Source of the DNA: Candidatus Mailhella excrementigallinarum | Lineage (GTDB): Bacteria > Desulfobacterota > Desulfovibrionia > Desulfovibrionales > Desulfovibrionaceae | DNA: 64,000 nt | Assembly: GCA_944324075.1 (NCBI GenBank) | Contig: CALUUZ010000002.1 | Location: forward strand, 62,001-126,000 | Reading direction: 5' to 3' | Shown: piece after piece, positions 1 to 64,000 of the stretch | Layout of the letters: every line of letters starts with the position of its first letter | How positions within the stretch are numbered: the stretch's first letter is position 1 | Program-made: the position numbers and the translations under genes | Notes under the pieces: model-generated | Database searches by the model: none | What the model was told of the DNA's origin: nothing | Seen by the model: only the letters and a program-made list of their open reading frames with translations

Positions 1-1182
1 AAGCAGTACAAGGAAAGTTTTCCCGAACTGCGTATCTTTGTCATGACGACCACGGCCGACAAGGGCAGGATCATGCTGATGTTCGAGGCCGGGGCCGACA
101 ACTTTATTCTCAAGCCTATCAGCGGCATTGATCTGGTGGAAAAGATGTCCGCCACACTGCGAGAGCCGAGCCTTGTCCAGCAGTTGCTGGACAAGGCCCG
201 GGGATTCGTGCTGCGCAACTTTGGCGGCGAGGCCATCAAAATCACGAAGAAGATCCTGGAAGCCAAGCCGGACAACGCCGCCGGCTATGTCGTCATGGGC
301 GACGCCCTGCGCGTTTCCGGCAACAGCGAACAGGCCCAGATGGCCTATGAAAGAGCTTCCAAGTTCAATGACAACTATTTGGAGCCGTTGCAGAAACTTG
401 TGGATCTGGCCAGAGAGACGGGAAAGCAGGACATGCAGCTCAAATACCTGAAGCGCCTGGACGAGCTTTCTCCGCTGAATGCCCAGCGCAAGGTGGAGCT
501 GGGGCAGCTTCAGGCCGCCATGGGCAATACCGAAGCGGCCAAACAGCTTTTCGATACCGCGATTTCCCGCGCCTACAAGGACGCCATGAGTCAGGTGGCG
601 GCCATGACGGAACAGATCGCCATGACCCTGCAGGACAGCGATCCCGTGCAGGCGGAAAAATATCTGCGCCAGTGCCTGGAAATCAAGGGCCAGAATCTTT
701 CCGCCGATGACCTTTCCACCTTTAATCAGCTTGGCATCAGTCTGCGCAAGCAGGGGCGCTGGAAGGACGCCATCACGGAATACAAGAAGGCGCTGAAGAT
801 TGTTCCCAATTCCGCCGTGCTTTTCTATAATATCGCCCTGGCCCACGCCGAAGGCAAGGAAAACGATCTGGCGGTGAATTCCATGCTCAAGGCGTTGTCG
901 CTGGACGGCGCGCTGCCACGTTCCTCGCCCGTCATCGCCCTTAATATGGGCAAGGTGTTTTCGCGGGGGTATACTCTGGACAAGGCGCTGAAATGTCTTG
1001 AGATTGCGCTTGAACTTCAGCCCGGAAACGCCGAGGCGCAGCGTCTGTTGAGCGATATCACCGCCAAGCTCGCCAAGGAAAAGGAAGAAGAGCAGGCCGG
1101 GCTTGGCGGTTCGCGTTCTTCCCTTGCCGCCGAGCTGGCGCAGCGTCATGCCGGCGCCCCCGTGGGCGTGCGGCGCAGATAG
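1..1182 (+). CDS. Response-regulator receiver / TPR protein (5' partial)
   Basis: The reading frame is open to the left edge, so the true start lies outside; 393 residues are visible. The first ~55 residues look like the C-terminal half of a CheY-like receiver domain: a hydrophobic strand ending in VMTTTA (the conserved Thr/Ser region) and the late Lys-Pro pair in FILKPIS. The phosphoacceptor Asp would lie upstream of the window. From about residue 80 onward at least four TPR-like helical repeats follow, with Ala/Gly/Tyr spacing typical of the fold (for example around GDALRVSGNSEQA and QGRWKDAITEYKKAL). The C-terminal ~40 residues are charged and low-complexity. The combination suggests a phosphorylation-controlled protein-interaction scaffold; there is no DNA-binding output domain in what is visible. 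A specific partner cannot be named. Confidence 0.85.
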   Translation, partial: KQYKESFPELRIFVMTTTADKGRIMLMFEAGADNFILKPISGIDLVEKMSATLREPSLVQQLLDKARGFVLRNFGGEAIKITKKILEAKPDNAAGYVVMGDALRVSGNSEQAQMAYERASKFNDNYLEPLQKLVDLARETGKQDMQLKYLKRLDELSPLNAQRKVELGQLQAAMGNTEAAKQLFDTAISRAYKDAMSQVAAMTEQIAMTLQDSDPVQAEKYLRQCLEIKGQNLSADDLSTFNQLGISLRKQGRWKDAITEYKKALKIVPNSAVLFYNIALAHAEGKENDLAVNSMLKALSLDGALPRSSPVIALNMGKVFSRGYTLDKALKCLEIALELQPGNAEAQRLLSDITAKLAKEKEEEQAGLGGSRSSLAAELAQRHAGAPVGVRRR

Positions 1183-1219
1183 CGGAGCGCGCGGAAACTT
1201 CGTCCTGGAGCATGTGCGA

Positions 1220-1372
1220 CTGGAACAGTCTGCCTGCCGGGGCCTGTGTTCTGATCCGCAGATTTCACGCCTGAAGCCGGGACCTCATGCCGCAGGTGAA
1301 GCGCGGCGATGCCGGAGAGGGAGCGTCGTCCCGGCCGTGAGCGCGTTACGGACAGGGAGAGCAGAGCTGGTC
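1220..1372 (-). repeat. Dispersed intergenic repeat element I, copy A
   Basis: This 317-bp gap between the TPR gene and cfa holds no convincing gene. Read on the minus strand it contains the same ordered modules as four other gaps: a CTGTCCGTAACGC-like block, ACGGCC, TGCGGCATGA, the box CAGGCGTGAAATCTGCGG, GAACACAG and GGCAGGCAG. Related copies lie at 44774-44955, 48716-48942, 54790-55006 and 59454-59600, with degraded ones near 5442 and 14752. This copy is in the opposite orientation to the others. A 61-codon open frame at 1309-1494 overlaps it and is judged spurious. Confidence 0.7.
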
Positions 1373-1499
1373 TGGCCTTGCCCGATTTCGCAGGGTATTT
1401 CGCCGTCGGAATGCTCGGATGCTTTCTCTGCGGCGTGTTAACAATCATGGCGTCAGATGCCGTCGAGCCGTATATGTCATGGCAAGGGAGGTAGATGCC

Positions 1500-2774
1500 A
1501 TGAGCGGCCTGTCGGAAAAGCTGGAAGATGCGCGCCGCAGCGTGCGTGACAATGTGCGCGGAGCGCTGGAAGACACATTTCGTGAATGGTGCGCGGCGGC
1601 GGATATCCGTATCGTCGTGGATGGGGAAGAGAGCGCGGAGCTTCGTCCCTGGGATGTCATGGTGCATGACAGGCGTCTCTTCGGCCGTGTGCTGTCTCAT
1701 GGCACGCTGGGCCTGGGGGAAGCCTACATGGACGGCTGGTGGGACTGCGGACAGATGGACGTGATGTTCTGCAAGGCGATCCGGGCAGGTGTGGAGCGTC
1801 GGATATCAGGCAGTTTTTCGGGCTGGCTGCATGAAGCGGCGTTTCGCTTTCTGAATCTTCAGACCCGTTCCCGTTCCTTCATGGTGGCAAGGCGTCATTA
1901 TGATGCGGAGCCCGCGCTGTTCAGAGCCATGCTCGACCCGTACATGCAGTATAGCTGCGGTTACTGGGAACAGGCGGGCACTCTTGAAGATGCCCAGCTT
2001 GCCAAGATGGAGATGATCTGCCGCAAGCTCAGGCTGAAGCCGGGCATGAGTGTACTGGATATCGGCTGCGGCTGGGGCGGTTTGTCACGGTATATGGCGG
2101 AACATTATCAGGTCAGCGTGACGGGCGTCACGATATCCGGGGAACAGCTTGACGCAGCGCGGGAGAAAGCGGACGGGCTGCCGGTGGAATATCTGCTGCT
2201 GGACTATAGGGATTTGCCCGGGGGCGCAAAATTCGGCGAGGATGACGGCGCGGGCGGCAGACGATGGGATCGCGCTGTTTCCGTGGGCATGTTCGAGCAT
2301 GTCGGGCGCAAAAATTACGGGATATTTCTGAAGACGGTCAGGCGCAGCCTCAAACCGGACGGACTCTTTCTGCTGCACTGCATCGGCAGCAACGGAGGAG
2401 GCTGCGGCGCGGATCCGTGGCTGACCCGTTACATCTTCCCCAATGGCGCACTGCCTTCCGCCTCCGCCCTGACCAGGGCCCTTGAAGGCGTCTTTGTGAT
2501 GGAGGACTGGCACAATTTCGGCGCGTACTACGACAGCACACTCATGGCCTGGCATGCCCGATTCCGCAGAGGCTGCGAAGAGGGGGCCTTTGCCTGCGAC
2601 GAACGTCTGCGCCGGATGTATGACTATTATCTGCTGAGCTGTGCCGGGGCTTTCCGCTCCCGCTGCATTCAGCTCTGGCAGCTGGCGCTCAGTCCCGAGG
2701 GCGTGCCGGGCGGTTATGACTGCCGCCGGGATTGCGCAGGGAGCCGTGAGCAGGTGGAGAGAAGACAAGAGTAG
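1500..2774 (+). CDS. cfa: Cyclopropane-fatty-acyl-phospholipid synthase
   Basis: A 424-residue SAM-dependent enzyme predicted to add a methylene bridge to cis-unsaturated acyl chains of membrane phospholipids. Visible family marks are MQYSCGYW at ~149-156, the SAM-binding loop VLDIGCGWGG at ~185-194 followed by a GVTIS strand, and MFEHVGRKNY further on. These are hallmark motifs of the CFA synthase/mycolic acid methyltransferase family. Length is slightly above the ~380 residues of the E. coli enzyme. The start at 1500 is chosen because GGGAGG sits 8 bases upstream; the open frame extends further 5' without another ribosome site. The last 86 bases overlap the end of the convergent glycosyltransferase gene. 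It is probably transcribed alone. Confidence 0.93.
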   Translation: MSGLSEKLEDARRSVRDNVRGALEDTFREWCAAADIRIVVDGEESAELRPWDVMVHDRRLFGRVLSHGTLGLGEAYMDGWWDCGQMDVMFCKAIRAGVERRISGSFSGWLHEAAFRFLNLQTRSRSFMVARRHYDAEPALFRAMLDPYMQYSCGYWEQAGTLEDAQLAKMEMICRKLRLKPGMSVLDIGCGWGGLSRYMAEHYQVSVTGVTISGEQLDAAREKADGLPVEYLLLDYRDLPGGAKFGEDDGAGGRRWDRAVSVGMFEHVGRKNYGIFLKTVRRSLKPDGLFLLHCIGSNGGGCGADPWLTRYIFPNGALPSASALTRALEGVFVMEDWHNFGAYYDSTLMAWHARFRRGCEEGAFACDERLRRMYDYYLLSCAGAFRSRCIQLWQLALSPEGVPGGYDCRRDCAGSREQVERRQE

Positions 2775-3933
2775 CTGTCCGCTCCCTTGCGGGCGCGTGG
2801 ATGGGCACCGAATCCTGTTTTTCATCCAGAATGGCGGCTTCCAGTTCCGGCAGCGTTTTGGCCGGATCGAAATGTTCCCGTGCGAATTCAAAGGCATTCC
2901 GGCCCATTTTTTCCAGTTCCATGCCCGAGCGTGACAGGACGCTCAGGGTGGCGGCAAGGTGGGCGGGATCGCCGGGGCGCACCAGCCAGCCGGTTTTCCC
3001 CGGCCTGATGAACACCTCTTCCGTGCCTGCGGCGATGACCGGGCGCCCCATGCTCATGGCCTCAATGATATCGCGTCCCCAGGGAGAACCTGCTGGGTCC
3101 GGACACACAATACAGTGTACCGGACGGACGGCTTCTTCCACATCGTCGGTCCAGTCATGCAGGAAGATGATGTCCCCCAGGCCGTTGCGATCGATTGTGC
3201 CCTGCATGCGGCGCTGAAGCGGAGAGGGATTGGCCGCGTTGCCTCCGCAGATATGCACGGCGGCATGCGCCCGGCGCAGGGCCGGGGCCACTGTGGCCGC
3301 CGCCCGGATCAGATCCATGAGTCCCCCGGATGCCGCAAGCTGGCCGAAATATCCGAAGCGGACGGGAGCGAGGGGCGGGAAGTCGAGAAAGCGCGGCGCG
3401 CGTTCGGCGCTGTTGAAAATGATGCGGCAGGGAATGCCCAGACGTGCGGGCAGTTCCGCTTCCCGCGAGCCGATGGCCACGGCCCGGGTGACATGCCTGC
3501 GGATAAACCGGGCGACACTGTCGAAACGGGGCGAACTTTCCTCCACCACTTCTCCGGCAATAAGCACTTTTGGGATATCCGGAGCGAGCGCCGCGAGACT
3601 GAGTGCGGGGTAACCGTTGAACAGGAGCAGATCAGCCTCTCCCGCCCATGCCCTGAATTCGGGGATGCGCGGACGCATGACCTCGCAGCGCGCGTCCTGT
3701 TCCCGTTCCGGGACGGCGACCCCCTTGTAGCTGATCGGAAGCCGGCCCCACTCAAACAGTCTGACGGGTACTCCCAGTGCGGCATATTCTTCCGCCATGG
3801 GGCGATCAGGGCGGGGCGGGAGCAGACTGACAACGGAAAGCTCATGCCGCGCGGCAAGGTGACGGACAAGAATGCGGAGACTGCGGGCGGAACCGCCCCG
3901 GTCGATGCTGTGCGTGGCAATGAGGATGCGCAT
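2689..3933 (-). CDS. GT4-like (group 1) glycosyltransferase
   Basis: 414 residues with the two-Rossmann GT-B layout. The N-terminus MRILIATHSIDRGGSA is the typical nucleotide-sugar-independent acceptor half with its Gly-rich loop, and the C-terminal half carries the retaining GT4 signature around PWGRDIIEAMSMGRPVIA (E-x7-E-like). This is followed by the usual GxTGWLVRPGD stretch. It probably transfers a sugar to a glycan at the cytoplasmic face; donor and acceptor are unknown. The start is the ATG at 3933, preceded by AAGGATTGG. The final ~28 codons run antisense into cfa, which is unusual but both frames are well supported. It is divergent from the following GT2 gene, so 3934-4155 should hold promoters for both. 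Confidence 0.85.
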   Translation of the reverse strand: MRILIATHSIDRGGSARSLRILVRHLAARHELSVVSLLPPRPDRPMAEEYAALGVPVRLFEWGRLPISYKGVAVPEREQDARCEVMRPRIPEFRAWAGEADLLLFNGYPALSLAALAPDIPKVLIAGEVVEESSPRFDSVARFIRRHVTRAVAIGSREAELPARLGIPCRIIFNSAERAPRFLDFPPLAPVRFGYFGQLAASGGLMDLIRAAATVAPALRRAHAAVHICGGNAANPSPLQRRMQGTIDRNGLGDIIFLHDWTDDVEEAVRPVHCIVCPDPAGSPWGRDIIEAMSMGRPVIAAGTEEVFIRPGKTGWLVRPGDPAHLAATLSVLSRSGMELEKMGRNAFEFAREHFDPAKTLPELEAAILDEKQDSVPIHAPARERTATLVFSPPAHGSLRNPGGSHNRPARPRD

Positions 3934-4155
3934 TTCCAATCCTTAAATTTAAAGTTGCCTTTTTGGGGTACAGTTTCCGGCGGATTTTCCGATTTTCAAA
4001 AAAACAACTGAATACAAGGCCCGTGAGGATGCTTTATCGGATCGTCCCGCCTGCCGCAAGCGGCTCCCTCAGGCATATGGCACAGACACGGACATGTGGA
4101 GTGTTCAGAACAGGAATCTCAAGTTTTCAAATAAGTTCTGAGGCGGTCTACGAGC

Positions 4156-5409
4156 ATGAGCAGCGCTGTTTCCGTTATAATCCCCGTGTTCAATAACTGG
4201 GAACTGACCCGGCAGTGCCTGGTCGGCCTGGCGGAAAACAGCCCGCCGGGGCTGGAAGTCGTGGTTGTGGACAACGGCTCCTCCGATGAGACGGCAGAGA
4301 ACCTTGAATCGTTCGGTCAGGGGCTTTTCAGCGGGCATTTCCGGCGTATCCGGTTCGAGGAAAACCGGAATTTTGCCCCGGCATGCAATGCCGGAGCCAG
4401 ATCGGCCCGGACGGATTTTCTTTTTTTCCTCAATAACGATACGCTCATTCTGCCGGGATGGCTGCCGCCCCTGCTGGCGGAGTTTTCCCTTTCCTCCCGG
4501 CTCGGCGCGGCTGGCCCGCTGCTGATGTACCCGGATAAGACCGTGCAGCATCTGGGCATCGCGTTCTGGCCGGAAGGCATTGCCGGACATATTTATCAAA
4601 GCCTGCCGGTGTCGCATAAGCTGGCATCCCGCAAGCGTTTTTTCAGGGCGCTGACCGGCGCTGCGCTTCTGGTTCCCCGCAGTCTGTTTTTGCGCGAGGG
4701 CGGTTTTGACGAAGGATATGTCAACGGCTTTGAAGATGTTGATTTCGGACTGAGGCTTGCACGGCATGGTTATCGGCTGTGCAATGCGCCGGAAAGCCGC
4801 ATCATGCACTTGGAAAGCAGAACTCCCCACCGTTACACATATCACAGCGCCAACAGCAGGCGTCTGCATGCCGCATGGAATCTGTCTGCATGCGCGGATC
4901 TTCCCGATATTGTTGCCGAAGATGGATATTCCCTGCGCGTCATGCCGGAACTTCGACTGAAAGTCGCGCTGCCGTCGGAGATGTCAGGCGAGTATCTCCG
5001 ACGTCTGCGTCCATTCGATGCGGCGACCTGCTTTTCTTTTCTGGAAGAGGAACCTCTGTGGCTTGAAGGCTATGCCTTGTTGGGAGAGTATCTTGAACGG
5101 AACGGAGAGTGGGAAATGGCCCTCCAGCTTTATCAGAATGCCGTGAAATACAGCCTGTGCTGTTCTTTTGAGGACTATGAGCGCCTCAAGCGGGTGATGA
5201 CGGCGCTGGGAAGGGATGTTGCCCCGCTTGCCGCTGCTGTTGAGCCTTCGCTTCGACAGATTTGTGATGAACGGAAGTATGAGGAGAAGCGGCTGATGAT
5301 CATGCGTCATCTGTCCGAAGGGTCCTCCGCCGGCAGAGGCATGCTGCCGCTCTACAGAGAGGCGGGCAAACGCGCACGGAAGCTGCGCGAAAGTCTCATG
5401 CGGACATGA
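4156..5409 (+). CDS. GT2 family glycosyltransferase
   Basis: 417 residues. The N-terminal ~250 residues are a GT-A domain of family 2: SVIIPVFNNWELTRQCL, VVVDNGSSDET, then a DxD-equivalent in FLNNDTLILPGW and the FEDVDFGLRL acid motif expected for the catalytic base. This resembles rhamnosyltransferase-type enzymes that extend O-antigen-like glycans with NDP-sugars at the cytoplasmic membrane. The C-terminal ~160 residues are helical with a TPR-like look (EWEMALQLYQNAVKYS) and no recognised function. The gene stands at the head of the sugar-biosynthesis run but is separated from the next gene by ~200 bases that include a fragment of element I. Acceptor and donor cannot be told from the sequence. 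Confidence 0.86.
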   Translation: MSSAVSVIIPVFNNWELTRQCLVGLAENSPPGLEVVVVDNGSSDETAENLESFGQGLFSGHFRRIRFEENRNFAPACNAGARSARTDFLFFLNNDTLILPGWLPPLLAEFSLSSRLGAAGPLLMYPDKTVQHLGIAFWPEGIAGHIYQSLPVSHKLASRKRFFRALTGAALLVPRSLFLREGGFDEGYVNGFEDVDFGLRLARHGYRLCNAPESRIMHLESRTPHRYTYHSANSRRLHAAWNLSACADLPDIVAEDGYSLRVMPELRLKVALPSEMSGEYLRRLRPFDAATCFSFLEEEPLWLEGYALLGEYLERNGEWEMALQLYQNAVKYSLCCSFEDYERLKRVMTALGRDVAPLAAAVEPSLRQICDERKYEEKRLMIMRHLSEGSSAGRGMLPLYREAGKRARKLRESLMRT

Positions 5410-5441
5410 CACATGGATAGGCATATGGTATTAGGTTGCTG

Positions 5442-5500
5442 ATTCTGATAAACAGAGGGTTCCGGCCGGCAGACATTTCCGGGCATCATATGCTCTGGTG
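5442..5500 (+). repeat. Partial, degenerate element I copy
   Basis: The stretch GATAAACAGAGGGTTCCGG, CCGGCAGA, CATTT matches the 3' part of element I copy D (GGAACACAGAAGCCGGCCGG then CAGATATTT). Only this terminal module is recognisable, so it may be a truncated copy. It lies in the gap before the nucleotidyltransferase gene. Confidence 0.4.
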
Positions 5501-5615
5501 ACGGAGCGCATGATTTTAGCGCGCTTCTGTCTTGAGGATGATCACGGAGTCGGGCGCAGAGAGATTCCGCCGCGGCGGCGTGAAGCCTGTGCGCCGGAAT
5601 GCAGGGGGCTGGCTG

Positions 5616-6392
5616 ATGCAGTCAGTCACAAAACGCTCTGATATGGATTTGCATATGAGCATCGATTTTCTTCATGTTCCTCCTCTGCCGACGGTGCTTC
5701 TTGCCGCAGGGCTGGGGACGCGTCTGACGCCTGTCACGGAATATCTGCCCAAATGCCTTGTGCCGGTAAACGGCAGACCTCTTCTGGGGTACTGGCTCGA
5801 CATGTGCCGGAGCCATGGGCTTCCGGCTGTGGTCAATACCCACTATAAGGCGGAAACGGTTGCCGCGTATGTGCGTGACAGCCATGCGGGGCAGAATGTG
5901 GAAATTTTTCATGAGCCTGAGCTGCTGGGGACGGCAGGCACACTGCTGGCCCTGCAGAATCGGCTGAGCGGCGGCCCGTTCATGGTTGTCCATGCCGATA
6001 ATCTGAGTTTTTTTTCCCTGCCGGAATTTTGGGCGGCCCACGCGGGGCGACCGCGGGACTGCCTGATGACCATGATGCTTTTCGAGGCGGAAAACCCGCA
6101 GTCCTGCGGCATTGTGCGTGTGGATGAGTCCGGTGTTGTGACGGAGTTTTTTGAAAAGGTTCCCAGCCCGCCCGGCAGGCTGGCCAATGCCGCGGTGTAT
6201 ATCATGGAACCCGGTATTTTTTCAGTTTTGCGATCGGCGGACGCCGCCCGGGATATAAGCCTTGATCTGCTGCCGTTGTGCCTTGGCCGCATTTTTACGT
6301 TTTTCAACGGCGACTATCATCGTGACATCGGCACTGTGGAAAGCTATGCTCTGGCACAGGCGGAAACGTGGCTGCGGACGCAAGGCAGGTAA
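5616..6392 (+). CDS. Sugar-1-phosphate nucleotidyltransferase
   Basis: About 258 residues of the NTP_transferase (GlmU/RfbA/HddC-like) fold. The pyrophosphorylase signature LLAAGLGTRLTP followed by LPKCLVPVNGRPLL is intact, as are the later HADN metal-binding motif and the FFEKVPSPP loop. It should activate a sugar-1-phosphate with an NTP in the cytosol. Family members with this length and no C-terminal beta-helix include the GDP-heptose enzyme HddC and RmlA-like enzymes, so the nucleotide cannot be named. In this operon, next to GmhA-like and HldE-like genes, a heptose-type substrate is plausible. The start is uncertain: the ATG at 5616 has AGGGGG upstream, but ATGs at 5643 and 5655 also give complete proteins. 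It is followed 4 bases later by the SDR gene. Confidence 0.82.
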   Translation: MQSVTKRSDMDLHMSIDFLHVPPLPTVLLAAGLGTRLTPVTEYLPKCLVPVNGRPLLGYWLDMCRSHGLPAVVNTHYKAETVAAYVRDSHAGQNVEIFHEPELLGTAGTLLALQNRLSGGPFMVVHADNLSFFSLPEFWAAHAGRPRDCLMTMMLFEAENPQSCGIVRVDESGVVTEFFEKVPSPPGRLANAAVYIMEPGIFSVLRSADAARDISLDLLPLCLGRIFTFFNGDYHRDIGTVESYALAQAETWLRTQGR

Positions 6393-6396
6393 CGGC

Positions 6397-7395
6397 ATGA
6401 GTGAACACGTCTATGTGCTTGGAAGCAATTCTTTTTCCGGGGGACATTTTATCAGGATGCTTCTGGATATGGGCTACAGGGTGACCGGCGTCAGCCGCTC
6501 GCCCGAGGCTCATCCCGTGTTCCTTCCCCATCTTGCGGCAAATGGCAGGCACAGAAACGGCTATGACTTTCTCCGGATTGACATCAACAGGGATATGCCG
6601 TCCCTGCTGGCACGCATGGAACGCGACAAGCCTGCTTACATCGTCAACTTTGCCGCACAGGGCATGGTCGCTGAAAGCTGGGAACATCCGGAACAGTGGC
6701 TGTTGACAAATACGGTGTCTCCTGTTATATTGCATAATAAGTTGCGCCAGTATGAATGGTTGTCCAGATTTGTACAGATATCCACGCCGGAAGTGTATGG
6801 TGCAACGCAAGGTATGTTGGTTGAAAACACATGCTATAATCCAAGTACGCCTTATGCTGTTTCAAAGGCTGCCGTGGATATGAGCTTGATGTGTTTTTAC
6901 AGGGCCTATGATTTCCCAGTAGTTTTTACACGCGCGGCCAATGTCTTCGGTCCTTGCCAGCAACTGTACCGTATTGTGCCGCGTGCTGTTCTTTGCTTTC
7001 TTGCTGGCGGCATATTGCAGTTGCATGGCGGAGGCCGTTCCCGAAGATGTTTTATTCATATTGAGGATGTAGCGCGGGCAACGCATGAAATTATGACACG
7101 GAGTCGGCCGGGAAGCATTTTTCACATTGCGACCCCCCGGATCATCAGTATCCGAGATCTGGTATTTCTTGTCGCGGATATGGTGGGCGTCAGTCCTGAA
7201 AAACATATTACGGTCGCTGAAGAGCGGCTTGGCAAGGATCTTGCCTATACGCTGGACAGCAGCAAACTTCGTGCCGAACTGGACTGGCGTGAGCAGTACA
7301 GCCTTGAACAGGGGATCGAGGATGTCATCCGCTGGGTGCGCGACAATCTTTCGGTGCTGCGGGCCATGCCGCAGAATTATGAACACAGGGCCTGA
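6397..7395 (+). CDS. Extended SDR, NDP-sugar epimerase/dehydratase
   Basis: 332 residues. The NAD(P)-binding loop is the variant GSNSFSGG at 9-16, followed by an acidic/basic strand; the catalytic set is Ser129-Thr130 (ISTPEVYG) and Tyr153-x3-Lys157 (YAVSK). The protein resembles dTDP-glucose 4,6-dehydratase/GDP-mannose dehydratase-type enzymes that act on NDP-sugars. It begins 4 bases after the nucleotidyltransferase stop and is almost continuous with the isomerase gene behind it, so the product of the nucleotidyltransferase is its likely substrate. Whether it is an epimerase, dehydratase or reductase cannot be decided. The upstream-extended open frame (from 6262) is rejected because the ATG at 6397 fits the domain start. 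Confidence 0.84.
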   Translation: MSEHVYVLGSNSFSGGHFIRMLLDMGYRVTGVSRSPEAHPVFLPHLAANGRHRNGYDFLRIDINRDMPSLLARMERDKPAYIVNFAAQGMVAESWEHPEQWLLTNTVSPVILHNKLRQYEWLSRFVQISTPEVYGATQGMLVENTCYNPSTPYAVSKAAVDMSLMCFYRAYDFPVVFTRAANVFGPCQQLYRIVPRAVLCFLAGGILQLHGGGRSRRCFIHIEDVARATHEIMTRSRPGSIFHIATPRIISIRDLVFLVADMVGVSPEKHITVAEERLGKDLAYTLDSSKLRAELDWREQYSLEQGIEDVIRWVRDNLSVLRAMPQNYEHRA

Positions 7396-7408
7396 TACCA
7401 GTGACAAG

Positions 7409-7999
7409 ATGCCGTGCGGTGCGCGGGGCTGGGCCGGCTATGCCGGGGACATCGCCTCTCTGCTGCTGCGGGTGCGGGCAACCGACTCCGGGGGTAAGGA
7501 ACTTTCCGTTGATGCCGCCGTGCGGCGCTGGGCGGACATGGCGGAAGAACTGCGCGGAAAGAAGGGAGAGATTTCCTTTGTGGGCAACGGGGCCTCTGCC
7601 GCCATGTCCAGCCACTGCGCGGCCGATATTCTGAAAAACGGCCGCGTGCGTACCCGTGTCTATACGGACCCTGCGCTTCTTACCGCTACGGGCAATGATG
7701 TTTCCTATGAAGCCTCGTTTGCTGTTCCTCTCGCGCTCAGCATGCGTCATGGCGACATGCTGGTGGCCGTCAGCAGTTCCGGGGCGTCGCCGAATATCAT
7801 CGCTGCCGCGAAGGCAGGGCGGCCTCTGGGGAGCATCGTCACCCTGTCCGCCTTCAGTGTGGAAAATCCCCTGCGGATGCTGGGCGACATAAACTTTTAT
7901 GTTCCGACTCCGGTGTACGGTTTGGCTGAAACCTGCCACGCGGCCCTGCTGCATTACTGGACGGATTTTGTTGTGGCAGGAGCTCGGGAGCAGTCATGA
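7409..7999 (+). CDS. SIS-domain phosphosugar isomerase, GmhA-like
   Basis: About 196 residues, close to the ~192 of phosphoheptose isomerase GmhA. The SIS core is clear: FVGNGASAAMSSHCAADIL in the phosphate-binding loop and VAVSSSGASPNII for the second sugar-phosphate loop. GmhA converts sedoheptulose 7-phosphate to D-glycero-manno-heptose 7-phosphate. The adjoining HldE-like kinase/cytidylyltransferase, with which this gene shares an ATGA overlap, supports a heptose or related ketose phosphate as substrate. The start is not certain: ATG 7409 lies just after the SDR stop, ATG 7379 would overlap it, and neither has a clear ribosome site. Confidence 0.82.
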   Translation: MPCGARGWAGYAGDIASLLLRVRATDSGGKELSVDAAVRRWADMAEELRGKKGEISFVGNGASAAMSSHCAADILKNGRVRTRVYTDPALLTATGNDVSYEASFAVPLALSMRHGDMLVAVSSSGASPNIIAAAKAGRPLGSIVTLSAFSVENPLRMLGDINFYVPTPVYGLAETCHAALLHYWTDFVVAGAREQS

Positions 8000-9453
8000 C
8001 ATCGCTGCAGAGTCTGAGAAATTTTCGCGCGCACAATGCGGGCAGACGCATCAGTTTTGTTTCCGGCAACTTCAAGGTGATACATCCGGGGCATATCCGG
8101 CTGCTGCGCTTTGCCCGTGAAATGGCCGACAGGCTTGTGGTGGGAGTTGTTCCCGGCAATCCCTGGAATGCGATGGTGTCGGAGCGGGACAGGCTGGAAA
8201 ATGTCAATGCGCTGAATATGGTCGACCTTGTATGCCTGCTTGATACTTCTCTGGCCGAGGCCCTTCGCGCGCTCCGGCCGGATTTCGTCGTCAAGGGCAA
8301 GGAATACGAAGACGGGGACAACCCGGAAGCCGCCATTCTTGATACCTACAACGGCAAACTCGTGTTCTCGTCCGGCTCAAGCGTCCTTTCCGAAGCGGAC
8401 GTGATCGACGGCACTTCAGCCCACAGCCTTTCGTTTTCACTGCCCGGCGCATATATGCAGCGGCACGGCATTGTTCCGGAAGATTTGCGCCGCATTCTTG
8501 AAGCCATGCGCGACGTCAGAATTACCGTCGTGGGCGACAGCATCGTCGATGAATATATTCACTGCGATCCGCTGGGGATGTCGCAGGAAGACCCCACAAT
8601 CGTCGTCAGGCAGTCAACCACGCGCCGTTACCTCGGCGGGGCGGGCATTGTGGCCGCCCATGCCGCCAGTCTGGGGGCGCAGGTTCGTTTTGCGACTGTC
8701 TGCGGGTATGACGATACGGCGGATTTTGTACGGGAAAAACTGCGGGAATACGGCGTTCATGCCCATATTTTTGAAGACGATACCCGCCCCACAACACTTA
8801 AGCAGCGTTTTCGGTGCCGGGGCAAAACCCTGCTGCGCGTGAGCCATCTGCAGCAGCATGACGTGGACAGGCGTCTTGCCAGACGCATGCTCAAGGTTCT
8901 GCTTCCCTGCATTGACGATTCCGATCTGCTGATTTTTTCTGATTTCAACTACGGGTGTCTTTCGCCCATGGTGGTGGACTCCCTGACCAGCCATGCGCAG
9001 CAGCGGAAGGCCACCATTGTGGCCGACAGTCAGTCTTCTTCCCAGATTGGCGATGTGGGGCGTTTTTGCGGGGCAACGCTGCTTACGCCCACCGAGCGGG
9101 AAGCCCGCCTTGCTCTCAAGGATTTCGCTTCGGGTCTTGTGGTTCTGGCGGATAATCTGCTGCACAAGGCCGGAGCGGGCAATGTGATAATGACCCTGGG
9201 CGAGGCCGGTATTCTCATCCAGCCTGGCGGAAACGAGGAGACGGATCAGCTGCCCGCCCTGAATCCCATGGCGAAGGATGTGGCCGGAGCGGGCGACTCT
9301 CTGCTTGTTGTCGCGGCGCTGGCACTGGCTGCCGGGGGGAACATCTGGCAGGCCGCCTGCCTCGGATCGCTGGGAGCGGCCATACAGGTGAGCCGTGAAG
9401 GCAATATTCCGCTGAGCGCCGACGATATGCTGCGCGGCCTTCTCAACAGGTAA
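7996..9453 (+). CDS. HldE-like bifunctional protein, domains in swapped order
   Basis: 485 residues. Residues ~15-150 form a nucleotidyltransferase domain with the HxGH motif (FKVIHPGH, 26-33) of cytidylyl/adenylyltransferases. Residues ~170-485 form a PfkB/ribokinase-type sugar kinase with VVGDSIVDEYI near its start, the substrate loop GGAGIVAAHAASLG and the catalytic base Asp434 in VAGAGDSLL. E. coli HldE, which makes ADP-heptose, has the kinase first and the nucleotidyltransferase second; here the order is reversed. It likely phosphorylates a sugar phosphate at C1 and transfers a nucleotide. It overlaps the isomerase by 4 bases. A heptose role is inferred from HldE/GmhA pairing, not shown. 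Confidence 0.85.
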   Translation: MTSLQSLRNFRAHNAGRRISFVSGNFKVIHPGHIRLLRFAREMADRLVVGVVPGNPWNAMVSERDRLENVNALNMVDLVCLLDTSLAEALRALRPDFVVKGKEYEDGDNPEAAILDTYNGKLVFSSGSSVLSEADVIDGTSAHSLSFSLPGAYMQRHGIVPEDLRRILEAMRDVRITVVGDSIVDEYIHCDPLGMSQEDPTIVVRQSTTRRYLGGAGIVAAHAASLGAQVRFATVCGYDDTADFVREKLREYGVHAHIFEDDTRPTTLKQRFRCRGKTLLRVSHLQQHDVDRRLARRMLKVLLPCIDDSDLLIFSDFNYGCLSPMVVDSLTSHAQQRKATIVADSQSSSQIGDVGRFCGATLLTPTEREARLALKDFASGLVVLADNLLHKAGAGNVIMTLGEAGILIQPGGNEETDQLPALNPMAKDVAGAGDSLLVVAALALAAGGNIWQAACLGSLGAAIQVSREGNIPLSADDMLRGLLNR

Positions 9454-9473
9454 TGAGCGGACAGGGGAATTTT

Positions 9474-10541
9474 ATGCAGAACTACAATATTGACGGCCAC
9501 AAGCTGCACCTGCACCCTGAGCGCGTGGCGGACTGGCTTGCCGGAGAGAATATCTATCCTCTCTATATGGAGCTTTCTCCCTCGGGGGCGTGCAACCACC
9601 GCTGTGTGTTCTGTTCCATGGATTTCATGGGATACCGGCCCAAGTTTCTCGACACGGATATCATGTGCGAGCGCCTGCGTGAGTGCGGGAAGCTGGGCGT
9701 CCGGGCGCTCATGTTCGCGGGCGAGGGGGAGCCCCTGCTGCACAGGGATATTGCCATTCTGGCAGAAGCAGCCGGAGCGTCGGGCATTGACGTTGCCTTT
9801 ACCACCAATGCCGTTTTGCTGCGGCCTGAATTAAGCCGCCGTCTTTTGCCCGTGACTTCATGGATCAAGGTGAGCTGCAATGCCGGAACGCCGGAAAAAT
9901 ATGCCGCCACACACCGTACAGACAGCAGGGATTTTGCGACGGTCATGGAAAACATGGCCGCGGCCGCGTCTATTCGCGAAAAGGAGGGCCTTGCCTGCGC
10001 GCTGGGCTTCCAGTGCATTCTGCTGCCCGAAAACGCGGCGGACATGCCGGCTCTGGCCGCGCGCGTGCGTGATTTGGGAGCGGATTATCTCGTCATCAAG
10101 CCCTATACGCATCACCCGCAAAGCCCGACCAATGCCTATGGCGACATCAGCTATGCCGACAGTCAGGCCCTGGCGGATCGTCTGAGGGAAGAGGAGCGCG
10201 AAAACTTCAGCGTTGTCTATCGCAGCGCGGCCATGCGCCGGTGGGACAGCAAGGCGGCGGCCTTTGAACGCTGTCTGGCGCTGCCCTTCTGGACATATGT
10301 CGATGCCGAGGCGAATGTCTGGGGCTGTTCACGACATCTGCGGGAGGATGCATTCCGTTACGGCAGTCTCGTCGAGCAGAGCTTTGCCGAAATCTGGAAT
10401 GGGGAGAAGCGGCTGACCAGCCTTGCGGAATGTGAAAAGAACATGGATATCGGCCAGTGTCATGTCACCTGCCGCATGGAGGTTATCAATGAATATCTGT
10501 GGCGGCTGCGTCATCCCCAGGCGCATGACAATTTCATCTGA
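9474..10541 (+). CDS. Radical SAM / SPASM-like enzyme
   Basis: 355 residues. The [4Fe-4S]-SAM cluster motif CNHRCVFC (Cys40, 44, 47) is followed by a GEGEPLLH loop, the usual Gly-rich SAM contact. The C-terminal part has further cysteines (ERCLALPFW, VWGCSRH, CHVTCRM) like a SPASM auxiliary-cluster domain. Such enzymes do radical chemistry such as epimerisation, dehydration or C-C bond formation. In a nucleotide-sugar operon a sugar modification is likely, but the substrate is unknown. ATG 9474 is preferred because CAGGGGA precedes it by ~6 bases; ATG 9453, overlapping the HldE-like stop, is the alternative. The next gene, a transketolase subunit, follows after 33 bases. Confidence 0.83.
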   Translation: MQNYNIDGHKLHLHPERVADWLAGENIYPLYMELSPSGACNHRCVFCSMDFMGYRPKFLDTDIMCERLRECGKLGVRALMFAGEGEPLLHRDIAILAEAAGASGIDVAFTTNAVLLRPELSRRLLPVTSWIKVSCNAGTPEKYAATHRTDSRDFATVMENMAAAASIREKEGLACALGFQCILLPENAADMPALAARVRDLGADYLVIKPYTHHPQSPTNAYGDISYADSQALADRLREEERENFSVVYRSAAMRRWDSKAAAFERCLALPFWTYVDAEANVWGCSRHLREDAFRYGSLVEQSFAEIWNGEKRLTSLAECEKNMDIGQCHVTCRMEVINEYLWRLRHPQAHDNFI

Positions 10542-10574
10542 TTCGCCTGCCGGGCCGGAAGCGGAGGTTGTGTC

Positions 10575-11378
10575 ATGGAGGATTTGAAAGAAAAGGCGGC
10601 TGCCCTGCGCCGCATGATCATAGAACTCTCCTGTCAGACGCGCACGTCACATCTGGGTTCCGCTCTCTCCTGCGCCGATATTCTGCTTGCCGCATACAAT
10701 GGCGGCTTGCGCATCAGCCCGGAAGAGGCGTCGCATCCCGAAAGGGACAGGCTTGTCTTCAGCAAGGGGCACTGCGCCCTTGCCCTTGTGTGCGCGCTGT
10801 CGCAGCGGGGCTTCTGTACGTTTGAGCATCTGCTTGAGAAGTTCAACCGGCCGGGCGGTCTTCAGGAACACCCCGGCTTTCCCTATGTGCCCGGTGTGGA
10901 AAACGCTTCCGGCTCTCTTGGGCATGGTTTGCCGCTGGGACTGGGCATGGCCGCCGCCGCGCGCATCGGGCAGATGAACTATCGGGTGTGCGTTGTCATG
11001 GGCGACGGCGAGTGCAACGAGGGCAGCGTATGGGAGGCCGCCATGCTGGCCCCCGCTCTCGGGCTGAACAACCTGTGCGTCGTGGTGGATTTCAACCGCT
11101 GGCAGGCCACGGGCAGAAGCTGCGAGATCACCCGGCTGGAACCTCTGGCGGAAAAATGGAGCGCTTTCGGCTGGCGGAGCGTGGAATGCGACGGGCATGA
11201 TCCGGAACGTCTGCGGGATCTGCTGACCGCGTTCGGACAGGAAGACAGGCCCACCGCAATCATTGCGCATACCGTAAAGGGAAAGGGCGTTTCCTTCATG
11301 GAAGACGACAATAACTGGCACTACCGCATCCCCAATGCCGAGGAGGCGCAGGCAGCCCTTAAGGAACTGGACCGATGA
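10575..11378 (+). CDS. Transketolase, N-terminal (TPP-binding) subunit
   Basis: 267 residues, matching the N-terminal half of split transketolases. The TPP/Mg motif GDGECNEG starts at ~143 and its Asn partner lies in the VVDFNRW region. Active-site histidines are visible in TSHLG, SKGHCALA and SLGHGL. The partner subunit overlaps by 4 bases. Transketolases move a two-carbon ketol unit between sugar phosphates; placed here, beside GmhA/HldE-like genes, this pair may supply a ketose phosphate (for example a heptulose or longer) to the pathway or build a branched sugar. A housekeeping pentose-phosphate role is less likely given the operon. Confidence 0.9.
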   Translation: MEDLKEKAAALRRMIIELSCQTRTSHLGSALSCADILLAAYNGGLRISPEEASHPERDRLVFSKGHCALALVCALSQRGFCTFEHLLEKFNRPGGLQEHPGFPYVPGVENASGSLGHGLPLGLGMAAAARIGQMNYRVCVVMGDGECNEGSVWEAAMLAPALGLNNLCVVVDFNRWQATGRSCEITRLEPLAEKWSAFGWRSVECDGHDPERLRDLLTAFGQEDRPTAIIAHTVKGKGVSFMEDDNNWHYRIPNAEEAQAALKELDR

Positions 11379-12307
11379 GAAACGCCTTTGCAGCCGAGCT
11401 GTGCGGCCTGGCGGCGCATGATGAACGTATCGCGCTGATTTCAAGCGACATCGGCAATAATCTTTTCAACGAGTTCAGGGAAAGATTTCCTTCCCGTTTC
11501 ATGAATTGCGGCATTGCCGAAGCGGCCATGACGGGCATTGCCGCGGGCATGGCTCTGTGCGGCCTGAAGCCGGTCACATACACCATTGCGTCATTTAATC
11601 CGGGGCGCTGTGTGGAGCAGATACGTCTTGATATCTGCCTGCATAATCTGCCTGTGGTCATCGTGGGGGTGGGGGCCGGACTGTCATACGCCTCACTTGG
11701 CCCCACACATCATGCGCTGGAAGATATCGCGTGGCTGCGGGCCATTCCCGGCATGACCATTCTTTGCCCGGCGGATGCCGTTGAAACCCGCTGCGCCCTG
11801 CGCGCGGCGCTGGCGCATGACGGGCCGGTGTATTTACGCCTGGGCAAGAAAAACGAACCGGCGGTGCATGCCGGCGAGCCGGATTTTGAAATAGGCAGAA
11901 ATATCCCGCTGCGCGGAGGGGAGGATGCCTGCATCCTGGCCGTGGGCACTGTGACGCCCATAGCACTTGATGCCGCGCGCCTGCTGGAGGAAAGAAGCAT
12001 AAGCTGCGCCGTCACGGGCATTCATACCGTCAAGCCGCTGGATACGGACAGCCTGCGCTCCGTTTTCGCCCGCTATCCGGTTGTCATGGTCATGGAAGAG
12101 CATGGGCCGGTCGGCGGCACATGGTCGGCCATAGCGGAATGGGCGGCGGAACAGAATGTGGGGACGGGGCGTTTGCTGAGATGCGCCGCGCCGGATCGGT
12201 TCTTTTTTGAAGGGGGTGGCCAGAACTGGGCGCGAAAGCGGTTCGGTATTGATGCCGAGCATGCGGCGCTGCGCATTGCCGACGCGCTGCGGGCGGTGCG
12301 GCCATGA
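11375..12307 (+). CDS. Transketolase, C-terminal (Pyr) subunit
   Basis: 310 residues covering the pyrimidine-binding and C-terminal transketolase domains. The catalytic Glu that activates the TPP aminopyrimidine is Glu49 in NCGIAEAAM; the following IAAGMALCGLKPVTYT and GAGLSYASLGPTHH are typical of the split transketolase/DXS-like class. The C-terminal domain from ~190 is present (CILAVGTVTPIALDAA). It forms a heteromeric enzyme with the preceding subunit, with which it overlaps in ATGA. Its stop overlaps the start of the HAD gene in the same way, indicating one translationally coupled operon. Confidence 0.9.
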   Translation: MRNAFAAELCGLAAHDERIALISSDIGNNLFNEFRERFPSRFMNCGIAEAAMTGIAAGMALCGLKPVTYTIASFNPGRCVEQIRLDICLHNLPVVIVGVGAGLSYASLGPTHHALEDIAWLRAIPGMTILCPADAVETRCALRAALAHDGPVYLRLGKKNEPAVHAGEPDFEIGRNIPLRGGEDACILAVGTVTPIALDAARLLEERSISCAVTGIHTVKPLDTDSLRSVFARYPVVMVMEEHGPVGGTWSAIAEWAAEQNVGTGRLLRCAAPDRFFFEGGGQNWARKRFGIDAEHAALRIADALRAVRP

Positions 12308-12915
12308 TTCTGGGCATTGATTTCGACAATACGCTGGTCTGCTATGACGGGCTGTTCCATGCCGCGGCCCGCGAGCGGGGCCTGATTCCCGAGTCCGTCC
12401 CCCGGAGCAAGCAGGGCGTGCGCGATTATCTGCGCGCCGTCGGCCGGGAAGATGATTTTACAGTGCTGCAGGGCTATGTGTACGGCCCCGGCATCAGGAA
12501 TGCCAGCCCCTTCCCGTACGCCGTGGAAGGCATCAGGGCACTGCTCGCCTCGGGAGCGGAGGTCTGCATCATCAGCCACAAGACCCGCACGCCCATTCTG
12601 GGGCCTCGCTACGATCTGCACCAGGCCGCCCTTGACTGGCTGCGGGAGCAGCATTTTTTTGCCGAGGGCATGCTCACCCCCGACAGGGTTTTTCTGGAAG
12701 AAAGCAAGGAAGCCAAGGCCGGACGGATTGCGGATATGGGGTGTACGCACTTTGTGGATGATCTGCCGGAGTTTTTCCGCCTGCCGCAGTTTCCGCAAGA
12801 TACGCGGCGGATGCTGTTTTCTCCTCAGAGCCGGAATGCTGTTTCCGATGAATCGTGGCTGTGCTTCCACTCATGGCGGGCTATCTGCCGGTACTGCATG
12901 CGGCACGGCGACTAG
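12304..12915 (+). CDS. HAD-superfamily hydrolase
   Basis: 203 residues. The nucleophile motif DFDNTLV (Asp6, Asp8) begins the protein, motif II is probably CIISHKTRTP, and the motif IV acid pair is in FVDDLPEFF. This is a haloacid-dehalogenase-type phosphatase. In an operon with GmhA- and HldE-like genes, it could play the GmhB role (removing the 7-phosphate of a heptose bisphosphate), although it is not obviously a GmhB orthologue. A catalytic Lys between motifs II and IV is plausible in the ESKEAKAGRI stretch. Translationally coupled to the transketolase by a 4-base overlap. Confidence 0.75.
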   Translation: MILGIDFDNTLVCYDGLFHAAARERGLIPESVPRSKQGVRDYLRAVGREDDFTVLQGYVYGPGIRNASPFPYAVEGIRALLASGAEVCIISHKTRTPILGPRYDLHQAALDWLREQHFFAEGMLTPDRVFLEESKEAKAGRIADMGCTHFVDDLPEFFRLPQFPQDTRRMLFSPQSRNAVSDESWLCFHSWRAICRYCMRHGD

Positions 12916-12926
12916 CAGGAATGTTC

Positions 12927-13979
12927 ATGCAGGGGCGGCAGGATCCCGCAGAGGCGGGGCGCATTCTTCTGGCAAAGGCGGGGTTGGGCGGCCGGTCTCC
13001 GCGTGTAACGCGCTTGTCGCATGGAAAGAACAATCTGACATATCGGCTGGATGCCGAGGGAACAACCTGCCTGCTGAAGCAGTATTTCCGGCATCCCCGC
13101 GACATGCGCGACCGCCAGGGGGCGGAACTGGCGTTTCTGTCTTTTTGTCAAAAAAATAACATAGCTTCAGTCCCGATTCCGCTGGCATATGACAGAATCG
13201 GGCGCTGGTCGCTTTTTTCATGGCTGGACGGCCGTCCAGCCGCTGCGGAGGATATCACCCGGCGCAATGTGGCGCTGGTGGGAGCCTTTTTGCGGGATCT
13301 GGCGGAGGCGAAAAGCCGGTCGGAAGATTTGTGCCTTCAGCCCGCTGCGGAGGCATGTTTTTCCCTCCTGGATCATATAACGCTTGCAAAAAGGCGTGTG
13401 GAACGACTTTTGCATGGAGTTTCACGGCAGCGGACGTGCCCTCTGGCGCTGAAAGCGGAAGAGGTGGCGCGGCGCGAACTCCTGCCCGGTCTGGAGAGGG
13501 AAGAGGAACGTCTTGCCCGCCGGTACGGGCAGGCCGGTCTGCGCGCCCGGTTCACATGGGAGGAGATAGTTCCTTCCCCGTCCGACATAGGATTTCACAA
13601 TATCCTGGTCATGACGCAGGGGCTGGGGTTTGTGGATTTTGAGTATGCCGGCATTGACGATGCGGCCAAAATGCTGTGCGATTTTCTCTGCCAGCCGTCC
13701 CTGCCCGTTCCTGCTGAGTTTTTGAAGGAAATGCGGCCGCTGTTCGGGGGGGATGCCCGGGCCGGGAGGGAGATATATGCGCGGGCGGAGGATGTGCTTG
13801 TTCTGCACCGCATCAAGTGGTGCTGCATTCTGCTCAATGTGTTTGATACGGCAGATGCGGAGAGAAGACTGTTTTCCGGCTCCGCCGCTGAAGTGCGGGC
13901 GCTGCGCGAGATGCAGCTGAAAAAGTGCGTCAACTACATATGCAGGTATCTGAAAGGGACTGAACATGGCATACATTGA
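12927..13979 (+). CDS. APH/choline-kinase-like phosphotransferase
   Basis: About 350 residues of the aminoglycoside-phosphotransferase fold. The nucleotide loop is around LSHGKNNLTYRL, the ATP-anchoring Lys in CLLKQYF, the catalytic loop is SPSDIGFHNIL (Brenner-type D-x4-N) and the Mg-binding Asp is in FVDFEYAGIDD. Members phosphorylate hydroxyls of small molecules or sugars; homologues occur in polysaccharide clusters as sugar kinases. It could supply the phosphorylated intermediate used by this operon. The start is ambiguous between ATG 12921 and 12927; the latter has AGGA at a workable distance. The 3' end overlaps the methyltransferase gene by 14 bases. Confidence 0.75.
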   Translation: MQGRQDPAEAGRILLAKAGLGGRSPRVTRLSHGKNNLTYRLDAEGTTCLLKQYFRHPRDMRDRQGAELAFLSFCQKNNIASVPIPLAYDRIGRWSLFSWLDGRPAAAEDITRRNVALVGAFLRDLAEAKSRSEDLCLQPAAEACFSLLDHITLAKRRVERLLHGVSRQRTCPLALKAEEVARRELLPGLEREEERLARRYGQAGLRARFTWEEIVPSPSDIGFHNILVMTQGLGFVDFEYAGIDDAAKMLCDFLCQPSLPVPAEFLKEMRPLFGGDARAGREIYARAEDVLVLHRIKWCCILLNVFDTADAERRLFSGSAAEVRALREMQLKKCVNYICRYLKGTEHGIH

Positions 13980-14637
13980 CTTTCTTTCGCCTTTGCACAA
14001 GGCGACGAAGCGCGATTATCTGGCGAGGGTCAATGACCCGGAATATCCCAAGGCAAGGGCGGCGGAACTGGCAAAGCAGTGGGGGTATGACTACTGGGAC
14101 GGCGACAGGCGCATCAATTACGGCGGTTACCGGTTCATGCCCGGCCGCTGGGCGCCCGTGGCGCAAAAGATGATACGTCACTACGGGCTGAAGCCCGGCG
14201 ACAGGATACTCGATATCGGATGCGGCAAGGGATTTCAGCTGGCGGAATTCAAGTCCGCCATGCCCGGACTTGAACTGTACGGTATTGATATTTCCGAATA
14301 TGCCGTTGAACATGCCCATGAAAGCGTTGCCGACAGGCTGCGCGTGGGCAGCGCGACCACTCTGCCGTGGCCTGACGGCTATTTTGATTACGTTTTTTCC
14401 ATCACGACACTGCATAACCTGCATAACTATGATCTGGATAAGGCTCTGCGGGAAATGGAGCGGGTAGGCAGGAAGAACAAGTATCTCTGTGTGGAATCAT
14501 ACAGAAATGAAGAGGAAAAGGCGAATCTTCTTTACTGGCAGGTGACATGCGAAGCCTTCTGCACGCCGGAGGAATGGGAGTGGTGGTTTAAGACAACAGG
14601 CTATACCGGAGATTATTCATTTATTTATTTTGAGTGA
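13966..14637 (+). CDS. Class I SAM-dependent methyltransferase
   Basis: 223 residues with motif I ILDIGCGKGF at 81-90, the acidic strand end in YGIDIS, and motif VFSITTLHNLHN. The N-terminal 60 residues (FLSPLHKATKRDYLARV) are a family-specific cap resembling methyltransferases of polysaccharide clusters. It probably methylates a sugar or sugar nucleotide in the cytosol. It is the last gene of the 5.6-14.6 kb operon: the next gene starts 268 bases later behind a degenerate repeat and has lower GC. Confidence 0.83.
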   Translation: MAYIDFLSPLHKATKRDYLARVNDPEYPKARAAELAKQWGYDYWDGDRRINYGGYRFMPGRWAPVAQKMIRHYGLKPGDRILDIGCGKGFQLAEFKSAMPGLELYGIDISEYAVEHAHESVADRLRVGSATTLPWPDGYFDYVFSITTLHNLHNYDLDKALREMERVGRKNKYLCVESYRNEEEKANLLYWQVTCEAFCTPEEWEWWFKTTGYTGDYSFIYFE

Positions 14638-14751
14638 ATAATAAAGAGTCTGCATGAAAAAACCGGCGTGAAGAAAGCATCATGGTGCAAATCTTCCTCG
14701 CATATGACTGCCGCAGGTTTCTTTGAAAGGCATGCTCATCCGCAACAGATG

Positions 14752-14880
14752 CCAGAGCATTTTTAAATGAAAATGCCTGCGGAGCCGTGTATGTCAAGAC
14801 GCTGTGGCGTAAGGCCCATGAATTCGGGCATAAGGCCTGCTGTCCGGAAAATGAAATCCGTCTGGCAGATATGTTATCTC
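14752..14880 (+). repeat. Degenerate element I copy B
   Basis: Modules in the element I order can be traced with many changes: GAGCATTTTTAAATGAAAATGC (the AGCATTT...AAATGCT hairpin), GCGGAGCCG, TGTGGCGTAAGGC, TCCGGAAAATG and TCTGGCAGATATGTT. The last two align with CCGGAACACAG and GGCAGGTATGTT of copy E. It lies immediately upstream of the radical SAM gene that starts at 14906. The 268-base gap contains nothing else recognisable. Confidence 0.45.
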
Positions 14881-14905
14881 AACGTGATCTAACTATGGAG
14901 AAAAT

Positions 14906-15814
14906 ATGTCTCTCTCTCTCTCTCTCTCCTTCCCCAAGTTTATACAGATTGAAACCGTCAGGGAATGTAATGCACGATGCCGTTTCTGCGCGCATGGAAC
15001 GGGGCAGTTGCTTGAAAAGGGTTTCATGAGCGAAGAGCTTTTTGACAAGATTGCATCCGAAGTTATTGAACACAAGGACGAAATTTCCCGCGTCCAGTTG
15101 AATGAACTTGGGGAGCCTCTTCTGGATAAGAAAATAGCCGAAAGAATCAGACGTTTTAAAGACGGCGGTATTCGTGAAGTCTTGCTTATCACAAACGGCG
15201 CATTGCTTGATGAAAGGAAAGCCGTGGAAATTCTCGAGGCAGGTGTCGATATTTTGCGCTGTTCCATTACAACAATAAATCCTGAAAAGTATCCTCTTCT
15301 GCGGCGTGGCCTGAATCTTGAAACCGTTCTTGCCAATATCAACCGTTATATTGAGCTTCGAGATGCCATAAACAAGGATTCCAGAATATATATTTCTACG
15401 GAAAAGGATCCTCTGCTGACAGATGAAGATATCGAGCAGTGGGAGGCATACTGGAAGAACAGACTGAGCCATAATGATGTATTGAAAATTTCAGAGCTTT
15501 TTTCCTTCGGGTTGCAGCTCTCGTCTGTGGACAAGACGCGTGAGCTCGGCATAGAGCTTTCAACGCCCTGCATACCGATGATGCAGACCATATATATTCC
15601 ATATAACGGAAAGGTTCCCCTTTGCTGCATTGACTTCGGCTGGCAAATCCCTGTGGGAGACGCCAATGTGTCATCATTACAGGAAATATGGCAAAATGAC
15701 ATTTTTTCCGCATACCGCGAGATGCACAGAAATGGGCGGCGCAAGGAAATTCCGCTTTGTCTTCACTGCGACGGATGGGAGCCGAAACAGAATCTGGCTG
15801 GAGAAAAATCATAA
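14906..15814 (+). CDS. Radical SAM / SPASM enzyme with start-proximal (TC)10
   Basis: 302 residues. The radical SAM motif is CNARCRFC (Cys21, 25, 28), followed by LGEPLLD; the C-terminal part has TPCIPM, PLCCIDFGW and PLCLHCDGW cysteines, typical of SPASM clusters in sugar- or peptide-modifying enzymes. ATG 14906 is preceded by GGAG at a spacing of 5. Codons 2-8 are a (TC)10 tract read as SLSLSLS, so gain or loss of one unit would put the gene out of frame. The assembled state is ON. Codon use is more AT-rich than the operon upstream. Substrate unknown; the island context suggests a glycan precursor. Confidence 0.85.
   Translation: MSLSLSLSFPKFIQIETVRECNARCRFCAHGTGQLLEKGFMSEELFDKIASEVIEHKDEISRVQLNELGEPLLDKKIAERIRRFKDGGIREVLLITNGALLDERKAVEILEAGVDILRCSITTINPEKYPLLRRGLNLETVLANINRYIELRDAINKDSRIYISTEKDPLLTDEDIEQWEAYWKNRLSHNDVLKISELFSFGLQLSSVDKTRELGIELSTPCIPMMQTIYIPYNGKVPLCCIDFGWQIPVGDANVSSLQEIWQNDIFSAYREMHRNGRRKEIPLCLHCDGWEPKQNLAGEKS
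14909..14928 (+). repeat. (TC)10 simple-sequence repeat inside a coding start
   Basis: Ten perfect TC units follow the ATG at 14906-14908. The unit length of 2 means that slipped-strand changes of one unit shift the frame. An upstream ATG at 14895 in another frame would come into frame after loss of one unit or gain of two, but it lacks a ribosome site. Confidence 0.95.
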
Positions 15815-15866
15815 GCTGTCTGCTTCCCGCGCTGGATATGCGGCATCAGTAGTTGAGGAATAGACC

Positions 15867-17048
15867 ATGAATTGTCCTTTTTGTGCCGGTCAGGGTACGG
15901 TATATGCCTCGGAAGATCGGTTCGCGGTGACCAGCGATTCAAAGCTGATTGCTGATGAAAGCACGGTGAGCTACTGCCCGCGCTGCGGCTGTTTTTACAG
16001 GGAAAGGCGCGCCGCGCAGCCGGAAAGGATCGAAAAGGTATACAGCGAGTATGATCTGTATGCCCCTTCCGGCAGGGGCGAGGCGCGTGTGGCATTTGAC
16101 GTTTCTGCCGACGGCATCCCCAAGTCGGTGCGGGAACTGGACTTTCTTTCCCGTTTCGCGGATGTGCCGCAGAAAGGCCGCATTCTTGACTACGGTTGCA
16201 ATCATGGTCTTTTTCTGCGGGCCTTTCTTGAGCGCTATCCCGAATGGGAAGGGACAGGAGCGGATATAGAGGAACGGTATCGTCAATCTTTTGCCGGACA
16301 CCTGCCTGCCTCGGCGCGTTACTGCTGTCTGCCTCATGAGGAGCCAGGCTCCGGTTTTGATATCATCTGCTGTTCCCACGTGCTGGAGCATCTGCCGGAG
16401 CCTGCGGCTGCGCTGCGCGATATGGCTTCGCGTCTTGCGCCCGGCGGCATATTGTTCATTCAGGCGGTGAATCCGCTGCTGAATCCGTTCTTCCACGTCA
16501 TTTTTGAACAGCATCATCATTTTACTCCGGCGGGGCTGCGCCATGTGCTGGAACTCTGCGGCCTGCACTTGCGCTGCATCAATACGGACTGGATAGGAAA
16601 GGAAATCGCCGTGATAGCCGCGCGCGGCCCGGCGGCCGGCGATGTCTGCTCCGGGCTGGATATGGAGGCGACCGCGCTGCAGGTCGGAAGACATGCGGAG
16701 TCGGTGCGGGCCGTCATGGCCGCGCTGGCGCGCATTGCCGGGAGCGGAACGCCCGTGGGCATTTTTGGCGCTTCCATTATGGGAACATGGATGGCAAGCC
16801 GGCTGGAAGGGCTGGTGCAATGCTTTGTGGATGAGAACACAGCCCTTCAGGGCGGCAGGCATCTTGGCCTGCCTGTCGTTCCGCCGGATAAGGCCCCGGC
16901 GGGGTTGCCGCTGCTGTGCGCCATGCCCGAACACATGGCCCGTAAACTTTTGCGCCGTCTGGGGGAGGTCTGCCCCGGGGTACTGATTGCGCCGCCGTTC
17001 AGTTCCACCCCTCTCGGCGGTTCAGAGGGAACCTCGCATGAAGACTGA
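15867..17048 (+). CDS. C-methyltransferase-like protein with N-terminal Zn motif
   Basis: 393 residues in three parts. Residues ~1-45 hold CPFC (Cys3, Cys6) and CPRCGC, a zinc-ribbon-like pair. Residues ~110-230 are a class I methyltransferase with ILDYGCNHGLF and CCSHVLEHLPEP. The remaining ~120 residues (VGIFGASIMGTWMA then FVDENTALQGGRHLGLPV) resemble the C-terminal Rossmann-like domain of sugar C-methyltransferases such as TylC3/NovU types. This architecture matches NDP-sugar C-methyltransferases acting on keto-sugars, although other substrates are possible. The 3' end overlaps the aminotransferase start by 11 bases. Confidence 0.8.
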   Translation: MNCPFCAGQGTVYASEDRFAVTSDSKLIADESTVSYCPRCGCFYRERRAAQPERIEKVYSEYDLYAPSGRGEARVAFDVSADGIPKSVRELDFLSRFADVPQKGRILDYGCNHGLFLRAFLERYPEWEGTGADIEERYRQSFAGHLPASARYCCLPHEEPGSGFDIICCSHVLEHLPEPAAALRDMASRLAPGGILFIQAVNPLLNPFFHVIFEQHHHFTPAGLRHVLELCGLHLRCINTDWIGKEIAVIAARGPAAGDVCSGLDMEATALQVGRHAESVRAVMAALARIAGSGTPVGIFGASIMGTWMASRLEGLVQCFVDENTALQGGRHLGLPVVPPDKAPAGLPLLCAMPEHMARKLLRRLGEVCPGVLIAPPFSSTPLGGSEGTSHED

Positions 17049-18141
17049 AATGCCCTGGTGGCGTGTTGATTTTGGAGAGGCGGCTGCCCGCGCGGCTTTT
17101 GATGCCGTGGAGGGGCGGTTCATGACGCTTGGCCCCATAACGCGGCAGTTCGAGGAACGCATGGCGCACCTGCTCGGCGTGCCGCACGTCATTGCCACAT
17201 CCAGCGGGACGGCAGCCCTGACGCTGGCCCTGCTTGAGGCGGGCATCGGCCCCGGAGATGAGGTCATCGTGCCGGACAGAACGTGGATAGCCACGGCTCA
17301 TGCCGTTTTGCTTCTGGGGGCGACGCCGGTTTTCGCCGATGTGGAGGCGGATCGTCCCGTTCTTGATGTGGAGGCGTTCAAGGCGGCGGCCGGGCCGCGC
17401 ACCAGAGCCGTGCTGCCGGTACATCTCAACGGGCGGGCGGTTGATATGCCAGCCCTGCGCCGTGAGGCGGAGCAGAGAGGCATTCTCGTCATTGAGGATG
17501 CGTGCCAGGCGCTTTTTTCACGCTCTCAGGAAGGCGGTTACCTCGGGTGTCACAGCCGCTGCGGCTGTTTTTCCCTTTCCATCGGCAAGGCGATCAGTTC
17601 AGGACAGGGGGGCTTCGTGACGACCCATGACGGAGAAATTGCCCGTCGGCTTGTCATGGCGCGGACTCACGGCACTTCCGACATCACCATGGCGCACTGG
17701 GAAATGCCGGGCGGCAACTTCCGCATGTGGGATCTGCCCGCCGCGATTGCCCTGACCCAGCTTGATCTGCTGGAAAAGCGCACGGCGGATCTGCACCGTG
17801 TGTATCAGCGTTACCAGCAGGCGCTGCGCCGGTTTGCCTTTCTTGAACTGCTGCCGGTTCGCACGGAGCTGGGCGAACTTCCGCTTTACGTGGAATGTAT
17901 GAGCAGAGAGCGCGCGAGGATCGTTGAACATCTTGCCGCGGCGGGCATTCAGGCCAGACCGTATTATGCCAATCTGGACACGGCGCCCCAGTTTTCGCGG
18001 CGCGCGGGCGTGAGCTATGCCCGTTCGCAGAAATATGCGGACGAGTGTTTTGTGCTTCCCTGCGGGCCGGATCGCGGCGATGACGAAATCGACAGAGTGA
18101 TCGAGGTGCTGTCAACGTTTCCGGGCAGTGATGAAGCATGA
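17038..18141 (+). CDS. DegT/DnrJ/EryC1-type PLP sugar aminotransferase
   Basis: 367 residues. The PLP-binding lysine is Lys184 in SLSIGKAISSGQGG, the pyridine-N Asp is Asp154 in VIEDACQ, and the substrate/PLP loop TSSGTAAL is at 54-61. These enzymes transfer an amino group from Glu/Gln onto keto groups of NDP-sugars. The position of the C-methyltransferase-like gene just upstream (11-base overlap) and the WbuC-like gene just downstream (4-base overlap) suggests an amino-deoxy sugar branch. The ATG at 17038 is chosen because it fits the usual N-terminus. A second DegT gene is at 34479-35606 and the two are not close copies. Confidence 0.9.
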   Translation: MKTEMPWWRVDFGEAAARAAFDAVEGRFMTLGPITRQFEERMAHLLGVPHVIATSSGTAALTLALLEAGIGPGDEVIVPDRTWIATAHAVLLLGATPVFADVEADRPVLDVEAFKAAAGPRTRAVLPVHLNGRAVDMPALRREAEQRGILVIEDACQALFSRSQEGGYLGCHSRCGCFSLSIGKAISSGQGGFVTTHDGEIARRLVMARTHGTSDITMAHWEMPGGNFRMWDLPAAIALTQLDLLEKRTADLHRVYQRYQQALRRFAFLELLPVRTELGELPLYVECMSRERARIVEHLAAAGIQARPYYANLDTAPQFSRRAGVSYARSQKYADECFVLPCGPDRGDDEIDRVIEVLSTFPGSDEA

Positions 18142-18677
18142 AAAACTATCGTGTGGAATCCGCCGCCGTTCTGTACAGTGCAGAACAGACGCCGAGAGTT
18201 TGCCTGCAGGATGCGCGCATGCTCATGCGGGCTCTGGAAGAAAACCGTGACCTGCGCTCGATGCGCCTGTGCACGCATAAAGACGCCGCTGCGCCGCTGC
18301 ACCAGATGTTCATTGTCCAGCGGCGGGGCGCATACATTCGCCCCCACAGGCACAGAGCGCGTGAGATGATGATTACCCTCTTTGCCGGGGAGATGAGCGT
18401 CATGATATTTTCCGATGACGGCGCGGTGGAAGACGTTGTTCCCATGGGCGATTTTGCCTCCGGGAAGAGTTTTTACTGCCGCATTCCGGAGGGGAAGTAT
18501 TATACGCAGATTATCGAAAGCGGGCAGGCATTTTTCGGCGAAGTCCTGCTTGGCCCGTTCCAGTCCACGAACGTGCTTTATGCCGATTTTGCGCCGGAGG
18601 CGGATTCCGGCAGTGCTGCGGCCTATCTTGCCATGATGACGGAGAAATCCCGGCAATGGCGTGCAGGCGGGGCGTAA
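18138..18677 (+). CDS. WbuC-like cupin metalloprotein
   Basis: 179 residues. Features of the WbuC family are visible: an N-terminal R-x-C-LH-type region (MRLCTHKDAAAPLHQMFIV), the metal-binding YIRPHRHRARE stretch of the cupin barrel, and the late FYCRIPEGKYYTQIIE segment. WbuC proteins are common passengers of O-antigen clusters; their reaction is not firmly known. The gene overlaps the aminotransferase stop by 4 bases. A longer open frame (18656 onward) for the dehydrogenase would overlap its tail, but the dehydrogenase start is put at 18782. Confidence 0.78.
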   Translation: MKNYRVESAAVLYSAEQTPRVCLQDARMLMRALEENRDLRSMRLCTHKDAAAPLHQMFIVQRRGAYIRPHRHRAREMMITLFAGEMSVMIFSDDGAVEDVVPMGDFASGKSFYCRIPEGKYYTQIIESGQAFFGEVLLGPFQSTNVLYADFAPEADSGSAAAYLAMMTEKSRQWRAGGA

Positions 18678-18781
18678 GGGCCAAGGGACAGGCGGATTTT
18701 TCAGATACAGAACCTTTCAGGTTCCGGAGAAGACTTCGGGACAGACGCAATCCGGCGGAAGGCCGGTCGAAGGCGGCGGAC

Positions 18782-19846
18782 ATGGACAGGAAGATTCAGA
18801 GCAAAGCGGCAATTCTGGTGCGTTCTCGCGAACCTCTGGTGGTGGACGAGTTTACCTTGCCTGAGCGGCTGGAGTGCGGTCAGGTGCTTGTTAAAATCCT
18901 GTACTCCACCATTTGCGGCTCGCAGTTGGGCGAGATAGACGCCAAGAAAGGAGAAGACAGGTTTCTGCCGCATATGCTCGGGCACGAGGCGTCGGCGCGT
19001 GTGCTGGAGTGCGGGCCGGGAGTCCGCCATGTGAAAGAGGGCGATCTGGTGGTGCTGCACTGGCGCAAAGGTCTGGGCATTGATGCCGCGACGCCCGTTT
19101 ACACATGGCGGGGGCAGCGCCTTAATGCCGGGTGGGTTGCCACGTTCGCGACACATGCGGTTATCTCTGAAAACCGCATGACCAGAGTGCCGGCCGACAG
19201 TCCGGTGGAGCTGCTTCCCCTTCTGGGGTGCGCCGTGACCACCGGTTTCGGCGTCGTCGTCAATGACGCCGGAATCCGCATTGGTGAATCCGTTGTGGTT
19301 TTCGGTGCCGGAGGGGTCGGGCTGAATGTGATACAGGGGGCGGCCCTTGCGGGGGCTTTTCCCATTATTGCCGTTGATCTTTTTGACAATCGCCTGGAAC
19401 TTGCCGGCAGGTTCGGGGCCACGCACATGGTCAACAGCAGCACATGCGACAGCACCGCGGCCATCACGGGCATTCTTGCCGAATGCGGCCAGCCTGAAGG
19501 CGCTGACGTCTGCATCGACAATACCGGCAATGCCGCCGTTATCGAGCAGGCATACCGGCTGTGCGGCGCGCGGGGCAGGGTGGTCTGCGTCGGAGTGCCC
19601 GCCCATGGCGAAAACGTCAGCATTTACACGCTGCCGCTGCATTTCGGCAAAAGGATTACCGGCTCTCACGGCGGCGAGGCAGTGCCCCATGAAGACATTC
19701 CCCGTTACCTCCGGCTGTGGCGCGCGGGCAGACTTTCCTTTGACGGGCTGGTTACGGAAACGTATCCTCTTGAACAGATCAATACCGCCATCTCCCGGAT
19801 GCGTTCAGGGGATGCCGTCGGCAGATGCTGCCTTGACTGCCGCTGA
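18782..19846 (+). CDS. Zinc-type medium-chain alcohol/polyol dehydrogenase
   Basis: 354 residues of the MDR family. The catalytic-zinc ligands are the Cys in STICGSQ and the His/Glu of MLGHEASA; the Rossmann loop is VVFGAGGVGLNVIQ, followed by the acidic VDLFDNRLELA that points to NAD(H). The structural-zinc four-Cys lobe is not evident. Homologues in glycan clusters reduce or oxidise sugar-linked alcohols or polyol phosphates. The start at 18782 leaves a 104-base gap after the cupin gene and matches the usual N-terminus; the open frame runs further upstream without a good start. Confidence 0.83.
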   Translation: MDRKIQSKAAILVRSREPLVVDEFTLPERLECGQVLVKILYSTICGSQLGEIDAKKGEDRFLPHMLGHEASARVLECGPGVRHVKEGDLVVLHWRKGLGIDAATPVYTWRGQRLNAGWVATFATHAVISENRMTRVPADSPVELLPLLGCAVTTGFGVVVNDAGIRIGESVVVFGAGGVGLNVIQGAALAGAFPIIAVDLFDNRLELAGRFGATHMVNSSTCDSTAAITGILAECGQPEGADVCIDNTGNAAVIEQAYRLCGARGRVVCVGVPAHGENVSIYTLPLHFGKRITGSHGGEAVPHEDIPRYLRLWRAGRLSFDGLVTETYPLEQINTAISRMRSGDAVGRCCLDCR

Positions 19847-19913
19847 TGATGCCCGGTAAGATATTGCGATGAATATTTTCGGCTCCTGAATGCAGGAGTG
19901 TGAGGAGGCTTTC

Positions 19914-20123
19914 ATGTCGGCAAGAAAGAATTTCCGTCTGCTTCTCTGGGGGGGCATGGCGATAGCGATGTATATTTCGTTTTTCCCCGATACGGCCCAT
20001 GCCGGTTATCTTGATCCCGGCTCCGGCAGCACGCTGGCGCAGGTGATCATTGCGGCGGCGGCGGGCATCAGGCGTTTCTGGGCCGGGCTGCTCTCTCCCT
20101 TCACCCGTTTTTTCAAAAAATAG
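19914..20123 (+). CDS. Small exported/membrane protein with YLDPGSGS motif
   Basis: 69 residues. An N-terminal hydrophobic segment (LLLWGGMAIAMYISFF) followed by ANA-like DTAHAGYL looks like a signal peptide or anchor. The motif YLDPGSGST is next, then a second hydrophobic stretch AQVIIAAAAGIRRFW and a basic tail ending FFKK. GAGGAGG lies 5 bases before the ATG. I recall similar small DPG[ST]GS proteins beside glycan methyltransferase and sulfatase-like genes in several proteobacteria, with no assigned function. Here too the NoeA-like and AlkP-superfamily genes come next (12-base spacing), so it may work with them at the membrane. Confidence 0.75.
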   Translation: MSARKNFRLLLWGGMAIAMYISFFPDTAHAGYLDPGSGSTLAQVIIAAAAGIRRFWAGLLSPFTRFFKK

Positions 20124-20135
20124 CAGAGGCTTCGC

Positions 20136-21520
20136 ATGCTCCTGCAAGATGCCGGTTCCTTCAGGGATATCAGCGGCCATGTCTTTACCGACGGCACAAC
20201 CGTCCTGCGCACTGTCAACGCCTGTTACCAGGAACAGTGGGAAGCGCTTGAGGCGTCGGGCTTTCTGCAGAGGATGGAGAAAGAGGGGCTGCTTGTGCGC
20301 CACACGGAGCGGCCGCCTCTGCCGGGTTCCTGGAAAACTCTTGAGGTGGAGCGCATTCCCTTCATCTCATACCCCTATGAATGGAGTTTCAGCCAGTTGA
20401 AGCAGGCTGCGCTGCTGACGCTGCAACTGCAGAAACGCGCGCTGGAAGAGGGGTTCATCCTCAAGGACGCCACAGCATATAATGTGCAGTTTGTCGGTTC
20501 CCGTCCGGTATTTATTGATCTGCTCTCTTTCGAGAAGCATGACGGCAAAAGCGCCTGGCAGGCCTACGGGCAGTTTTGCAGGCATTTTGTGGCGCCGCTG
20601 GCCCTGATCGCAAAAACCGACTGGCGCTGCGGTCTTCTTTCCCGCCAGTGGATCGACGGCGTGCCCCTTGATCTCGCCTGCAGGCTTCTGCCCTGGCATG
20701 CCCGTCTGTCGCCGGGGCTTTACCTGCATCTTTATCTCCATGCAGGTATGCAGAAAAAGTATGAAGACGGACGCAAGGCCGCTGCAAAGGTTAGAAGCGC
20801 GACCATGGGGCGCCGGCAGCTTCTTGATCTTGCGGATTCCCTTGAGCGCTGCGTTGCGGGGCTCAGTGCGCCCGAACAGAATACGGAATGGGGCGAGTAT
20901 TATACCGATACCAATTATACTCCGGCGGGCGCAGAAGAAAAAAGCCGCATTGTCGAGCGGGTGGCGGCGGAGCACGGCGGTGAGCTGGCCGTTGACCTCG
21001 GGGCCAATACCGGCGTGTTCAGCCGGATGCTGTGCGGTCATTTCAAAACGGTTCTCGCACCGGATATGGACCCCAGGGCCGTGGAAAAACATGCGGTCTC
21101 CCTTGCGGCTTCCGGCAATGCCGCCATATTGCCTCTGGTTCTTGATCTGTCGTCACCTTCGCCGGATTCCGGCTGGGCGTGCCGCGAACGCAGGTCGTTC
21201 ATGGCGCGGTGCGACGCTGATATGGTCACGGCGCTGGCCCTTTGCCACCATCTGGTAATGGGAGCGGGCATTCCCCTGCCGCATGTCGCCTCTTTCATGG
21301 CGTCGCTGGTGCGGCCCGGCGGCATTGTCCTGTTTGAGTTCGTGCCGCGCGAGGATTCGCAGGTGCAGCGTCTGCTGGCCGCCCGTGACGATATTTTCGC
21401 CTCCTACACGCTGGAACGGTGTCTGGAGTCCTTTGCCGAGGCGGGCATGCGGGAGGAAGCCTCCTTTTCCATTCGTGACAGCGTGCGCACACTGCACTGT
21501 TTCAGAAAGGAAAGCCGCTG

Positions 21521-21521
<1 letters not shown>
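20136..21521 (+). CDS. NoeA-like SAM-dependent methyltransferase
   Basis: 461 residues. The N-terminal half (VFTDGTTVLRTVN, FISYPYEWSFSQLKQAA, ILKDATAYNVQF, FIDLLSFEKH) is a kinase-like or NoeA-specific domain found in this family, and the C-terminal half is a methyltransferase with LAVDLGANTGVFSR and ALALCHHLVMG. NoeA-like proteins were named from rhizobial nodulation loci and often lie next to sulfatase-superfamily genes. It ends with a TGA overlapping the ATG of the following transferase, so the two are translationally coupled and probably act on the same envelope glycan. The methylated group is unknown. Confidence 0.8.
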
Positions 21522-24271
<2,750 letters not shown>

Positions 24272-24581
24272 TATGTGTTTTCTGCTGCGAGAATATGCTG
24301 GAGAGAGGTATCGTCAATGTGATATGGTGCTTTTGCGATGCAGCGGGAATGGAGAGGCGCATGCGCTTCGGCGGGCAGGGATTATGCGTGTTTTCACATT
24401 GTGGCGGAAAGAAAATGCTTTTGCGCCTGTTCAGATCTGCTTCATATCGGAATTGCAAGGGGCATGAAAGTGTTTTTTTGTGATGAATGCGCAAGATGCC
24501 GGACGGTGACGGAAATACGCTTTTTCATTCGGTTTGTCTGACTCCTTCGGAAAGAGACAGTAACTCTGCTTGAGGGTTATC
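24272..24581 (+). other. Gap between AlkP-superfamily paralogues 1 and 2
   Basis: This 310-base stretch has lower GC than its surroundings. No gene with recognisable features is seen. One frame stays open from inside the CA tract to 24483 (tail beginning RGPAYRDDLAEWI), which would become the C-terminus of paralogue 1 after a suitable frameshift. TGAGGG just before 24582 serves as ribosome site for the next gene. No terminator hairpin is evident. Confidence 0.5.
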
Positions 24582-27299
24582 ATGCGGTTTTTGTGGCAGT
24601 TTGCATCATTTTCAGGTATTATGCTGTTTCTTTCCTGCGTTGCGCCTACTATTGCATTTCTGTCGGTAAATGTTGAGCATTTTACCAACAGGCAGATTCG
24701 TAATGCCGTCATGGCAGTCATGGCTTTTGGGCTGATTGCATGGTTTGTTGTCGCATTGATTTCAGAACCAATAAACTCTCTATTGCCTTTTTACTGGTTT
24801 GGTCTTCAAGTATCAGATATTTTATCATGTTTGCTGTGCGGTATTTTTCTGACTGTTTTTGGAGAACGAACTATATTTGAAAATATTCATAAATTATATT
24901 TACGAATTATTGCAGTAAGTGCTATTTTTACTGTAGTCATATTGATTTCAATAGTTCTGTCGCATGCTGCTGTTGTAGCAATACTGCTGATTTACCTGCT
25001 CTTTTCTCTGTATGACTTGAAAAAGAAATACAAAACAGTACGTTATCCTCTTGTCTCTGACACACACACACATGAAAGCGGCCGGGACGAGCGGAGCGAC
25101 ATCCCCAGGTTTGCGCGCCGTCCCAACGTGTGGCTGCTGTTTCTGGAAGCCATTCACTCTTTTGAGGCTGCAAAGGAGATTTACGGCATCGACGCCTCTG
25201 AAGCGGAAAGTTTTCTGCGGCGGCAGGGCTTCAGAATATATGCGCCTTTTTACTCGACGACGTCATGGACTGTCGGCAGTGCCTGCGCGCTGCTCACGCG
25301 GTATCCCTTTTTCGATCAGTTTTTGCCGGAGTATCCCATAGTGCTGCGCACATTCAGGGACAACGGTTACAGAATGCAGGTCTTTGACTCGGGCGCGTAT
25401 GTTTTCGGGCGCTGGGAATGGCTTATGGACTATGCGTCGTTTGCCCTGCGCGGTGCAGGCAGGAAGCTGTTCCGCAGCTTCCTGCCCCTGTTCGCCCAGT
25501 CGTCGCTGCTGCGCAAGGCTATTGGCATATCTGATCCCTATACTTCCGACGTGCATACGGAAGCCGCCTACACGGATATCCTGAACAAGGTGCGCCTGCA
25601 TGGTTTCGTACAGGATTCCTCGGCCCGCCCTGTGTTCAATATTGTCCGCTTTGGTGCAAAACATACTGAAAACTCAAGTACATGGGAAGAGAATAAAAAG
25701 TCGTGGCCCGGAGAATACCGGGCCTGTTATGGCCGCACCATGGAGCAGCTTCAGGAAATGGCTTCGTTGATAGTGGAGCGTGATCCGGAAGCGCTTGTCG
25801 CTGTTGTAGCCGATCATGGCGGCAAGGAAATGGGTTTTCAATGGATTGCCGCATCTTCCGATTTAAATGCAGCGTTGAAAGAAAACGGCATGACGATGCC
25901 GGCGATCTGTCGTGATTATTTTGACGTTCTCTGTGCAATACGCTGGGGATCTGCTTCCATTGAATATGATATTAAAACGCAGATAAATCTTTTTGGCTAT
26001 ATTTTTTCGCATCTTTCTGATGATAATGTGCTGCCGAAGAATCTTCAGGAAGAAGTATCGGTGTGCACTGATCATATTCGTGGGCCAAACTGGATTTTTG
26101 CCGAAAACGCACATCCCCTGAACAGGGCTGTTCCCTATTCTCTCAGAAAACAGCAATCTGTTTTGCAGCGAGCCGTTGCAATAGATCCATGGAACCTGAA
26201 GATAAAAAATATTTTCAGAACAGCCGATGTTGTTCCCTGCCCGAGGGCTGATTCCCTTGACAGTCTGCGTGCGGCGTTATGCGGCGGCGAAAACGAAGAG
26301 GCTGCGCTTGCAATGAACAGGCTGAGGCGTCAGGTTCAGACCGCTCCTTCCGCGGAGGTCTTGCTGGACTGGGGGTGGCGGTGCGCCGCGATGGGACGGC
26401 TGGCAGACGCCGAAAAAAGCTGTCTGGAATCGCTGAAAACGGCTCCGGAAAATACGCGGGGGCTTTGGCTGCTCTGCCTGCTGCAGGCAGAGCGCAATGC
26501 CGGAGCTGAGGCGGCCGCGACCGCGCTGCGCCTGTGCATGGCTCTTGCGGACAGGGGTGGCTCTCCAGACGGGGAAAAAGAGGGGCCTGATGTCGTCGCG
26601 GGCTTCCGCATACTGGTTTTGTCGCTGATCCATGCCCGCATGTGGGAGGATGCCGGCTCCGTTCTTGCCGAACACGGTATTCCGCACGGCAGCTCTCTGG
26701 GCGTATGGGGCGTTTTCTGCCGCGCCCTCTGCGAAGAACGTCTCGGCAATCCGCGCGGAGCGCTTGAAGTTCTGCTGGCCGCGCAGAGTGACTATGCTGC
26801 TGACCCGGCATGTCTGGCCCGTATCCAGGAACGGATCGGGCTGCTCGCTCTTTCCTGCAGGTGGAAAGAGCCGGAGTTCCGTCCCGTCCGGCAGCAGGTT
26901 TCGCTGGTCATGCGTGAAATGATGGCATGTGTGGAATCTTCGGGCCGTTTCGACGCCGATTTTTATCACAAGACATATCTGGAGCCGCAGGGCGTCAGCA
27001 TGCGTCCTTTGACCCACTTTTTCTATCATGGGGTTTTTGAAGGGCTGAATCCGTCTCCCGGATTCAACACATTTTTTTATCTGGCACGGTATGGCGATGT
27101 CTTCCGTCAGGGCGAAAATCCGTTTGTTCATTATCTTGCGCACGGCGCCGGGGAAGGGCGGCAGGGGTCGCTCCATCTTCAGGAAGCCGCCCCGGAGAGA
27201 CGGGGATACGCCGTCCGCGCGTTCCCGCGGGATCCGGCGGGAACATGCGGGTGCGGAAAAACGCATGACTCCGGTTCAGCCGCAAATATTCAGGACTGA
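24582..27299 (+). CDS. Membrane AlkP-superfamily (LtaS-like) transferase, paralogue 2
   Basis: 905 residues with the same plan as paralogue 1: four or five membrane segments in ~1-155, a sulfatase-type domain at ~185-500 (FLEAIHSFEAA, TTSWTVGSACAL, FGAKHTEN, VADHGGKEMG), TPR-like helices at ~590-760, and a C-terminal FDADFY, THFFYHG, NPFVHYLAHGAGEGR module. The first ~160 codons are AT-rich and the rest GC-rich, and the switch falls at a (CA)6 tract at 25061. TGAGGG precedes the ATG by 5 bases. The likely role is transfer of a phospho-substituent to an envelope glycan, inferred from fold only. Confidence 0.82.
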   Translation: MRFLWQFASFSGIMLFLSCVAPTIAFLSVNVEHFTNRQIRNAVMAVMAFGLIAWFVVALISEPINSLLPFYWFGLQVSDILSCLLCGIFLTVFGERTIFENIHKLYLRIIAVSAIFTVVILISIVLSHAAVVAILLIYLLFSLYDLKKKYKTVRYPLVSDTHTHESGRDERSDIPRFARRPNVWLLFLEAIHSFEAAKEIYGIDASEAESFLRRQGFRIYAPFYSTTSWTVGSACALLTRYPFFDQFLPEYPIVLRTFRDNGYRMQVFDSGAYVFGRWEWLMDYASFALRGAGRKLFRSFLPLFAQSSLLRKAIGISDPYTSDVHTEAAYTDILNKVRLHGFVQDSSARPVFNIVRFGAKHTENSSTWEENKKSWPGEYRACYGRTMEQLQEMASLIVERDPEALVAVVADHGGKEMGFQWIAASSDLNAALKENGMTMPAICRDYFDVLCAIRWGSASIEYDIKTQINLFGYIFSHLSDDNVLPKNLQEEVSVCTDHIRGPNWIFAENAHPLNRAVPYSLRKQQSVLQRAVAIDPWNLKIKNIFRTADVVPCPRADSLDSLRAALCGGENEEAALAMNRLRRQVQTAPSAEVLLDWGWRCAAMGRLADAEKSCLESLKTAPENTRGLWLLCLLQAERNAGAEAAATALRLCMALADRGGSPDGEKEGPDVVAGFRILVLSLIHARMWEDAGSVLAEHGIPHGSSLGVWGVFCRALCEERLGNPRGALEVLLAAQSDYAADPACLARIQERIGLLALSCRWKEPEFRPVRQQVSLVMREMMACVESSGRFDADFYHKTYLEPQGVSMRPLTHFFYHGVFEGLNPSPGFNTFFYLARYGDVFRQGENPFVHYLAHGAGEGRQGSLHLQEAAPERRGYAVRAFPRDPAGTCGCGKTHDSGSAANIQD
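25061..25072 (+). repeat. (CA)6 tract in paralogue 2
   Basis: Six CA units, read as part of SDTHTHESG, in the linker between the membrane domain and the catalytic domain. It marks the point where base composition changes from AT-rich to GC-rich. Length is marginal for frequent slippage. Confidence 0.8.
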
Positions 27300-27367
27300 C
27301 CGGGGCGTTCAGCCGCAGCATGCATCAAAGGCCCATGTCCGGCGGGCAACGCCGATGGAGGGGGAAT

Positions 27368-29173
27368 ATGCGTTCTGAAACAGAAAAGATGCTCAGTGAA
27401 GGGCTGTATTCAGGCAGCGCATGGAAAGAGTGCGCGGAGCGCCTTGCCGGAATGGCGTTGCCGGATGATGAGCGCCTTGCCTTTGCCTGTCTGCGCTTTG
27501 CCTGCGGCGAACGTGATGCCCTTGCGCCGGAAGTCGCGGAGCTGAACGCGCCGTCCCTGCCGAAAGAGGCCGCAGGCTTGCTGTATGCGTTGAGACTGCG
27601 TATTGCCGGCTTTCCTGCAACGGGGGAGCTTCCCCCCGCCGGGGAAGCGGCGCTTCCCCGCTGGGTGACTGCCTTGCGCAGGACGGGCATGGACATGGAC
27701 TATCCCTTCAGCCCTGTTGTTGATTCCCTTGTCAGCCACGAAGGGCGGCCCGTCATGCTGCTGAGGGATGTCTGCCCCGCGTGCCGGAAGGAAAGCAGGA
27801 TCGCCGTCACCAGCCCCCTGTTTCCGCGGGAGGATCGCGGAGTCTGGTACTGTCCGCACTGTCTCGCACGGCGGGAGTGGGACAAGGGCGCGGTGCGGCA
27901 AACCCTCTGGTCATGGTACAGGGCGTTTCTGGCGTCACAGGCACATGGGGAGGACGGCACGCTCTGCGACGAGGCTGCGCGGATAGCCGTCTATGCCGCG
28001 CTGGCTCTTTTTCCTCTGGCCCCGGTGCGTTTCGGTCGTCTGTTCACGGAAAACATCGGACACCTGATCCAGAATACCTGGCTGTATGTCATGTACAAGG
28101 GGGCAAGGCTGCTTCCGGCCTCGCTTGACATTATCGGGCTTGACCCTGAAATGCCGGTAGCAAACACCTATATGGCCGAAAAATGGGGGGATGTTCTGGA
28201 GCTTTCGCCCGTCGGCCCGCAGTTGTACAGGCTGGCCGAGGGGTCTGCCGCGGCGATGCACGAGTTCAGCAAGGCCAATCCCCGGTTCTACTGTGATCCG
28301 GCTTCCCGCATGTCCAGGGGGCGTCCCGCCTTTTCCTTTTCTTTTCAGGAGCAGTGCAGGGCGGGGAATGAACTGGAAAAGATGGGCATCCCGGCCGATG
28401 CGAAGTTTGCATGCCTGCATGTGCGCGACTCGGGCTACGGGGAACAGCATCATCCGAAGGAAACACTTTCGTGGACCCGGCTGCGCAACGGAAATATTGA
28501 TGATTACCGCAAGACAGCTCAGTATCTGGTGGAAAGGGGATATTACGTCATCAGGACAGGCAGGGACATGGAGAGGGAAATAGACTGGGGTGACGGCATT
28601 ATTGACTACGCAAGCCGTTTCCGGTCAGACTTCATGGACATATGGCTTTTTTCAAACTGCGATTTGTGCATATCGACAAGTTCCGGGCCTGACGTCCTTT
28701 CCCTGATGTTCAGCCGCCCGACGGTGTACGTCGATTACTGCGTGCCCCTGGATGGGGAATTTGCCCATTATGATGCGCTCTATCTTCCGAAGGTGTTTTT
28801 CCATCCATCGGGCGAAAGGATAACCATGCGGGAAAGTTTCAGGATGCGGCTTCACAGACGCCTGCCGGAAGATATCCTTCAAAGCGGCATTACCTACCGG
28901 CACTGCACGCCCGACGAAATCCTCGCCGCGACAAGGGAACGGCTTTCCATGCTTGACGGCTCATGGCATACGACGCCGCAGGTGGAGCGGCATCAGGATC
29001 AGGTCACCGAGCTTGTCGTTTCCGCCTCATTTTATCCTGAAGAGCAGAAAAAGAGGATTTGCGGGGAACAGAAGGCCGTCAGAAAATGGGCGCGCCGGGG
29101 GCGTGTGGCGCAGGTATATCTGCGGGCGGATATGGAACAGGAAGCCCGCATCCTGAGAGCTTTTCGTGACTGA
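27368..29173 (+). CDS. TIGR04372-like glycosyltransferase
   Basis: 601 residues. The C-terminal ~280 residues match what I know of the TIGR04372 putative glycosyltransferases: CLHVRDSGYG, a YRKTAQYLVERGYYVIRTG strand, SNCDLCISTSSGPDVLSL and the late HCTPDEILAAT. The middle holds two Cys pairs (VCPACRKES and YCPHCLARREW, ~135-175) that could bind zinc. The N-terminal ~100 residues are helical. The start at 27368 follows a GGAGG-rich ribosome site; a longer frame from 27320 is not needed. It is the last plus-strand gene of this segment and is followed by a terminator. Confidence 0.8.
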   Translation: MRSETEKMLSEGLYSGSAWKECAERLAGMALPDDERLAFACLRFACGERDALAPEVAELNAPSLPKEAAGLLYALRLRIAGFPATGELPPAGEAALPRWVTALRRTGMDMDYPFSPVVDSLVSHEGRPVMLLRDVCPACRKESRIAVTSPLFPREDRGVWYCPHCLARREWDKGAVRQTLWSWYRAFLASQAHGEDGTLCDEAARIAVYAALALFPLAPVRFGRLFTENIGHLIQNTWLYVMYKGARLLPASLDIIGLDPEMPVANTYMAEKWGDVLELSPVGPQLYRLAEGSAAAMHEFSKANPRFYCDPASRMSRGRPAFSFSFQEQCRAGNELEKMGIPADAKFACLHVRDSGYGEQHHPKETLSWTRLRNGNIDDYRKTAQYLVERGYYVIRTGRDMEREIDWGDGIIDYASRFRSDFMDIWLFSNCDLCISTSSGPDVLSLMFSRPTVYVDYCVPLDGEFAHYDALYLPKVFFHPSGERITMRESFRMRLHRRLPEDILQSGITYRHCTPDEILAATRERLSMLDGSWHTTPQVERHQDQVTELVVSASFYPEEQKKRICGEQKAVRKWARRGRVAQVYLRADMEQEARILRAFRD

Positions 29174-29286
29174 AAGTGCGCGCCGGCCGGAACGCGGGAG
29201 TCCGGCCGGCAGGTTTCACGCCGCCGGAGCCTGCGCTGCCGCTCGTGTCTGCAGCCCGCAGGCGAACTGCGGCGGAGCTTCGCCCT

Positions 29287-29305
29287 GCCCGACTGCGGGC
29301 TTTTT
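29287..29305 (+). terminator. Rho-independent terminator after the TIGR04372-like gene
   Basis: GCCCG and CGGGC pair around a 4-base loop (29287-29300) and are followed by five T (29301-29305). It sits between two convergent genes, 114 bases after the plus-strand stop. Confidence 0.7.
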
Positions 29306-29328
29306 CAAAGCGAAAGAGCGCAGAACGG

Positions 29329-30150
29329 TCATGAGATATCCGCCGGAACGTCGAAGTTTACCCTGAACCTGAAATCGTCTTCCCAGAGCAGCATGGTGTT
29401 GATCTGGCGGGGGTACAGATAAAGAAGGGCGGAAAAGGCACGTTCCCTGTCCGTCTGGGGGCGGCAGTGCATCTGAAGGAGAATGTCGTGGCCCAGCCCC
29501 TGCATTTCCCATGGCTCGTAGCGATAAAACGTCAGAACATCATGGTTCAGTTCAACGTAATTCAGATGGTGGGAAGCCTGCGCCGTCACCATGAAGATGT
29601 CCTTGCCGCGGGTCGGCGTTTCAATATAGCCGCGCTTTGCAATACGCATGAGTTCCCTGCATGCCTGCGCGGGATCGGGAGAATGCTCAAGAACGTGGGA
29701 GCAGTAGACAAAGTCGAATTCCTTGTCCCTGAACGGCGTATGCTCCACAGGGCATTCATAGACGGGTTTCCCCTCCTGATAGCGGAAGGGAATGCCGTTT
29801 CGTCCGACGCTTCCGTCCCTGATCGCGAGATCGGCAAGATGGGTGGCCAGAGGAAACGGCAGATGTCCGCTGCCTATATCCAGCACCTTGTCTCCCGGCT
29901 GGATGCCGAAATCGAAAGTCCGTTTCTGGTACAGATCGTAGCGGCTGGCATTTTCCATGGAGTGATAGACTTTTTCCGCAGCGACCAGAAAGGGAAGGGC
30001 CTGATGCGGAAAACGCTCGACCGCTTCCGCAATGGCGTCAAAAAGACGCAGTTTTTCATTGTTGTTAAGAAAAATATTGATGACGCGAGCCGCTTCATCG
30101 GGGCTTTTAAATCCGAAAGGCTCTGGAGTCCGCGGAGAAAGCAGTCCCAT
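29329..30150 (-). CDS. Class I SAM-dependent methyltransferase
   Basis: 273 residues. SAM motif VLDIGSGHLPFPLA, acidic turn, and YCSHVLEHSPDP are clear; a late YVELNHDVLTFYRYE stretch is typical of glycan-cluster methyltransferases of the type-11 family. The start is the ATG at 30150, with AGGAG 7 bases upstream; a GTG at 30177 would add nine residues. It is the most downstream gene of the minus-strand block and is separated from the 981-residue protein by 170 bases containing one arm of an inverted repeat. Substrate unknown. Confidence 0.82.
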   Translation of the reverse strand: MGLLSPRTPEPFGFKSPDEAARVINIFLNNNEKLRLFDAIAEAVERFPHQALPFLVAAEKVYHSMENASRYDLYQKRTFDFGIQPGDKVLDIGSGHLPFPLATHLADLAIRDGSVGRNGIPFRYQEGKPVYECPVEHTPFRDKEFDFVYCSHVLEHSPDPAQACRELMRIAKRGYIETPTRGKDIFMVTAQASHHLNYVELNHDVLTFYRYEPWEMQGLGHDILLQMHCRPQTDRERAFSALLYLYPRQINTMLLWEDDFRFRVNFDVPADIS

Positions 30151-30212
30151 TATATGCTCCTGGAAGGTTTCAGTCACAGCCGCCCCTCTCCGTCTGCGGC
30201 GGAGTCAGCCGG

Positions 30213-30309
30213 CGGACGGGGGGCATGCGGATGGCCCCTCCCTGACAGGGAAGGGATGCGAAAAAGGATTTCACCGGCCCTGCCGTCTTGTCAAGGACGC
30301 TCTCTTTTC
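30213..30309 (+). repeat. Inverted repeat, left arm (element III)
   Basis: About 97 bases that match, in opposite orientation, 35645-35735. Well-conserved blocks are GGACGGGGGGCATGCGGA, GCCCCTCCCTGA, ATTTCACCGGC, GCCGTCTTGTCA and CTCTTTTC; two blocks of 32 and 26 bases differ at four positions each. The arms face inward around three genes. No other copy was noticed in the window. Confidence 0.75.
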
Positions 30310-30320
30310 TGGATGACGGC

Positions 30321-33266
30321 TCAGCCGGGCAAATTGTCATGGATAATTTTCATGAACCGTTTCACGGTGTCATCCATGGAATGTTCGGCAAGGCATCTCC
30401 GCCGGCCTGCTTCCGCCACTGCGGAACATTCGGACTCATGTGCCAGATAATGGAGCGTCCTGGCGACGAGTTCCGGCACATCTTTCCATACGGCGACTTC
30501 TTTTCCCGGCTCAAAGTAACGACGTACTCCCGGCAGGGCCTCCGTGAGCAGCAGGGCTCCGCTTCCCGTTGCCTCGAACATGCGCATGTTGATGGTGTCT
30601 TCTCCTCCCAGATCGATTTTCTTGCTGCCGTCGGGCATGATGACGCCGTGTTTTGCGCGGTCATCCGCCACAATGCGCGAAGCGGCAAGGGCCTGCATCA
30701 TGGCGAGGCCGAAGACGGGGGGGCGCAGCCAGGGCCGCATGGCCGGAGTCGCCATGCGAGGGTCGCAGTTCAGGTGCAGGGCGAGGGAAAAACCGTGTTC
30801 CGACGCGGCCCGGGCCAGGGCGTCAAGCATGGAGATGCGCCGTGTATGCTGAGAGGGGGAAACACTGCCGACAAAACAGACATCCACGGTCTTCGGCGTG
30901 TCCGCCACAGCGTCGGCAAGCCAGCGGGGCATGCCGGGGCGGAACATGACGCCGCGCCCCGCGCCCCGCGTTTCCGCAAAGCGCAGAAGTTTCGGCAGGC
31001 CGGACAGGATGGCGTCGTATCCATGGAAGTCGGCGTTGAACGGCACATCCGCTCCCTTCCAGCCCAGGACAAGGCGCGGCCTGAACGGCAGCGTCGCCAG
31101 AAAACGGCCGTCAAAACGCACAGGATCGGCCATATACAGCACATCTGGGCGGAACGACTCCACCCTGCGGCGGATCATTTCCCCCTGCCAGTCCGGGTTT
31201 TCCGCAGGGAACGTCAGATTCTGCTCTCTGGCCCATGCCCGCTGCAACGGAAGCGCCTGATGCACGAAATACTCGGTTTCGCATTCGTTCTTCGGGAGGC
31301 AGGGAACGACGGCATGGACGGCGCTGAAGCCGTCCTTCAGCAGGGCGTCGATCTGTTCGCGGGAGCTTTTGAGCGTCAGGCCGGGGCGTGCGCGGTAAAA
31401 CGCATCCAGATACCCGGGGTAAAAGTCATCGACCTGCATGACGCGCAGGGGGCGCGGAATTTCCGTGAGTTTCGGGGAGTCCGCCGCGCGCGCTGTCTGC
31501 GGTATGGCGGTGACGCCGACGAAACCCTTGGGATCGACCGCGCTGTCATACCATGGAGAAAGAACGTAGCCGGCCGACTCCAGCAGTCCCGCTATTCTGC
31601 GCCTGTTCAGCCAGCGGCAGGCGTAGCTCGCCTTGTAGATGGATGCCGGAACATGCTGCACGGTGATCCTGTCGTGATCCGGAAGCATGGGAGTGCGATC
31701 CACGATGATCGGCAGTTTCGTTCCGCGCAGCCTTTTGAGCAGACTGTAGGGATCGGGCAGATACTGGAGTACGCTGGAAAGCAGGATGACATTGATGGGG
31801 GCGGCGTTGAACGCTTCTTCCGGCGTGGAGTGAAAGTGCAGGGTATCTGTTGAAAACTCGGCTTTTCCCGCCGCGACGAAATGTTCCTGTTCCACAATAT
31901 GCCAGGTGCATTCTGTCAGCCCGGCCAGGGCCGTCCGGTGCTGCATGCAGGTGCTGCCGAACGCTCCGCCGAAGTCCAGAACATGAAGTCTGCCTCCGTC
32001 ACGGGCCGCGACGCCAAGCAGGGAGGCCAGCAGCGGCCAGTTCCACTCTTCCTCCCGGAAGAGGACGGAGTCACGTTCCCACAGGGCCTTGCCGTCCCGC
32101 ACAGCGCGGGCGGCATCCCGGGTCTTTTCAAAAATCGCGCGATCGTCATAGCCTCCGGCCGCCTGTTCCGCGCTTTCCCAGTCCGGGTAGTCACCCACCC
32201 AGGAAAGCGCGCCCGCGCGGATGACAGGCCCGCACTGTTTCAGACCTTCGGGAAACTGGGATGAGGCGCAGACCTTGAAATGTTCCGTCAGCGGCAGGAT
32301 GCAGGGGTAATCTTCGCGGAAGGACTCCGCCATGTCGTTGCGGACGATGACGCACATGTCCGTGGTCAGGCCGGAGGTCTTGAATCCGGCCCGAAAGTCG
32401 GGCCTTATTTTTCTGACTTCCGCCAGAGCCGCGTCCAGGGCTTCCAGGTAGGGCACCGCGAAAAGGCGCAGCATGTCGCGCGTGCAGGGGTAATGCAGAT
32501 CGGTGCACGGCGCAAGACAGCCGGGAGCGATGTATGCGGCGGAGTGATAATGAAAGAACACGGTGGGAGTGCCGTTGACGCGGGGCGCTTCCCCCTGCCC
32601 GTCCAGACTGTACCCGGTATAGTTCCAGGGGGCCACGCCGATGCCGGGATTTTGCGCCACGGCAAGGCGCGTTGTGAGCGAAGGGAAGGATTCAAGATAT
32701 TTCTGATCGCCCATCTTGCCGTCTTCACAGCGGTCATAGCACCACTCGTTGCAGCGTTCCCGCCACCAGTTCAGAACCCTGATGCCTTCCCCGTCGTTGC
32801 GGAAGCTCACCAGCCCCACGTTATACAGGCCGTTGACCGCAAAGGACGCATAGCGGGGGGGGAAATTATGACCGTGAATAAGCACGGACTTTCCTTCCAT
32901 TTCATCAAACACGGCTTCGGCGGAGGAAAAGAAGAGCATGTCCGCATCCACATAGGTGAGGCTCTCCCCTTTTTCCATGTCTTTCAGAAAACGCAGCAGC
33001 ACAGTGGGGGTCAGCGTCCAGTAGTACTCGACCCGCGATCGGTTGGCCCTGGCCGCCGCCAGAGCCTCGTCGCCCGCTTCCAGCACGGCGAGGCGAACCG
33101 GAATCAGCCCCGGAATGTCAAGCCGGGCAAGCAGGCGGAACGTATCGTCATCAAGACATACCACCCTGACGGAACTGCCCGGATCACTGGCGAGCAGGGA
33201 GCGGATCATGGCGACCCCCTTGACCAGGTAATTTACGTCGAAATAGGTGGCATAGGCGTGGGGCAT
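30321..33266 (-). CDS. Three-module glycosyltransferase-methyltransferase-glycosyltransferase
   Basis: 981 residues with three parts. Residues ~1-290 look like a GT-A transferase of the GT8 kind: HAYATYFDVNYL start, DxD in YVDADMLFF (Asp107, Asp109), late HYHSAAYIAPG. Residues ~340-600 resemble the TIGR04325 putative methyltransferases (WVGDYPDWESA, then a SAM-like loop VLDFGGAFGSTC). Residues ~615-981 are a GT-B-type transferase like CgeB proteins (VMQVDDFYPGYL, GSVSPSQHTRRI, MRMFEATGSGALLLTE). It could add two sugars and a methyl group, or modify one chain end. The start ATG lies 3 bases after the upstream methyltransferase stop, so both are co-expressed. Confidence 0.83.
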   Translation of the reverse strand: MPHAYATYFDVNYLVKGVAMIRSLLASDPGSSVRVVCLDDDTFRLLARLDIPGLIPVRLAVLEAGDEALAAARANRSRVEYYWTLTPTVLLRFLKDMEKGESLTYVDADMLFFSSAEAVFDEMEGKSVLIHGHNFPPRYASFAVNGLYNVGLVSFRNDGEGIRVLNWWRERCNEWCYDRCEDGKMGDQKYLESFPSLTTRLAVAQNPGIGVAPWNYTGYSLDGQGEAPRVNGTPTVFFHYHSAAYIAPGCLAPCTDLHYPCTRDMLRLFAVPYLEALDAALAEVRKIRPDFRAGFKTSGLTTDMCVIVRNDMAESFREDYPCILPLTEHFKVCASSQFPEGLKQCGPVIRAGALSWVGDYPDWESAEQAAGGYDDRAIFEKTRDAARAVRDGKALWERDSVLFREEEWNWPLLASLLGVAARDGGRLHVLDFGGAFGSTCMQHRTALAGLTECTWHIVEQEHFVAAGKAEFSTDTLHFHSTPEEAFNAAPINVILLSSVLQYLPDPYSLLKRLRGTKLPIIVDRTPMLPDHDRITVQHVPASIYKASYACRWLNRRRIAGLLESAGYVLSPWYDSAVDPKGFVGVTAIPQTARAADSPKLTEIPRPLRVMQVDDFYPGYLDAFYRARPGLTLKSSREQIDALLKDGFSAVHAVVPCLPKNECETEYFVHQALPLQRAWAREQNLTFPAENPDWQGEMIRRRVESFRPDVLYMADPVRFDGRFLATLPFRPRLVLGWKGADVPFNADFHGYDAILSGLPKLLRFAETRGAGRGVMFRPGMPRWLADAVADTPKTVDVCFVGSVSPSQHTRRISMLDALARAASEHGFSLALHLNCDPRMATPAMRPWLRPPVFGLAMMQALAASRIVADDRAKHGVIMPDGSKKIDLGGEDTINMRMFEATGSGALLLTEALPGVRRYFEPGKEVAVWKDVPELVARTLHYLAHESECSAVAEAGRRRCLAEHSMDDTVKRFMKIIHDNLPG

Positions 33267-33268
33267 GA

Positions 33269-34477
33269 TTAACTCCGGCTGTAGAGGATATCGAGACTTT
33301 GCAGAACCGCGCGCCGCGTGTGGGGATTCAGCGGGAGATCCGTGACGGCGAACCCGGCGTCGGAAAGGGCGCGGCGGAAGGCGGAACCCGGGAGATCTCG
33401 CAGCAGCAGCGCCCCAAGATTGACATAGGCCGCCTTGCCTTGGCGGGCCATGCCTTCAAGCTGTTCCACCCGTTCGCGCTGACGGCGCAGGTCGTCGGGG
33501 CTGGTGCTTGCGCCCTCGATGCCGTGTCCCCAGAGATTGCAGATTCCACGCGCCGCCAGACAGCGCCAGCCGCGGCTGACGCACAGTTTTTCCAGCTCGC
33601 GCTCGGAAAAGGAATAGGCATAGTTGCCTGGTTCTTCCTCAAACCAGTGGAACGGCTTGCTGCGCGTTCCATAGATGGCGCTGGAGAGAAATCCGTGATC
33701 AAAAGGCTCGATGAGGAAGACGCCCTTCCTGGCGACGCGCATCATTTCATACAGGGCCTGCCATGGCGCCAGGCAGTGGTGCAGGCTGTCCTTGCAGCAG
33801 ACAAAATCAAAGGACTTGTCGGGAAAGGACAGCTTTTCCATGTCTTCCACACGATAGTCTTTAATGAGGCCAAGCTGTTTTGTTTCTTCCAGAAGAGTCG
33901 GGTCCAGATTGGTGGGAAGAGCCTTTGCCCCGTGCCGCATGAGAAAGCGGGCTTCAAAGGCGTGTCTGCCGTCACCCACGGTGAGCCAGTGAGCGCCGGG
34001 AAAATGCCGCAGAACGGGCAGACATTTTTCCATCTGCTGGGCGTGAAAAAGATACGCCACGGTATGCTCGTCGAGCAGCAGCCGTGCGCCGTCTGACCGT
34101 GATTCGCTGCGATCCCGCGCATATTCCCGGAAGTCATTGGCTCCGAGAAAACGATACAGCGCCGCCTGATCGTCGAAGTCGAGGCCGAATTCCCGTTCGG
34201 CCCTTGCCCGCGCCTCTTTCCAGCGGACGGCCCGCGCCAGGGCCTGCTTTCCCTTTTCCTCCAGACCGCAGGCAAGAAACATGCGGCCGAAAAACTGTTC
34301 CGCCGCGACGGGATCGGCATCGGCAACGTTGAGCTTCACGGCTTCGGCTATCTGCTCCGCCAGGGCCGGCCGTTCCTGCTCGGGGCACGTTGTCAGAAGC
34401 GGGGCAAGGCTCAGCCACGCCCTGTTGGCGTCCCCCTCCAGAAGCCGGGAACGGACGATATGAAGATTCAGCTCCAT
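33269..34477 (-). CDS. Methyltransferase-domain protein
   Basis: 402 residues. The N-terminal ~110 residues are helical, possibly TPR-like. The methyltransferase core is seen as HWLTVGDGRHAFEARFL (a degenerate motif I), an LIKDYRVEDMEKLSFPDKSFDFV stretch and CCKDSLHHCLAPWQAL, which is the usual type-11 pattern. The C-terminal third (FSERELEKLCVSRGWRCLA) completes the fold. The large open frame extends upstream through the aminotransferase gene in another frame; ATG 34477, 1 base past the aminotransferase TGA, is the sensible start. It is tightly coupled to both neighbours. Confidence 0.78.
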   Translation of the reverse strand: MELNLHIVRSRLLEGDANRAWLSLAPLLTTCPEQERPALAEQIAEAVKLNVADADPVAAEQFFGRMFLACGLEEKGKQALARAVRWKEARARAEREFGLDFDDQAALYRFLGANDFREYARDRSESRSDGARLLLDEHTVAYLFHAQQMEKCLPVLRHFPGAHWLTVGDGRHAFEARFLMRHGAKALPTNLDPTLLEETKQLGLIKDYRVEDMEKLSFPDKSFDFVCCKDSLHHCLAPWQALYEMMRVARKGVFLIEPFDHGFLSSAIYGTRSKPFHWFEEEPGNYAYSFSERELEKLCVSRGWRCLAARGICNLWGHGIEGASTSPDDLRRQRERVEQLEGMARQGKAAYVNLGALLLRDLPGSAFRRALSDAGFAVTDLPLNPHTRRAVLQSLDILYSRS

Positions 34478-34478
34478 T

Positions 34479-35606
34479 TCAGCGGGGTCCTCCGGCCAGA
34501 ACAGCGCGCACCGCATCGCAGACGGCGGTGATGTCGGTATCGGAGATATGGGCATGCATGGGCAGGGAAAGTATGCGGCCGCACAGATCTTCCGTACAGG
34601 GCAGGCCCGCGGGATCGGCGCTTGTCCGGCCCGCGTAGGCAGGCTGAAGGTGAACGGGAACGGGATAGTGCACGGCGGAGGCAATTCCCCGTTCGGCCAG
34701 CGCCTCGGCAAGAGCGTCACGACACCCCCGCGGCGTTCTGACGACAAACAGATGCCAGACCGGGGAACAGTCCGGCGCAATGACGGGAAGTTCCAGCCCG
34801 GGGATATCCGCCAGCCCGGCAAGATAACGTCCGGCCGCCCGCCGCCGGTGGGCATTGTCCGCGTCAAGGCGGGCAAGGCGCACGCGCAGCAGCGCGGCCT
34901 GAAGCTCGTCAAGGCGGGAGTTGAAGCCCGGTTCCTCGCTGATATAGCGCCGCCTCCAGCCGTACTGGCGCAATTCGCGCACCCGTGATTCCGCTTCTCT
35001 GTCCGGAACAAGGACGGCTCCGCCGTCGCCGAACGCGCCGAGATTCTTGGTCGGATAGAAACTGAAGGCCGCCGCATCGCCGAATGTTCCCGCCTTTTTC
35101 CCATGCAGAAGCGAGCCGTGGGCCTGGGCGCAGTCTTCCACCACCTTGCAGCCGTGCGCGCGGGCAAGACGCAGAATGGAATCCATATCCGCGCACTGGC
35201 CGTAAAGATGGACAGGCAGAACCGCTCTGATGTCATGATTTTCGAGGATGCGTTCAAGGCTGGCCGGACTCATGGTAAAGCGATCCGGCTCAACATCCGC
35301 CAGAACGGGAACGGCTCCCATGCGTTCAATGGCCGCCACTGTCGCCACGGCGGTATGGGAAACCGTGGCGACGGCATCTCCCGGCCCCACGCCGACCGCG
35401 CGAAGCGCCAGCTCGACGGCGTCCGTTCCGCTGGCGACTCCCGCGCAGTACGCCGCGCCGCACCATTCCGCAAATTCGCGTTCAAAGGCTTCCGCTTCCC
35501 GGCCGAGGATATACCAGCCGCTTTCCATGACGCGCCGGAATGCCGCGTCCAGATCGCCGCGCTGGGCGTCATACAGTATTTTCAGATCGCAGAAAGGCAC
35601 GTTCAT
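34479..35606 (-). CDS. DegT/DnrJ-type PLP sugar aminotransferase
   Basis: 375 residues with the full family signature: PLP lysine Lys187 in FYPTKNLGAFGDGG, Asp158 in VVEDCAQAHG, SGTDAVELALRA near the N-terminus, and the C-terminal HYPVPVHLQPAY substrate region. That last motif and the FYPTKNL form are typical of enzymes aminating dTDP- or UDP-keto-sugars at C3 or C4 (FdtB/VioA/DesV relatives). The ATG at 35606 has AAAGGA upstream. It heads the three-gene set bounded by inverted repeats and lies downstream of the SDR gene, which could make its keto-sugar substrate. Confidence 0.9.
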   Translation of the reverse strand: MNVPFCDLKILYDAQRGDLDAAFRRVMESGWYILGREAEAFEREFAEWCGAAYCAGVASGTDAVELALRAVGVGPGDAVATVSHTAVATVAAIERMGAVPVLADVEPDRFTMSPASLERILENHDIRAVLPVHLYGQCADMDSILRLARAHGCKVVEDCAQAHGSLLHGKKAGTFGDAAAFSFYPTKNLGAFGDGGAVLVPDREAESRVRELRQYGWRRRYISEEPGFNSRLDELQAALLRVRLARLDADNAHRRRAAGRYLAGLADIPGLELPVIAPDCSPVWHLFVVRTPRGCRDALAEALAERGIASAVHYPVPVHLQPAYAGRTSADPAGLPCTEDLCGRILSLPMHAHISDTDITAVCDAVRAVLAGGPR

Positions 35607-35644
35607 CAAAAATTCCTTTGTGGTTTGAAACCTCCCCTGCAGGG

Positions 35645-35735
35645 GAAAAGAGAAGCTGACAAAACGGCGGAGCCGATGAAATTCTCTTCCGTAACCAATC
35701 CCTTCAGGGAGGGGCAGTCCGCACGCCCCCTGTCC
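35645..35735 (-). repeat. Inverted repeat, right arm (element III)
   Basis: This is the mate of 30213-30309, on the opposite strand. It lies between the SDR stop and the DegT start and reads toward DegT. Most mismatches to the other arm are transitions. A local hairpin (AGGGGC ... GCCCCCT) is contained in both arms. The remaining bases of this 162-base gap hold no gene. Confidence 0.75.
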
Positions 35736-35768
35736 GTCTCTTGCGGAGTCATCCGGCGGATGGGGCGA

Positions 35769-36767
35769 CTATGGATTGGAACATGCACAATACTCCTGCC
35801 AGCAGGGGCGGAAGTATTCCAGAGTGTCCGCCAGCGCGTCGCGCAGCGGGGTCGTCGGCTTCCAGCCCAGTTCCCGTTCGATTTTGGATGCGTCGGAATA
35901 ATAGTCCCCGATGTCGATTTTCTTCCGTTCCTCGGGAAATTCCCGGATAACGTATTCTCCCTGTCCTGCCACATCCACCAGCAGGCGGGCAAGCTCCTCA
36001 AGGGAGACGACTTCCCTCCCGCCCAGGTTGTAGATCGCCCCCGCAGAAGCAGGATGGACGGCGGCGCGGACAAGGGCGTCCACACAGTCGCTCACATAGG
36101 TGAAGTCGCGCAACTGCGCCCCTCCCCATACTTCAATCGGACGCCCCTCAAGGATGTTGCGGATCCAGATGCCCACAAAGGTCTGCCGCGCGTCGCGGAT
36201 ACGCATGCGCGGGCCTATGGTATTGGTCAGGCGCAGGGCGCATGCGCGTATGCCGTAAACATTGTTATACAGAATGTGATACCATTCTCCGGCCATTTTG
36301 TTGATGCCGTTGACATCCGTGGGGCGGACGGGGTGTTTTTCATCCACGGGCAGATAATCCGGCCTGCCGTAGATCTGGCGGGTACTGGCAAAGACCACGG
36401 AAAGCCCCGGATTGACCTCGCGGCAGCATTCAAGCAGGGCCAGCTGGGATTTGCAGTTAATGTCAAGGTCGGTGAACGGATCGCGCATGGAGTCCATATG
36501 GCTGGTCTGTCCGGCCAGATTGAACAGATAGTCCTGCCCTTTCAGGAGCCAGCGCATGCCGTGCACGTCGCGCACGTCGCAGATATTGACGCGGACCCTG
36601 TCTTCCAGCCCCCGGATATTAAGGAGAGAACCCCCGTATTCCGGAACCAGACTGTCCAGCAGAGTGACGTCAGCCCCTTCGGAAACAAGCCGGCAGGCGA
36701 GATTGGAGCCGATAAAGCCGAGGCCTCCCGTGATGATGACTCGCGCTCCACGGAATTGGCAGCTCAT
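35769..36767 (-). CDS. Extended SDR, NDP-sugar epimerase/dehydratase-like
   Basis: 332 residues. The NAD-binding loop ITGGLGFIGSN (12-22) is canonical, and the active-site Ser/Thr is in FASTRQIYG (128-134). The usual YxxxK is NGINK, with Lys157 present but Asn153 in the Tyr position. I recall the VNGINK form in other glycan-cluster SDRs, so it may be a family trait rather than a lesion. C-terminal features (LRLTNTIGPRM, ELGWKPTTPL) are normal for UDP/dTDP-sugar enzymes. It heads the minus-strand block and could feed the following aminotransferase. Confidence 0.85.
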   Translation of the reverse strand: MSCQFRGARVIITGGLGFIGSNLACRLVSEGADVTLLDSLVPEYGGSLLNIRGLEDRVRVNICDVRDVHGMRWLLKGQDYLFNLAGQTSHMDSMRDPFTDLDINCKSQLALLECCREVNPGLSVVFASTRQIYGRPDYLPVDEKHPVRPTDVNGINKMAGEWYHILYNNVYGIRACALRLTNTIGPRMRIRDARQTFVGIWIRNILEGRPIEVWGGAQLRDFTYVSDCVDALVRAAVHPASAGAIYNLGGREVVSLEELARLLVDVAGQGEYVIREFPEERKKIDIGDYYSDASKIERELGWKPTTPLRDALADTLEYFRPCWQEYCACSNP

Positions 36768-37048
36768 GATATGTTCTCCTTCTGGACAACCGGTGGGTCT
36801 GTCAGTATTGAAAAGGCAATGCGGGAATATTTTGACATGCAGGATATATTATGCAAGTTATATGCCATTATCGGCGGGGCATGGGCGCCGCGTTCCGCGC
36901 TTCGCCGCGGCGGAGCTTTGTCTGAGCCTCTGGACGGAAAGCGTCTTCCATCTGTGTGAAGTTCAGGTTTATCGATGGAATGCCCGGATGATGCGGCACG
37001 GCGGAAGAGCCGCCGTCCCTGCCGTTCCCGGGCACAAGGGGAGTTGTC

Positions 37049-37510
37049 ATGTGCGTGCTGGGCAATATTCTGTGGTTCATTCTCGGCGGTTTTGTCATGG
37101 GGCTGGCGTGGTGGTTCTTCGGTGCGCTGGCGTTCATCTCCATCATCGGCATTCCCTGGGCGCGGGCCTGCTTTGTGCTGGGTTCCTTCGCCTTTTTCCC
37201 CTTCGGCAAGGATGTCGTCCGGCGCGACATGCTGACCGGCCGGGACGATATCGGTACGGGAGCCTTCGGCACGGCGGGCAATATCATCTGGCTGCTGCTG
37301 GCGGGCATCTGGCTGGCTATCGGACATCTGGCCTCGGCGGCAGCCTGTGCCGTGACCATTATCGGTCTGCCCTTTGCCTGGCAGCATGTCAAGCTGGCAA
37401 GCCTTGCCCTGTGGCCCATAGGGCGCGCGGTGGTATCCGCAGATCTGGCCGCCGCCGCGCGGCAGGCCCACGCGCGGGAAGAACTGCGCCGCGCGCGTGG
37501 GGGGAGATAG
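37049..37510 (+). CDS. YccF-like inner-membrane protein
   Basis: 153 residues with two copies of the YccF (DUF307) module. Each has a long hydrophobic stretch and a Gly-Ile-Pro turn: ISIIGIPWARACFVLG then FFPFGKDVV, and VTIIGLPFAWQHVKLASLALWPIG. Function is unknown in general; it is an integral membrane protein. AAGGGGAG lies just before the ATG. It is divergent from the SDR gene; the 281-base gap contains a TTGACA at 36832 with a weak AGTTAT 18 bases on, and a hairpin around 36996, but no firm promoter. The next gene follows 7 bases later. Confidence 0.82.
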   Translation: MCVLGNILWFILGGFVMGLAWWFFGALAFISIIGIPWARACFVLGSFAFFPFGKDVVRRDMLTGRDDIGTGAFGTAGNIIWLLLAGIWLAIGHLASAAACAVTIIGLPFAWQHVKLASLALWPIGRAVVSADLAAAARQAHAREELRRARGGR

Positions 37511-37517
37511 ACGCCGT

Positions 37518-38036
37518 ATGAAATGGATTACGCATCAGGTTGTGGGGGCGGGGGCCGCGCTGCTGGCCGGGCTGCCTCCGCTGGCTGTCGGGGCGGCATG
37601 GATGGGGAGCATCGCGCCGGATGTCATTGACCAGAAAATCGCCGGGCTTTTTCCCAACGAGCGCAAGGCATTCTACAAGATTCACCGCCGGACGACGCAC
37701 TGGCTGGGGTGGTGGCTGGCAATCTGGATTGCCGCTTTCGCCGCGCCCGGACTGGCCCGTCTGGTTCCCGGCCTGACGGAACTGCCCGTGCTGCTGGCCG
37801 GGCTCGGGCTGGGAGGCATGGCGCATGTTCTGCTGGATATGTGTACGCCCTCGGGCGTGCCGCTGATGCCCTTTTCCCGCACTCCGCGCTTTTCTCTCAA
37901 TCTGTGCCGCACCGGGAGCCTTGGGGAGTATGTCTTTCTTGCCGTCGCCCTTGGAGTGATGTGGCTGGTGAAGGGAGACGAGCTGCGTCCTCTGCTGAAC
38001 AGCGCCCTGCGCGGCCTGCGTCATCTGGCGGGATAA
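37518..38036 (+). CDS. Predicted membrane-bound metal-dependent hydrolase (YdjM/DUF457-like)
   Basis: 172 residues. The N-terminal KWITHQVVGAGAA and GSIAPDVIDQK, the internal HRRTTHWLGWWLA, and HVLLDMCTPSGVPLMPFS are the His/Asp-rich metal-binding landmarks of the YdjM/YbcI (DUF457) family. Three or four hydrophobic segments make it an inner-membrane protein. These proteins lack an established physiological substrate. It is coupled to the YccF-like gene (7 bases) and convergent with the third AlkP-superfamily paralogue 63 bases downstream. No clear terminator is seen between them. Confidence 0.82.
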   Translation: MKWITHQVVGAGAALLAGLPPLAVGAAWMGSIAPDVIDQKIAGLFPNERKAFYKIHRRTTHWLGWWLAIWIAAFAAPGLARLVPGLTELPVLLAGLGLGGMAHVLLDMCTPSGVPLMPFSRTPRFSLNLCRTGSLGEYVFLAVALGVMWLVKGDELRPLLNSALRGLRHLAG

Positions 38037-38099
38037 GACGCCCCGACCCGCCTCGGATTCCGTTCGGAGCGGCAGAGAAAGAACGGGGATGGCGGCATG

Positions 38100-40814
38100 T
38101 CATCGCGTTTTTCCGGAAGGTTCCTGCGGCGGACAAGGGCCGGTTTGCAGCGCGTGGGCCATGGGGGATTCGTTTGAGTACAGAAGGCAGGCGTGCAGCT
38201 CTTTATAGCTTTCTTCATCAAACTCCGGAGAGGTCAGGCGCGTATCAGAACGGGCAAGCAGCGGCAGCAGGCCGTAACCGAAAATATGGGGACAGTTGCC
38301 GAGATAAAAGCGAGTGTCGAACAGAGGGTTGGGACTGGTGAGGTCAAGCAGCGTGCGCGTAAGGTAGTGGCTCAGAGGCGGCTGCGCTCCGGGGCCGTGG
38401 TGCGGGGTACGGCTGTAGCGCGCGGCATACCACTTGCCGGAAAAACATCCGGTGTGCAATACGGAGGCTCCCGTCTCCGCGAGCCAGGAATCGGCAGCCC
38501 GCGTCCGCGCGGGGTCGAGCGGCAGATTGCCCGCCCTCGCAAGACAGCATGCCTGTCCGAACAGAGCGGGAGAAGCGCTCATGGAGCCATGAAATATCTT
38601 CATGAGTTCCTCCATGCCCGGGAAGTCTCCGGCCTGGAGCCTCCCGTCCATCAGCAGAAAGGCAAGGCCGAACAGGTAAGGCGCGCGCTGCAGCAGCGGC
38701 CATGCGCGCTCTTCCGCTCCGGGGCGATCCCCGGCCGCCAGGCGCTGTATGATGATCTGCAGTTCCATGGGAAGGAACAGCGGATCCTGTTCGGTGAGGG
38801 CATTCATCTGGTGCAGCAGCCAGGAGCAGGGTTCTTCCCCGCGCCGCTCCATTGCCAGAGTGAGCAGGCAGGAAACCTGCAGCTTGAACCGGACCGGGGT
38901 CTGCGTGCCGGATTCCCACAGCCGGAGCAGCGTATCTTCCGCCTGATCCGGTCGGCCGCACAGCCATGATGCGCGTGCCATTTCATACAGAAATTGCGGG
39001 CTGGAAGAGGAAGGCGCGCCGTCCGACATTTCCAGAGCATCCTCGGGCCGCTTCAGCGCAATCAGCAGACGCGCCAGTCTCAGTTTCAGCTCTTCGCTGC
39101 GCGGGTTGCGGGCAAGTTCGTCACGCATGAGGGCAAGCCCCTTTTCCCGGCGATCCGAGGCCATGAAAATGGCCGCTGCATCCGGCGCGTTGTTCCGGAG
39201 TTCGGCATGCGGCATCCGTTCCAGCTTTTCAACAAGGCTTTCCGCAAGAGGGAAGTCCTTGCGGCTCCACGCCAGACGGATTTGCGTCATGGTCTCGCGC
39301 AGCGGCGTTTCCGGCCTGATAAGGGTAAAGAGACTGGTGGGGGAAGACGACTCTTCCCATCTCTCCCAGGGAGAGACGGGTTTGCCGGAACGCGCCAGGA
39401 CATATTGATCGGCCAGCAGAGAGATATCCGGCTCATCCTGCCCTGAGGGAGAGGAATGCCCTTCCAGCGCGGCACAGATATGCCGGAAGACATTGACATG
39501 GCTGTGCGGCATACGGGCTGGCCTGGAAACCTGCCCCCAGCGGACGGCGAACAGAACGGAAAAGAAGTCGTAAGGCAGCAGGCCGGGGTCAAGGCCATGC
39601 AGGCGGACATTGCTTTCAGGGTCCGAAGGACCGTTGAAGGAGCCTCGAAAACGGAGAGCTCCATGATCGCCTATGGCGACGATAAGGGGATTTCGTCCGG
39701 CGGCCCGGGCGGAATGCATGATGAGAGACACTATCTCCCGTATCTGTTCAGCTCCACGGATATAGGCAGCCCGATATACGTTAGCAGGATTCCGTAAATC
39801 ATACCACTGCCCACTGAAGTGTCTGGCGCCGAAGTGGAGAATATGAAAGCCGGGGGAATCGTCGGGTGTGGAGAGATGCCGTTCAAACGCGCCTTTCATG
39901 TCCTCGAACGTGATGGGGGATTCCGTTGTGGCAAAGGGGTCCCTGCCGCCCGCGAAGACACGCAGCCAGCGCGACTGGGCGAAAAGCGGCCCGGCGAAAC
40001 GATACAGGGCGATATGGCGGGGCTGAAGCCCCGCGTTTTCCGTATCAAGGAATTCCGAGTACCGGGAGGAAAGGAATGCAATGGTATCAAAGAAAAATAC
40101 CTTATAGCCGTTATCGCGGAAGCGATACAGGGTCTCCGGAGGAGCATCGAAGTCGAGGGTCTGGGAAAGCAGTGCGGCAAGAGACAGTTCTGTATTATGC
40201 TTGTTGCTGAATATGTCGTCATATATCGTAAACCCGTTTTGACGCAGAAAGCTTTCCGTATCCTGATCATCACAGGAATACAGAAGGTCAAGCGCCTTTC
40301 GGGAATGGAAGGATTCAAGAAGAAGCAGAAAGACATCCGGTTTTTCCGTGAAGCTCTTGGAACCAGAGGAATGTCGTTTCTGAAAATTGTGAAATGTTGC
40401 GCGCTTAGGGATATTCCAGTTTCTCCGCAAATCATAGAGGGAAAGCAGCGCAAACAGTATCAGAAAGAAGAGCAGCGGCCATAATCCGGCAAATGGCGTC
40501 AAGCCGGAGAAGGTGAGGAATACTCCCGAAACGGTGAAAAGGCGCATCCGCTTATGCGGCAGGAGTTCCACAATCATCCGTTCGCAAAGAAGCATGAAGC
40601 AGCCGAGAGCGGCAGTGGAAATGACATACGGAGGAAGTGAGGGAAAGAGAGAGAACACACAGCCTGCGGCAATGCCGGACACTCCCGAAATGAGGAGGGA
40701 ATGGACAATCTGGTTTCTGGTAAAGAACTGTGTGTTGTTGGCACAGAAGAACAGCGTTGGACTGATAAAGGCAAAAAGGAAGACAGAGATAGTTTCACAG
40801 GAGAAAGCTGTCAT
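38100..40814 (-). CDS. Membrane AlkP-superfamily (LtaS-like) transferase, paralogue 3
   Basis: 904 residues, same plan as the genes at 21521 and 24582: membrane segments in ~1-135, catalytic domain with LLLESFHSRKA, KHNTELSLAALL, FGARHFSG and AIGDHGALRF at ~160-430, TPR-like helices at ~520-760, and a C-terminal FSGKWYAARY, LSHYL, FDTRFYLG module. That last module is more diverged than in the others and lacks the HYLxxGxxEGR ending. It has no simple-sequence tract. It lies alone on the minus strand, divergent from flgI across a 325-base AT-rich promoter region. Substrate unknown. Confidence 0.8.
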   Translation of the reverse strand: MTAFSCETISVFLFAFISPTLFFCANNTQFFTRNQIVHSLLISGVSGIAAGCVFSLFPSLPPYVISTAALGCFMLLCERMIVELLPHKRMRLFTVSGVFLTFSGLTPFAGLWPLLFFLILFALLSLYDLRRNWNIPKRATFHNFQKRHSSGSKSFTEKPDVFLLLLESFHSRKALDLLYSCDDQDTESFLRQNGFTIYDDIFSNKHNTELSLAALLSQTLDFDAPPETLYRFRDNGYKVFFFDTIAFLSSRYSEFLDTENAGLQPRHIALYRFAGPLFAQSRWLRVFAGGRDPFATTESPITFEDMKGAFERHLSTPDDSPGFHILHFGARHFSGQWYDLRNPANVYRAAYIRGAEQIREIVSLIMHSARAAGRNPLIVAIGDHGALRFRGSFNGPSDPESNVRLHGLDPGLLPYDFFSVLFAVRWGQVSRPARMPHSHVNVFRHICAALEGHSSPSGQDEPDISLLADQYVLARSGKPVSPWERWEESSSPTSLFTLIRPETPLRETMTQIRLAWSRKDFPLAESLVEKLERMPHAELRNNAPDAAAIFMASDRREKGLALMRDELARNPRSEELKLRLARLLIALKRPEDALEMSDGAPSSSSPQFLYEMARASWLCGRPDQAEDTLLRLWESGTQTPVRFKLQVSCLLTLAMERRGEEPCSWLLHQMNALTEQDPLFLPMELQIIIQRLAAGDRPGAEERAWPLLQRAPYLFGLAFLLMDGRLQAGDFPGMEELMKIFHGSMSASPALFGQACCLARAGNLPLDPARTRAADSWLAETGASVLHTGCFSGKWYAARYSRTPHHGPGAQPPLSHYLTRTLLDLTSPNPLFDTRFYLGNCPHIFGYGLLPLLARSDTRLTSPEFDEESYKELHACLLYSNESPMAHALQTGPCPPQEPSGKTR

Positions 40815-41026
40815 GGAAAATACCCGTATTTTTTGACCTTATTGGAAATATTGACGGAAAAATCGGTGAATTGGGCTTTTTCGCAAGATTTTGTCCGGCA
40901 GACTTGCGCCCAACATGTTCTCCCGAAGGAAAAATATAGACAATATTAAGCAATGTCCATAAATCGCGCGTTTCCCAACGCCTCATTATATTCGTCCTAC
41001 GCTGAATGGCTGTATATCTCCCGTTT

Positions 41027-41043
41027 TGGCACGGTCTTCGCAT
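41027..41043 (+). promoter_or_regulatory. Sigma-54 (RpoN) promoter upstream of flgI
   Basis: TGGCACG, four bases, then TCGCAT: the -24 GG (41028-41029) and the -12 GC (41040-41041) are exactly 10 bases apart, with one mismatch to the TGGCACG-N4-TTGCW consensus. It is 97 bases before the flgI start in an otherwise gene-free 325-base stretch (40815-41139) that also serves the divergent paralogue 3. RpoN control of middle flagellar genes is common in related bacteria. Confidence 0.75.
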
Positions 41044-41139
41044 AGCACTTCACGCGAAGGAGTTTTCAGTGTTGCCTTCACGGTGAAATTTCATATAACC
41101 TTGTGTATTTACAAGTATTTTTATCAGGAGTGCAATGTC

Positions 41140-42267
41140 ATGATCATGACGCGCCGCCCCGGTTTCACATCCAGGATTCTTGTCGTCTTCAGCGTGCTGA
41201 GCATCGCGCTGCCACTTGTACTGCCCGGCACTGCCGAGGCAGTGCGCATCAAGGATATCGCCACGTTTTCCGGCGTGCGCAGCAACCAGCTTGTCGGATA
41301 CGGGCTTGTGGTGGGGCTGGGCAACACCGGCGACACCAAGGACAACTTCACCAAGGACAGCCTGATTAACATGATGGAGCGCATGGGCGTCGCCGTGGAC
41401 AGCCGCAGCCTGAAGGCGGGCAACGTGGCTTCGGTCATGGTTACTGCCAGTCTGCCGGTGTCGGCCAAGGCGGGGTCGAATGTCGATGTGACGGTATCCA
41501 GCATCGGCAGCGCCACCAGTCTTCAGGGCGGTGTGCTGCTCCAGACGCCGCTCAAGGGCGTGGACGGCAAGATCTACGCGCTGGCCCAGGGGGCGATCAT
41601 CGTGGGGGGATACTCCGCCACGGGGGCGGCGGCCCGGACACAGAAGAACAGCACCACGGTGGCGAGCATTCCCGGCGGGGCCATTGTGGAGCGCGAAGTG
41701 CCCTTCAGCTTCAACTCCCAGGAAGAACTTACCCTGAATATGCAGATTGCCGATTTTTCCACCACCCAGCAGGTGGTGGAACGGCTGAACAAGAGCATGG
41801 GCGGCCAGTATGCCAGCGCGCCGGATATCAGCACAGTGCGGATCAAGGTTCCTTCCGCCTATCAGGGCAATCTTGTGCCGCTGCTAGCCACGGTGGAGAA
41901 TCTGGAGGTCACGCCCGAATCACGCGCCAAGGTGGTGGTGGATGAAAAAACCGGCACCATCGTCATCGGGCGCGACGTGCGCATCGCCCGCGTGGCGGTG
42001 GCTCACGGCAATCTGCAGGTGACGGTGCAGGAGAGCGCCCAGGTGTCCCAGCCCGGCCCGTTCAGCAACGGCACCACCGTGGTGACGCCCACCACGGATC
42101 TGCAGACCCGTGAGGAAAACCGTCATCTCAATCTGGTGGAAGGCGCCACGCTTCAGGAGCTTGTGGACGGGCTGAACGCCATAGGAGCGGCCCCGCGCGA
42201 TCTCATTTCCATTCTGAAGAATCTCAAGGCTTCCGGTTCCCTGTACGCGGATTTGGAGGTTATTTAA
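41140..42267 (+). CDS. flgI: Flagellar P-ring protein FlgI
   Basis: 375 residues, the usual FlgI size. A signal peptide is present (basic [12 protein letters not shown], hydrophobic core [15 protein letters not shown], cleavage after AEA). The mature protein starts [31 protein letters not shown], shown here only by its core [13 protein letters not shown], which is diagnostic. FlgI forms the ring around the rod in the peptidoglycan layer. AGGAG stands 9 bases before the chosen ATG at 41140; ATG 41146 is also possible. First gene of the operon behind the sigma-54 promoter; flgJ follows after one base. Confidence 0.95.
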
Positions 42268-42268
42268 T

Positions 42269-44251
42269 ATGGAAAACGGCATGGACCCCCGTCTCGCCCT
42301 CGGCGCGGCGGAACAGCAGGAGCTCGCCGCCCGGCGCGGCATGGCGGAAAATCTGGCGCAGGGCGGAGCCGACGATGAGGCCAGGCGCGCGAAGATGCGC
42401 CAGGCCTGCGAAGGCTTTGAATCAATCTTCATTCAGAAGATGTGGGAACAGATGCGCGCCACCCTTCCCAAGGAAGGGCTGATGAAGAGCAAGGAAGAAG
42501 AGTTCTGGATGTCCATGTATGATCAGGAACTCGCCAGGAGCGTCACCAGCGCCGGCGGCATCGGCCTGGCGGATATGATGATGCGTCAGATGAGCCGCAA
42601 TGAGGCCAATATCGGTGAAGCCTCGCGGATCAGTCCCTCACGCCGCCCGGAGCTGAATGTTGAACCCGCGCCGCTGCTGCCGTCTTCCGGCAGCGGCGTC
42701 CGTTCCGGAAGGGATGCCGCTGCTGCCGCCTCCGTGGAATCTTCCCCTGCGGGAGCGTTCACCCGTGCTGCCGAAAGACGGTCTTCCCCGGCGAATCCCG
42801 CCATACCGTCCATTTATGATGGTGAGGCTCCGGCAGAAGGAGTCGGAGACGCGCCGGCGGAGAACACTGCGGCAACGCTCCCCGGAGCGTTGCCTGCACG
42901 CGCGGAAACTTCTTCCGCGGCCGGACGCGCGGGAGAAATTTCGTCCGCAGCGGCGTCCCGTTCTGCCGTCGGAAATACGGAGAGAGGAGCGGAAGAAGAG
43001 GCGCCGGTTCCGGCATCCGGCATTTCAGCGAATGATCCCGTCCGTCAAACTCTTGACGAACTCCGGAACACGGTGGCGGCATCCGCTCCCGCGGCCCCGG
43101 CCCGGCCGGAACGGTCCGCAGGCCGCAGAGATGTCCATGTGTCTCTGGCATCCGCATCGAATCCCCGTCTTACTCTTCAGCAGATGAAAGGCGAGGCGCC
43201 CGTGCATGGAGCCGCGCCCGGTTCCGTATCCGGCAGGCCGGAGAATCCGCGCGCGCAAAACGCCGCAGCATCCGGCACGGCCGAAGCGCCCGCCGCCGAA
43301 GCGCAGCCCGCCCCCACGGTCATCCGGGTGAGGTATCAAACCAATCTGCCTCCCAATCAGCGCAGCGCCAGCGCGGAAAAAATGCTTCAGGCCATGCGTG
43401 AGGCCCAGCGTCCCGTTCCCCCCCGCGCCATTTCCAGCGGAAGCCCCTATGAGGCGGAGCCGGCGCGTACCGCCGCGCCCGCGGCTCAGCCCGTTTCCAT
43501 GCCTGTTCCGGAGAGCGTGCCTGCTCCGGAAAGAGCGGAGGCAAAGACTCCGGCTGATCCTCTGGCGGGCATTCAGCCGCGTTTCGTTCCTTCGCGCTTC
43601 AGCAATCCCCTCTATGCGTCCCGCTCCGAAGCGGCCAACTTTGCCGTATCCATGACCGGGGCTGTTCGTCCCTCCCTCGCGTCGGTGAATACGACCATGA
43701 CGGCACTGGCCGAAGCGTATCCTGTTTCCTCCGGACTGCCGGACATGGCCGTCCCCGTGCAGTCCGGCGGTCCCGCGCTGTCCGCGCCGGAAGCGGTGCG
43801 CGGGGCCGTGGCGCTGGGCAATCCCGCTCCGGCCCGGGGCAGCCTGGAAGCTCCCGTGTCCGGGGATATCAGCTCCGGTTTCGGCTGGCGGGCCGATCCC
43901 TTTACCGGACGGCGCTCATGGCATGCGGGGGTGGATATCAAGGCCGAGCCGGGAGAAGCGGTGCGCGCCGCACGAGGCGGTGTGGTAAGTTTTGCGGGGG
44001 AACATCCTGAACTCGGCAATCTGGTGGTGGTGGAGCACGGGGACGGACTGCGCACCTTTTACGGGCATAACCGTTCCATCGAAGTGCGGGCAGGACAGAC
44101 CGTCAGTACAGGCACGGAACTTGCAAGGGCAGGGGCGAGCGGCCGCGCTTCCGGCACGCATGTCCATTTTGAAGTTCGCCGGGGCGACCTGGCCCTGAAC
44201 CCTGAACCCCTGATTCGACAGGCAGATACGCTGCTTGCCGACGCCCGGTAG
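42269..44251 (+). CDS. flgJ: FlgJ-type rod-binding protein fused to an M23 peptidase
   Basis: 660 residues. Residues ~40-110 are the rod-binding (FlgJ N-terminal) domain: ACEGFESIFIQKMWEQMR, then EFWMSMYDQELARS and GGIGLADMM. Residues ~115-520 are a low-complexity Ala/Pro/Ser/Glu linker. Residues ~530-655 are an M23/LytM endopeptidase: SSGFGWRADPFTGR, Zn ligands His552 and Asp556 (WHAGVDI), and His631-Val-His633 (THVHFEV). Enterobacterial FlgJ has a GH73 muramidase instead. The protein should act in the periplasm, opening peptidoglycan for the growing rod. The start is supported by GGAGG upstream. flgN follows after 19 bases. Confidence 0.9.
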   Translation: MENGMDPRLALGAAEQQELAARRGMAENLAQGGADDEARRAKMRQACEGFESIFIQKMWEQMRATLPKEGLMKSKEEEFWMSMYDQELARSVTSAGGIGLADMMMRQMSRNEANIGEASRISPSRRPELNVEPAPLLPSSGSGVRSGRDAAAAASVESSPAGAFTRAAERRSSPANPAIPSIYDGEAPAEGVGDAPAENTAATLPGALPARAETSSAAGRAGEISSAAASRSAVGNTERGAEEEAPVPASGISANDPVRQTLDELRNTVAASAPAAPARPERSAGRRDVHVSLASASNPRLTLQQMKGEAPVHGAAPGSVSGRPENPRAQNAAASGTAEAPAAEAQPAPTVIRVRYQTNLPPNQRSASAEKMLQAMREAQRPVPPRAISSGSPYEAEPARTAAPAAQPVSMPVPESVPAPERAEAKTPADPLAGIQPRFVPSRFSNPLYASRSEAANFAVSMTGAVRPSLASVNTTMTALAEAYPVSSGLPDMAVPVQSGGPALSAPEAVRGAVALGNPAPARGSLEAPVSGDISSGFGWRADPFTGRRSWHAGVDIKAEPGEAVRAARGGVVSFAGEHPELGNLVVVEHGDGLRTFYGHNRSIEVRAGQTVSTGTELARAGASGRASGTHVHFEVRRGDLALNPEPLIRQADTLLADAR

Positions 44252-44270
44252 CTCCGGAAAGGGATACGCG

Positions 44271-44765
44271 ATGTACGATATCATACTCGGCAATCTTGAC
44301 CGTCAGGCCAGAGCCCTGAAGCTGCTTTCCTCTCTGCTGGAGGAAGAATTTTCCCTCCTTGTGAGCAGGGATACCAATGCGATTATGGCTCAGGAATTTT
44401 CCATTCATGAACTGCTGCGCCAGCTTGCGGTGGAAAAGGAAAATACCGTGCGCCGTCTGGGCGGAGGAAAGGTGCGGGACTATGCGGATCTGCTGGAGCA
44501 GAGCGACGCGGGAGAAAGCGGAGAAGGCCCCCGCAAGGCCGCCGCGCTGCGCGGGCTGTGGGAAGTCATTGATGAGCTGGAGCAGTCCTGCGCCCGCCAG
44601 GCCACGCGGAACACCCAGCTTTCCCTCGGACTCATGGATCAGAGCAAGGAACTGATGGATTATCTGCACAAGCGGCTGCTGCCCCCCCAGCGCCAGACCT
44701 ATGATCGCGGGGGTGCATACGCTCAGGTACGGCCGGACGCGGCCCTGCTCAATGCCCGTCTGTAG
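44271..44765 (+). CDS. flgN: FlgN-family export chaperone
   Basis: 164 residues, all-helical, with heptad-like leucines (LKLLSSLLEEEFSLLVSRD then LLRQLAVEKENTVRRL) as in FlgN, the cytosolic chaperone for the hook-associated proteins FlgK and FlgL. Its position directly before those genes supports the call. GGAAAGGG precedes the ATG; a longer frame from 44235 would overlap flgJ and is not needed. Between it and flgK lies a 267-base gap containing a full element I copy. No flgM-like gene is seen here. Confidence 0.85.
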   Translation: MYDIILGNLDRQARALKLLSSLLEEEFSLLVSRDTNAIMAQEFSIHELLRQLAVEKENTVRRLGGGKVRDYADLLEQSDAGESGEGPRKAAALRGLWEVIDELEQSCARQATRNTQLSLGLMDQSKELMDYLHKRLLPPQRQTYDRGGAYAQVRPDAALLNARL

Positions 44766-44773
44766 AGCGTCAT

Positions 44774-44955
44774 GCTCTGGAGCATTTCGCGCCTGAAATG
44801 CTCCGCGGAGTCGGGCGGGGCATCCGCCGCGGCACCCCTTCATCGGTGTCGCCGCAATACACTTGCGGCGTGAAGTTCCGGCGGAGGCGTGAAACTTGCG
44901 AGTCGGAACACGGGGTATGGGCAGGTATTTTCAGGAGCAAAATGTTCTGGAAAGC
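44774..44955 (+). repeat. Element I, copy C
   Basis: Starts with the hairpin GAGCATTTC...GAAATGCTC and CGCGGAGTCGGGCGG. It then has the conserved hairpin GCCGCAA / TTGCGGC (44851-44869, 5-base loop), GGAGGCGTGAAACTTGCG, GGAACACGGGGTATGG and GCAGGTATTTTCA. It lies inside the flagellar operon, between flgN and flgK. Confidence 0.8.
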
Positions 44956-45032
44956 CTTTGAGCTGTTTTGGGGTTGAAATTTTGCGGTCGGCGGGCAGCC
45001 GGACGCGATAGCAAAGTTTTTCGAGGTCAAGC

Positions 45033-47132
45033 ATGGCAGTCAACACTCTTCTCGGTATCGGCAACAGCGCTCTTTTCGCCAATCAGACGGCCCTCAGCGT
45101 CACGGGCAACAATGTCGCCAACGTGGACACCGAGGGGTACAGCAGGCAGAGCGTCCGTTTTGATGATCTGCGTCCGCAGGACGCCCGTCCCGGGCAGATC
45201 GGCCAGGGAGTGTATGCCGCCGAGGTCTACCGCAATTTCAACCGCTTTGTGGAAAACTCCTTCCTCAACCGCTTTACCCAGCAGCAGCGCTGGTCCGAGC
45301 AGTCCACCATTCTCCAGAGCGTGCAGAGCATTTTCAACGAAGCCAATACAGACGGCATCAGCGCTCAGCTCGCCACATTTTTCGCGTCATGGAGCAAGCT
45401 GGCCAGCAAGCCGGAAGATGAGGCCACCCGCCAGAATCTGCTGACCCAGGCCGACAATCTCGCCAAACTCCTGCGGAACGCGAACGACACGCTGGCCAAC
45501 GTTCAGAGCGAGATGGACGACTACATCAACCAGAGCGTCACACAGATTAACACCTATCTGGAAAATCTGCGCAAGATCAACAAGCAGATTGCCTCTTCCT
45601 ATGTGGAAGGAGTAAATACGCCCAACAGCCTGTATGACGAGCGCGACAAGCTGGTGCGCAAGATTTCGGAACTGATCGACGTGCGCGTGGTGGACAACGG
45701 TCCGCGCGATTTTCAACTGTTCACGGCGTCGGGGCAGCCCCTGCTGCAGGGAGATGCCGTGTATTCGCTTCAGGTTGCGGCTCCCTACTATGAAAAGCAG
45801 TGCCAGAACTTCGACGGGGAGCTGACCTTTTCCGGTTCCGACTCCCATGAGTACACGCTGGAGATGCTGGAAGGGAACAGGTTCCGCGTTTCGCTGGACG
45901 GCGGCAAGAGCTGGCTGCGCGATGAAAACGGCCAGATTGCCACCTTTGATGTGCCGCCCGCCGGCGAGACCGTCAAGGTCAAGAATCTGGAGATTTCCTT
46001 CGCCAATGCCGACGGTTCCAGCGCGACGCTCATGCCCGGCGACACGTTTACCATCGTTCCCAAAAGCAATATCCAGTGGTGTTCGCCCACCCGTGAACCG
46101 CTGAACATCACGCCTCAGAGTTTTGACAGCGGGGAAGACAACCCCGACCGGATCTGCGGGGGCAAGCTGGCCGCCTATTTCAGCGTGCGCGACTACCATG
46201 TGGGGCGCTACCAGGACAAGCTGGACGCTCTGGCCAACACGCTGATCTGGGAAGTCAACGCCCTGCATTCGCAGGGTTCGGGCCTTGAGGCTCTGACCAA
46301 CATGCAGGGGACCTACGGCGTGGAAGACCCTTCCAAGCCCCTGGGGGATCCCTTTTCTTCCCTGACATACAAGGACAAGCTCACGAGCGGCAGCCTGAGC
46401 GTGTACTTCTACAAGGCGGATACCGGGGAAAGCATTCCTGTCAACAATGTTCTGAATTTCAGTGACCCCTATGATCCGGACAATCAGGTCAATTTCGATC
46501 CCGCGAAGCATTCGCTGGAAGATGTGGCCCGCGCCATCAACCAGAGTTTTCCGGATCCGGACAATCCGGGCCGTAACCTGCTTACCGCCACCATCCAGGG
46601 CGGCAAGCTGCACATTGAGGCCGCGGACGGCGTGAATTTCAAGATGGGGTCGGACTCCACCGGCCTGATGGCTGCCCTGGGGCTGAATACCTTCTTCCAG
46701 GGGTCCGAGGCGGGCGACATCAGCCTCAACCCCCTGCTGCTCAAGAATCCGCAGTACGTCAACGCGCACAGCGTGGACGGCATGAGCGAGGGCAACGAAG
46801 GCGACGGCATCATCGCCGCGCGCATCGCCCAGCTTTCCACCAAGGAACTGACCATCTCCACCATGTGGGAGAACAGCACCGGCTCCATGACCAGCTATTA
46901 TGCCTCTCTGGTGGGACTGGTGGGTTCCGAGACGCAAACAGCCATGTTCAACGAATCCTACAATACTTCGCTGGCGGAAGATCTTGACACGCAGTCCGCG
47001 TCCATTTCCGGCGTGAACCTGGACGAGGAAATGACCAATCTCATCAAATTCCAGCATTCGTACACTGCCGCCGCCAAGCTGATCACCACCGCCGATCAGA
47101 TGCTGGAAACCATACTCGGCCTCAAGCAGTAA
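45033..47132 (+). CDS. flgK: Flagellar hook-associated protein 1 (FlgK)
   Basis: 699 residues, longer than the ~550 of E. coli. The N-terminus has the axial-protein signature (LGIGNSALFANQTALSVTG, NNVANVDTEGYSRQ) and the C-terminus the matching helix (SGVNLDEEMTNLIKFQHSY, TAAAKLITTADQMLETILGL). The middle carries extra beta-rich D2/D3-like sequence, including YTLEMLEGNRFRVSLDGG. FlgK joins hook and filament and is exported by the flagellar type III system. GAGG precedes the ATG at 45033. flgL follows after 21 bases. The huge antisense open frame across this gene is a shadow. Confidence 0.96.
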   Translation: MAVNTLLGIGNSALFANQTALSVTGNNVANVDTEGYSRQSVRFDDLRPQDARPGQIGQGVYAAEVYRNFNRFVENSFLNRFTQQQRWSEQSTILQSVQSIFNEANTDGISAQLATFFASWSKLASKPEDEATRQNLLTQADNLAKLLRNANDTLANVQSEMDDYINQSVTQINTYLENLRKINKQIASSYVEGVNTPNSLYDERDKLVRKISELIDVRVVDNGPRDFQLFTASGQPLLQGDAVYSLQVAAPYYEKQCQNFDGELTFSGSDSHEYTLEMLEGNRFRVSLDGGKSWLRDENGQIATFDVPPAGETVKVKNLEISFANADGSSATLMPGDTFTIVPKSNIQWCSPTREPLNITPQSFDSGEDNPDRICGGKLAAYFSVRDYHVGRYQDKLDALANTLIWEVNALHSQGSGLEALTNMQGTYGVEDPSKPLGDPFSSLTYKDKLTSGSLSVYFYKADTGESIPVNNVLNFSDPYDPDNQVNFDPAKHSLEDVARAINQSFPDPDNPGRNLLTATIQGGKLHIEAADGVNFKMGSDSTGLMAALGLNTFFQGSEAGDISLNPLLLKNPQYVNAHSVDGMSEGNEGDGIIAARIAQLSTKELTISTMWENSTGSMTSYYASLVGLVGSETQTAMFNESYNTSLAEDLDTQSASISGVNLDEEMTNLIKFQHSYTAAAKLITTADQMLETILGLKQ

Positions 47133-47153
47133 ACAGGCAACAAGGAGACCGCC

Positions 47154-48713
47154 ATGCGCGTAGCCCAACGCTCCATGTACAACAGTTTTGTGAGCAACAT
47201 GAATCGCACGCTTGCCAATTACATGGAAAGCAATATTCAGAGTTCCTCGCAGAAAAAGGTAAACCGTCCCTCGGATGATCCGGTGGGCATGGTCCGCGTA
47301 CTCAACTATCGTTCCGCCATCGCGCGCAATGAGCAGTACGAGAGCAACACCAATGACGCGGCGGCCTGGCTGCGCAGCACGGACAGCGCCCTGACCCAGG
47401 CGCAGGTGATTCTTTCCTCCCTGCAGGAAAAGGCCGAGGAACTCGCCACGGGCACGCTGACCAGCGAGAACCGCAAGCAGGCCAGTCATGAAATCCGTCA
47501 GCTTTTCGAGCAGCTGGTGAATATCGCCAATACCCAGTACGGGGACGAGCATCTGTTTGCCGGGCACAAGACCGGAACCACGCCGTATCAGATCGGACTG
47601 GCGGTCACGGCTACCAATGCGACGATAGATCCGGCTGATCCCAACAAGGACAAGGCTCCTGTCTGGGAGGTTTCCGGCTCTTCCGATACCACGGTCATGG
47701 TGCGCTTTCCCACCGGCGGCGAACTGGGCACGGATGAAGTGGAATACGAGTATTCCACGGATGGCGGGGAAACCTGGGTGACCAAAACTCTCCCCGCCGG
47801 GGGTACGGAGCTGGATCTTGACGGCGTGACTGTCAAGGTTCCGCAGGAACCGCGGGTGACGGTGGAAGCCTATGATCCGGACAAACCCACGGCCCGCGAC
47901 AACGGCTCCATGCTCTTTATCCGGGAGGCGGCCTATTACAACGGCGATGACAACGACCCCGAACCCAAGGTGGACAGTTACGGCTCCAGTGTGATCACCA
48001 GCACTTCGGCCAAGGGAAATTTTGACAAGGATGTGCGCATCCGGCTGGATGAGGACGCCTTTGCCAATACCGACGGAACGGTGAAGTATTCCTACAGCAC
48101 GGACAACGGGATCACCTGGCAGACGGCCACGGCCACCACCCATGCGGGCGACGGCAAGATCCGTCTTAATGTGCCGGGCGGTTATCTGGATGTCACTCCC
48201 GGGGCGGCCGGCACGCTGGCGGCCGGGCAGCAGTTCGTGGTGCGCCCGCAGCGCGCGAATCAGGGGCTGGAAATAGCAGAAGGTGAATTCCTCACCGTGA
48301 CCAATGCGGGCAAGGATATCTTCGGCGGCCTGTATACGCCTCCGGACGGCCGCGGCCCCGTCGCCGCCATGGACGGCAGCGCCAAAAATATTTTCGAGAC
48401 GGTTTCCGAGTTCCTGGTATGGGCGGAAACGGGTGTTCAGGCCGGCAGTCAGGAGGCTCTGGCCAATCTCAAGACAGCTTCCGAAGGATTGCTGACCAGC
48501 CTTGCCGCCGTGGGCGGCAAGGAACAGCGGGCCGAGCTGAACCTCAATATTCTCGAGGGAAGCCGGTTCGATATGGAAGACCGCATGAGCACCATTGAGG
48601 ATGTGGATCTGACGGAGCTTGTGACCAAACTCGCCCAGCAGCAGATGGCCTATCAGTCCGTTCTCCAGTCTTCTTCCATGATCATGCAGCTTAATCTCAT
48701 GAGCTTCCTGTAG
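47154..48713 (+). CDS. flgL: Flagellar hook-associated protein 3 (FlgL)
   Basis: 519 residues against ~317 in E. coli. The N-terminal coiled-coil (VAQRSMYNSFVSNMNRTLAN, VNRPSDDPVGMVRVLNYR) and C-terminal helix (LTELVTKLAQQQMAYQSVLQ) are flagellin-type. The enlarged middle contains two similar beta modules, YSTDGGETW (~residue 200) and YSTDNGITW (~315), which would be exposed on the filament base. It joins the filament to FlgK. AAGGAG precedes the ATG. It is the last gene of the operon; two hairpin terminators follow, and no csrA, fliW or flagellin gene lies next to it. Confidence 0.95.
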   Translation: MRVAQRSMYNSFVSNMNRTLANYMESNIQSSSQKKVNRPSDDPVGMVRVLNYRSAIARNEQYESNTNDAAAWLRSTDSALTQAQVILSSLQEKAEELATGTLTSENRKQASHEIRQLFEQLVNIANTQYGDEHLFAGHKTGTTPYQIGLAVTATNATIDPADPNKDKAPVWEVSGSSDTTVMVRFPTGGELGTDEVEYEYSTDGGETWVTKTLPAGGTELDLDGVTVKVPQEPRVTVEAYDPDKPTARDNGSMLFIREAAYYNGDDNDPEPKVDSYGSSVITSTSAKGNFDKDVRIRLDEDAFANTDGTVKYSYSTDNGITWQTATATTHAGDGKIRLNVPGGYLDVTPGAAGTLAAGQQFVVRPQRANQGLEIAEGEFLTVTNAGKDIFGGLYTPPDGRGPVAAMDGSAKNIFETVSEFLVWAETGVQAGSQEALANLKTASEGLLTSLAAVGGKEQRAELNLNILEGSRFDMEDRMSTIEDVDLTELVTKLAQQQMAYQSVLQSSSMIMQLNLMSFL

Positions 48714-48715
48714 AG

Positions 48716-48942
48716 CATTTCGCTCATGAAATGAGCTGCGGAACCGGGCAGGGGGGAGACTCATCTCCTCTCTCCTTATCCGCAAAAAGCGCGCTGACGG
48801 CCAGAGCGCCGCGCCGCCCCTCTTCTCCGGCACCGCCGCAATTGACTTGCGGCGGCAAGCTCCGGTGGAGGCGTGAAATCTGCGGGCCGGAACACAGAAG
48901 CCGGCCGGCAGATATTTTCAAATGCAAAACGCTCCAAGACCG
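48716..48942 (+). repeat. Element I, copy D
   Basis: The longest copy: the AGCATTTCGCTCATGAAATG hairpin, a CCTTATCCGCAAAAAGCGC block, GCTGACGGCCAGAGC, the hairpin CCGCCGCAA / TTGCGGCGG (48833-48855), GGAGGCGTGAAATCTGCGGG, CCGGAACACAG and CGGCAGATATTTTCA. It occupies the first half of the 426-base gap after flgL; two terminator-like hairpins fill the rest, with no gene. Confidence 0.8.
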
Positions 48943-48960
48943 CATACTGGAAAAAGCGTG

Positions 48961-48995
48961 CCCCCCCGGAGAGCGAAAGATCTTCTCCGGGGGGG
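48961..48995 (+). terminator. Hairpin terminator downstream of flgL
   Basis: CCCCCCCGGAGA (48961-48972) pairs perfectly with TCTCCGGGGGGG (48984-48995) around an 11-base loop; CGGTTTGATT follows. The T run is short, so efficiency is uncertain. Confidence 0.6.
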
Positions 48996-49080
48996 CGGTT
49001 TGATTCGGGCGCGGAGTCCTTGTGCGGCTCGCGCAAAGGCTCAAGCGAGCCGGTCGACGAGAAAATGCTTCGGCAATCCA

Positions 49081-49123
49081 TGAGAAAGCCCCCGGAACAA
49101 TAACTGTTCCGGGGGCTTTCTCA
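49081..49123. terminator. Perfect bidirectional terminator between flgL and hndD
   Basis: A 19-bp perfect stem (49081-49099 with 49105-49123) and a 5-base loop ATAAC. The GC core CCCCCGGAACA is flanked by AAA/TTT, giving a T-rich tail on both strands. It lies 17 bases past the hndD stop on the minus strand and serves convergent operons. Confidence 0.8.
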
Positions 49124-49139
49124 TGGGGTTACATCAGTG

Positions 49140-50870
49140 TCAGCCGCGAATCTGTTCGCGGTAGTGGGTGTGCAGGAGCTGATGGGCCTTGTGGCCGTTG
49201 GGCTCGCCGAGGAATTCCCTGTACAGGGCCTGAACCTCGGGGTTTTCGTGGCTCTTGCGGATGGGCAGGTTGCGGTCGTCGGTGTAGAGCGCTTCCTGAC
49301 GCTTGACGGGCGTGTCCATTTCCAGACTGATGGGCTGGCCGCCGCCGTTGATGCAGCCGCCGGGGCAGGCCATGATTTCAATGAAGTGCCAGCCATGCGG
49401 ATTTCCGGCCTTGATGGCTTCGCAAACCTTGCGGGCGTTTGCCAGATTGTGGGCCACCGCCACCTTGACCCTGGTCTTGCCGATGGTCAGCGTGGCTTCC
49501 TTGATGCCTTCCATGCCGCGCACCGGCGCAAGTTCCAGCGGATCAAGCCCCTTGCCGGTCAGCAGTTCGTACGCGGTGCGTACGGCCGCTTCCATCACGC
49601 CGCCGGTTGTGCCGAAGATGGTGCCCGCGCCCGAACCGACGCCCATGAGCGGATCGAACTGTTCATCGGGCAGAGCCTGGAAGTTCAGACCCGCCTCGCG
49701 GATCATCTGGCCCAGTTCCACCGTGGTCAGCACCACATCCACATCGCGGAAGCCGCTGGCCGAGAGTTCGGGGCGCTGGGCCTCGAACTTCTTGGCCGTG
49801 CACGGCATGATGGATACGGACACGATTTTGGCCGGGTCAATATTCATCTTCTGCGCGTAGTAGGTTTTCAGCATGGTGCCGAACATGGCCTGCGGACTTT
49901 TGGCCGTGGAGAAATGCGGAATGAGTTCGGGATAGAACATTTCCATGTAGTTTACCCAGCCGGGCGAGCAGCTGGTGATCATGGGCATGACGCCGCCGTC
50001 CTTGAGGCGGTGGATGAACTCGGTTCCTTCCTCCATGATGGTGAGGTCGGCCGACCAGTTGGTATCGAACACCTTGTCAAAGCCGAGCTGACGCAGGGCC
50101 GCGACCATCTTGCCGGTGACGATATCGCCCGGCTTGCCGCCCAGGGCTTCGGAAAGCCCCACGCGGACGGAAGGCGCGGTCTGAACCATGACGATCTTTT
50201 CCGGATCGCGCAGAGCCGCCCATACCTTGTCGGTATCGTTGTGGATGGTGATGGCCCCGGTAGGGCAGACCTTGGCGCACTGACCGCAGTAGGTGCAGGT
50301 AGCCTTGTCCAGCGGCAGGTCGAAGGCGGGGGAAACGCGGGAATTGATGCCGCGCCATGTGAAGCCGTACACGCCGATGCCCTGCACTTCCGAACACATG
50401 CGCACGCAGCGTCCGCACAGAATGCACTTGGCCGGATCGCGCGTGATGGAAGGGTTCCCCTCGTCCTTTTTCATGGGCGGGCGGTTGTAGTTGTAGGGAA
50501 TCTTGCGGATACCCATGTCCGAGGCGATCTTCTGGAGTTCACAGTTGCCGGAACGCGCGCAGGAGAGACAGTCGCGCGGGTGGTTGGCAAGCAGAAGCTC
50601 CACGATGTTCTTGCGCACGGCAAGAACTTCGGGCGTGTGGGTGGAAACCTCCATGCCTTCGGCCACCTTGGTTACGCAGGAGGCAGAAAGATTGCGCGCG
50701 CCCTTGACCTTGACCACGCATACCCGGCAGGAGCCTTCGGGACGCAGGGCGGGATGGTGGCAGAGATTGGGGATATTGATGCCTACCTGATGCGCGGCTT
50801 CCCAGATGGAATAACCGGCGGGCACGGTGAGAGTCTGGCCATCTATGGTAAGAGTAACGGTTTTACTCAT
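49140..50870 (-). CDS. hndD: NAD(P)-linked [FeFe] hydrogenase catalytic subunit HndD
   Basis: 576 residues. N-terminal 2Fe-2S ferredoxin domain (Cys37, 48, 51, 65), the His-Cys3 cluster (His97, Cys101, 104, 110), two 4Fe-4S motifs (CILCGRC from 149 and CTYCGQC from 192), then the H-cluster domain with L1 TSCSPGW (299-305), L2 MPCTAKK (355-361) and L3 MACPGGCINGGGQP. This is the catalytic subunit of the cytosolic heteromeric hydrogenase described in Desulfovibrio fructosovorans, thought to couple H2 to NAD(P) and ferredoxin. L1 has Ser where the textbook motif has a second Cys. AAGGAG precedes the ATG; it follows hndC by 21 bases. Confidence 0.93.
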   Translation of the reverse strand: MSKTVTLTIDGQTLTVPAGYSIWEAAHQVGINIPNLCHHPALRPEGSCRVCVVKVKGARNLSASCVTKVAEGMEVSTHTPEVLAVRKNIVELLLANHPRDCLSCARSGNCELQKIASDMGIRKIPYNYNRPPMKKDEGNPSITRDPAKCILCGRCVRMCSEVQGIGVYGFTWRGINSRVSPAFDLPLDKATCTYCGQCAKVCPTGAITIHNDTDKVWAALRDPEKIVMVQTAPSVRVGLSEALGGKPGDIVTGKMVAALRQLGFDKVFDTNWSADLTIMEEGTEFIHRLKDGGVMPMITSCSPGWVNYMEMFYPELIPHFSTAKSPQAMFGTMLKTYYAQKMNIDPAKIVSVSIMPCTAKKFEAQRPELSASGFRDVDVVLTTVELGQMIREAGLNFQALPDEQFDPLMGVGSGAGTIFGTTGGVMEAAVRTAYELLTGKGLDPLELAPVRGMEGIKEATLTIGKTRVKVAVAHNLANARKVCEAIKAGNPHGWHFIEIMACPGGCINGGGQPISLEMDTPVKRQEALYTDDRNLPIRKSHENPEVQALYREFLGEPNGHKAHQLLHTHYREQIRG

Positions 50871-50891
50871 GTTCGTATTCTCCTTGACCGG

Positions 50892-52778
50892 CTATCGGCG
50901 GGTAACGGCCTGCACCTTGCATTTGGTGATGCAGGTGCCGCACTTGATGCACTTTTTGGTGTCAATCACATGGGGCTGGCGCTTTTCGCCGCTGATGGCG
51001 TTCACCGGGCAGGCCCGGGCGCACATGCCGCAGCCGATGCACTTTTCCGGATCAATCCAGTATTCCATGAGGTTGGTGCAGGCCTTGGCCGGACACTTCT
51101 TGTCATGAATATGCGCTTCATACTCGTGCCGGAAGAAGCGCAGGGTGGAGAGCACGGGGTTGGGCGCGGTCTGGCCGAGTGCGCACAGGGCGGATTGCTG
51201 CATGGTGTGCGCCAGACGTTCAAGCTCCTCAATGTCGCCTTCCTTGCCGCGTCCGTCGCAGATGCGTTCCAGAATTTCCAGCATGCGCTTGCTGCCTTCA
51301 CGGCAGGGTGTGCATTTGCCGCAGCTCTCCGCCTGGGTGAAGGTCAGGAAGAAGCGGGCCAGATCCACCATGCAGGTGTCTTCGTCCACCACTACCAGAC
51401 CGCCGGACCCCATCATGGCCCCCGCCGCGGTAAGGGAGTCGTAGTCCACCGGGCTGTCCAGAAGGGATTCCGGCAGGCACGCGCCGGAGGGACCGCCGAT
51501 CTGCACGGCCTTGAATTTCTTTCCGCCCTTGATGCCGGCGCCGATGTCAAAGATGATCTGGCGCATGGAAGTGCCCATGGGCACTTCAACCAGACCGGTA
51601 TTGGTGACCTTGCCGGTCAGGGCGAAGACCTTGGTGCCGGGTGACTTTTCCGTTCCCAGCGAGGTATAGGCCGCCGCGCCGTCGGTAATGATGCGGGCCA
51701 CGTTGGCGAAGGTTTCCACATTGTTGAGCACGGTGGGCTTGCCCCACACGCCGGACTGCGCCGGGAAGGGCGGACGCGGACGCGGCATGCCGCGCTTGCC
51801 CTCAATGGACTGGAGAAGGGCGGTTTCCTCTCCGCACACGAACGCGCCCGCGCCTTCCTTGATTTTCAGGTGGAAACAGAAGTCAGTGCCCAGAATATTG
51901 TCGCCCAGCAGTCCCATTTCCTCGGCCTGCCTCATGGCCACCTGAAGGCGGTGGATGGCCAGCGGATATTCCGCGCGCACATACACATAGCCTTCGGTTG
52001 CGCCCACGGCCCACGCGCCGATGAGCATGCCTTCCAGCACGGCATGGGGGTCGCCTTCCAGCACGGAGCGATCCATGAACGCGCCGGGGTCGCCTTCGTC
52101 CGCGTTGCAGCACATGTATTTGGGGCTGCCTTCGGCCATGCGGGTGAACTCCCACTTTCGTCCGGTGGGGAAGCCCGCGCCGCCCCGTCCGCGCAGACCG
52201 GAAGCCTTCACTTCCTCAAGGGTTTTTTCGGGGCCCATTTCCAGGGCTTTGGCCAGCCCTTCATATCCGCCGCTGGCGATATATTCCTCAATGTCTTCGG
52301 GGTCGATGCGTCCGCAGTTGCGCAGCACCAGACGGTTCTGCAGACTGTAGAACGCCATTTCCTTGTAGGTCTTGCGCGGCGTCTTGCCGGTGCGTCCCTG
52401 GAAGAGCAGGCGTTCCACCAGCTTGCCTTCCATGACGGTTTTTGTGACGATTTCCTCGCAGTCCTCGGCCTTTACGCGCACATAGAAATTGCCGCCGGGG
52501 TAGACGATGACCAGGGGGCCGAGTTCGCAGAAGCCGTGACAGCCGGTGGTGACGACTTCGCAGGAATGATCCAGACCGTGCTTTTTGAGCGACTCCTCAA
52601 AGGCCGCCCGCACGGACTTGCTGCCCGACGAGGTGCAGCCCGTGCCTCCGCACACGAGAATCTGGAATTTTTTGTCCGAAGGCTGACGGTCATAACGACG
52701 CAGAACGATTTTATGCTTGGCGCCTTCCCTGACCTTCCGGAGGTCGGCGGCGGAAGCAAGACGAGCGTATTTGGTCAT
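50892..52778 (-). CDS. hndC: Hydrogenase NADH/FMN subunit HndC with fused thioredoxin-like domain
   Basis: 628 residues, a NuoF-type subunit. Residues ~35-130 are a thioredoxin-like 2Fe-2S domain (VCGGTGCTSSGS, TTGCHGFCELGP) equivalent to HndB, which is a separate protein in D. fructosovorans. Then come the FMN/NADH-binding GLRGRGGAGFPTGRKW, the 4Fe-4S motif ESCGKCTPCREG, and a C-terminal 2x4Fe-4S ferredoxin (CIGCGMCARACP, CIKCGTCITKC). It should oxidise or reduce NAD(P) and pass electrons to HndD. The fused form resembles Thermotoga HydB. A GAGAGG ribosome site precedes the ATG. The 162-base gap to hndA holds no gene. Confidence 0.92.
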   Translation of the reverse strand: MTKYARLASAADLRKVREGAKHKIVLRRYDRQPSDKKFQILVCGGTGCTSSGSKSVRAAFEESLKKHGLDHSCEVVTTGCHGFCELGPLVIVYPGGNFYVRVKAEDCEEIVTKTVMEGKLVERLLFQGRTGKTPRKTYKEMAFYSLQNRLVLRNCGRIDPEDIEEYIASGGYEGLAKALEMGPEKTLEEVKASGLRGRGGAGFPTGRKWEFTRMAEGSPKYMCCNADEGDPGAFMDRSVLEGDPHAVLEGMLIGAWAVGATEGYVYVRAEYPLAIHRLQVAMRQAEEMGLLGDNILGTDFCFHLKIKEGAGAFVCGEETALLQSIEGKRGMPRPRPPFPAQSGVWGKPTVLNNVETFANVARIITDGAAAYTSLGTEKSPGTKVFALTGKVTNTGLVEVPMGTSMRQIIFDIGAGIKGGKKFKAVQIGGPSGACLPESLLDSPVDYDSLTAAGAMMGSGGLVVVDEDTCMVDLARFFLTFTQAESCGKCTPCREGSKRMLEILERICDGRGKEGDIEELERLAHTMQQSALCALGQTAPNPVLSTLRFFRHEYEAHIHDKKCPAKACTNLMEYWIDPEKCIGCGMCARACPVNAISGEKRQPHVIDTKKCIKCGTCITKCKVQAVTRR

Positions 52779-52940
52779 GGTAACCTCTCTTGCGACGGGA
52801 ACAGTTTTCTGTTGAAAGTGTTCCTGCGGCCGTAAACGGACGGCCGCCCGCTGCTGGGGTGCCGCGCGACGGCGCGCGCGGACAGCGAAGCAGGCGTGTC
52901 TTTTGAGTTGAGCGTTGAGAAAGGGGGAGGCCGGAGCCCG

Positions 52941-53429
52941 TCAGGACAGATAGCTGTCGAGAATGCCCGGGATGTCAAGCGGATTCAGACGGCCGTGAGT
53001 GTTGTCGTCCACCATCATGACGGGGGCAAGCCCGCAGGCGCCAAGGCAGGCCACGGTTTCCAGCGTGAATTCAAGATCGCGCGTGGTTTCGCCGGGTTTG
53101 ACCTTGAGATGTTCGGAGACGGCTTCAAGAATTTTCGCTCCCCCGCGCACATGGCAGGCGGTTCCCTGACAGACGCGGATAATGTGCTTGCCGCGCGGAT
53201 TCAGATGGAACTGGGCGTAGAAGGTCACCACGCCGAAAACCTCCGCCGTCGTGAGCCTGAGCTCTCTGGCGATGGTTTCCAGCACGGGTTTCGGCAGATA
53301 GCCGTATACGCCCTGGGCCTTTTGCAGCACGGGAATGAGCGCCCCTTTGGGATTGTCTTTGTACTCGCTCAGGATTTCCATGAGCGGCGCAAGATCAAAT
53401 TCGCCCGTGGCGGAGCATTGACACGCCAT
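52941..53429 (-). CDS. hndA: Hydrogenase NuoE-like 2Fe-2S subunit HndA
   Basis: 162 residues, the usual NuoE size. An N-terminal helical bundle (LIPVLQKAQGVYGYLPK) is followed by a thioredoxin-like domain with the four cluster cysteines in VCQGTACHVRG and CLGACGLAP. It accepts or passes electrons between the flavin subunit and the rest of the Hnd complex. It is the first gene of the hnd operon. AGGAGG stands just before the ATG at 53429. A 17-bp palindrome lies 35 bases further upstream. Confidence 0.92.
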   Translation of the reverse strand: MACQCSATGEFDLAPLMEILSEYKDNPKGALIPVLQKAQGVYGYLPKPVLETIARELRLTTAEVFGVVTFYAQFHLNPRGKHIIRVCQGTACHVRGGAKILEAVSEHLKVKPGETTRDLEFTLETVACLGACGLAPVMMVDDNTHGRLNPLDIPGILDSYLS

Positions 53430-53463
53430 ACTTGTATCCTCCTCGATACATGACCATTACCTC

Positions 53464-53480
53464 GACGGGACAGTCCCGTC
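53464..53480. promoter_or_regulatory. 17-bp perfect palindrome upstream of hndA
   Basis: GACGGGAC-A-GTCCCGTC, two 8-base arms around one base, 35-51 bases before the hndA start. The position suits an operator or leader hairpin; the sequence does not match a regulator site I recognise. It could instead belong to the end of the tctC transcript, which stops at 53565. Confidence 0.45.
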
Positions 53481-53564
53481 CGGGCCGCCGCGACGGACGG
53501 AGGCCCTGAAACACGCATTTGCCCGGCAGCGCTGACGGATATGCCGCCGGACAGGCGAAAAGCG

Positions 53565-54611
53565 TTATTCGGCAGAGGTTGCCGGCGTTTCCTCCATGCC
53601 GAGTTCTTTCAATATGTTTCCTTCCCGCGCCCATGCTTCGCGCAGGAAGAGGCGGGCCTCTTCACGCCCGCGCAGCGCAGGCGTGACGGAATAGGCGTCC
53701 ATTGCGCTGCGGAAGGCCTGACTCCGGCTTGCTTCCAGAAAAACCTGTTCCAGCCGGTCAAGCACGGCGTCCGGCGTTCCCGCGGGCGCAAGCAGCAGAA
53801 AGGTGGAGTCGCCCCTGCCGGGATCGTCAAAGCCTTTTTCGGAGAGAGAGGGCAGAGCCGGCAGCGCGGGCAGACGTTCGCCGGAGAGGGCCAGCAGCCC
53901 GCGCATCTGGCCCTGTTTCACGCGGGCCAGCGCACCGCTGGCAGCTGCTTCAACGTGGCCGCCCAACAGGGCTGCTTCGGCCTCCCCGGGGCCGCTGAAG
54001 GGGACAAAACGCCATTTCAGCGAGGAGTCCTTTCTGGCCATCATGGCCAGCGCGATATGCGAGGGGGTACCCAGGCCGGGTACGCCGATGCGCAGCTTGC
54101 CGGGATTTTCACGCGTGGCGGCGAGGAAGTCGTCCAGGTCGTTCCAGGGCGCATCCGGAGCCGTTACCAGCAGGGGGGCCGCCTGGCCGAAAGTCAGAAT
54201 GGGAGTCACGTCCCGCAGAGGATGGTAGGGAACGGCGTTTCTGTGCGGGATGAAGATGAGCGCGTTGGAGACGCAGGCTGTCAGGCGCGAGCCGTCCGGA
54301 GCGGCTTTCGTCAGTTTCGCCACGGCAGGCACGCCGCCGCTTCCCGGCGTATTGAGGGCTGTCGCCGGCCGGCCGAGTTCCTTTTCCGCTTCCCGGAGCA
54401 GCGCGCGCACGACGGCATCCAGAGCACCTCCGGGCGGGAAGGCGATGGAAATTTCCACCGGACGGGAAGGATAGCCCGGATCGGCAGCGGCTCCCCGCGG
54501 GGAAAATGCAGAAAGGATCAGAAAGACGAAAAGGACAGGAAACGCCGTCCGGTGAAGGCGGTCGGGAAAGCGGAAGGAAGAGACGAAGGAAAGGTAACGA
54601 TCCGGTTTCAT
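53565..54611 (-). CDS. tctC: Tripartite tricarboxylate transporter substrate-binding protein (TctC/Bug family)
   Basis: 348 residues. A signal peptide is visible (basic start, FPVLFVFLILSAFS, cleavage near GAAADP). The mature start YPSRPVEISIAFPPGG is the Bug-family landmark, with NTPGSGGVPAVAKL next and GVPGLGTPSHIALAMMA for the second ligand loop. It binds a carboxylate in the periplasm and delivers it to TctBA. The ATG at 54611 has no clear ribosome site, but upstream starts would lengthen the leader abnormally. It lies 669 bases downstream of tctA, separated by repeats, and 135 bases before hndA. Confidence 0.87.
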   Translation of the reverse strand: MKPDRYLSFVSSFRFPDRLHRTAFPVLFVFLILSAFSPRGAAADPGYPSRPVEISIAFPPGGALDAVVRALLREAEKELGRPATALNTPGSGGVPAVAKLTKAAPDGSRLTACVSNALIFIPHRNAVPYHPLRDVTPILTFGQAAPLLVTAPDAPWNDLDDFLAATRENPGKLRIGVPGLGTPSHIALAMMARKDSSLKWRFVPFSGPGEAEAALLGGHVEAAASGALARVKQGQMRGLLALSGERLPALPALPSLSEKGFDDPGRGDSTFLLLAPAGTPDAVLDRLEQVFLEASRSQAFRSAMDAYSVTPALRGREEARLFLREAWAREGNILKELGMEETPATSAE

Positions 54612-54789
54612 GTTACGCACTATGCAGAGCAAGTGTGAATATGGCAAGGAAAAATTTTTTTTCACATGAAACATTGTATTATTTGAATAAACAAACAGTG
54701 TTGCAGAGCGCATGACGCGTATGCTGCGAGGGCTGACCGGACGGAATATAAGAGAGTGAAGACTTGCAGTGACAGCCGGTTGAACTGCG

Positions 54790-55006
54790 CGCTGAAACCA
54801 GTCATGGCATTTCATCACTGGAAAAGCATTGCGGAGTCGCGCGGGAAAAGAATCATTTCCTCCGCGAAAAGGCGGGACTCCGCCGTGATGTCCCCTTGTG
54901 CCGTGTGGCCGCAATGCATTTGCGGCGTCAGGCTCCGGATTCAGGCGTGAACCCTGTGATCCGGAACACAGGGTATGGCTGGCAGGTATGTTCGGCAAGA
55001 CGTTCC
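54790..55006 (+). repeat. Element I, copy E
   Basis: Within the 669-base gap between tctC and tctA. Modules present are GCGGAGTCGCGCGG, the hairpin GCCGCAA / TTGCGGC (54908-54926), TCAGGCTCCGG, CAGGCGTGAACCCTGTG, CCGGAACACAGGGTATGG and GGCAGGTATGTTC. It is oriented plus while the neighbouring genes are minus. The AT-rich stretch 54612-54740 before it probably holds the tctC promoter. No gene is seen in the gap. Confidence 0.75.
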
Positions 55007-55045
55007 GGGGATTCGTGGGCGTATCGCCGCATGAGATGCAGTGAC

Positions 55046-55279
55046 GCCGGCCGTGGATACATGCAGCCTTGTGACATTTGACCGCTCCTCGTCCCCCTTC
55101 CATGCCGCATTGCCGTGCGGCGGGGAGCGTCATCTCTGCTCTCGATGCCCGTAAGCCTCGCTCCGCTCGGCAACGGGCACGGCCCCTGCGGGGCCGCCAT
55201 TCGGTCGGCCTTCATGGCTCGCTACGCTCGCGCCTCCGGCGGTCAAGGCTGTGTTCAACACTGTTCCATGACAGAGCCA
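55046..55279 (-). repeat. Repeat element II, long copy
   Basis: Read on the minus strand it begins TGGCTCTG just after the tctA stop. It then has GGAACAGTGTTGAACACAG, CCTTGACCGCCGGAGGCGCG, and ends CATGTATCCACGGCCGGC. Both ends recur at 57536-57669 in the same orientation with a shorter middle, and the first ~47 bases recur inverted at 57326-57372. The two sites bracket tctBA. Confidence 0.65.
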
Positions 55280-55280
55280 T

Positions 55281-56687
55281 TCAAAAAAGTCCGCCCGAAA
55301 TCATCTGCACAAGGCCGCTCTCCAGACGCGGTCCGAGCACGAAGGCCAGCACAAGAGGAGCGGGAGAAAATCCGCCGCGCCGCAGAAGGGCGGAAAGAAT
55401 TCCGAAAAAGACGCATTGCACGGGGCCTTCCATACCGCCCGCTCCCATAAGGGAACCGATGAGACAGAGCATCAGCACACAGGGCCACACCAGTCGCCAG
55501 GGCAGGAGGGCCAGGGCCGCCCATACCCGGGAAAGGCCGAGGCCGAGCGCAAGCAGCAGAATGTTGCCGAGGGCCAGACTGAAGATCAGCCCCCAGTAAA
55601 ATTCGCCCTGCTCCAGAGGAAGACGCGGCCCGGGCACAATGCCGCCTATGGTCAGCGCGCCGAGCAGGGCGGCCATGATCGGGTTGGTGGGCAACCCCAG
55701 CAGAAGAAGGGGAGCGAAGGAGGCCACCGCTGCCGCGTTGTTCGATGCCTCGGGACCGGTCAGTCCCGCCCACGCTCCCTTGCCGAAACTCTCCGGGTAA
55801 CGGGAAAGCTTCTTTTCCAGCGCATGTGAGGCAAAACTGGCCGTGACGCCCGCGCCGCAGGGTACGAGCCCGGCGGCAAAGCCCAGCAGACTGCCGCGCA
55901 GAGCGGCGAAAAAGGCGTTCAGCCCGCTTCCGCGCTCGACAGAAGCGTCGCGCTCCGCTTCGGAGCCGCCGCGTTCCGTGTTCTTCGGGGGAGGGCGCAG
56001 CAGACTGTCCAGGATGTCCCCGATGCCGAACAGCCCGAGCAGCATGGAGGTCAGCTCCACTCCTCCCCACAGATGTCCTCCCAGGGTCATTCTCTCCGTG
56101 CCGTGTACCGGATCCATGCCGGGCAGAGCAAGAACAAGCCCGAGGAAGACCATCACCGCATTCCGGTGAAAGCCCCCGGGGCCGAGCAGGGCGACCAGCG
56201 CCAGCGCCGTGAGCATCAGCGTGAAACGTCCGGCAGGGCCGAGATACAGGGCCGCTTCTGTGAGAACGGGCGCGAGAGCGGCCATCATGAAAATGGCCGC
56301 CATGCCTCCGCAGAAGGAAGCCAGCGTCGCAGCGGCCAGGGCCTGTCTCGCCCTGCCTGCTCTGGCCAGAGGGTGGCCTTCAAGCAGGGTGGCCACGGCG
56401 TCGGTTTCACCGGGAATGCCCAGCAGGATGGAGGTTACCGCCCCGCCGTATTTCGCACCGTAGAAAATTCCTGCCAGCATGGCGATGCCGGGCAGTGGCG
56501 GCATGACATAGGTGAGGGGAAAGAGCAGCGCCATGGCCGCAGGCGGGCCGAAGCCGGGCAGTACTCCTACAATCATGCCCAGCAGCACGCCCGCCAGCAC
56601 CAGCAGCCACAGAAGGGGATCGCCGCCTACCGCGAAAAGACCTTCAAGTACAGGATGCATTGCGTCGGACGGGAACCATTCGATCAC
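55281..56687 (-). CDS. tctA: Tripartite tricarboxylate transporter large permease (TctA)
   Basis: 468 residues, ~11-12 hydrophobic segments. TctA landmarks are VLLGMIVGVLPGFGPP near the N-terminus, GAKYGGAVTSILLGIPGE, and the second-half repeat GPEASNNAAAVASFAPLL with LLLGLPTNPIMAAL. It is the main translocation subunit of a cation-coupled carboxylate uptake system in the inner membrane. It overlaps tctB by 4 bases. The family is usually ~500 residues; the end here abuts repeat element II with only one base between, so the C-terminus could have been trimmed. Confidence 0.93.
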   Translation of the reverse strand: MIEWFPSDAMHPVLEGLFAVGGDPLLWLLVLAGVLLGMIVGVLPGFGPPAAMALLFPLTYVMPPLPGIAMLAGIFYGAKYGGAVTSILLGIPGETDAVATLLEGHPLARAGRARQALAAATLASFCGGMAAIFMMAALAPVLTEAALYLGPAGRFTLMLTALALVALLGPGGFHRNAVMVFLGLVLALPGMDPVHGTERMTLGGHLWGGVELTSMLLGLFGIGDILDSLLRPPPKNTERGGSEAERDASVERGSGLNAFFAALRGSLLGFAAGLVPCGAGVTASFASHALEKKLSRYPESFGKGAWAGLTGPEASNNAAAVASFAPLLLLGLPTNPIMAALLGALTIGGIVPGPRLPLEQGEFYWGLIFSLALGNILLLALGLGLSRVWAALALLPWRLVWPCVLMLCLIGSLMGAGGMEGPVQCVFFGILSALLRRGGFSPAPLVLAFVLGPRLESGLVQMISGGLF

Positions 56688-57163
56688 AGCGCGCTCCGGA
56701 ACGGAAGACTGTCCGGCAGAGGCCAGCCCAGCCCCCGGACAATGCAGAAATACAGCAGAGCGGGCATGATGACGGCCATGAGCGCGGCAGTCTTGCTGCT
56801 GTTGCCCGCCGCGCGGGCGGCAAGAAAGAGCGCAGCGGCGCTGGAAAACAGCCAGCCGGAAAAAGGCGTCAGGCAGAGCCAGAGAACGCAGGCCAGTGCA
56901 AGCCCGCTCAGGCTGTTCCGTGCGGCGCGGCGCATATTCCCGTCATGGAGGGGTTGAAACGGGGATGGTACGCTTTGCGTGCGGGAAAAGCACAGTGCAA
57001 GCGTGCAGAGCAGCAGTCCCGTCCCGGCCAGGGCGGGCCACAGGCCGGGGCCGGGGAACGGCATATCCGCGCCACGGAGAGTCAGTCCCCGGCGCACGCC
57101 CGCCAGCAGGGTCCAGCAGGCCGCGCAGACAAGAGGAACGACGGCGAAGATACGAGGCGACAT
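56684..57163 (-). CDS. tctB: Tripartite tricarboxylate transporter small membrane subunit (TctB)
   Basis: 159 residues with four hydrophobic segments (FAVVPLVCAACWTLLAG, LWPALAGTGLLLCTLAL, SGLALACVLWLCLTPFSGW, AALMAVIMPALLYFCIVRGLG with its end), the TctB pattern. The PGPGLWPAL motif after the first segment is typical. The start at 57163 has AAGG upstream and is well inside a longer spurious frame. First gene of the tctBA pair. Upstream is a 612-base gap with element II sequences and no gene up to the tRNA. Confidence 0.85.
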   Translation of the reverse strand: MSPRIFAVVPLVCAACWTLLAGVRRGLTLRGADMPFPGPGLWPALAGTGLLLCTLALCFSRTQSVPSPFQPLHDGNMRRAARNSLSGLALACVLWLCLTPFSGWLFSSAAALFLAARAAGNSSKTAALMAVIMPALLYFCIVRGLGWPLPDSLPFRSAL

Positions 57164-57325
57164 GAGGAACCTTGCGATGCTGCACTTCGGTGGATGCGTC
57201 AACTCCGAAAGGCGTCGGACAAGAAAGCGGCCTGGCACAAACCAGATCAGCCTGATGAGAGAAGGACGTTCTTTCCGGCTTGTATCGCGTGAAAGGACGG
57301 AAGGCAAGCAGGGGAGGGGAAACGC

Positions 57326-57372
57326 TCTGCTGCAGAATTGTGTTGAAGATAACCTTGGCCGCCGGAGGCGCG
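57326..57372 (+). repeat. Element II, partial inverted copy
   Basis: TCTGCTGCAGAATTGTGTTG, AAGATAACCTTGGCCGCC and GGAGGCGCG match the minus-strand start of the long copy at 55228-55276. It is inverted with respect to that copy. It lies in the 57164-57775 gap, which otherwise shows only GC-rich spacer sequence. Confidence 0.55.
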
Positions 57373-57535
57373 GCATAGCGGGCTTTGAGCGACGACGCCC
57401 CCGCATGATACTGCGGCATGAAGGGGCACGCGGAGCGGGTATCGCCAAAGCCGATCGGGCGTCATCAGGATGTCGAGGAAGCAATGTTTCGCGGAGCGGA
57501 GCCGAGCGAAGCGCAGCTTCACGAGGCGCAAGCGG

Positions 57536-57669
57536 GCCGGCCGTGGATACATGTGCCTTTCGCCCGTGTGGAAACGGGCTGCCTCTGCGGCACTGAATAT
57601 TGCCGCCTGTGCCGAAGCAAAGCCATACGCCACGCACAGCGCCATCAACACTATTCCACTGCAGAGCCA
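57536..57669 (-). repeat. Element II, short copy
   Basis: Minus-strand start TGGCTCTGCAGTGGAATAGT, end CATGTATCCACGGCCGGC (18 bases identical to 55046-55063). The middle is ~100 bases shorter than in the long copy and only weakly similar. The AT-rich 57725-57775 stretch between it and the tRNA may contain the tRNA promoter. Confidence 0.6.
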
Positions 57670-57775
57670 GGGGAAAACTGCTTTGCGGGGTCATCGGCGC
57701 TGCAAGCCTCTCTTTGCTTGCGCGGTTCGGCAGGCTGTGTTAATTAAGCCCTTTTGACTGCCCGATGACATGAAT

Positions 57776-57860
57776 GCGAGAGTGGCGGAATGGCAGACGC
57801 ACCGGACTTAGGATCCGGCGGAGCAATCCGTGAGAGTTCAAGTCTCTCCTCTCGCACCAC
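57776..57860 (+). tRNA. tRNA-Leu (anticodon TAG)
   Basis: An 85-base class II tRNA. The acceptor GCGAGAG (57776-57782) pairs with CTCTCGC (57850-57856), followed by discriminator A and an encoded CCA. The anticodon stem CCGGA/TCCGG holds CTTAGGA, giving anticodon TAG for CUA codons. A long variable arm (GGAGCAATCC) and the T loop GTTCAAGTC are present. It lies 60 bases before tig. Confidence 0.95.
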
Positions 57861-57920
57861 GATTCAGAAGACTTTCCGGGGCGGCGGCGTCCCGGGGCGA
57901 ATAAAGGAGTTATCCCAGCT

Positions 57921-59300
57921 ATGGAACACAGCGTAGAAAATGTTTCTCCCGTCCAGCGCAAAATCACGGTCACCATCCCCGCGGCTGACGCAGCCGGCGC
58001 CATCGACAAGGCTATCCGCCGCTTCGGAGCGGATCTGACCCTGCCCGGCTTCCGCAAGGGCAAGGTGCCCGCCAAGGTGCTGGAAAAGCGCTTTGGCGAT
58101 GAAATTTACGCCCGGGCCGCCGATGCGCTGGTGAACGACGCCATCGCGGAGATTCTGGACAAGGAAAAGCTGCATCCCATGTCCCGTATCCGGTTTGAGG
58201 GCGATGCCCCGCAGGCTGCGCGCGACAAGGATTTCTCCTTTGCGTTCGGTTTTGAGGTTCTGTCCGACGACATCAGGCTGCCGGAAGACCTCTCCGCGCT
58301 GGAAGTTGAAGTGGAAAACGCCGAAGTGACGCCTGCCGAACTGGAGGAGATTACCAGCCGCGTTCTCCGTTCCATGGCGAGCCTGGAAGATGTGACGGAA
58401 AGCCGCCTGCCTCAGGATGAGGATGTGGTGCTGGTGGATATCGACGGAGAATATGAAGGCAAGCCCGTGGAAGGCATGAAGGCCGAAAACTACCTGATGC
58501 AGCTCCACGCTCCCAAGGAAGGGGAGAAGATGAGCGAACTTGACGCGCTCATCCGCACCCTGCATGCCGGGGAAGAGGGCGAGGCCCCCATGGTCTGTCC
58601 CGATATTTTTCCGGTGGAGGATCTGCGCGGCAAGACCATTGCCCTCAAGTGCAGACTGCACAAGATCAGCCGCGAAGTCCTGCCCGAACTGAATGATGAA
58701 GTTGCCGGGAAGGCTGGGTTCCCCGATGCGGAAGCCCTGCGCAAGGCCATTGCCGATCAGGCTGCGAACAACAAGATCCGCACCGTGCGTTCCGCCGCCC
58801 AGCAGAAGCTGCTGGAAGGGCTGCTGGACAGCCAGGACTTTCCTTTGCCTGAAAGCCTGGTGAACGCCTATCTTAATGAATATCTCGCCGCCGCGCATAA
58901 TGACATGGTGCGGAGGGGCATGGATCGGAAGTCCGCCGCCGGGGCGCTGGAAGGCATGAAGGAAGAAGGGATGGTGGAGGCCCGCATGCAGGCCAAGGCT
59001 CAGGCGTTCCTCATGGCTCTTGGCCAGCGTGAAGGCATCCGGGTCAGCGACATGGATGTGGATCGCCAGATTTACCAGATGGCGCAGGAAAGTCAGCAGG
59101 ACTTCCGCAAGCTGCGCGAGACCGTGTGGCAGAACGGCATGGCCCATGACCTGCAGGGGCGTATCCTCGCGGCCAAGGCGCTTGATCTCATGTACGGCAA
59201 GGCCAAAAAGTCCACGCTTGGCGCAGACGGAAAGCCCCTGACGGAACTGAAGCCTGAAGTGAAGTCCGAAGAGTCGAAGGAAGAACAGGCCGCCGAATAG
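57921..59300 (+). CDS. tig: Trigger factor
   Basis: 459 residues, a ribosome-bound chaperone and peptidyl-prolyl isomerase. The ribosome-binding loop GFRKGKVP is at 43-50. The FKBP-type domain spans ~155-245 (VLVDIDGEYEGKPVEGM onward), and the helical C-terminal arms follow (LLEGLLDSQDFPLPESLV, QGRILAAKALDLMYGKAK) with a Glu/Lys-rich tail. AAAGGAG precedes the ATG. It heads the conserved tig-clpP-clpX-lon proteostasis order but is separated from clpP by 434 bases with a repeat and a strong hairpin, so the transcripts may be distinct. Confidence 0.96.
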   Translation: MEHSVENVSPVQRKITVTIPAADAAGAIDKAIRRFGADLTLPGFRKGKVPAKVLEKRFGDEIYARAADALVNDAIAEILDKEKLHPMSRIRFEGDAPQAARDKDFSFAFGFEVLSDDIRLPEDLSALEVEVENAEVTPAELEEITSRVLRSMASLEDVTESRLPQDEDVVLVDIDGEYEGKPVEGMKAENYLMQLHAPKEGEKMSELDALIRTLHAGEEGEAPMVCPDIFPVEDLRGKTIALKCRLHKISREVLPELNDEVAGKAGFPDAEALRKAIADQAANNKIRTVRSAAQQKLLEGLLDSQDFPLPESLVNAYLNEYLAAAHNDMVRRGMDRKSAAGALEGMKEEGMVEARMQAKAQAFLMALGQREGIRVSDMDVDRQIYQMAQESQQDFRKLRETVWQNGMAHDLQGRILAAKALDLMYGKAKKSTLGADGKPLTELKPEVKSEESKEEQAAE

Positions 59301-59453
59301 GCGGCCTCGGGAAACGCGAGCCGGTGGGGGCCTTGCCCCCTCCGTCAAGCGAGCGGTTCCCGTGCCTTTCCGCCGAAAGGCCGGAGGAGTTTCAGGCGGC
59401 GGGTTTCCTTGAAAAGCTCCCGGAGCAGGGCGAGTGTGAGACACATCTTCGTT

Positions 59454-59600
59454 CTTCCTGTCCGTAACGCTCTCTGCGCTGACGGCCAGGGGTGCCGCGA
59501 GCCGGACAGTGTCATGCGCTTGCGGCGTCAGGCGAAGGCGTGAATCCTGCGGGCAGCCGCCGGGGGCTTGTCGGCAGATATCTTCAATGGCAGAATGTCT
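59454..59600 (+). repeat. Element I, copy F
   Basis: Modules: CTTCCTGTCCGTAACGC, GCGCTGACGGCCAGGGG, CGCTTGCGGCGTCAGGCG, AAGGCGTGAATCCTGCGGG and GTCGGCAGATATCTTCA. The 5' half of the TTGCGG hairpin is weak here. It lies in the 434-base tig-clpP gap and is followed at once by a perfect hairpin. The first part of the gap (59301-59453) shows small hairpins but no gene. Confidence 0.75.
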
Positions 59601-59603
59601 GAG

Positions 59604-59641
59604 AAAGACGCGCCGGGGCCGTCCGGCCCCGGCGCGTCTTT
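59604..59641. terminator. Perfect hairpin, probable terminator between tig and clpP
   Basis: AAAGACGCGCCGGGGCCG (59604-59621) and its exact complement (59624-59641) around a 2-base loop, with TTT at the end of the 3' arm. It would terminate tig transcription; clpP begins 94 bases later with its own AAAGGAG site. Confidence 0.65.
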
Positions 59642-59734
59642 CCTGTGCCGGAAAAGGCGGCGCGGTTCCGGCAGGGGGCGACCCCTGCGCACGCGTTTAA
59701 AGCGGGAAAGGGCATTTGCCCAAAGGAGACAGAG

Positions 59735-60349
59735 ATGATTATCCCCACAGTCATAGAGACCACGGGCCGCTCCGAGCGCGCCTACGATATTTATTCCCGT
59801 CTGCTCAAGGATCGTATCGTCCTGCTGGGCGAGGAGGTCAATGATCATACGGCGGCCCTGATTTGCGCTCAGCTGCTCTTTCTGGAATCGCAGGATCCTG
59901 AAAAGGAAATCAGCCTGTATATCAACAGTCCCGGCGGTTCGGTGACGGCGGGCATGGCGATTTACGACACCATGCGCTTTATTGCCGCGCCTGTGGCCAC
60001 CATCTGCATCGGGCAGGCCGCAAGCATGGGAGCCTTCCTGCTGGCGGGGGGCGAGAAAGGCATGCGTTATGCCCTTCCGCACAGCCGGATTATGATTCAT
60101 CAGCCTTCCGCCGGGTATCAGGGCCAGGTTACGGATATCGATATCCACGCCCGTGAAGTGCTGCGCATGAAGGCTTCTCTGAATGAAATGCTGGCGGAAA
60201 ATACCGGCAGGCCGCTGGACAAGGTTGCCGCGGACACGGAACGTGATTACTTCATGACGGCCGAAGAGGCGCTGGAGTACGGCATCATCGACAGAATTTT
60301 CGTTTCCCGCCGTGATATGACGCAGGGCGAAACCGGCGCCGGGGAGTAA
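59735..60349 (+). CDS. clpP: ATP-dependent Clp protease proteolytic subunit
   Basis: 204 residues, the standard length. The serine-protease triad is complete: Ser97 in GQAASMGA, His122 in MIHQPSAG and Asp171 in ERDYF. The N-terminal [20 protein letters not shown] is typical. ClpP forms the tetradecameric cytosolic chamber that degrades substrates unfolded by ClpX. The ATG at 59735 has AAAGGAG 6 bases upstream; a longer frame is not credible. clpX starts 3 bases after the stop. Confidence 0.97.
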
Positions 60350-60352
60350 CGC

Positions 60353-61597
60353 ATGAGCGACAACGAACACAGCAGCGTCATGCACTGTTCCTTCTGCGGA
60401 AGGTCCGAGTTTGACGTGGAACACTTTATCGAGCAGAACGGCGTATGCATTTGTGACAAGTGCATTGAACGCTGCAACGACATCATATCACGTCAGCATG
60501 TGGAGGAAGCCCGGGAGGAAGAAGGGCCTCTGCTGACGCCGCCGGAGATCAAGGAGCGTCTCGACGCCTATGTCATCGGCCAGGAGCAGGCCAAAAAGGT
60601 GCTGTCCGTGGCGGTGCACAATCATTACAAGCGGGTTTTTTACAAGGGCGCGCTTGACGGCGTGGAGCTGGAAAAGAGCAATGTGCTGCTGGTAGGCCCT
60701 TCCGGCAGCGGCAAGACGCTGCTTGCCCGTACTCTTGCCCGTATCCTCAAGGTGCCGTTCGCCATTGCCGACGCCACCACACTGACCGAGGCGGGGTATG
60801 TTGGCGAGGATGTGGAAAACATTCTGGTTCAGCTTCTTCAGAATGCTGATTATGATCTTGAAGCCGCGGGCCGGGGCATTATCTACATTGACGAAATCGA
60901 CAAGATTTCCCGCAAGGGCGACGGGCCTTCCATTACCCGCGACGTGTCGGGCGAGGGCGTGCAGCAGGCGCTTCTGAAGATCATCGAGGGCACGGAGGCC
61001 AACATTCCTCCCAAGGGCGGCCGCAAGCACCCCCAGCAGGAATTCATCCGCATGGATACCTCCAATATTCTGTTCATTGTGGGGGGGGCCTTCATCGGTC
61101 TGGAGAAAATGGTGGAACAGCGCATGCGCGGCAATACCATGGGCTTCGGCGCGAATATCCCGGTGAAGAAGGAGCAGAGCCTTTCCGTCCTGCTCGATCA
61201 GGTAGTGCCCACCGACTTTGTGCAGTTCGGCCTCATTCCCGAGTTTGTGGGACGCATTCCGGTGATCACCCATGTGGACGAACTGGAAGAGGATGATCTC
61301 ATCCGTGTGCTCACCGAGCCGAAAAACGCTCTGGTCAAGCAGTATCAGAAGCTGTTTGAGCTCGACGGCGTGAAGCTGCGCTTCGAGAGCGACGCCCTGC
61401 GGGCCGTGGCGGCAAAGGCCATTGAGCGAAAAACCGGCGCGCGCGGCCTGCGCAACGTGCTGGAGGGCATCATGCTTGATATCATGTATGAACTGCCCAC
61501 CATGAAGGACGTGCAGGACTGCGTGATTACAAGGGGCGTCATCGAGAACGGGGAAAAGCCCCTGCTCACCCGCAAGCCCCAGGTTCAGATAGCCTGA
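60353..61597 (+). CDS. clpX: ATP-dependent Clp protease ATP-binding subunit ClpX
   Basis: 414 residues. The N-terminal zinc-binding dimerisation domain has Cys12, Cys15, Cys34 and Cys37. The AAA+ module has Walker A GPSGSGKT (115-122) and Walker B IIYIDE (~176-181), sensor and RKTGARGLR-type arginine motifs ([14 protein letters not shown]). ClpX unfolds tagged proteins and feeds them to ClpP. Three bases separate it from clpP and 67 from lon. A run of eight G (61081-61088) encodes the Gly-Gly in FIVGGAFIG and is part of the conserved sequence. Confidence 0.97.
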
Positions 61598-61664
61598 TTG
61601 CAGGCCGGGCGGAATGGCCCGGCGTCACGGTGTTTCCGCGCCGTATTCTTTTCAAGGAACAGTT

Positions 61665-64000
<2,336 letters not shown>

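Follow-up and report, generated by a model that had tools for sequence, protein, structure and literature searches.

A (TC)10 tract directly behind the start codon of a radical SAM gene, a probable translational switch in a Candidatus Mailhella genome

The question raised by this locus is whether a dinucleotide repeat that follows directly on a start codon turns its gene on and off. The locus lies in a stretch of 64,000 nucleotides of Candidatus Mailhella excrementigallinarum DNA, referred to here as the window. An earlier, sequence-only reading of the window had proposed a probable phase-variable radical SAM gene, with the repeat right behind its ATG and a GGAG upstream, and we found all three elements where that reading had placed them. 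The tract is a perfect (TC)10 on the forward strand (unit identity, 100%). The pattern (TC)8 had three overlapping matches in the window, every one of them inside this tract, and none in 100 dinucleotide-preserving shuffles of the window. The tract is longer than expected by chance and, like the tracts of contingency loci, consists of short perfect units in a coding region close to the start.

Table 1. Coordinates of the tract gene, its possible start codons, its neighbors, and the second repeat tract, as positions in the window
Feature	Position	Strand	Basis or remark
Glycosyltransferase	2689-3939	-	Upstream of tract gene
Family 2 glycosyltransferase gene, intact, without tract	4156..5409	+	A (TC)13 divides its paralogue L049
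PfkB kinase plus cytidylyltransferase-like protein	7996..9453	+	Domain search
Methyltransferase gene upstream of tract gene	13966..14637	+	Domain search
Alternative GTG	14787..14789	+	Same frame as ATG 14895; GGAG two bases upstream, closer than usual
Alternative ATG	14871..14873	+	Same frame as ATG 14895; no Shine-Dalgarno-like match
Alternative ATG	14895..14897	+	In enzyme frame at 6, 9, or 12 units; no Shine-Dalgarno-like match
GGAG, Shine-Dalgarno-like	14897..14900	+	5 nt upstream of ATG 14906; direct reading
ATG start	14906..14908	+	Directly before tract; enzyme in frame at 7, 10, or 13 units
(TC)10 tract, proposed switch	14909..14928	+	Within codons 2-8, coding S-L repeats
Radical SAM/SPASM protein, 302 aa	14906..15814	+	ORF translation and domain matches
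CxxxCxxC cluster motif CNARCRFC	14966..14989	+	Codons 21-28; translation, position by arithmetic
SPASM domain	15569..15772	+	Residues 222-289
Methyltransferase gene downstream of tract gene	15867..17048	+	Domain search
DegT/DnrJ/EryC1/StrS aminotransferase	17032..18141	+	E = 3.4e-83
C-rich tract, (C)25 then (CA)16.5	24152..24227	+	Near 3' end of ORF 21521-24271

The 302-residue product of the tract gene matched both domains of the radical SAM/SPASM family, Radical_SAM (E = 3.9e-16, residues 16 to 151) and SPASM (3.5e-11), and carries the CxxxCxxC motif of that family; in the translation the motif begins at codon 21, the place given for it beforehand. No NCBIfam model scored above its cut-off among the best 25 of 32 rows. 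A simple scan for promoters and terminators between positions 14500 and 15900 gave no match.

The repeat unit is not a multiple of three, so changes in unit number shift between a full-length and a truncated frame. Tracts of 7, 10, or 13 units place ATG 14906 in the enzyme frame. Addition of one unit to the assembled tract (11 units) leaves 41 residues translated from ATG 14906 and an enzyme body with no in-frame start; for 8, 11, and 14 units, no upstream start codon was found in the enzyme frame in a search from position 14700. Removal of one unit (9 units) leaves 14 residues from ATG 14906, and at 6, 9, and 12 units the enzyme body is in frame with ATG 14895, ATG 14871, and GTG 14787. One-unit changes are therefore not equivalent, because 9 or 12 units bring poor upstream starts (Table 1) into the enzyme frame. 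It had been claimed that any one-unit change abolishes the enzyme. This agrees with the frame map for the gain of a unit, after which no in-frame start is left, but is too strong for the loss of one, after which weak translation from an upstream start may persist. If it works, the switch would have three states: ON, OFF, and perhaps LOW.

To which of these states does the assembled length belong? L094, the closest homologue that we found (39% identity), has no repeat in its leader, and its ATG, preceded by a Shine-Dalgarno sequence, lies eight codons before the Phe that aligns with the residue following the tract in the window gene. Its leader has exactly the length of the window gene's leader at 10 units. 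Since a homologue reaches the same eight-residue leader without a repeat, 10 units is very likely the ON length, as the sequence-only reading had assumed. Matches to the enzyme at 1e-25 or better were present in 49 of 288 genomes of the family, the source genome counted, and the best outside the source genome was the 39% match. There was no close orthologue in the 18 genus mates, where the best match had 32% identity over half of the protein. A scan of genome contigs with the enzyme gave one short match, of 47% over residues 103 to 132, in an Acidobacteriaceae metagenome-assembled genome (MAG).

A leader of Ser-Leu repeats might also be kept for its protein sequence, for example as a membrane or export leader, with the DNA repeat incidental to it. 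In two TRAP binding proteins, tracts of this kind encode the hydrophobic stretch of an apparent signal peptide, which would fit this explanation. However, the leader of the window gene comprises just eight residues ahead of the radical SAM core, homologues of the enzyme carry unrelated leaders, and at other loci it is the purine strand that is coding, reading as runs of Arg-Glu (e.g., L067). We consider selection for the protein sequence very unlikely.

The setting of the gene bears on what the enzyme may do. Besides the genes listed in Table 1, a nucleotidyl transferase, a GDP-mannose dehydratase/epimerase, a SIS-domain protein, a further radical SAM/SPASM protein, and split transketolase genes lie upstream of it, and beside or downstream of it, along with the methyltransferases and the DegT aminotransferase, is a zinc alcohol dehydrogenase. 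The product of the PfkB kinase gene is one that we take to be HldE-like. Judged by its gene content, this is a surface-glycan or nucleotide-sugar cluster, and the 302-residue enzyme presumably acts on a glycan.

The window tract is one of a set. Among the matches listed for the source genome we counted 12 loci with at least 13 GA/CT tracts between them, the window tract included, which is a lower bound; the pattern (TC)9 had 154 overlapping matches in the genome of 3.71 Mb. The GA/CT tracts fetched besides that of the window have 9.5 to 30 units, and the window (TC)10 is the second shortest, a point against the switch. Anchored patterns gave four matches to a poly-C of 11 and one to (CA)8, and because these are so few the repeat excess in this genome is of the GA/CT type. 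The genes at the tracts encode the radical SAM protein, a glycosyltransferase (L049), a TRAP binding protein, three sigma-54 activators, a LysR regulator, and, with a match at its cut-off, an FkbM-type methyltransferase. A multi-locus phasome calls for ten or more repeat-tract genes in a genome; part of the set lies by surface, transport, and regulation genes, but several tracts are intergenic or in unclear settings.

Some of these genes are out of frame as assembled. L049 (contig C28) is a paralogue of the glycosyltransferase gene at 4156-5409 in the window, which reads TTTTCCCTTTCCTCC at the place where L049 has a (TC)13 that splits it into two frames. The two halves match the intact product at residues 2 to 110 (79%) and 114 to 411 (67%), neither half holds a stop, and their dN/dS values are 0.085 and 0.181. 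Because dS exceeds 1 and these values average over the time since duplication, L049 is best described as a conserved gene that is presently out of frame, for a duration that the values do not date; a recent permanent frameshift is possible. In a sigma-54 activator gene (L040), the AAA+ part runs into an (AG)18.5, and the sequence behind it, which reads as a Fis-type helix-turn-helix, sits in another frame. The TRAP binding protein gene (L044) has a (TC)13 in its leader, and in a related gene of another genome (G001; 79% identical as DNA) the pyrimidine run is interrupted and six bases shorter, a difference that preserves the frame; from this comparison, the L044 tract is not common to the two species.

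Frames broken at repeats could also be produced by the assembly or the sequencing. Assembly may be difficult at long GA tracts: one contig, that of L047, stops 59 bases past the tracts of this locus, and between two other loci (L050 and L062) a similarity of 89% ends at the tract, behind which no match was seen. The window tract, however, has 20 bases, which is shorter than the usual sequencing read, and lies inside a contig of 422 kb, and long tracts also occur in two single-contig genomes (G060 and G016). An artefact is extremely improbable as the origin of the window tract. As a separate observation, three loci (L056, L062, and L050) show similarity on just one side of a GA tract, by recombination at the tracts or by chimeric assembly; because these two cannot be told apart, we did not use L050 and L062 as examples of OFF genes.

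Of the explanations that do without selected switching, the broadest is that the tracts are neutral microsatellites. A mutational tendency to GA/CT expansion would then have produced them, the leader and perhaps the gene would be dispensable, and any switching would be unselected. We examined where tracts lie in 83 GA tracts from the window and 71 loci of 15 genomes, which were hand-picked from the matches listed and are not all tracts; three GA tracts less than 100 bases from a locus end were dropped (two in L047 and one in L063). Tracts were rarer inside intact frames (13/83, against 2116/4797 random positions) and commoner where no long frame lies (23/83, against 466/4797). Many tracts may therefore be neutral, and purging alone would give such a distribution. 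Moreover, at two sites the tractless relative contains a related pyrimidine-rich sequence from which an expansion could start.

Other features of the same tracts argue against neutrality. Tracts were in excess at or ahead of the beginning of long frames, with a long frame after but not before them (22/83, compared with 775/4797 random positions). We asked for a Shine-Dalgarno sequence and ATG no more than 24 nt before the tract, for a downstream frame of 150 codons or more, and for no upstream frame of more than 60; 8 of the 83 GA tracts had this anatomy, as did 82 of 8003 positions drawn at random from the same loci. Since the window tract was the finding itself, we also counted without it (7/82), and with the FkbM pair described below counted once as well, the figure was 6/81 (P = 2.4e-4). 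Upstream-frame limits of 40, 60, and 80 codons gave 6, 8, and 9 of the 83 GA tracts, as opposed to 58/7988, 82/8003, and 142/7973 random positions. A looser form of this test separated the two more poorly (12/83 and 240/4001), and we replaced it with the one barring a long upstream frame because internal ATGs count in it. Against a switch, the remaining 75 of the 83 GA tracts were without the start-codon anatomy, and so were all 18 CA tracts used (two others were dropped). The conservation of both halves of L049 and the classes of genes at the tracts, which are the usual ones for contingency loci, also speak against the neutral explanation, and we regard it as unlikely for the window tract.

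We thus come back to a translational contingency locus, at which slipped-strand mispairing turns the gene ON and OFF by frame, as the likely reading of the (TC)10. The frame arithmetic, the leader of L094, the genome-wide set of GA/CT tracts, and the conserved genes that are out of frame all agree with the phase variability that had been proposed. In this model, which rests on sequence comparison, slipped-strand mispairing during replication would add or remove TC units directly behind ATG 14906 and so shift the radical SAM/SPASM frame. At 10 units, and also at 7 or 13, translation from the GGAG and ATG 14906 would yield the complete enzyme (ON). Lengths of 11 or 8 units would leave it without an in-frame start (OFF), and at 9 or 12 units the poor upstream starts alone would be in frame, for low expression or none. 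Frequent changes in the length of this tract, and expression that follows the frame of the gene, are predicted by the model. As a result, the modification that the enzyme makes to a surface glycan or its precursor would vary among the cells of a single clone.

Relatives of the source organism have comparable genes. One genome (G017) has two FkbM genes with an identical leader of 40 nt, of which the one with 18 units yields 21 residues (OFF) and the one with 19 units yields 383 (ON). The TRAP binding protein genes of the source genome and of G001 have a tract anatomy like that of the window gene. The same anatomy is seen in a gene of the sulfatase family in G060, a single-contig genome; as assembled, this gene is OFF. 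In two type ISP restriction-modification genes, the GA tract is internal: in one (L070, genome G007; tract 3051-3093), an (AG)21.5 splits the gene into two frames, a nuclease/helicase part and a helicase-C/coupler/methylase part, and in another (L063; tract 3043-3060, 9 units), the helicase and methylase parts are in different frames as assembled. The single pair of near-identical loci at hand for a comparison of lengths (L067 and L073), with segments 97 to 98% identical beside larger insertions and deletions, has a tract of 17.5 units in both genomes, which speaks against variation in length. For L066, the tract site was aligned elsewhere in the genus through the repeat alone. In G060, the paralogous chemotaxis receptor genes L085, L086, L087, and L090 (three identified by Pfam and L090 by DNA similarity) have GA tracts of 18.5 to 27.5 units some 70 to 190 bases upstream of the first start codon; these are possibly promoter switches.

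Across the family, the tracts are unevenly distributed. Of the 288 genomes, 43 contained the anchored pattern (TC)8. Three genera account for 33 of these (7/19 in g1, 23/79 in g18, and 3/15 in g21), and ten other genera contribute one genome each. In seven large genera (g12, g23, g24, g25, g33, g37, and g39), which were grouped after the counts had been seen, it was found in 2 of 107 genomes, both among the ten single ones. Anchored (CA)8 was present in 26 of the 288 genomes, with 11/15 in g21, 4/7 in g43, and 0/107 in the seven large genera. CA/TG tracts were seen in more genomes than GA/CT tracts in g21 and g43, and the reverse in g1 and g18. All of these counts are lower bounds because an anchored pattern needs one phase of the repeat, and a reversed pattern is no real control for a repeat, being itself a repeat.

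Loss of MutS was considered as a cause of tract instability and rejected. MutS was found in 279 of the 288 genomes and in all 205 that are 90% complete or better with contamination of 5% or less. The source genome had three MutS matches, two of which are MutS1 pieces at contig ends with 76 bases in common and no stop within the match. Because MutS is present, in the source genome as two contig-end pieces, its loss gives no reason for instability. The mutS pieces are at the starts of L116 and L117 (contigs C3 and C36), the gene being cut by a contig gap, and at the C3 end some 30 bases have no match to the other piece.

Two further kinds of repeat in the window were recorded. The C-rich tract at 24152-24227 is the sole anchored (CA)8 match in the source genome. 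The neighboring ORF 24570-27299 is a paralogue of the ORF that contains it (31% over 910 columns), with a match that stops just before the tract; near 25061 this neighbor includes a short run of CA. Dispersed repeats of about 160 to 370 bases, 74 to 92% alike, are common to several contigs of the source genome; they occur in L040, L045, and L053 and in the window at 35602-35784, 48711-48936, 55090-55282, and 57432-57678.

How does this locus compare with known systems? Switching of surface-structure genes by repeats at many loci is well known in Haemophilus influenzae and Neisseria, where the units are chiefly tetranucleotides or homopolymers; those of the source genome are chiefly GA/CT. Variable-number repeat typing exists for Lawsonia. 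In the open-access literature, mostly its titles and abstracts, we found no report of repeat switching in Desulfovibrio, Bilophila, or Lawsonia, in keeping with the earlier remark that this type is not known from Desulfovibrionaceae-like bacteria. The kind of switch is an ordinary one; it is for this family and this type of gene that we found no description. A survey of long repeats in 378 genomes, cited in Table 3 of PMC11868660, may include members of the family, and the accessible text of PMC2651432 describes the contingency repeats of Haemophilus as tetranucleotides.

The nearest known case is oipA of Helicobacter pylori, described in the accessible part of PMC10564699 as phase variable by slipped-strand mispairing at a (CT)n in the 5' coding region. 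It shares with the window gene the CT tract in that region and the frame-based on/off control proposed here, but it encodes an outer membrane protein with the tract in the signal peptide, whereas the window gene encodes a radical SAM enzyme of another lineage with the tract directly behind the ATG. Switching of oipA is established; that of the window locus is predicted from its sequence. The M.MmyCI gene of Mycoplasma mycoides, a type III methyltransferase gene with an (AG)12 that leads to a stop, according to the part of PMC3498834 available to us, has an AG dinucleotide tract in its coding region as the window gene has, but is a restriction-modification gene; among genes of that class in the family, the two type ISP genes described above carry GA tracts. 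An excess of (AG)n dinucleotides is reported in the accessible text of PMC4516964 for Mycoplasma, Rhizobiales, and Rickettsiales. Those lineages resemble the source genome in having a lineage-specific AG excess and differ from it, as far as that text goes, in being blood parasites, in much of the analysis concerning the very short (AG)3, and in the absence of frame switching.

It is an even call whether several genera of the family run multi-locus phasomes, each mainly of one dinucleotide type, that give individual cells random states of surface, uptake, defense, and regulation. GA/CT would be the type of the source genus and part of g18, CA/TG that of g21 and g43, and the seven large genera would have next to none. 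The genes switched would be those of glycan enzymes, TRAP binding proteins, type ISP enzymes, and the DNA-binding end of a sigma-54 activator. If this is true, a repeat-based phasome that is uneven across genera would allow the gain of switching to be compared between close relatives, and the surface, transport, and restriction phenotypes of an isolate may represent a single sample of a mixed population.
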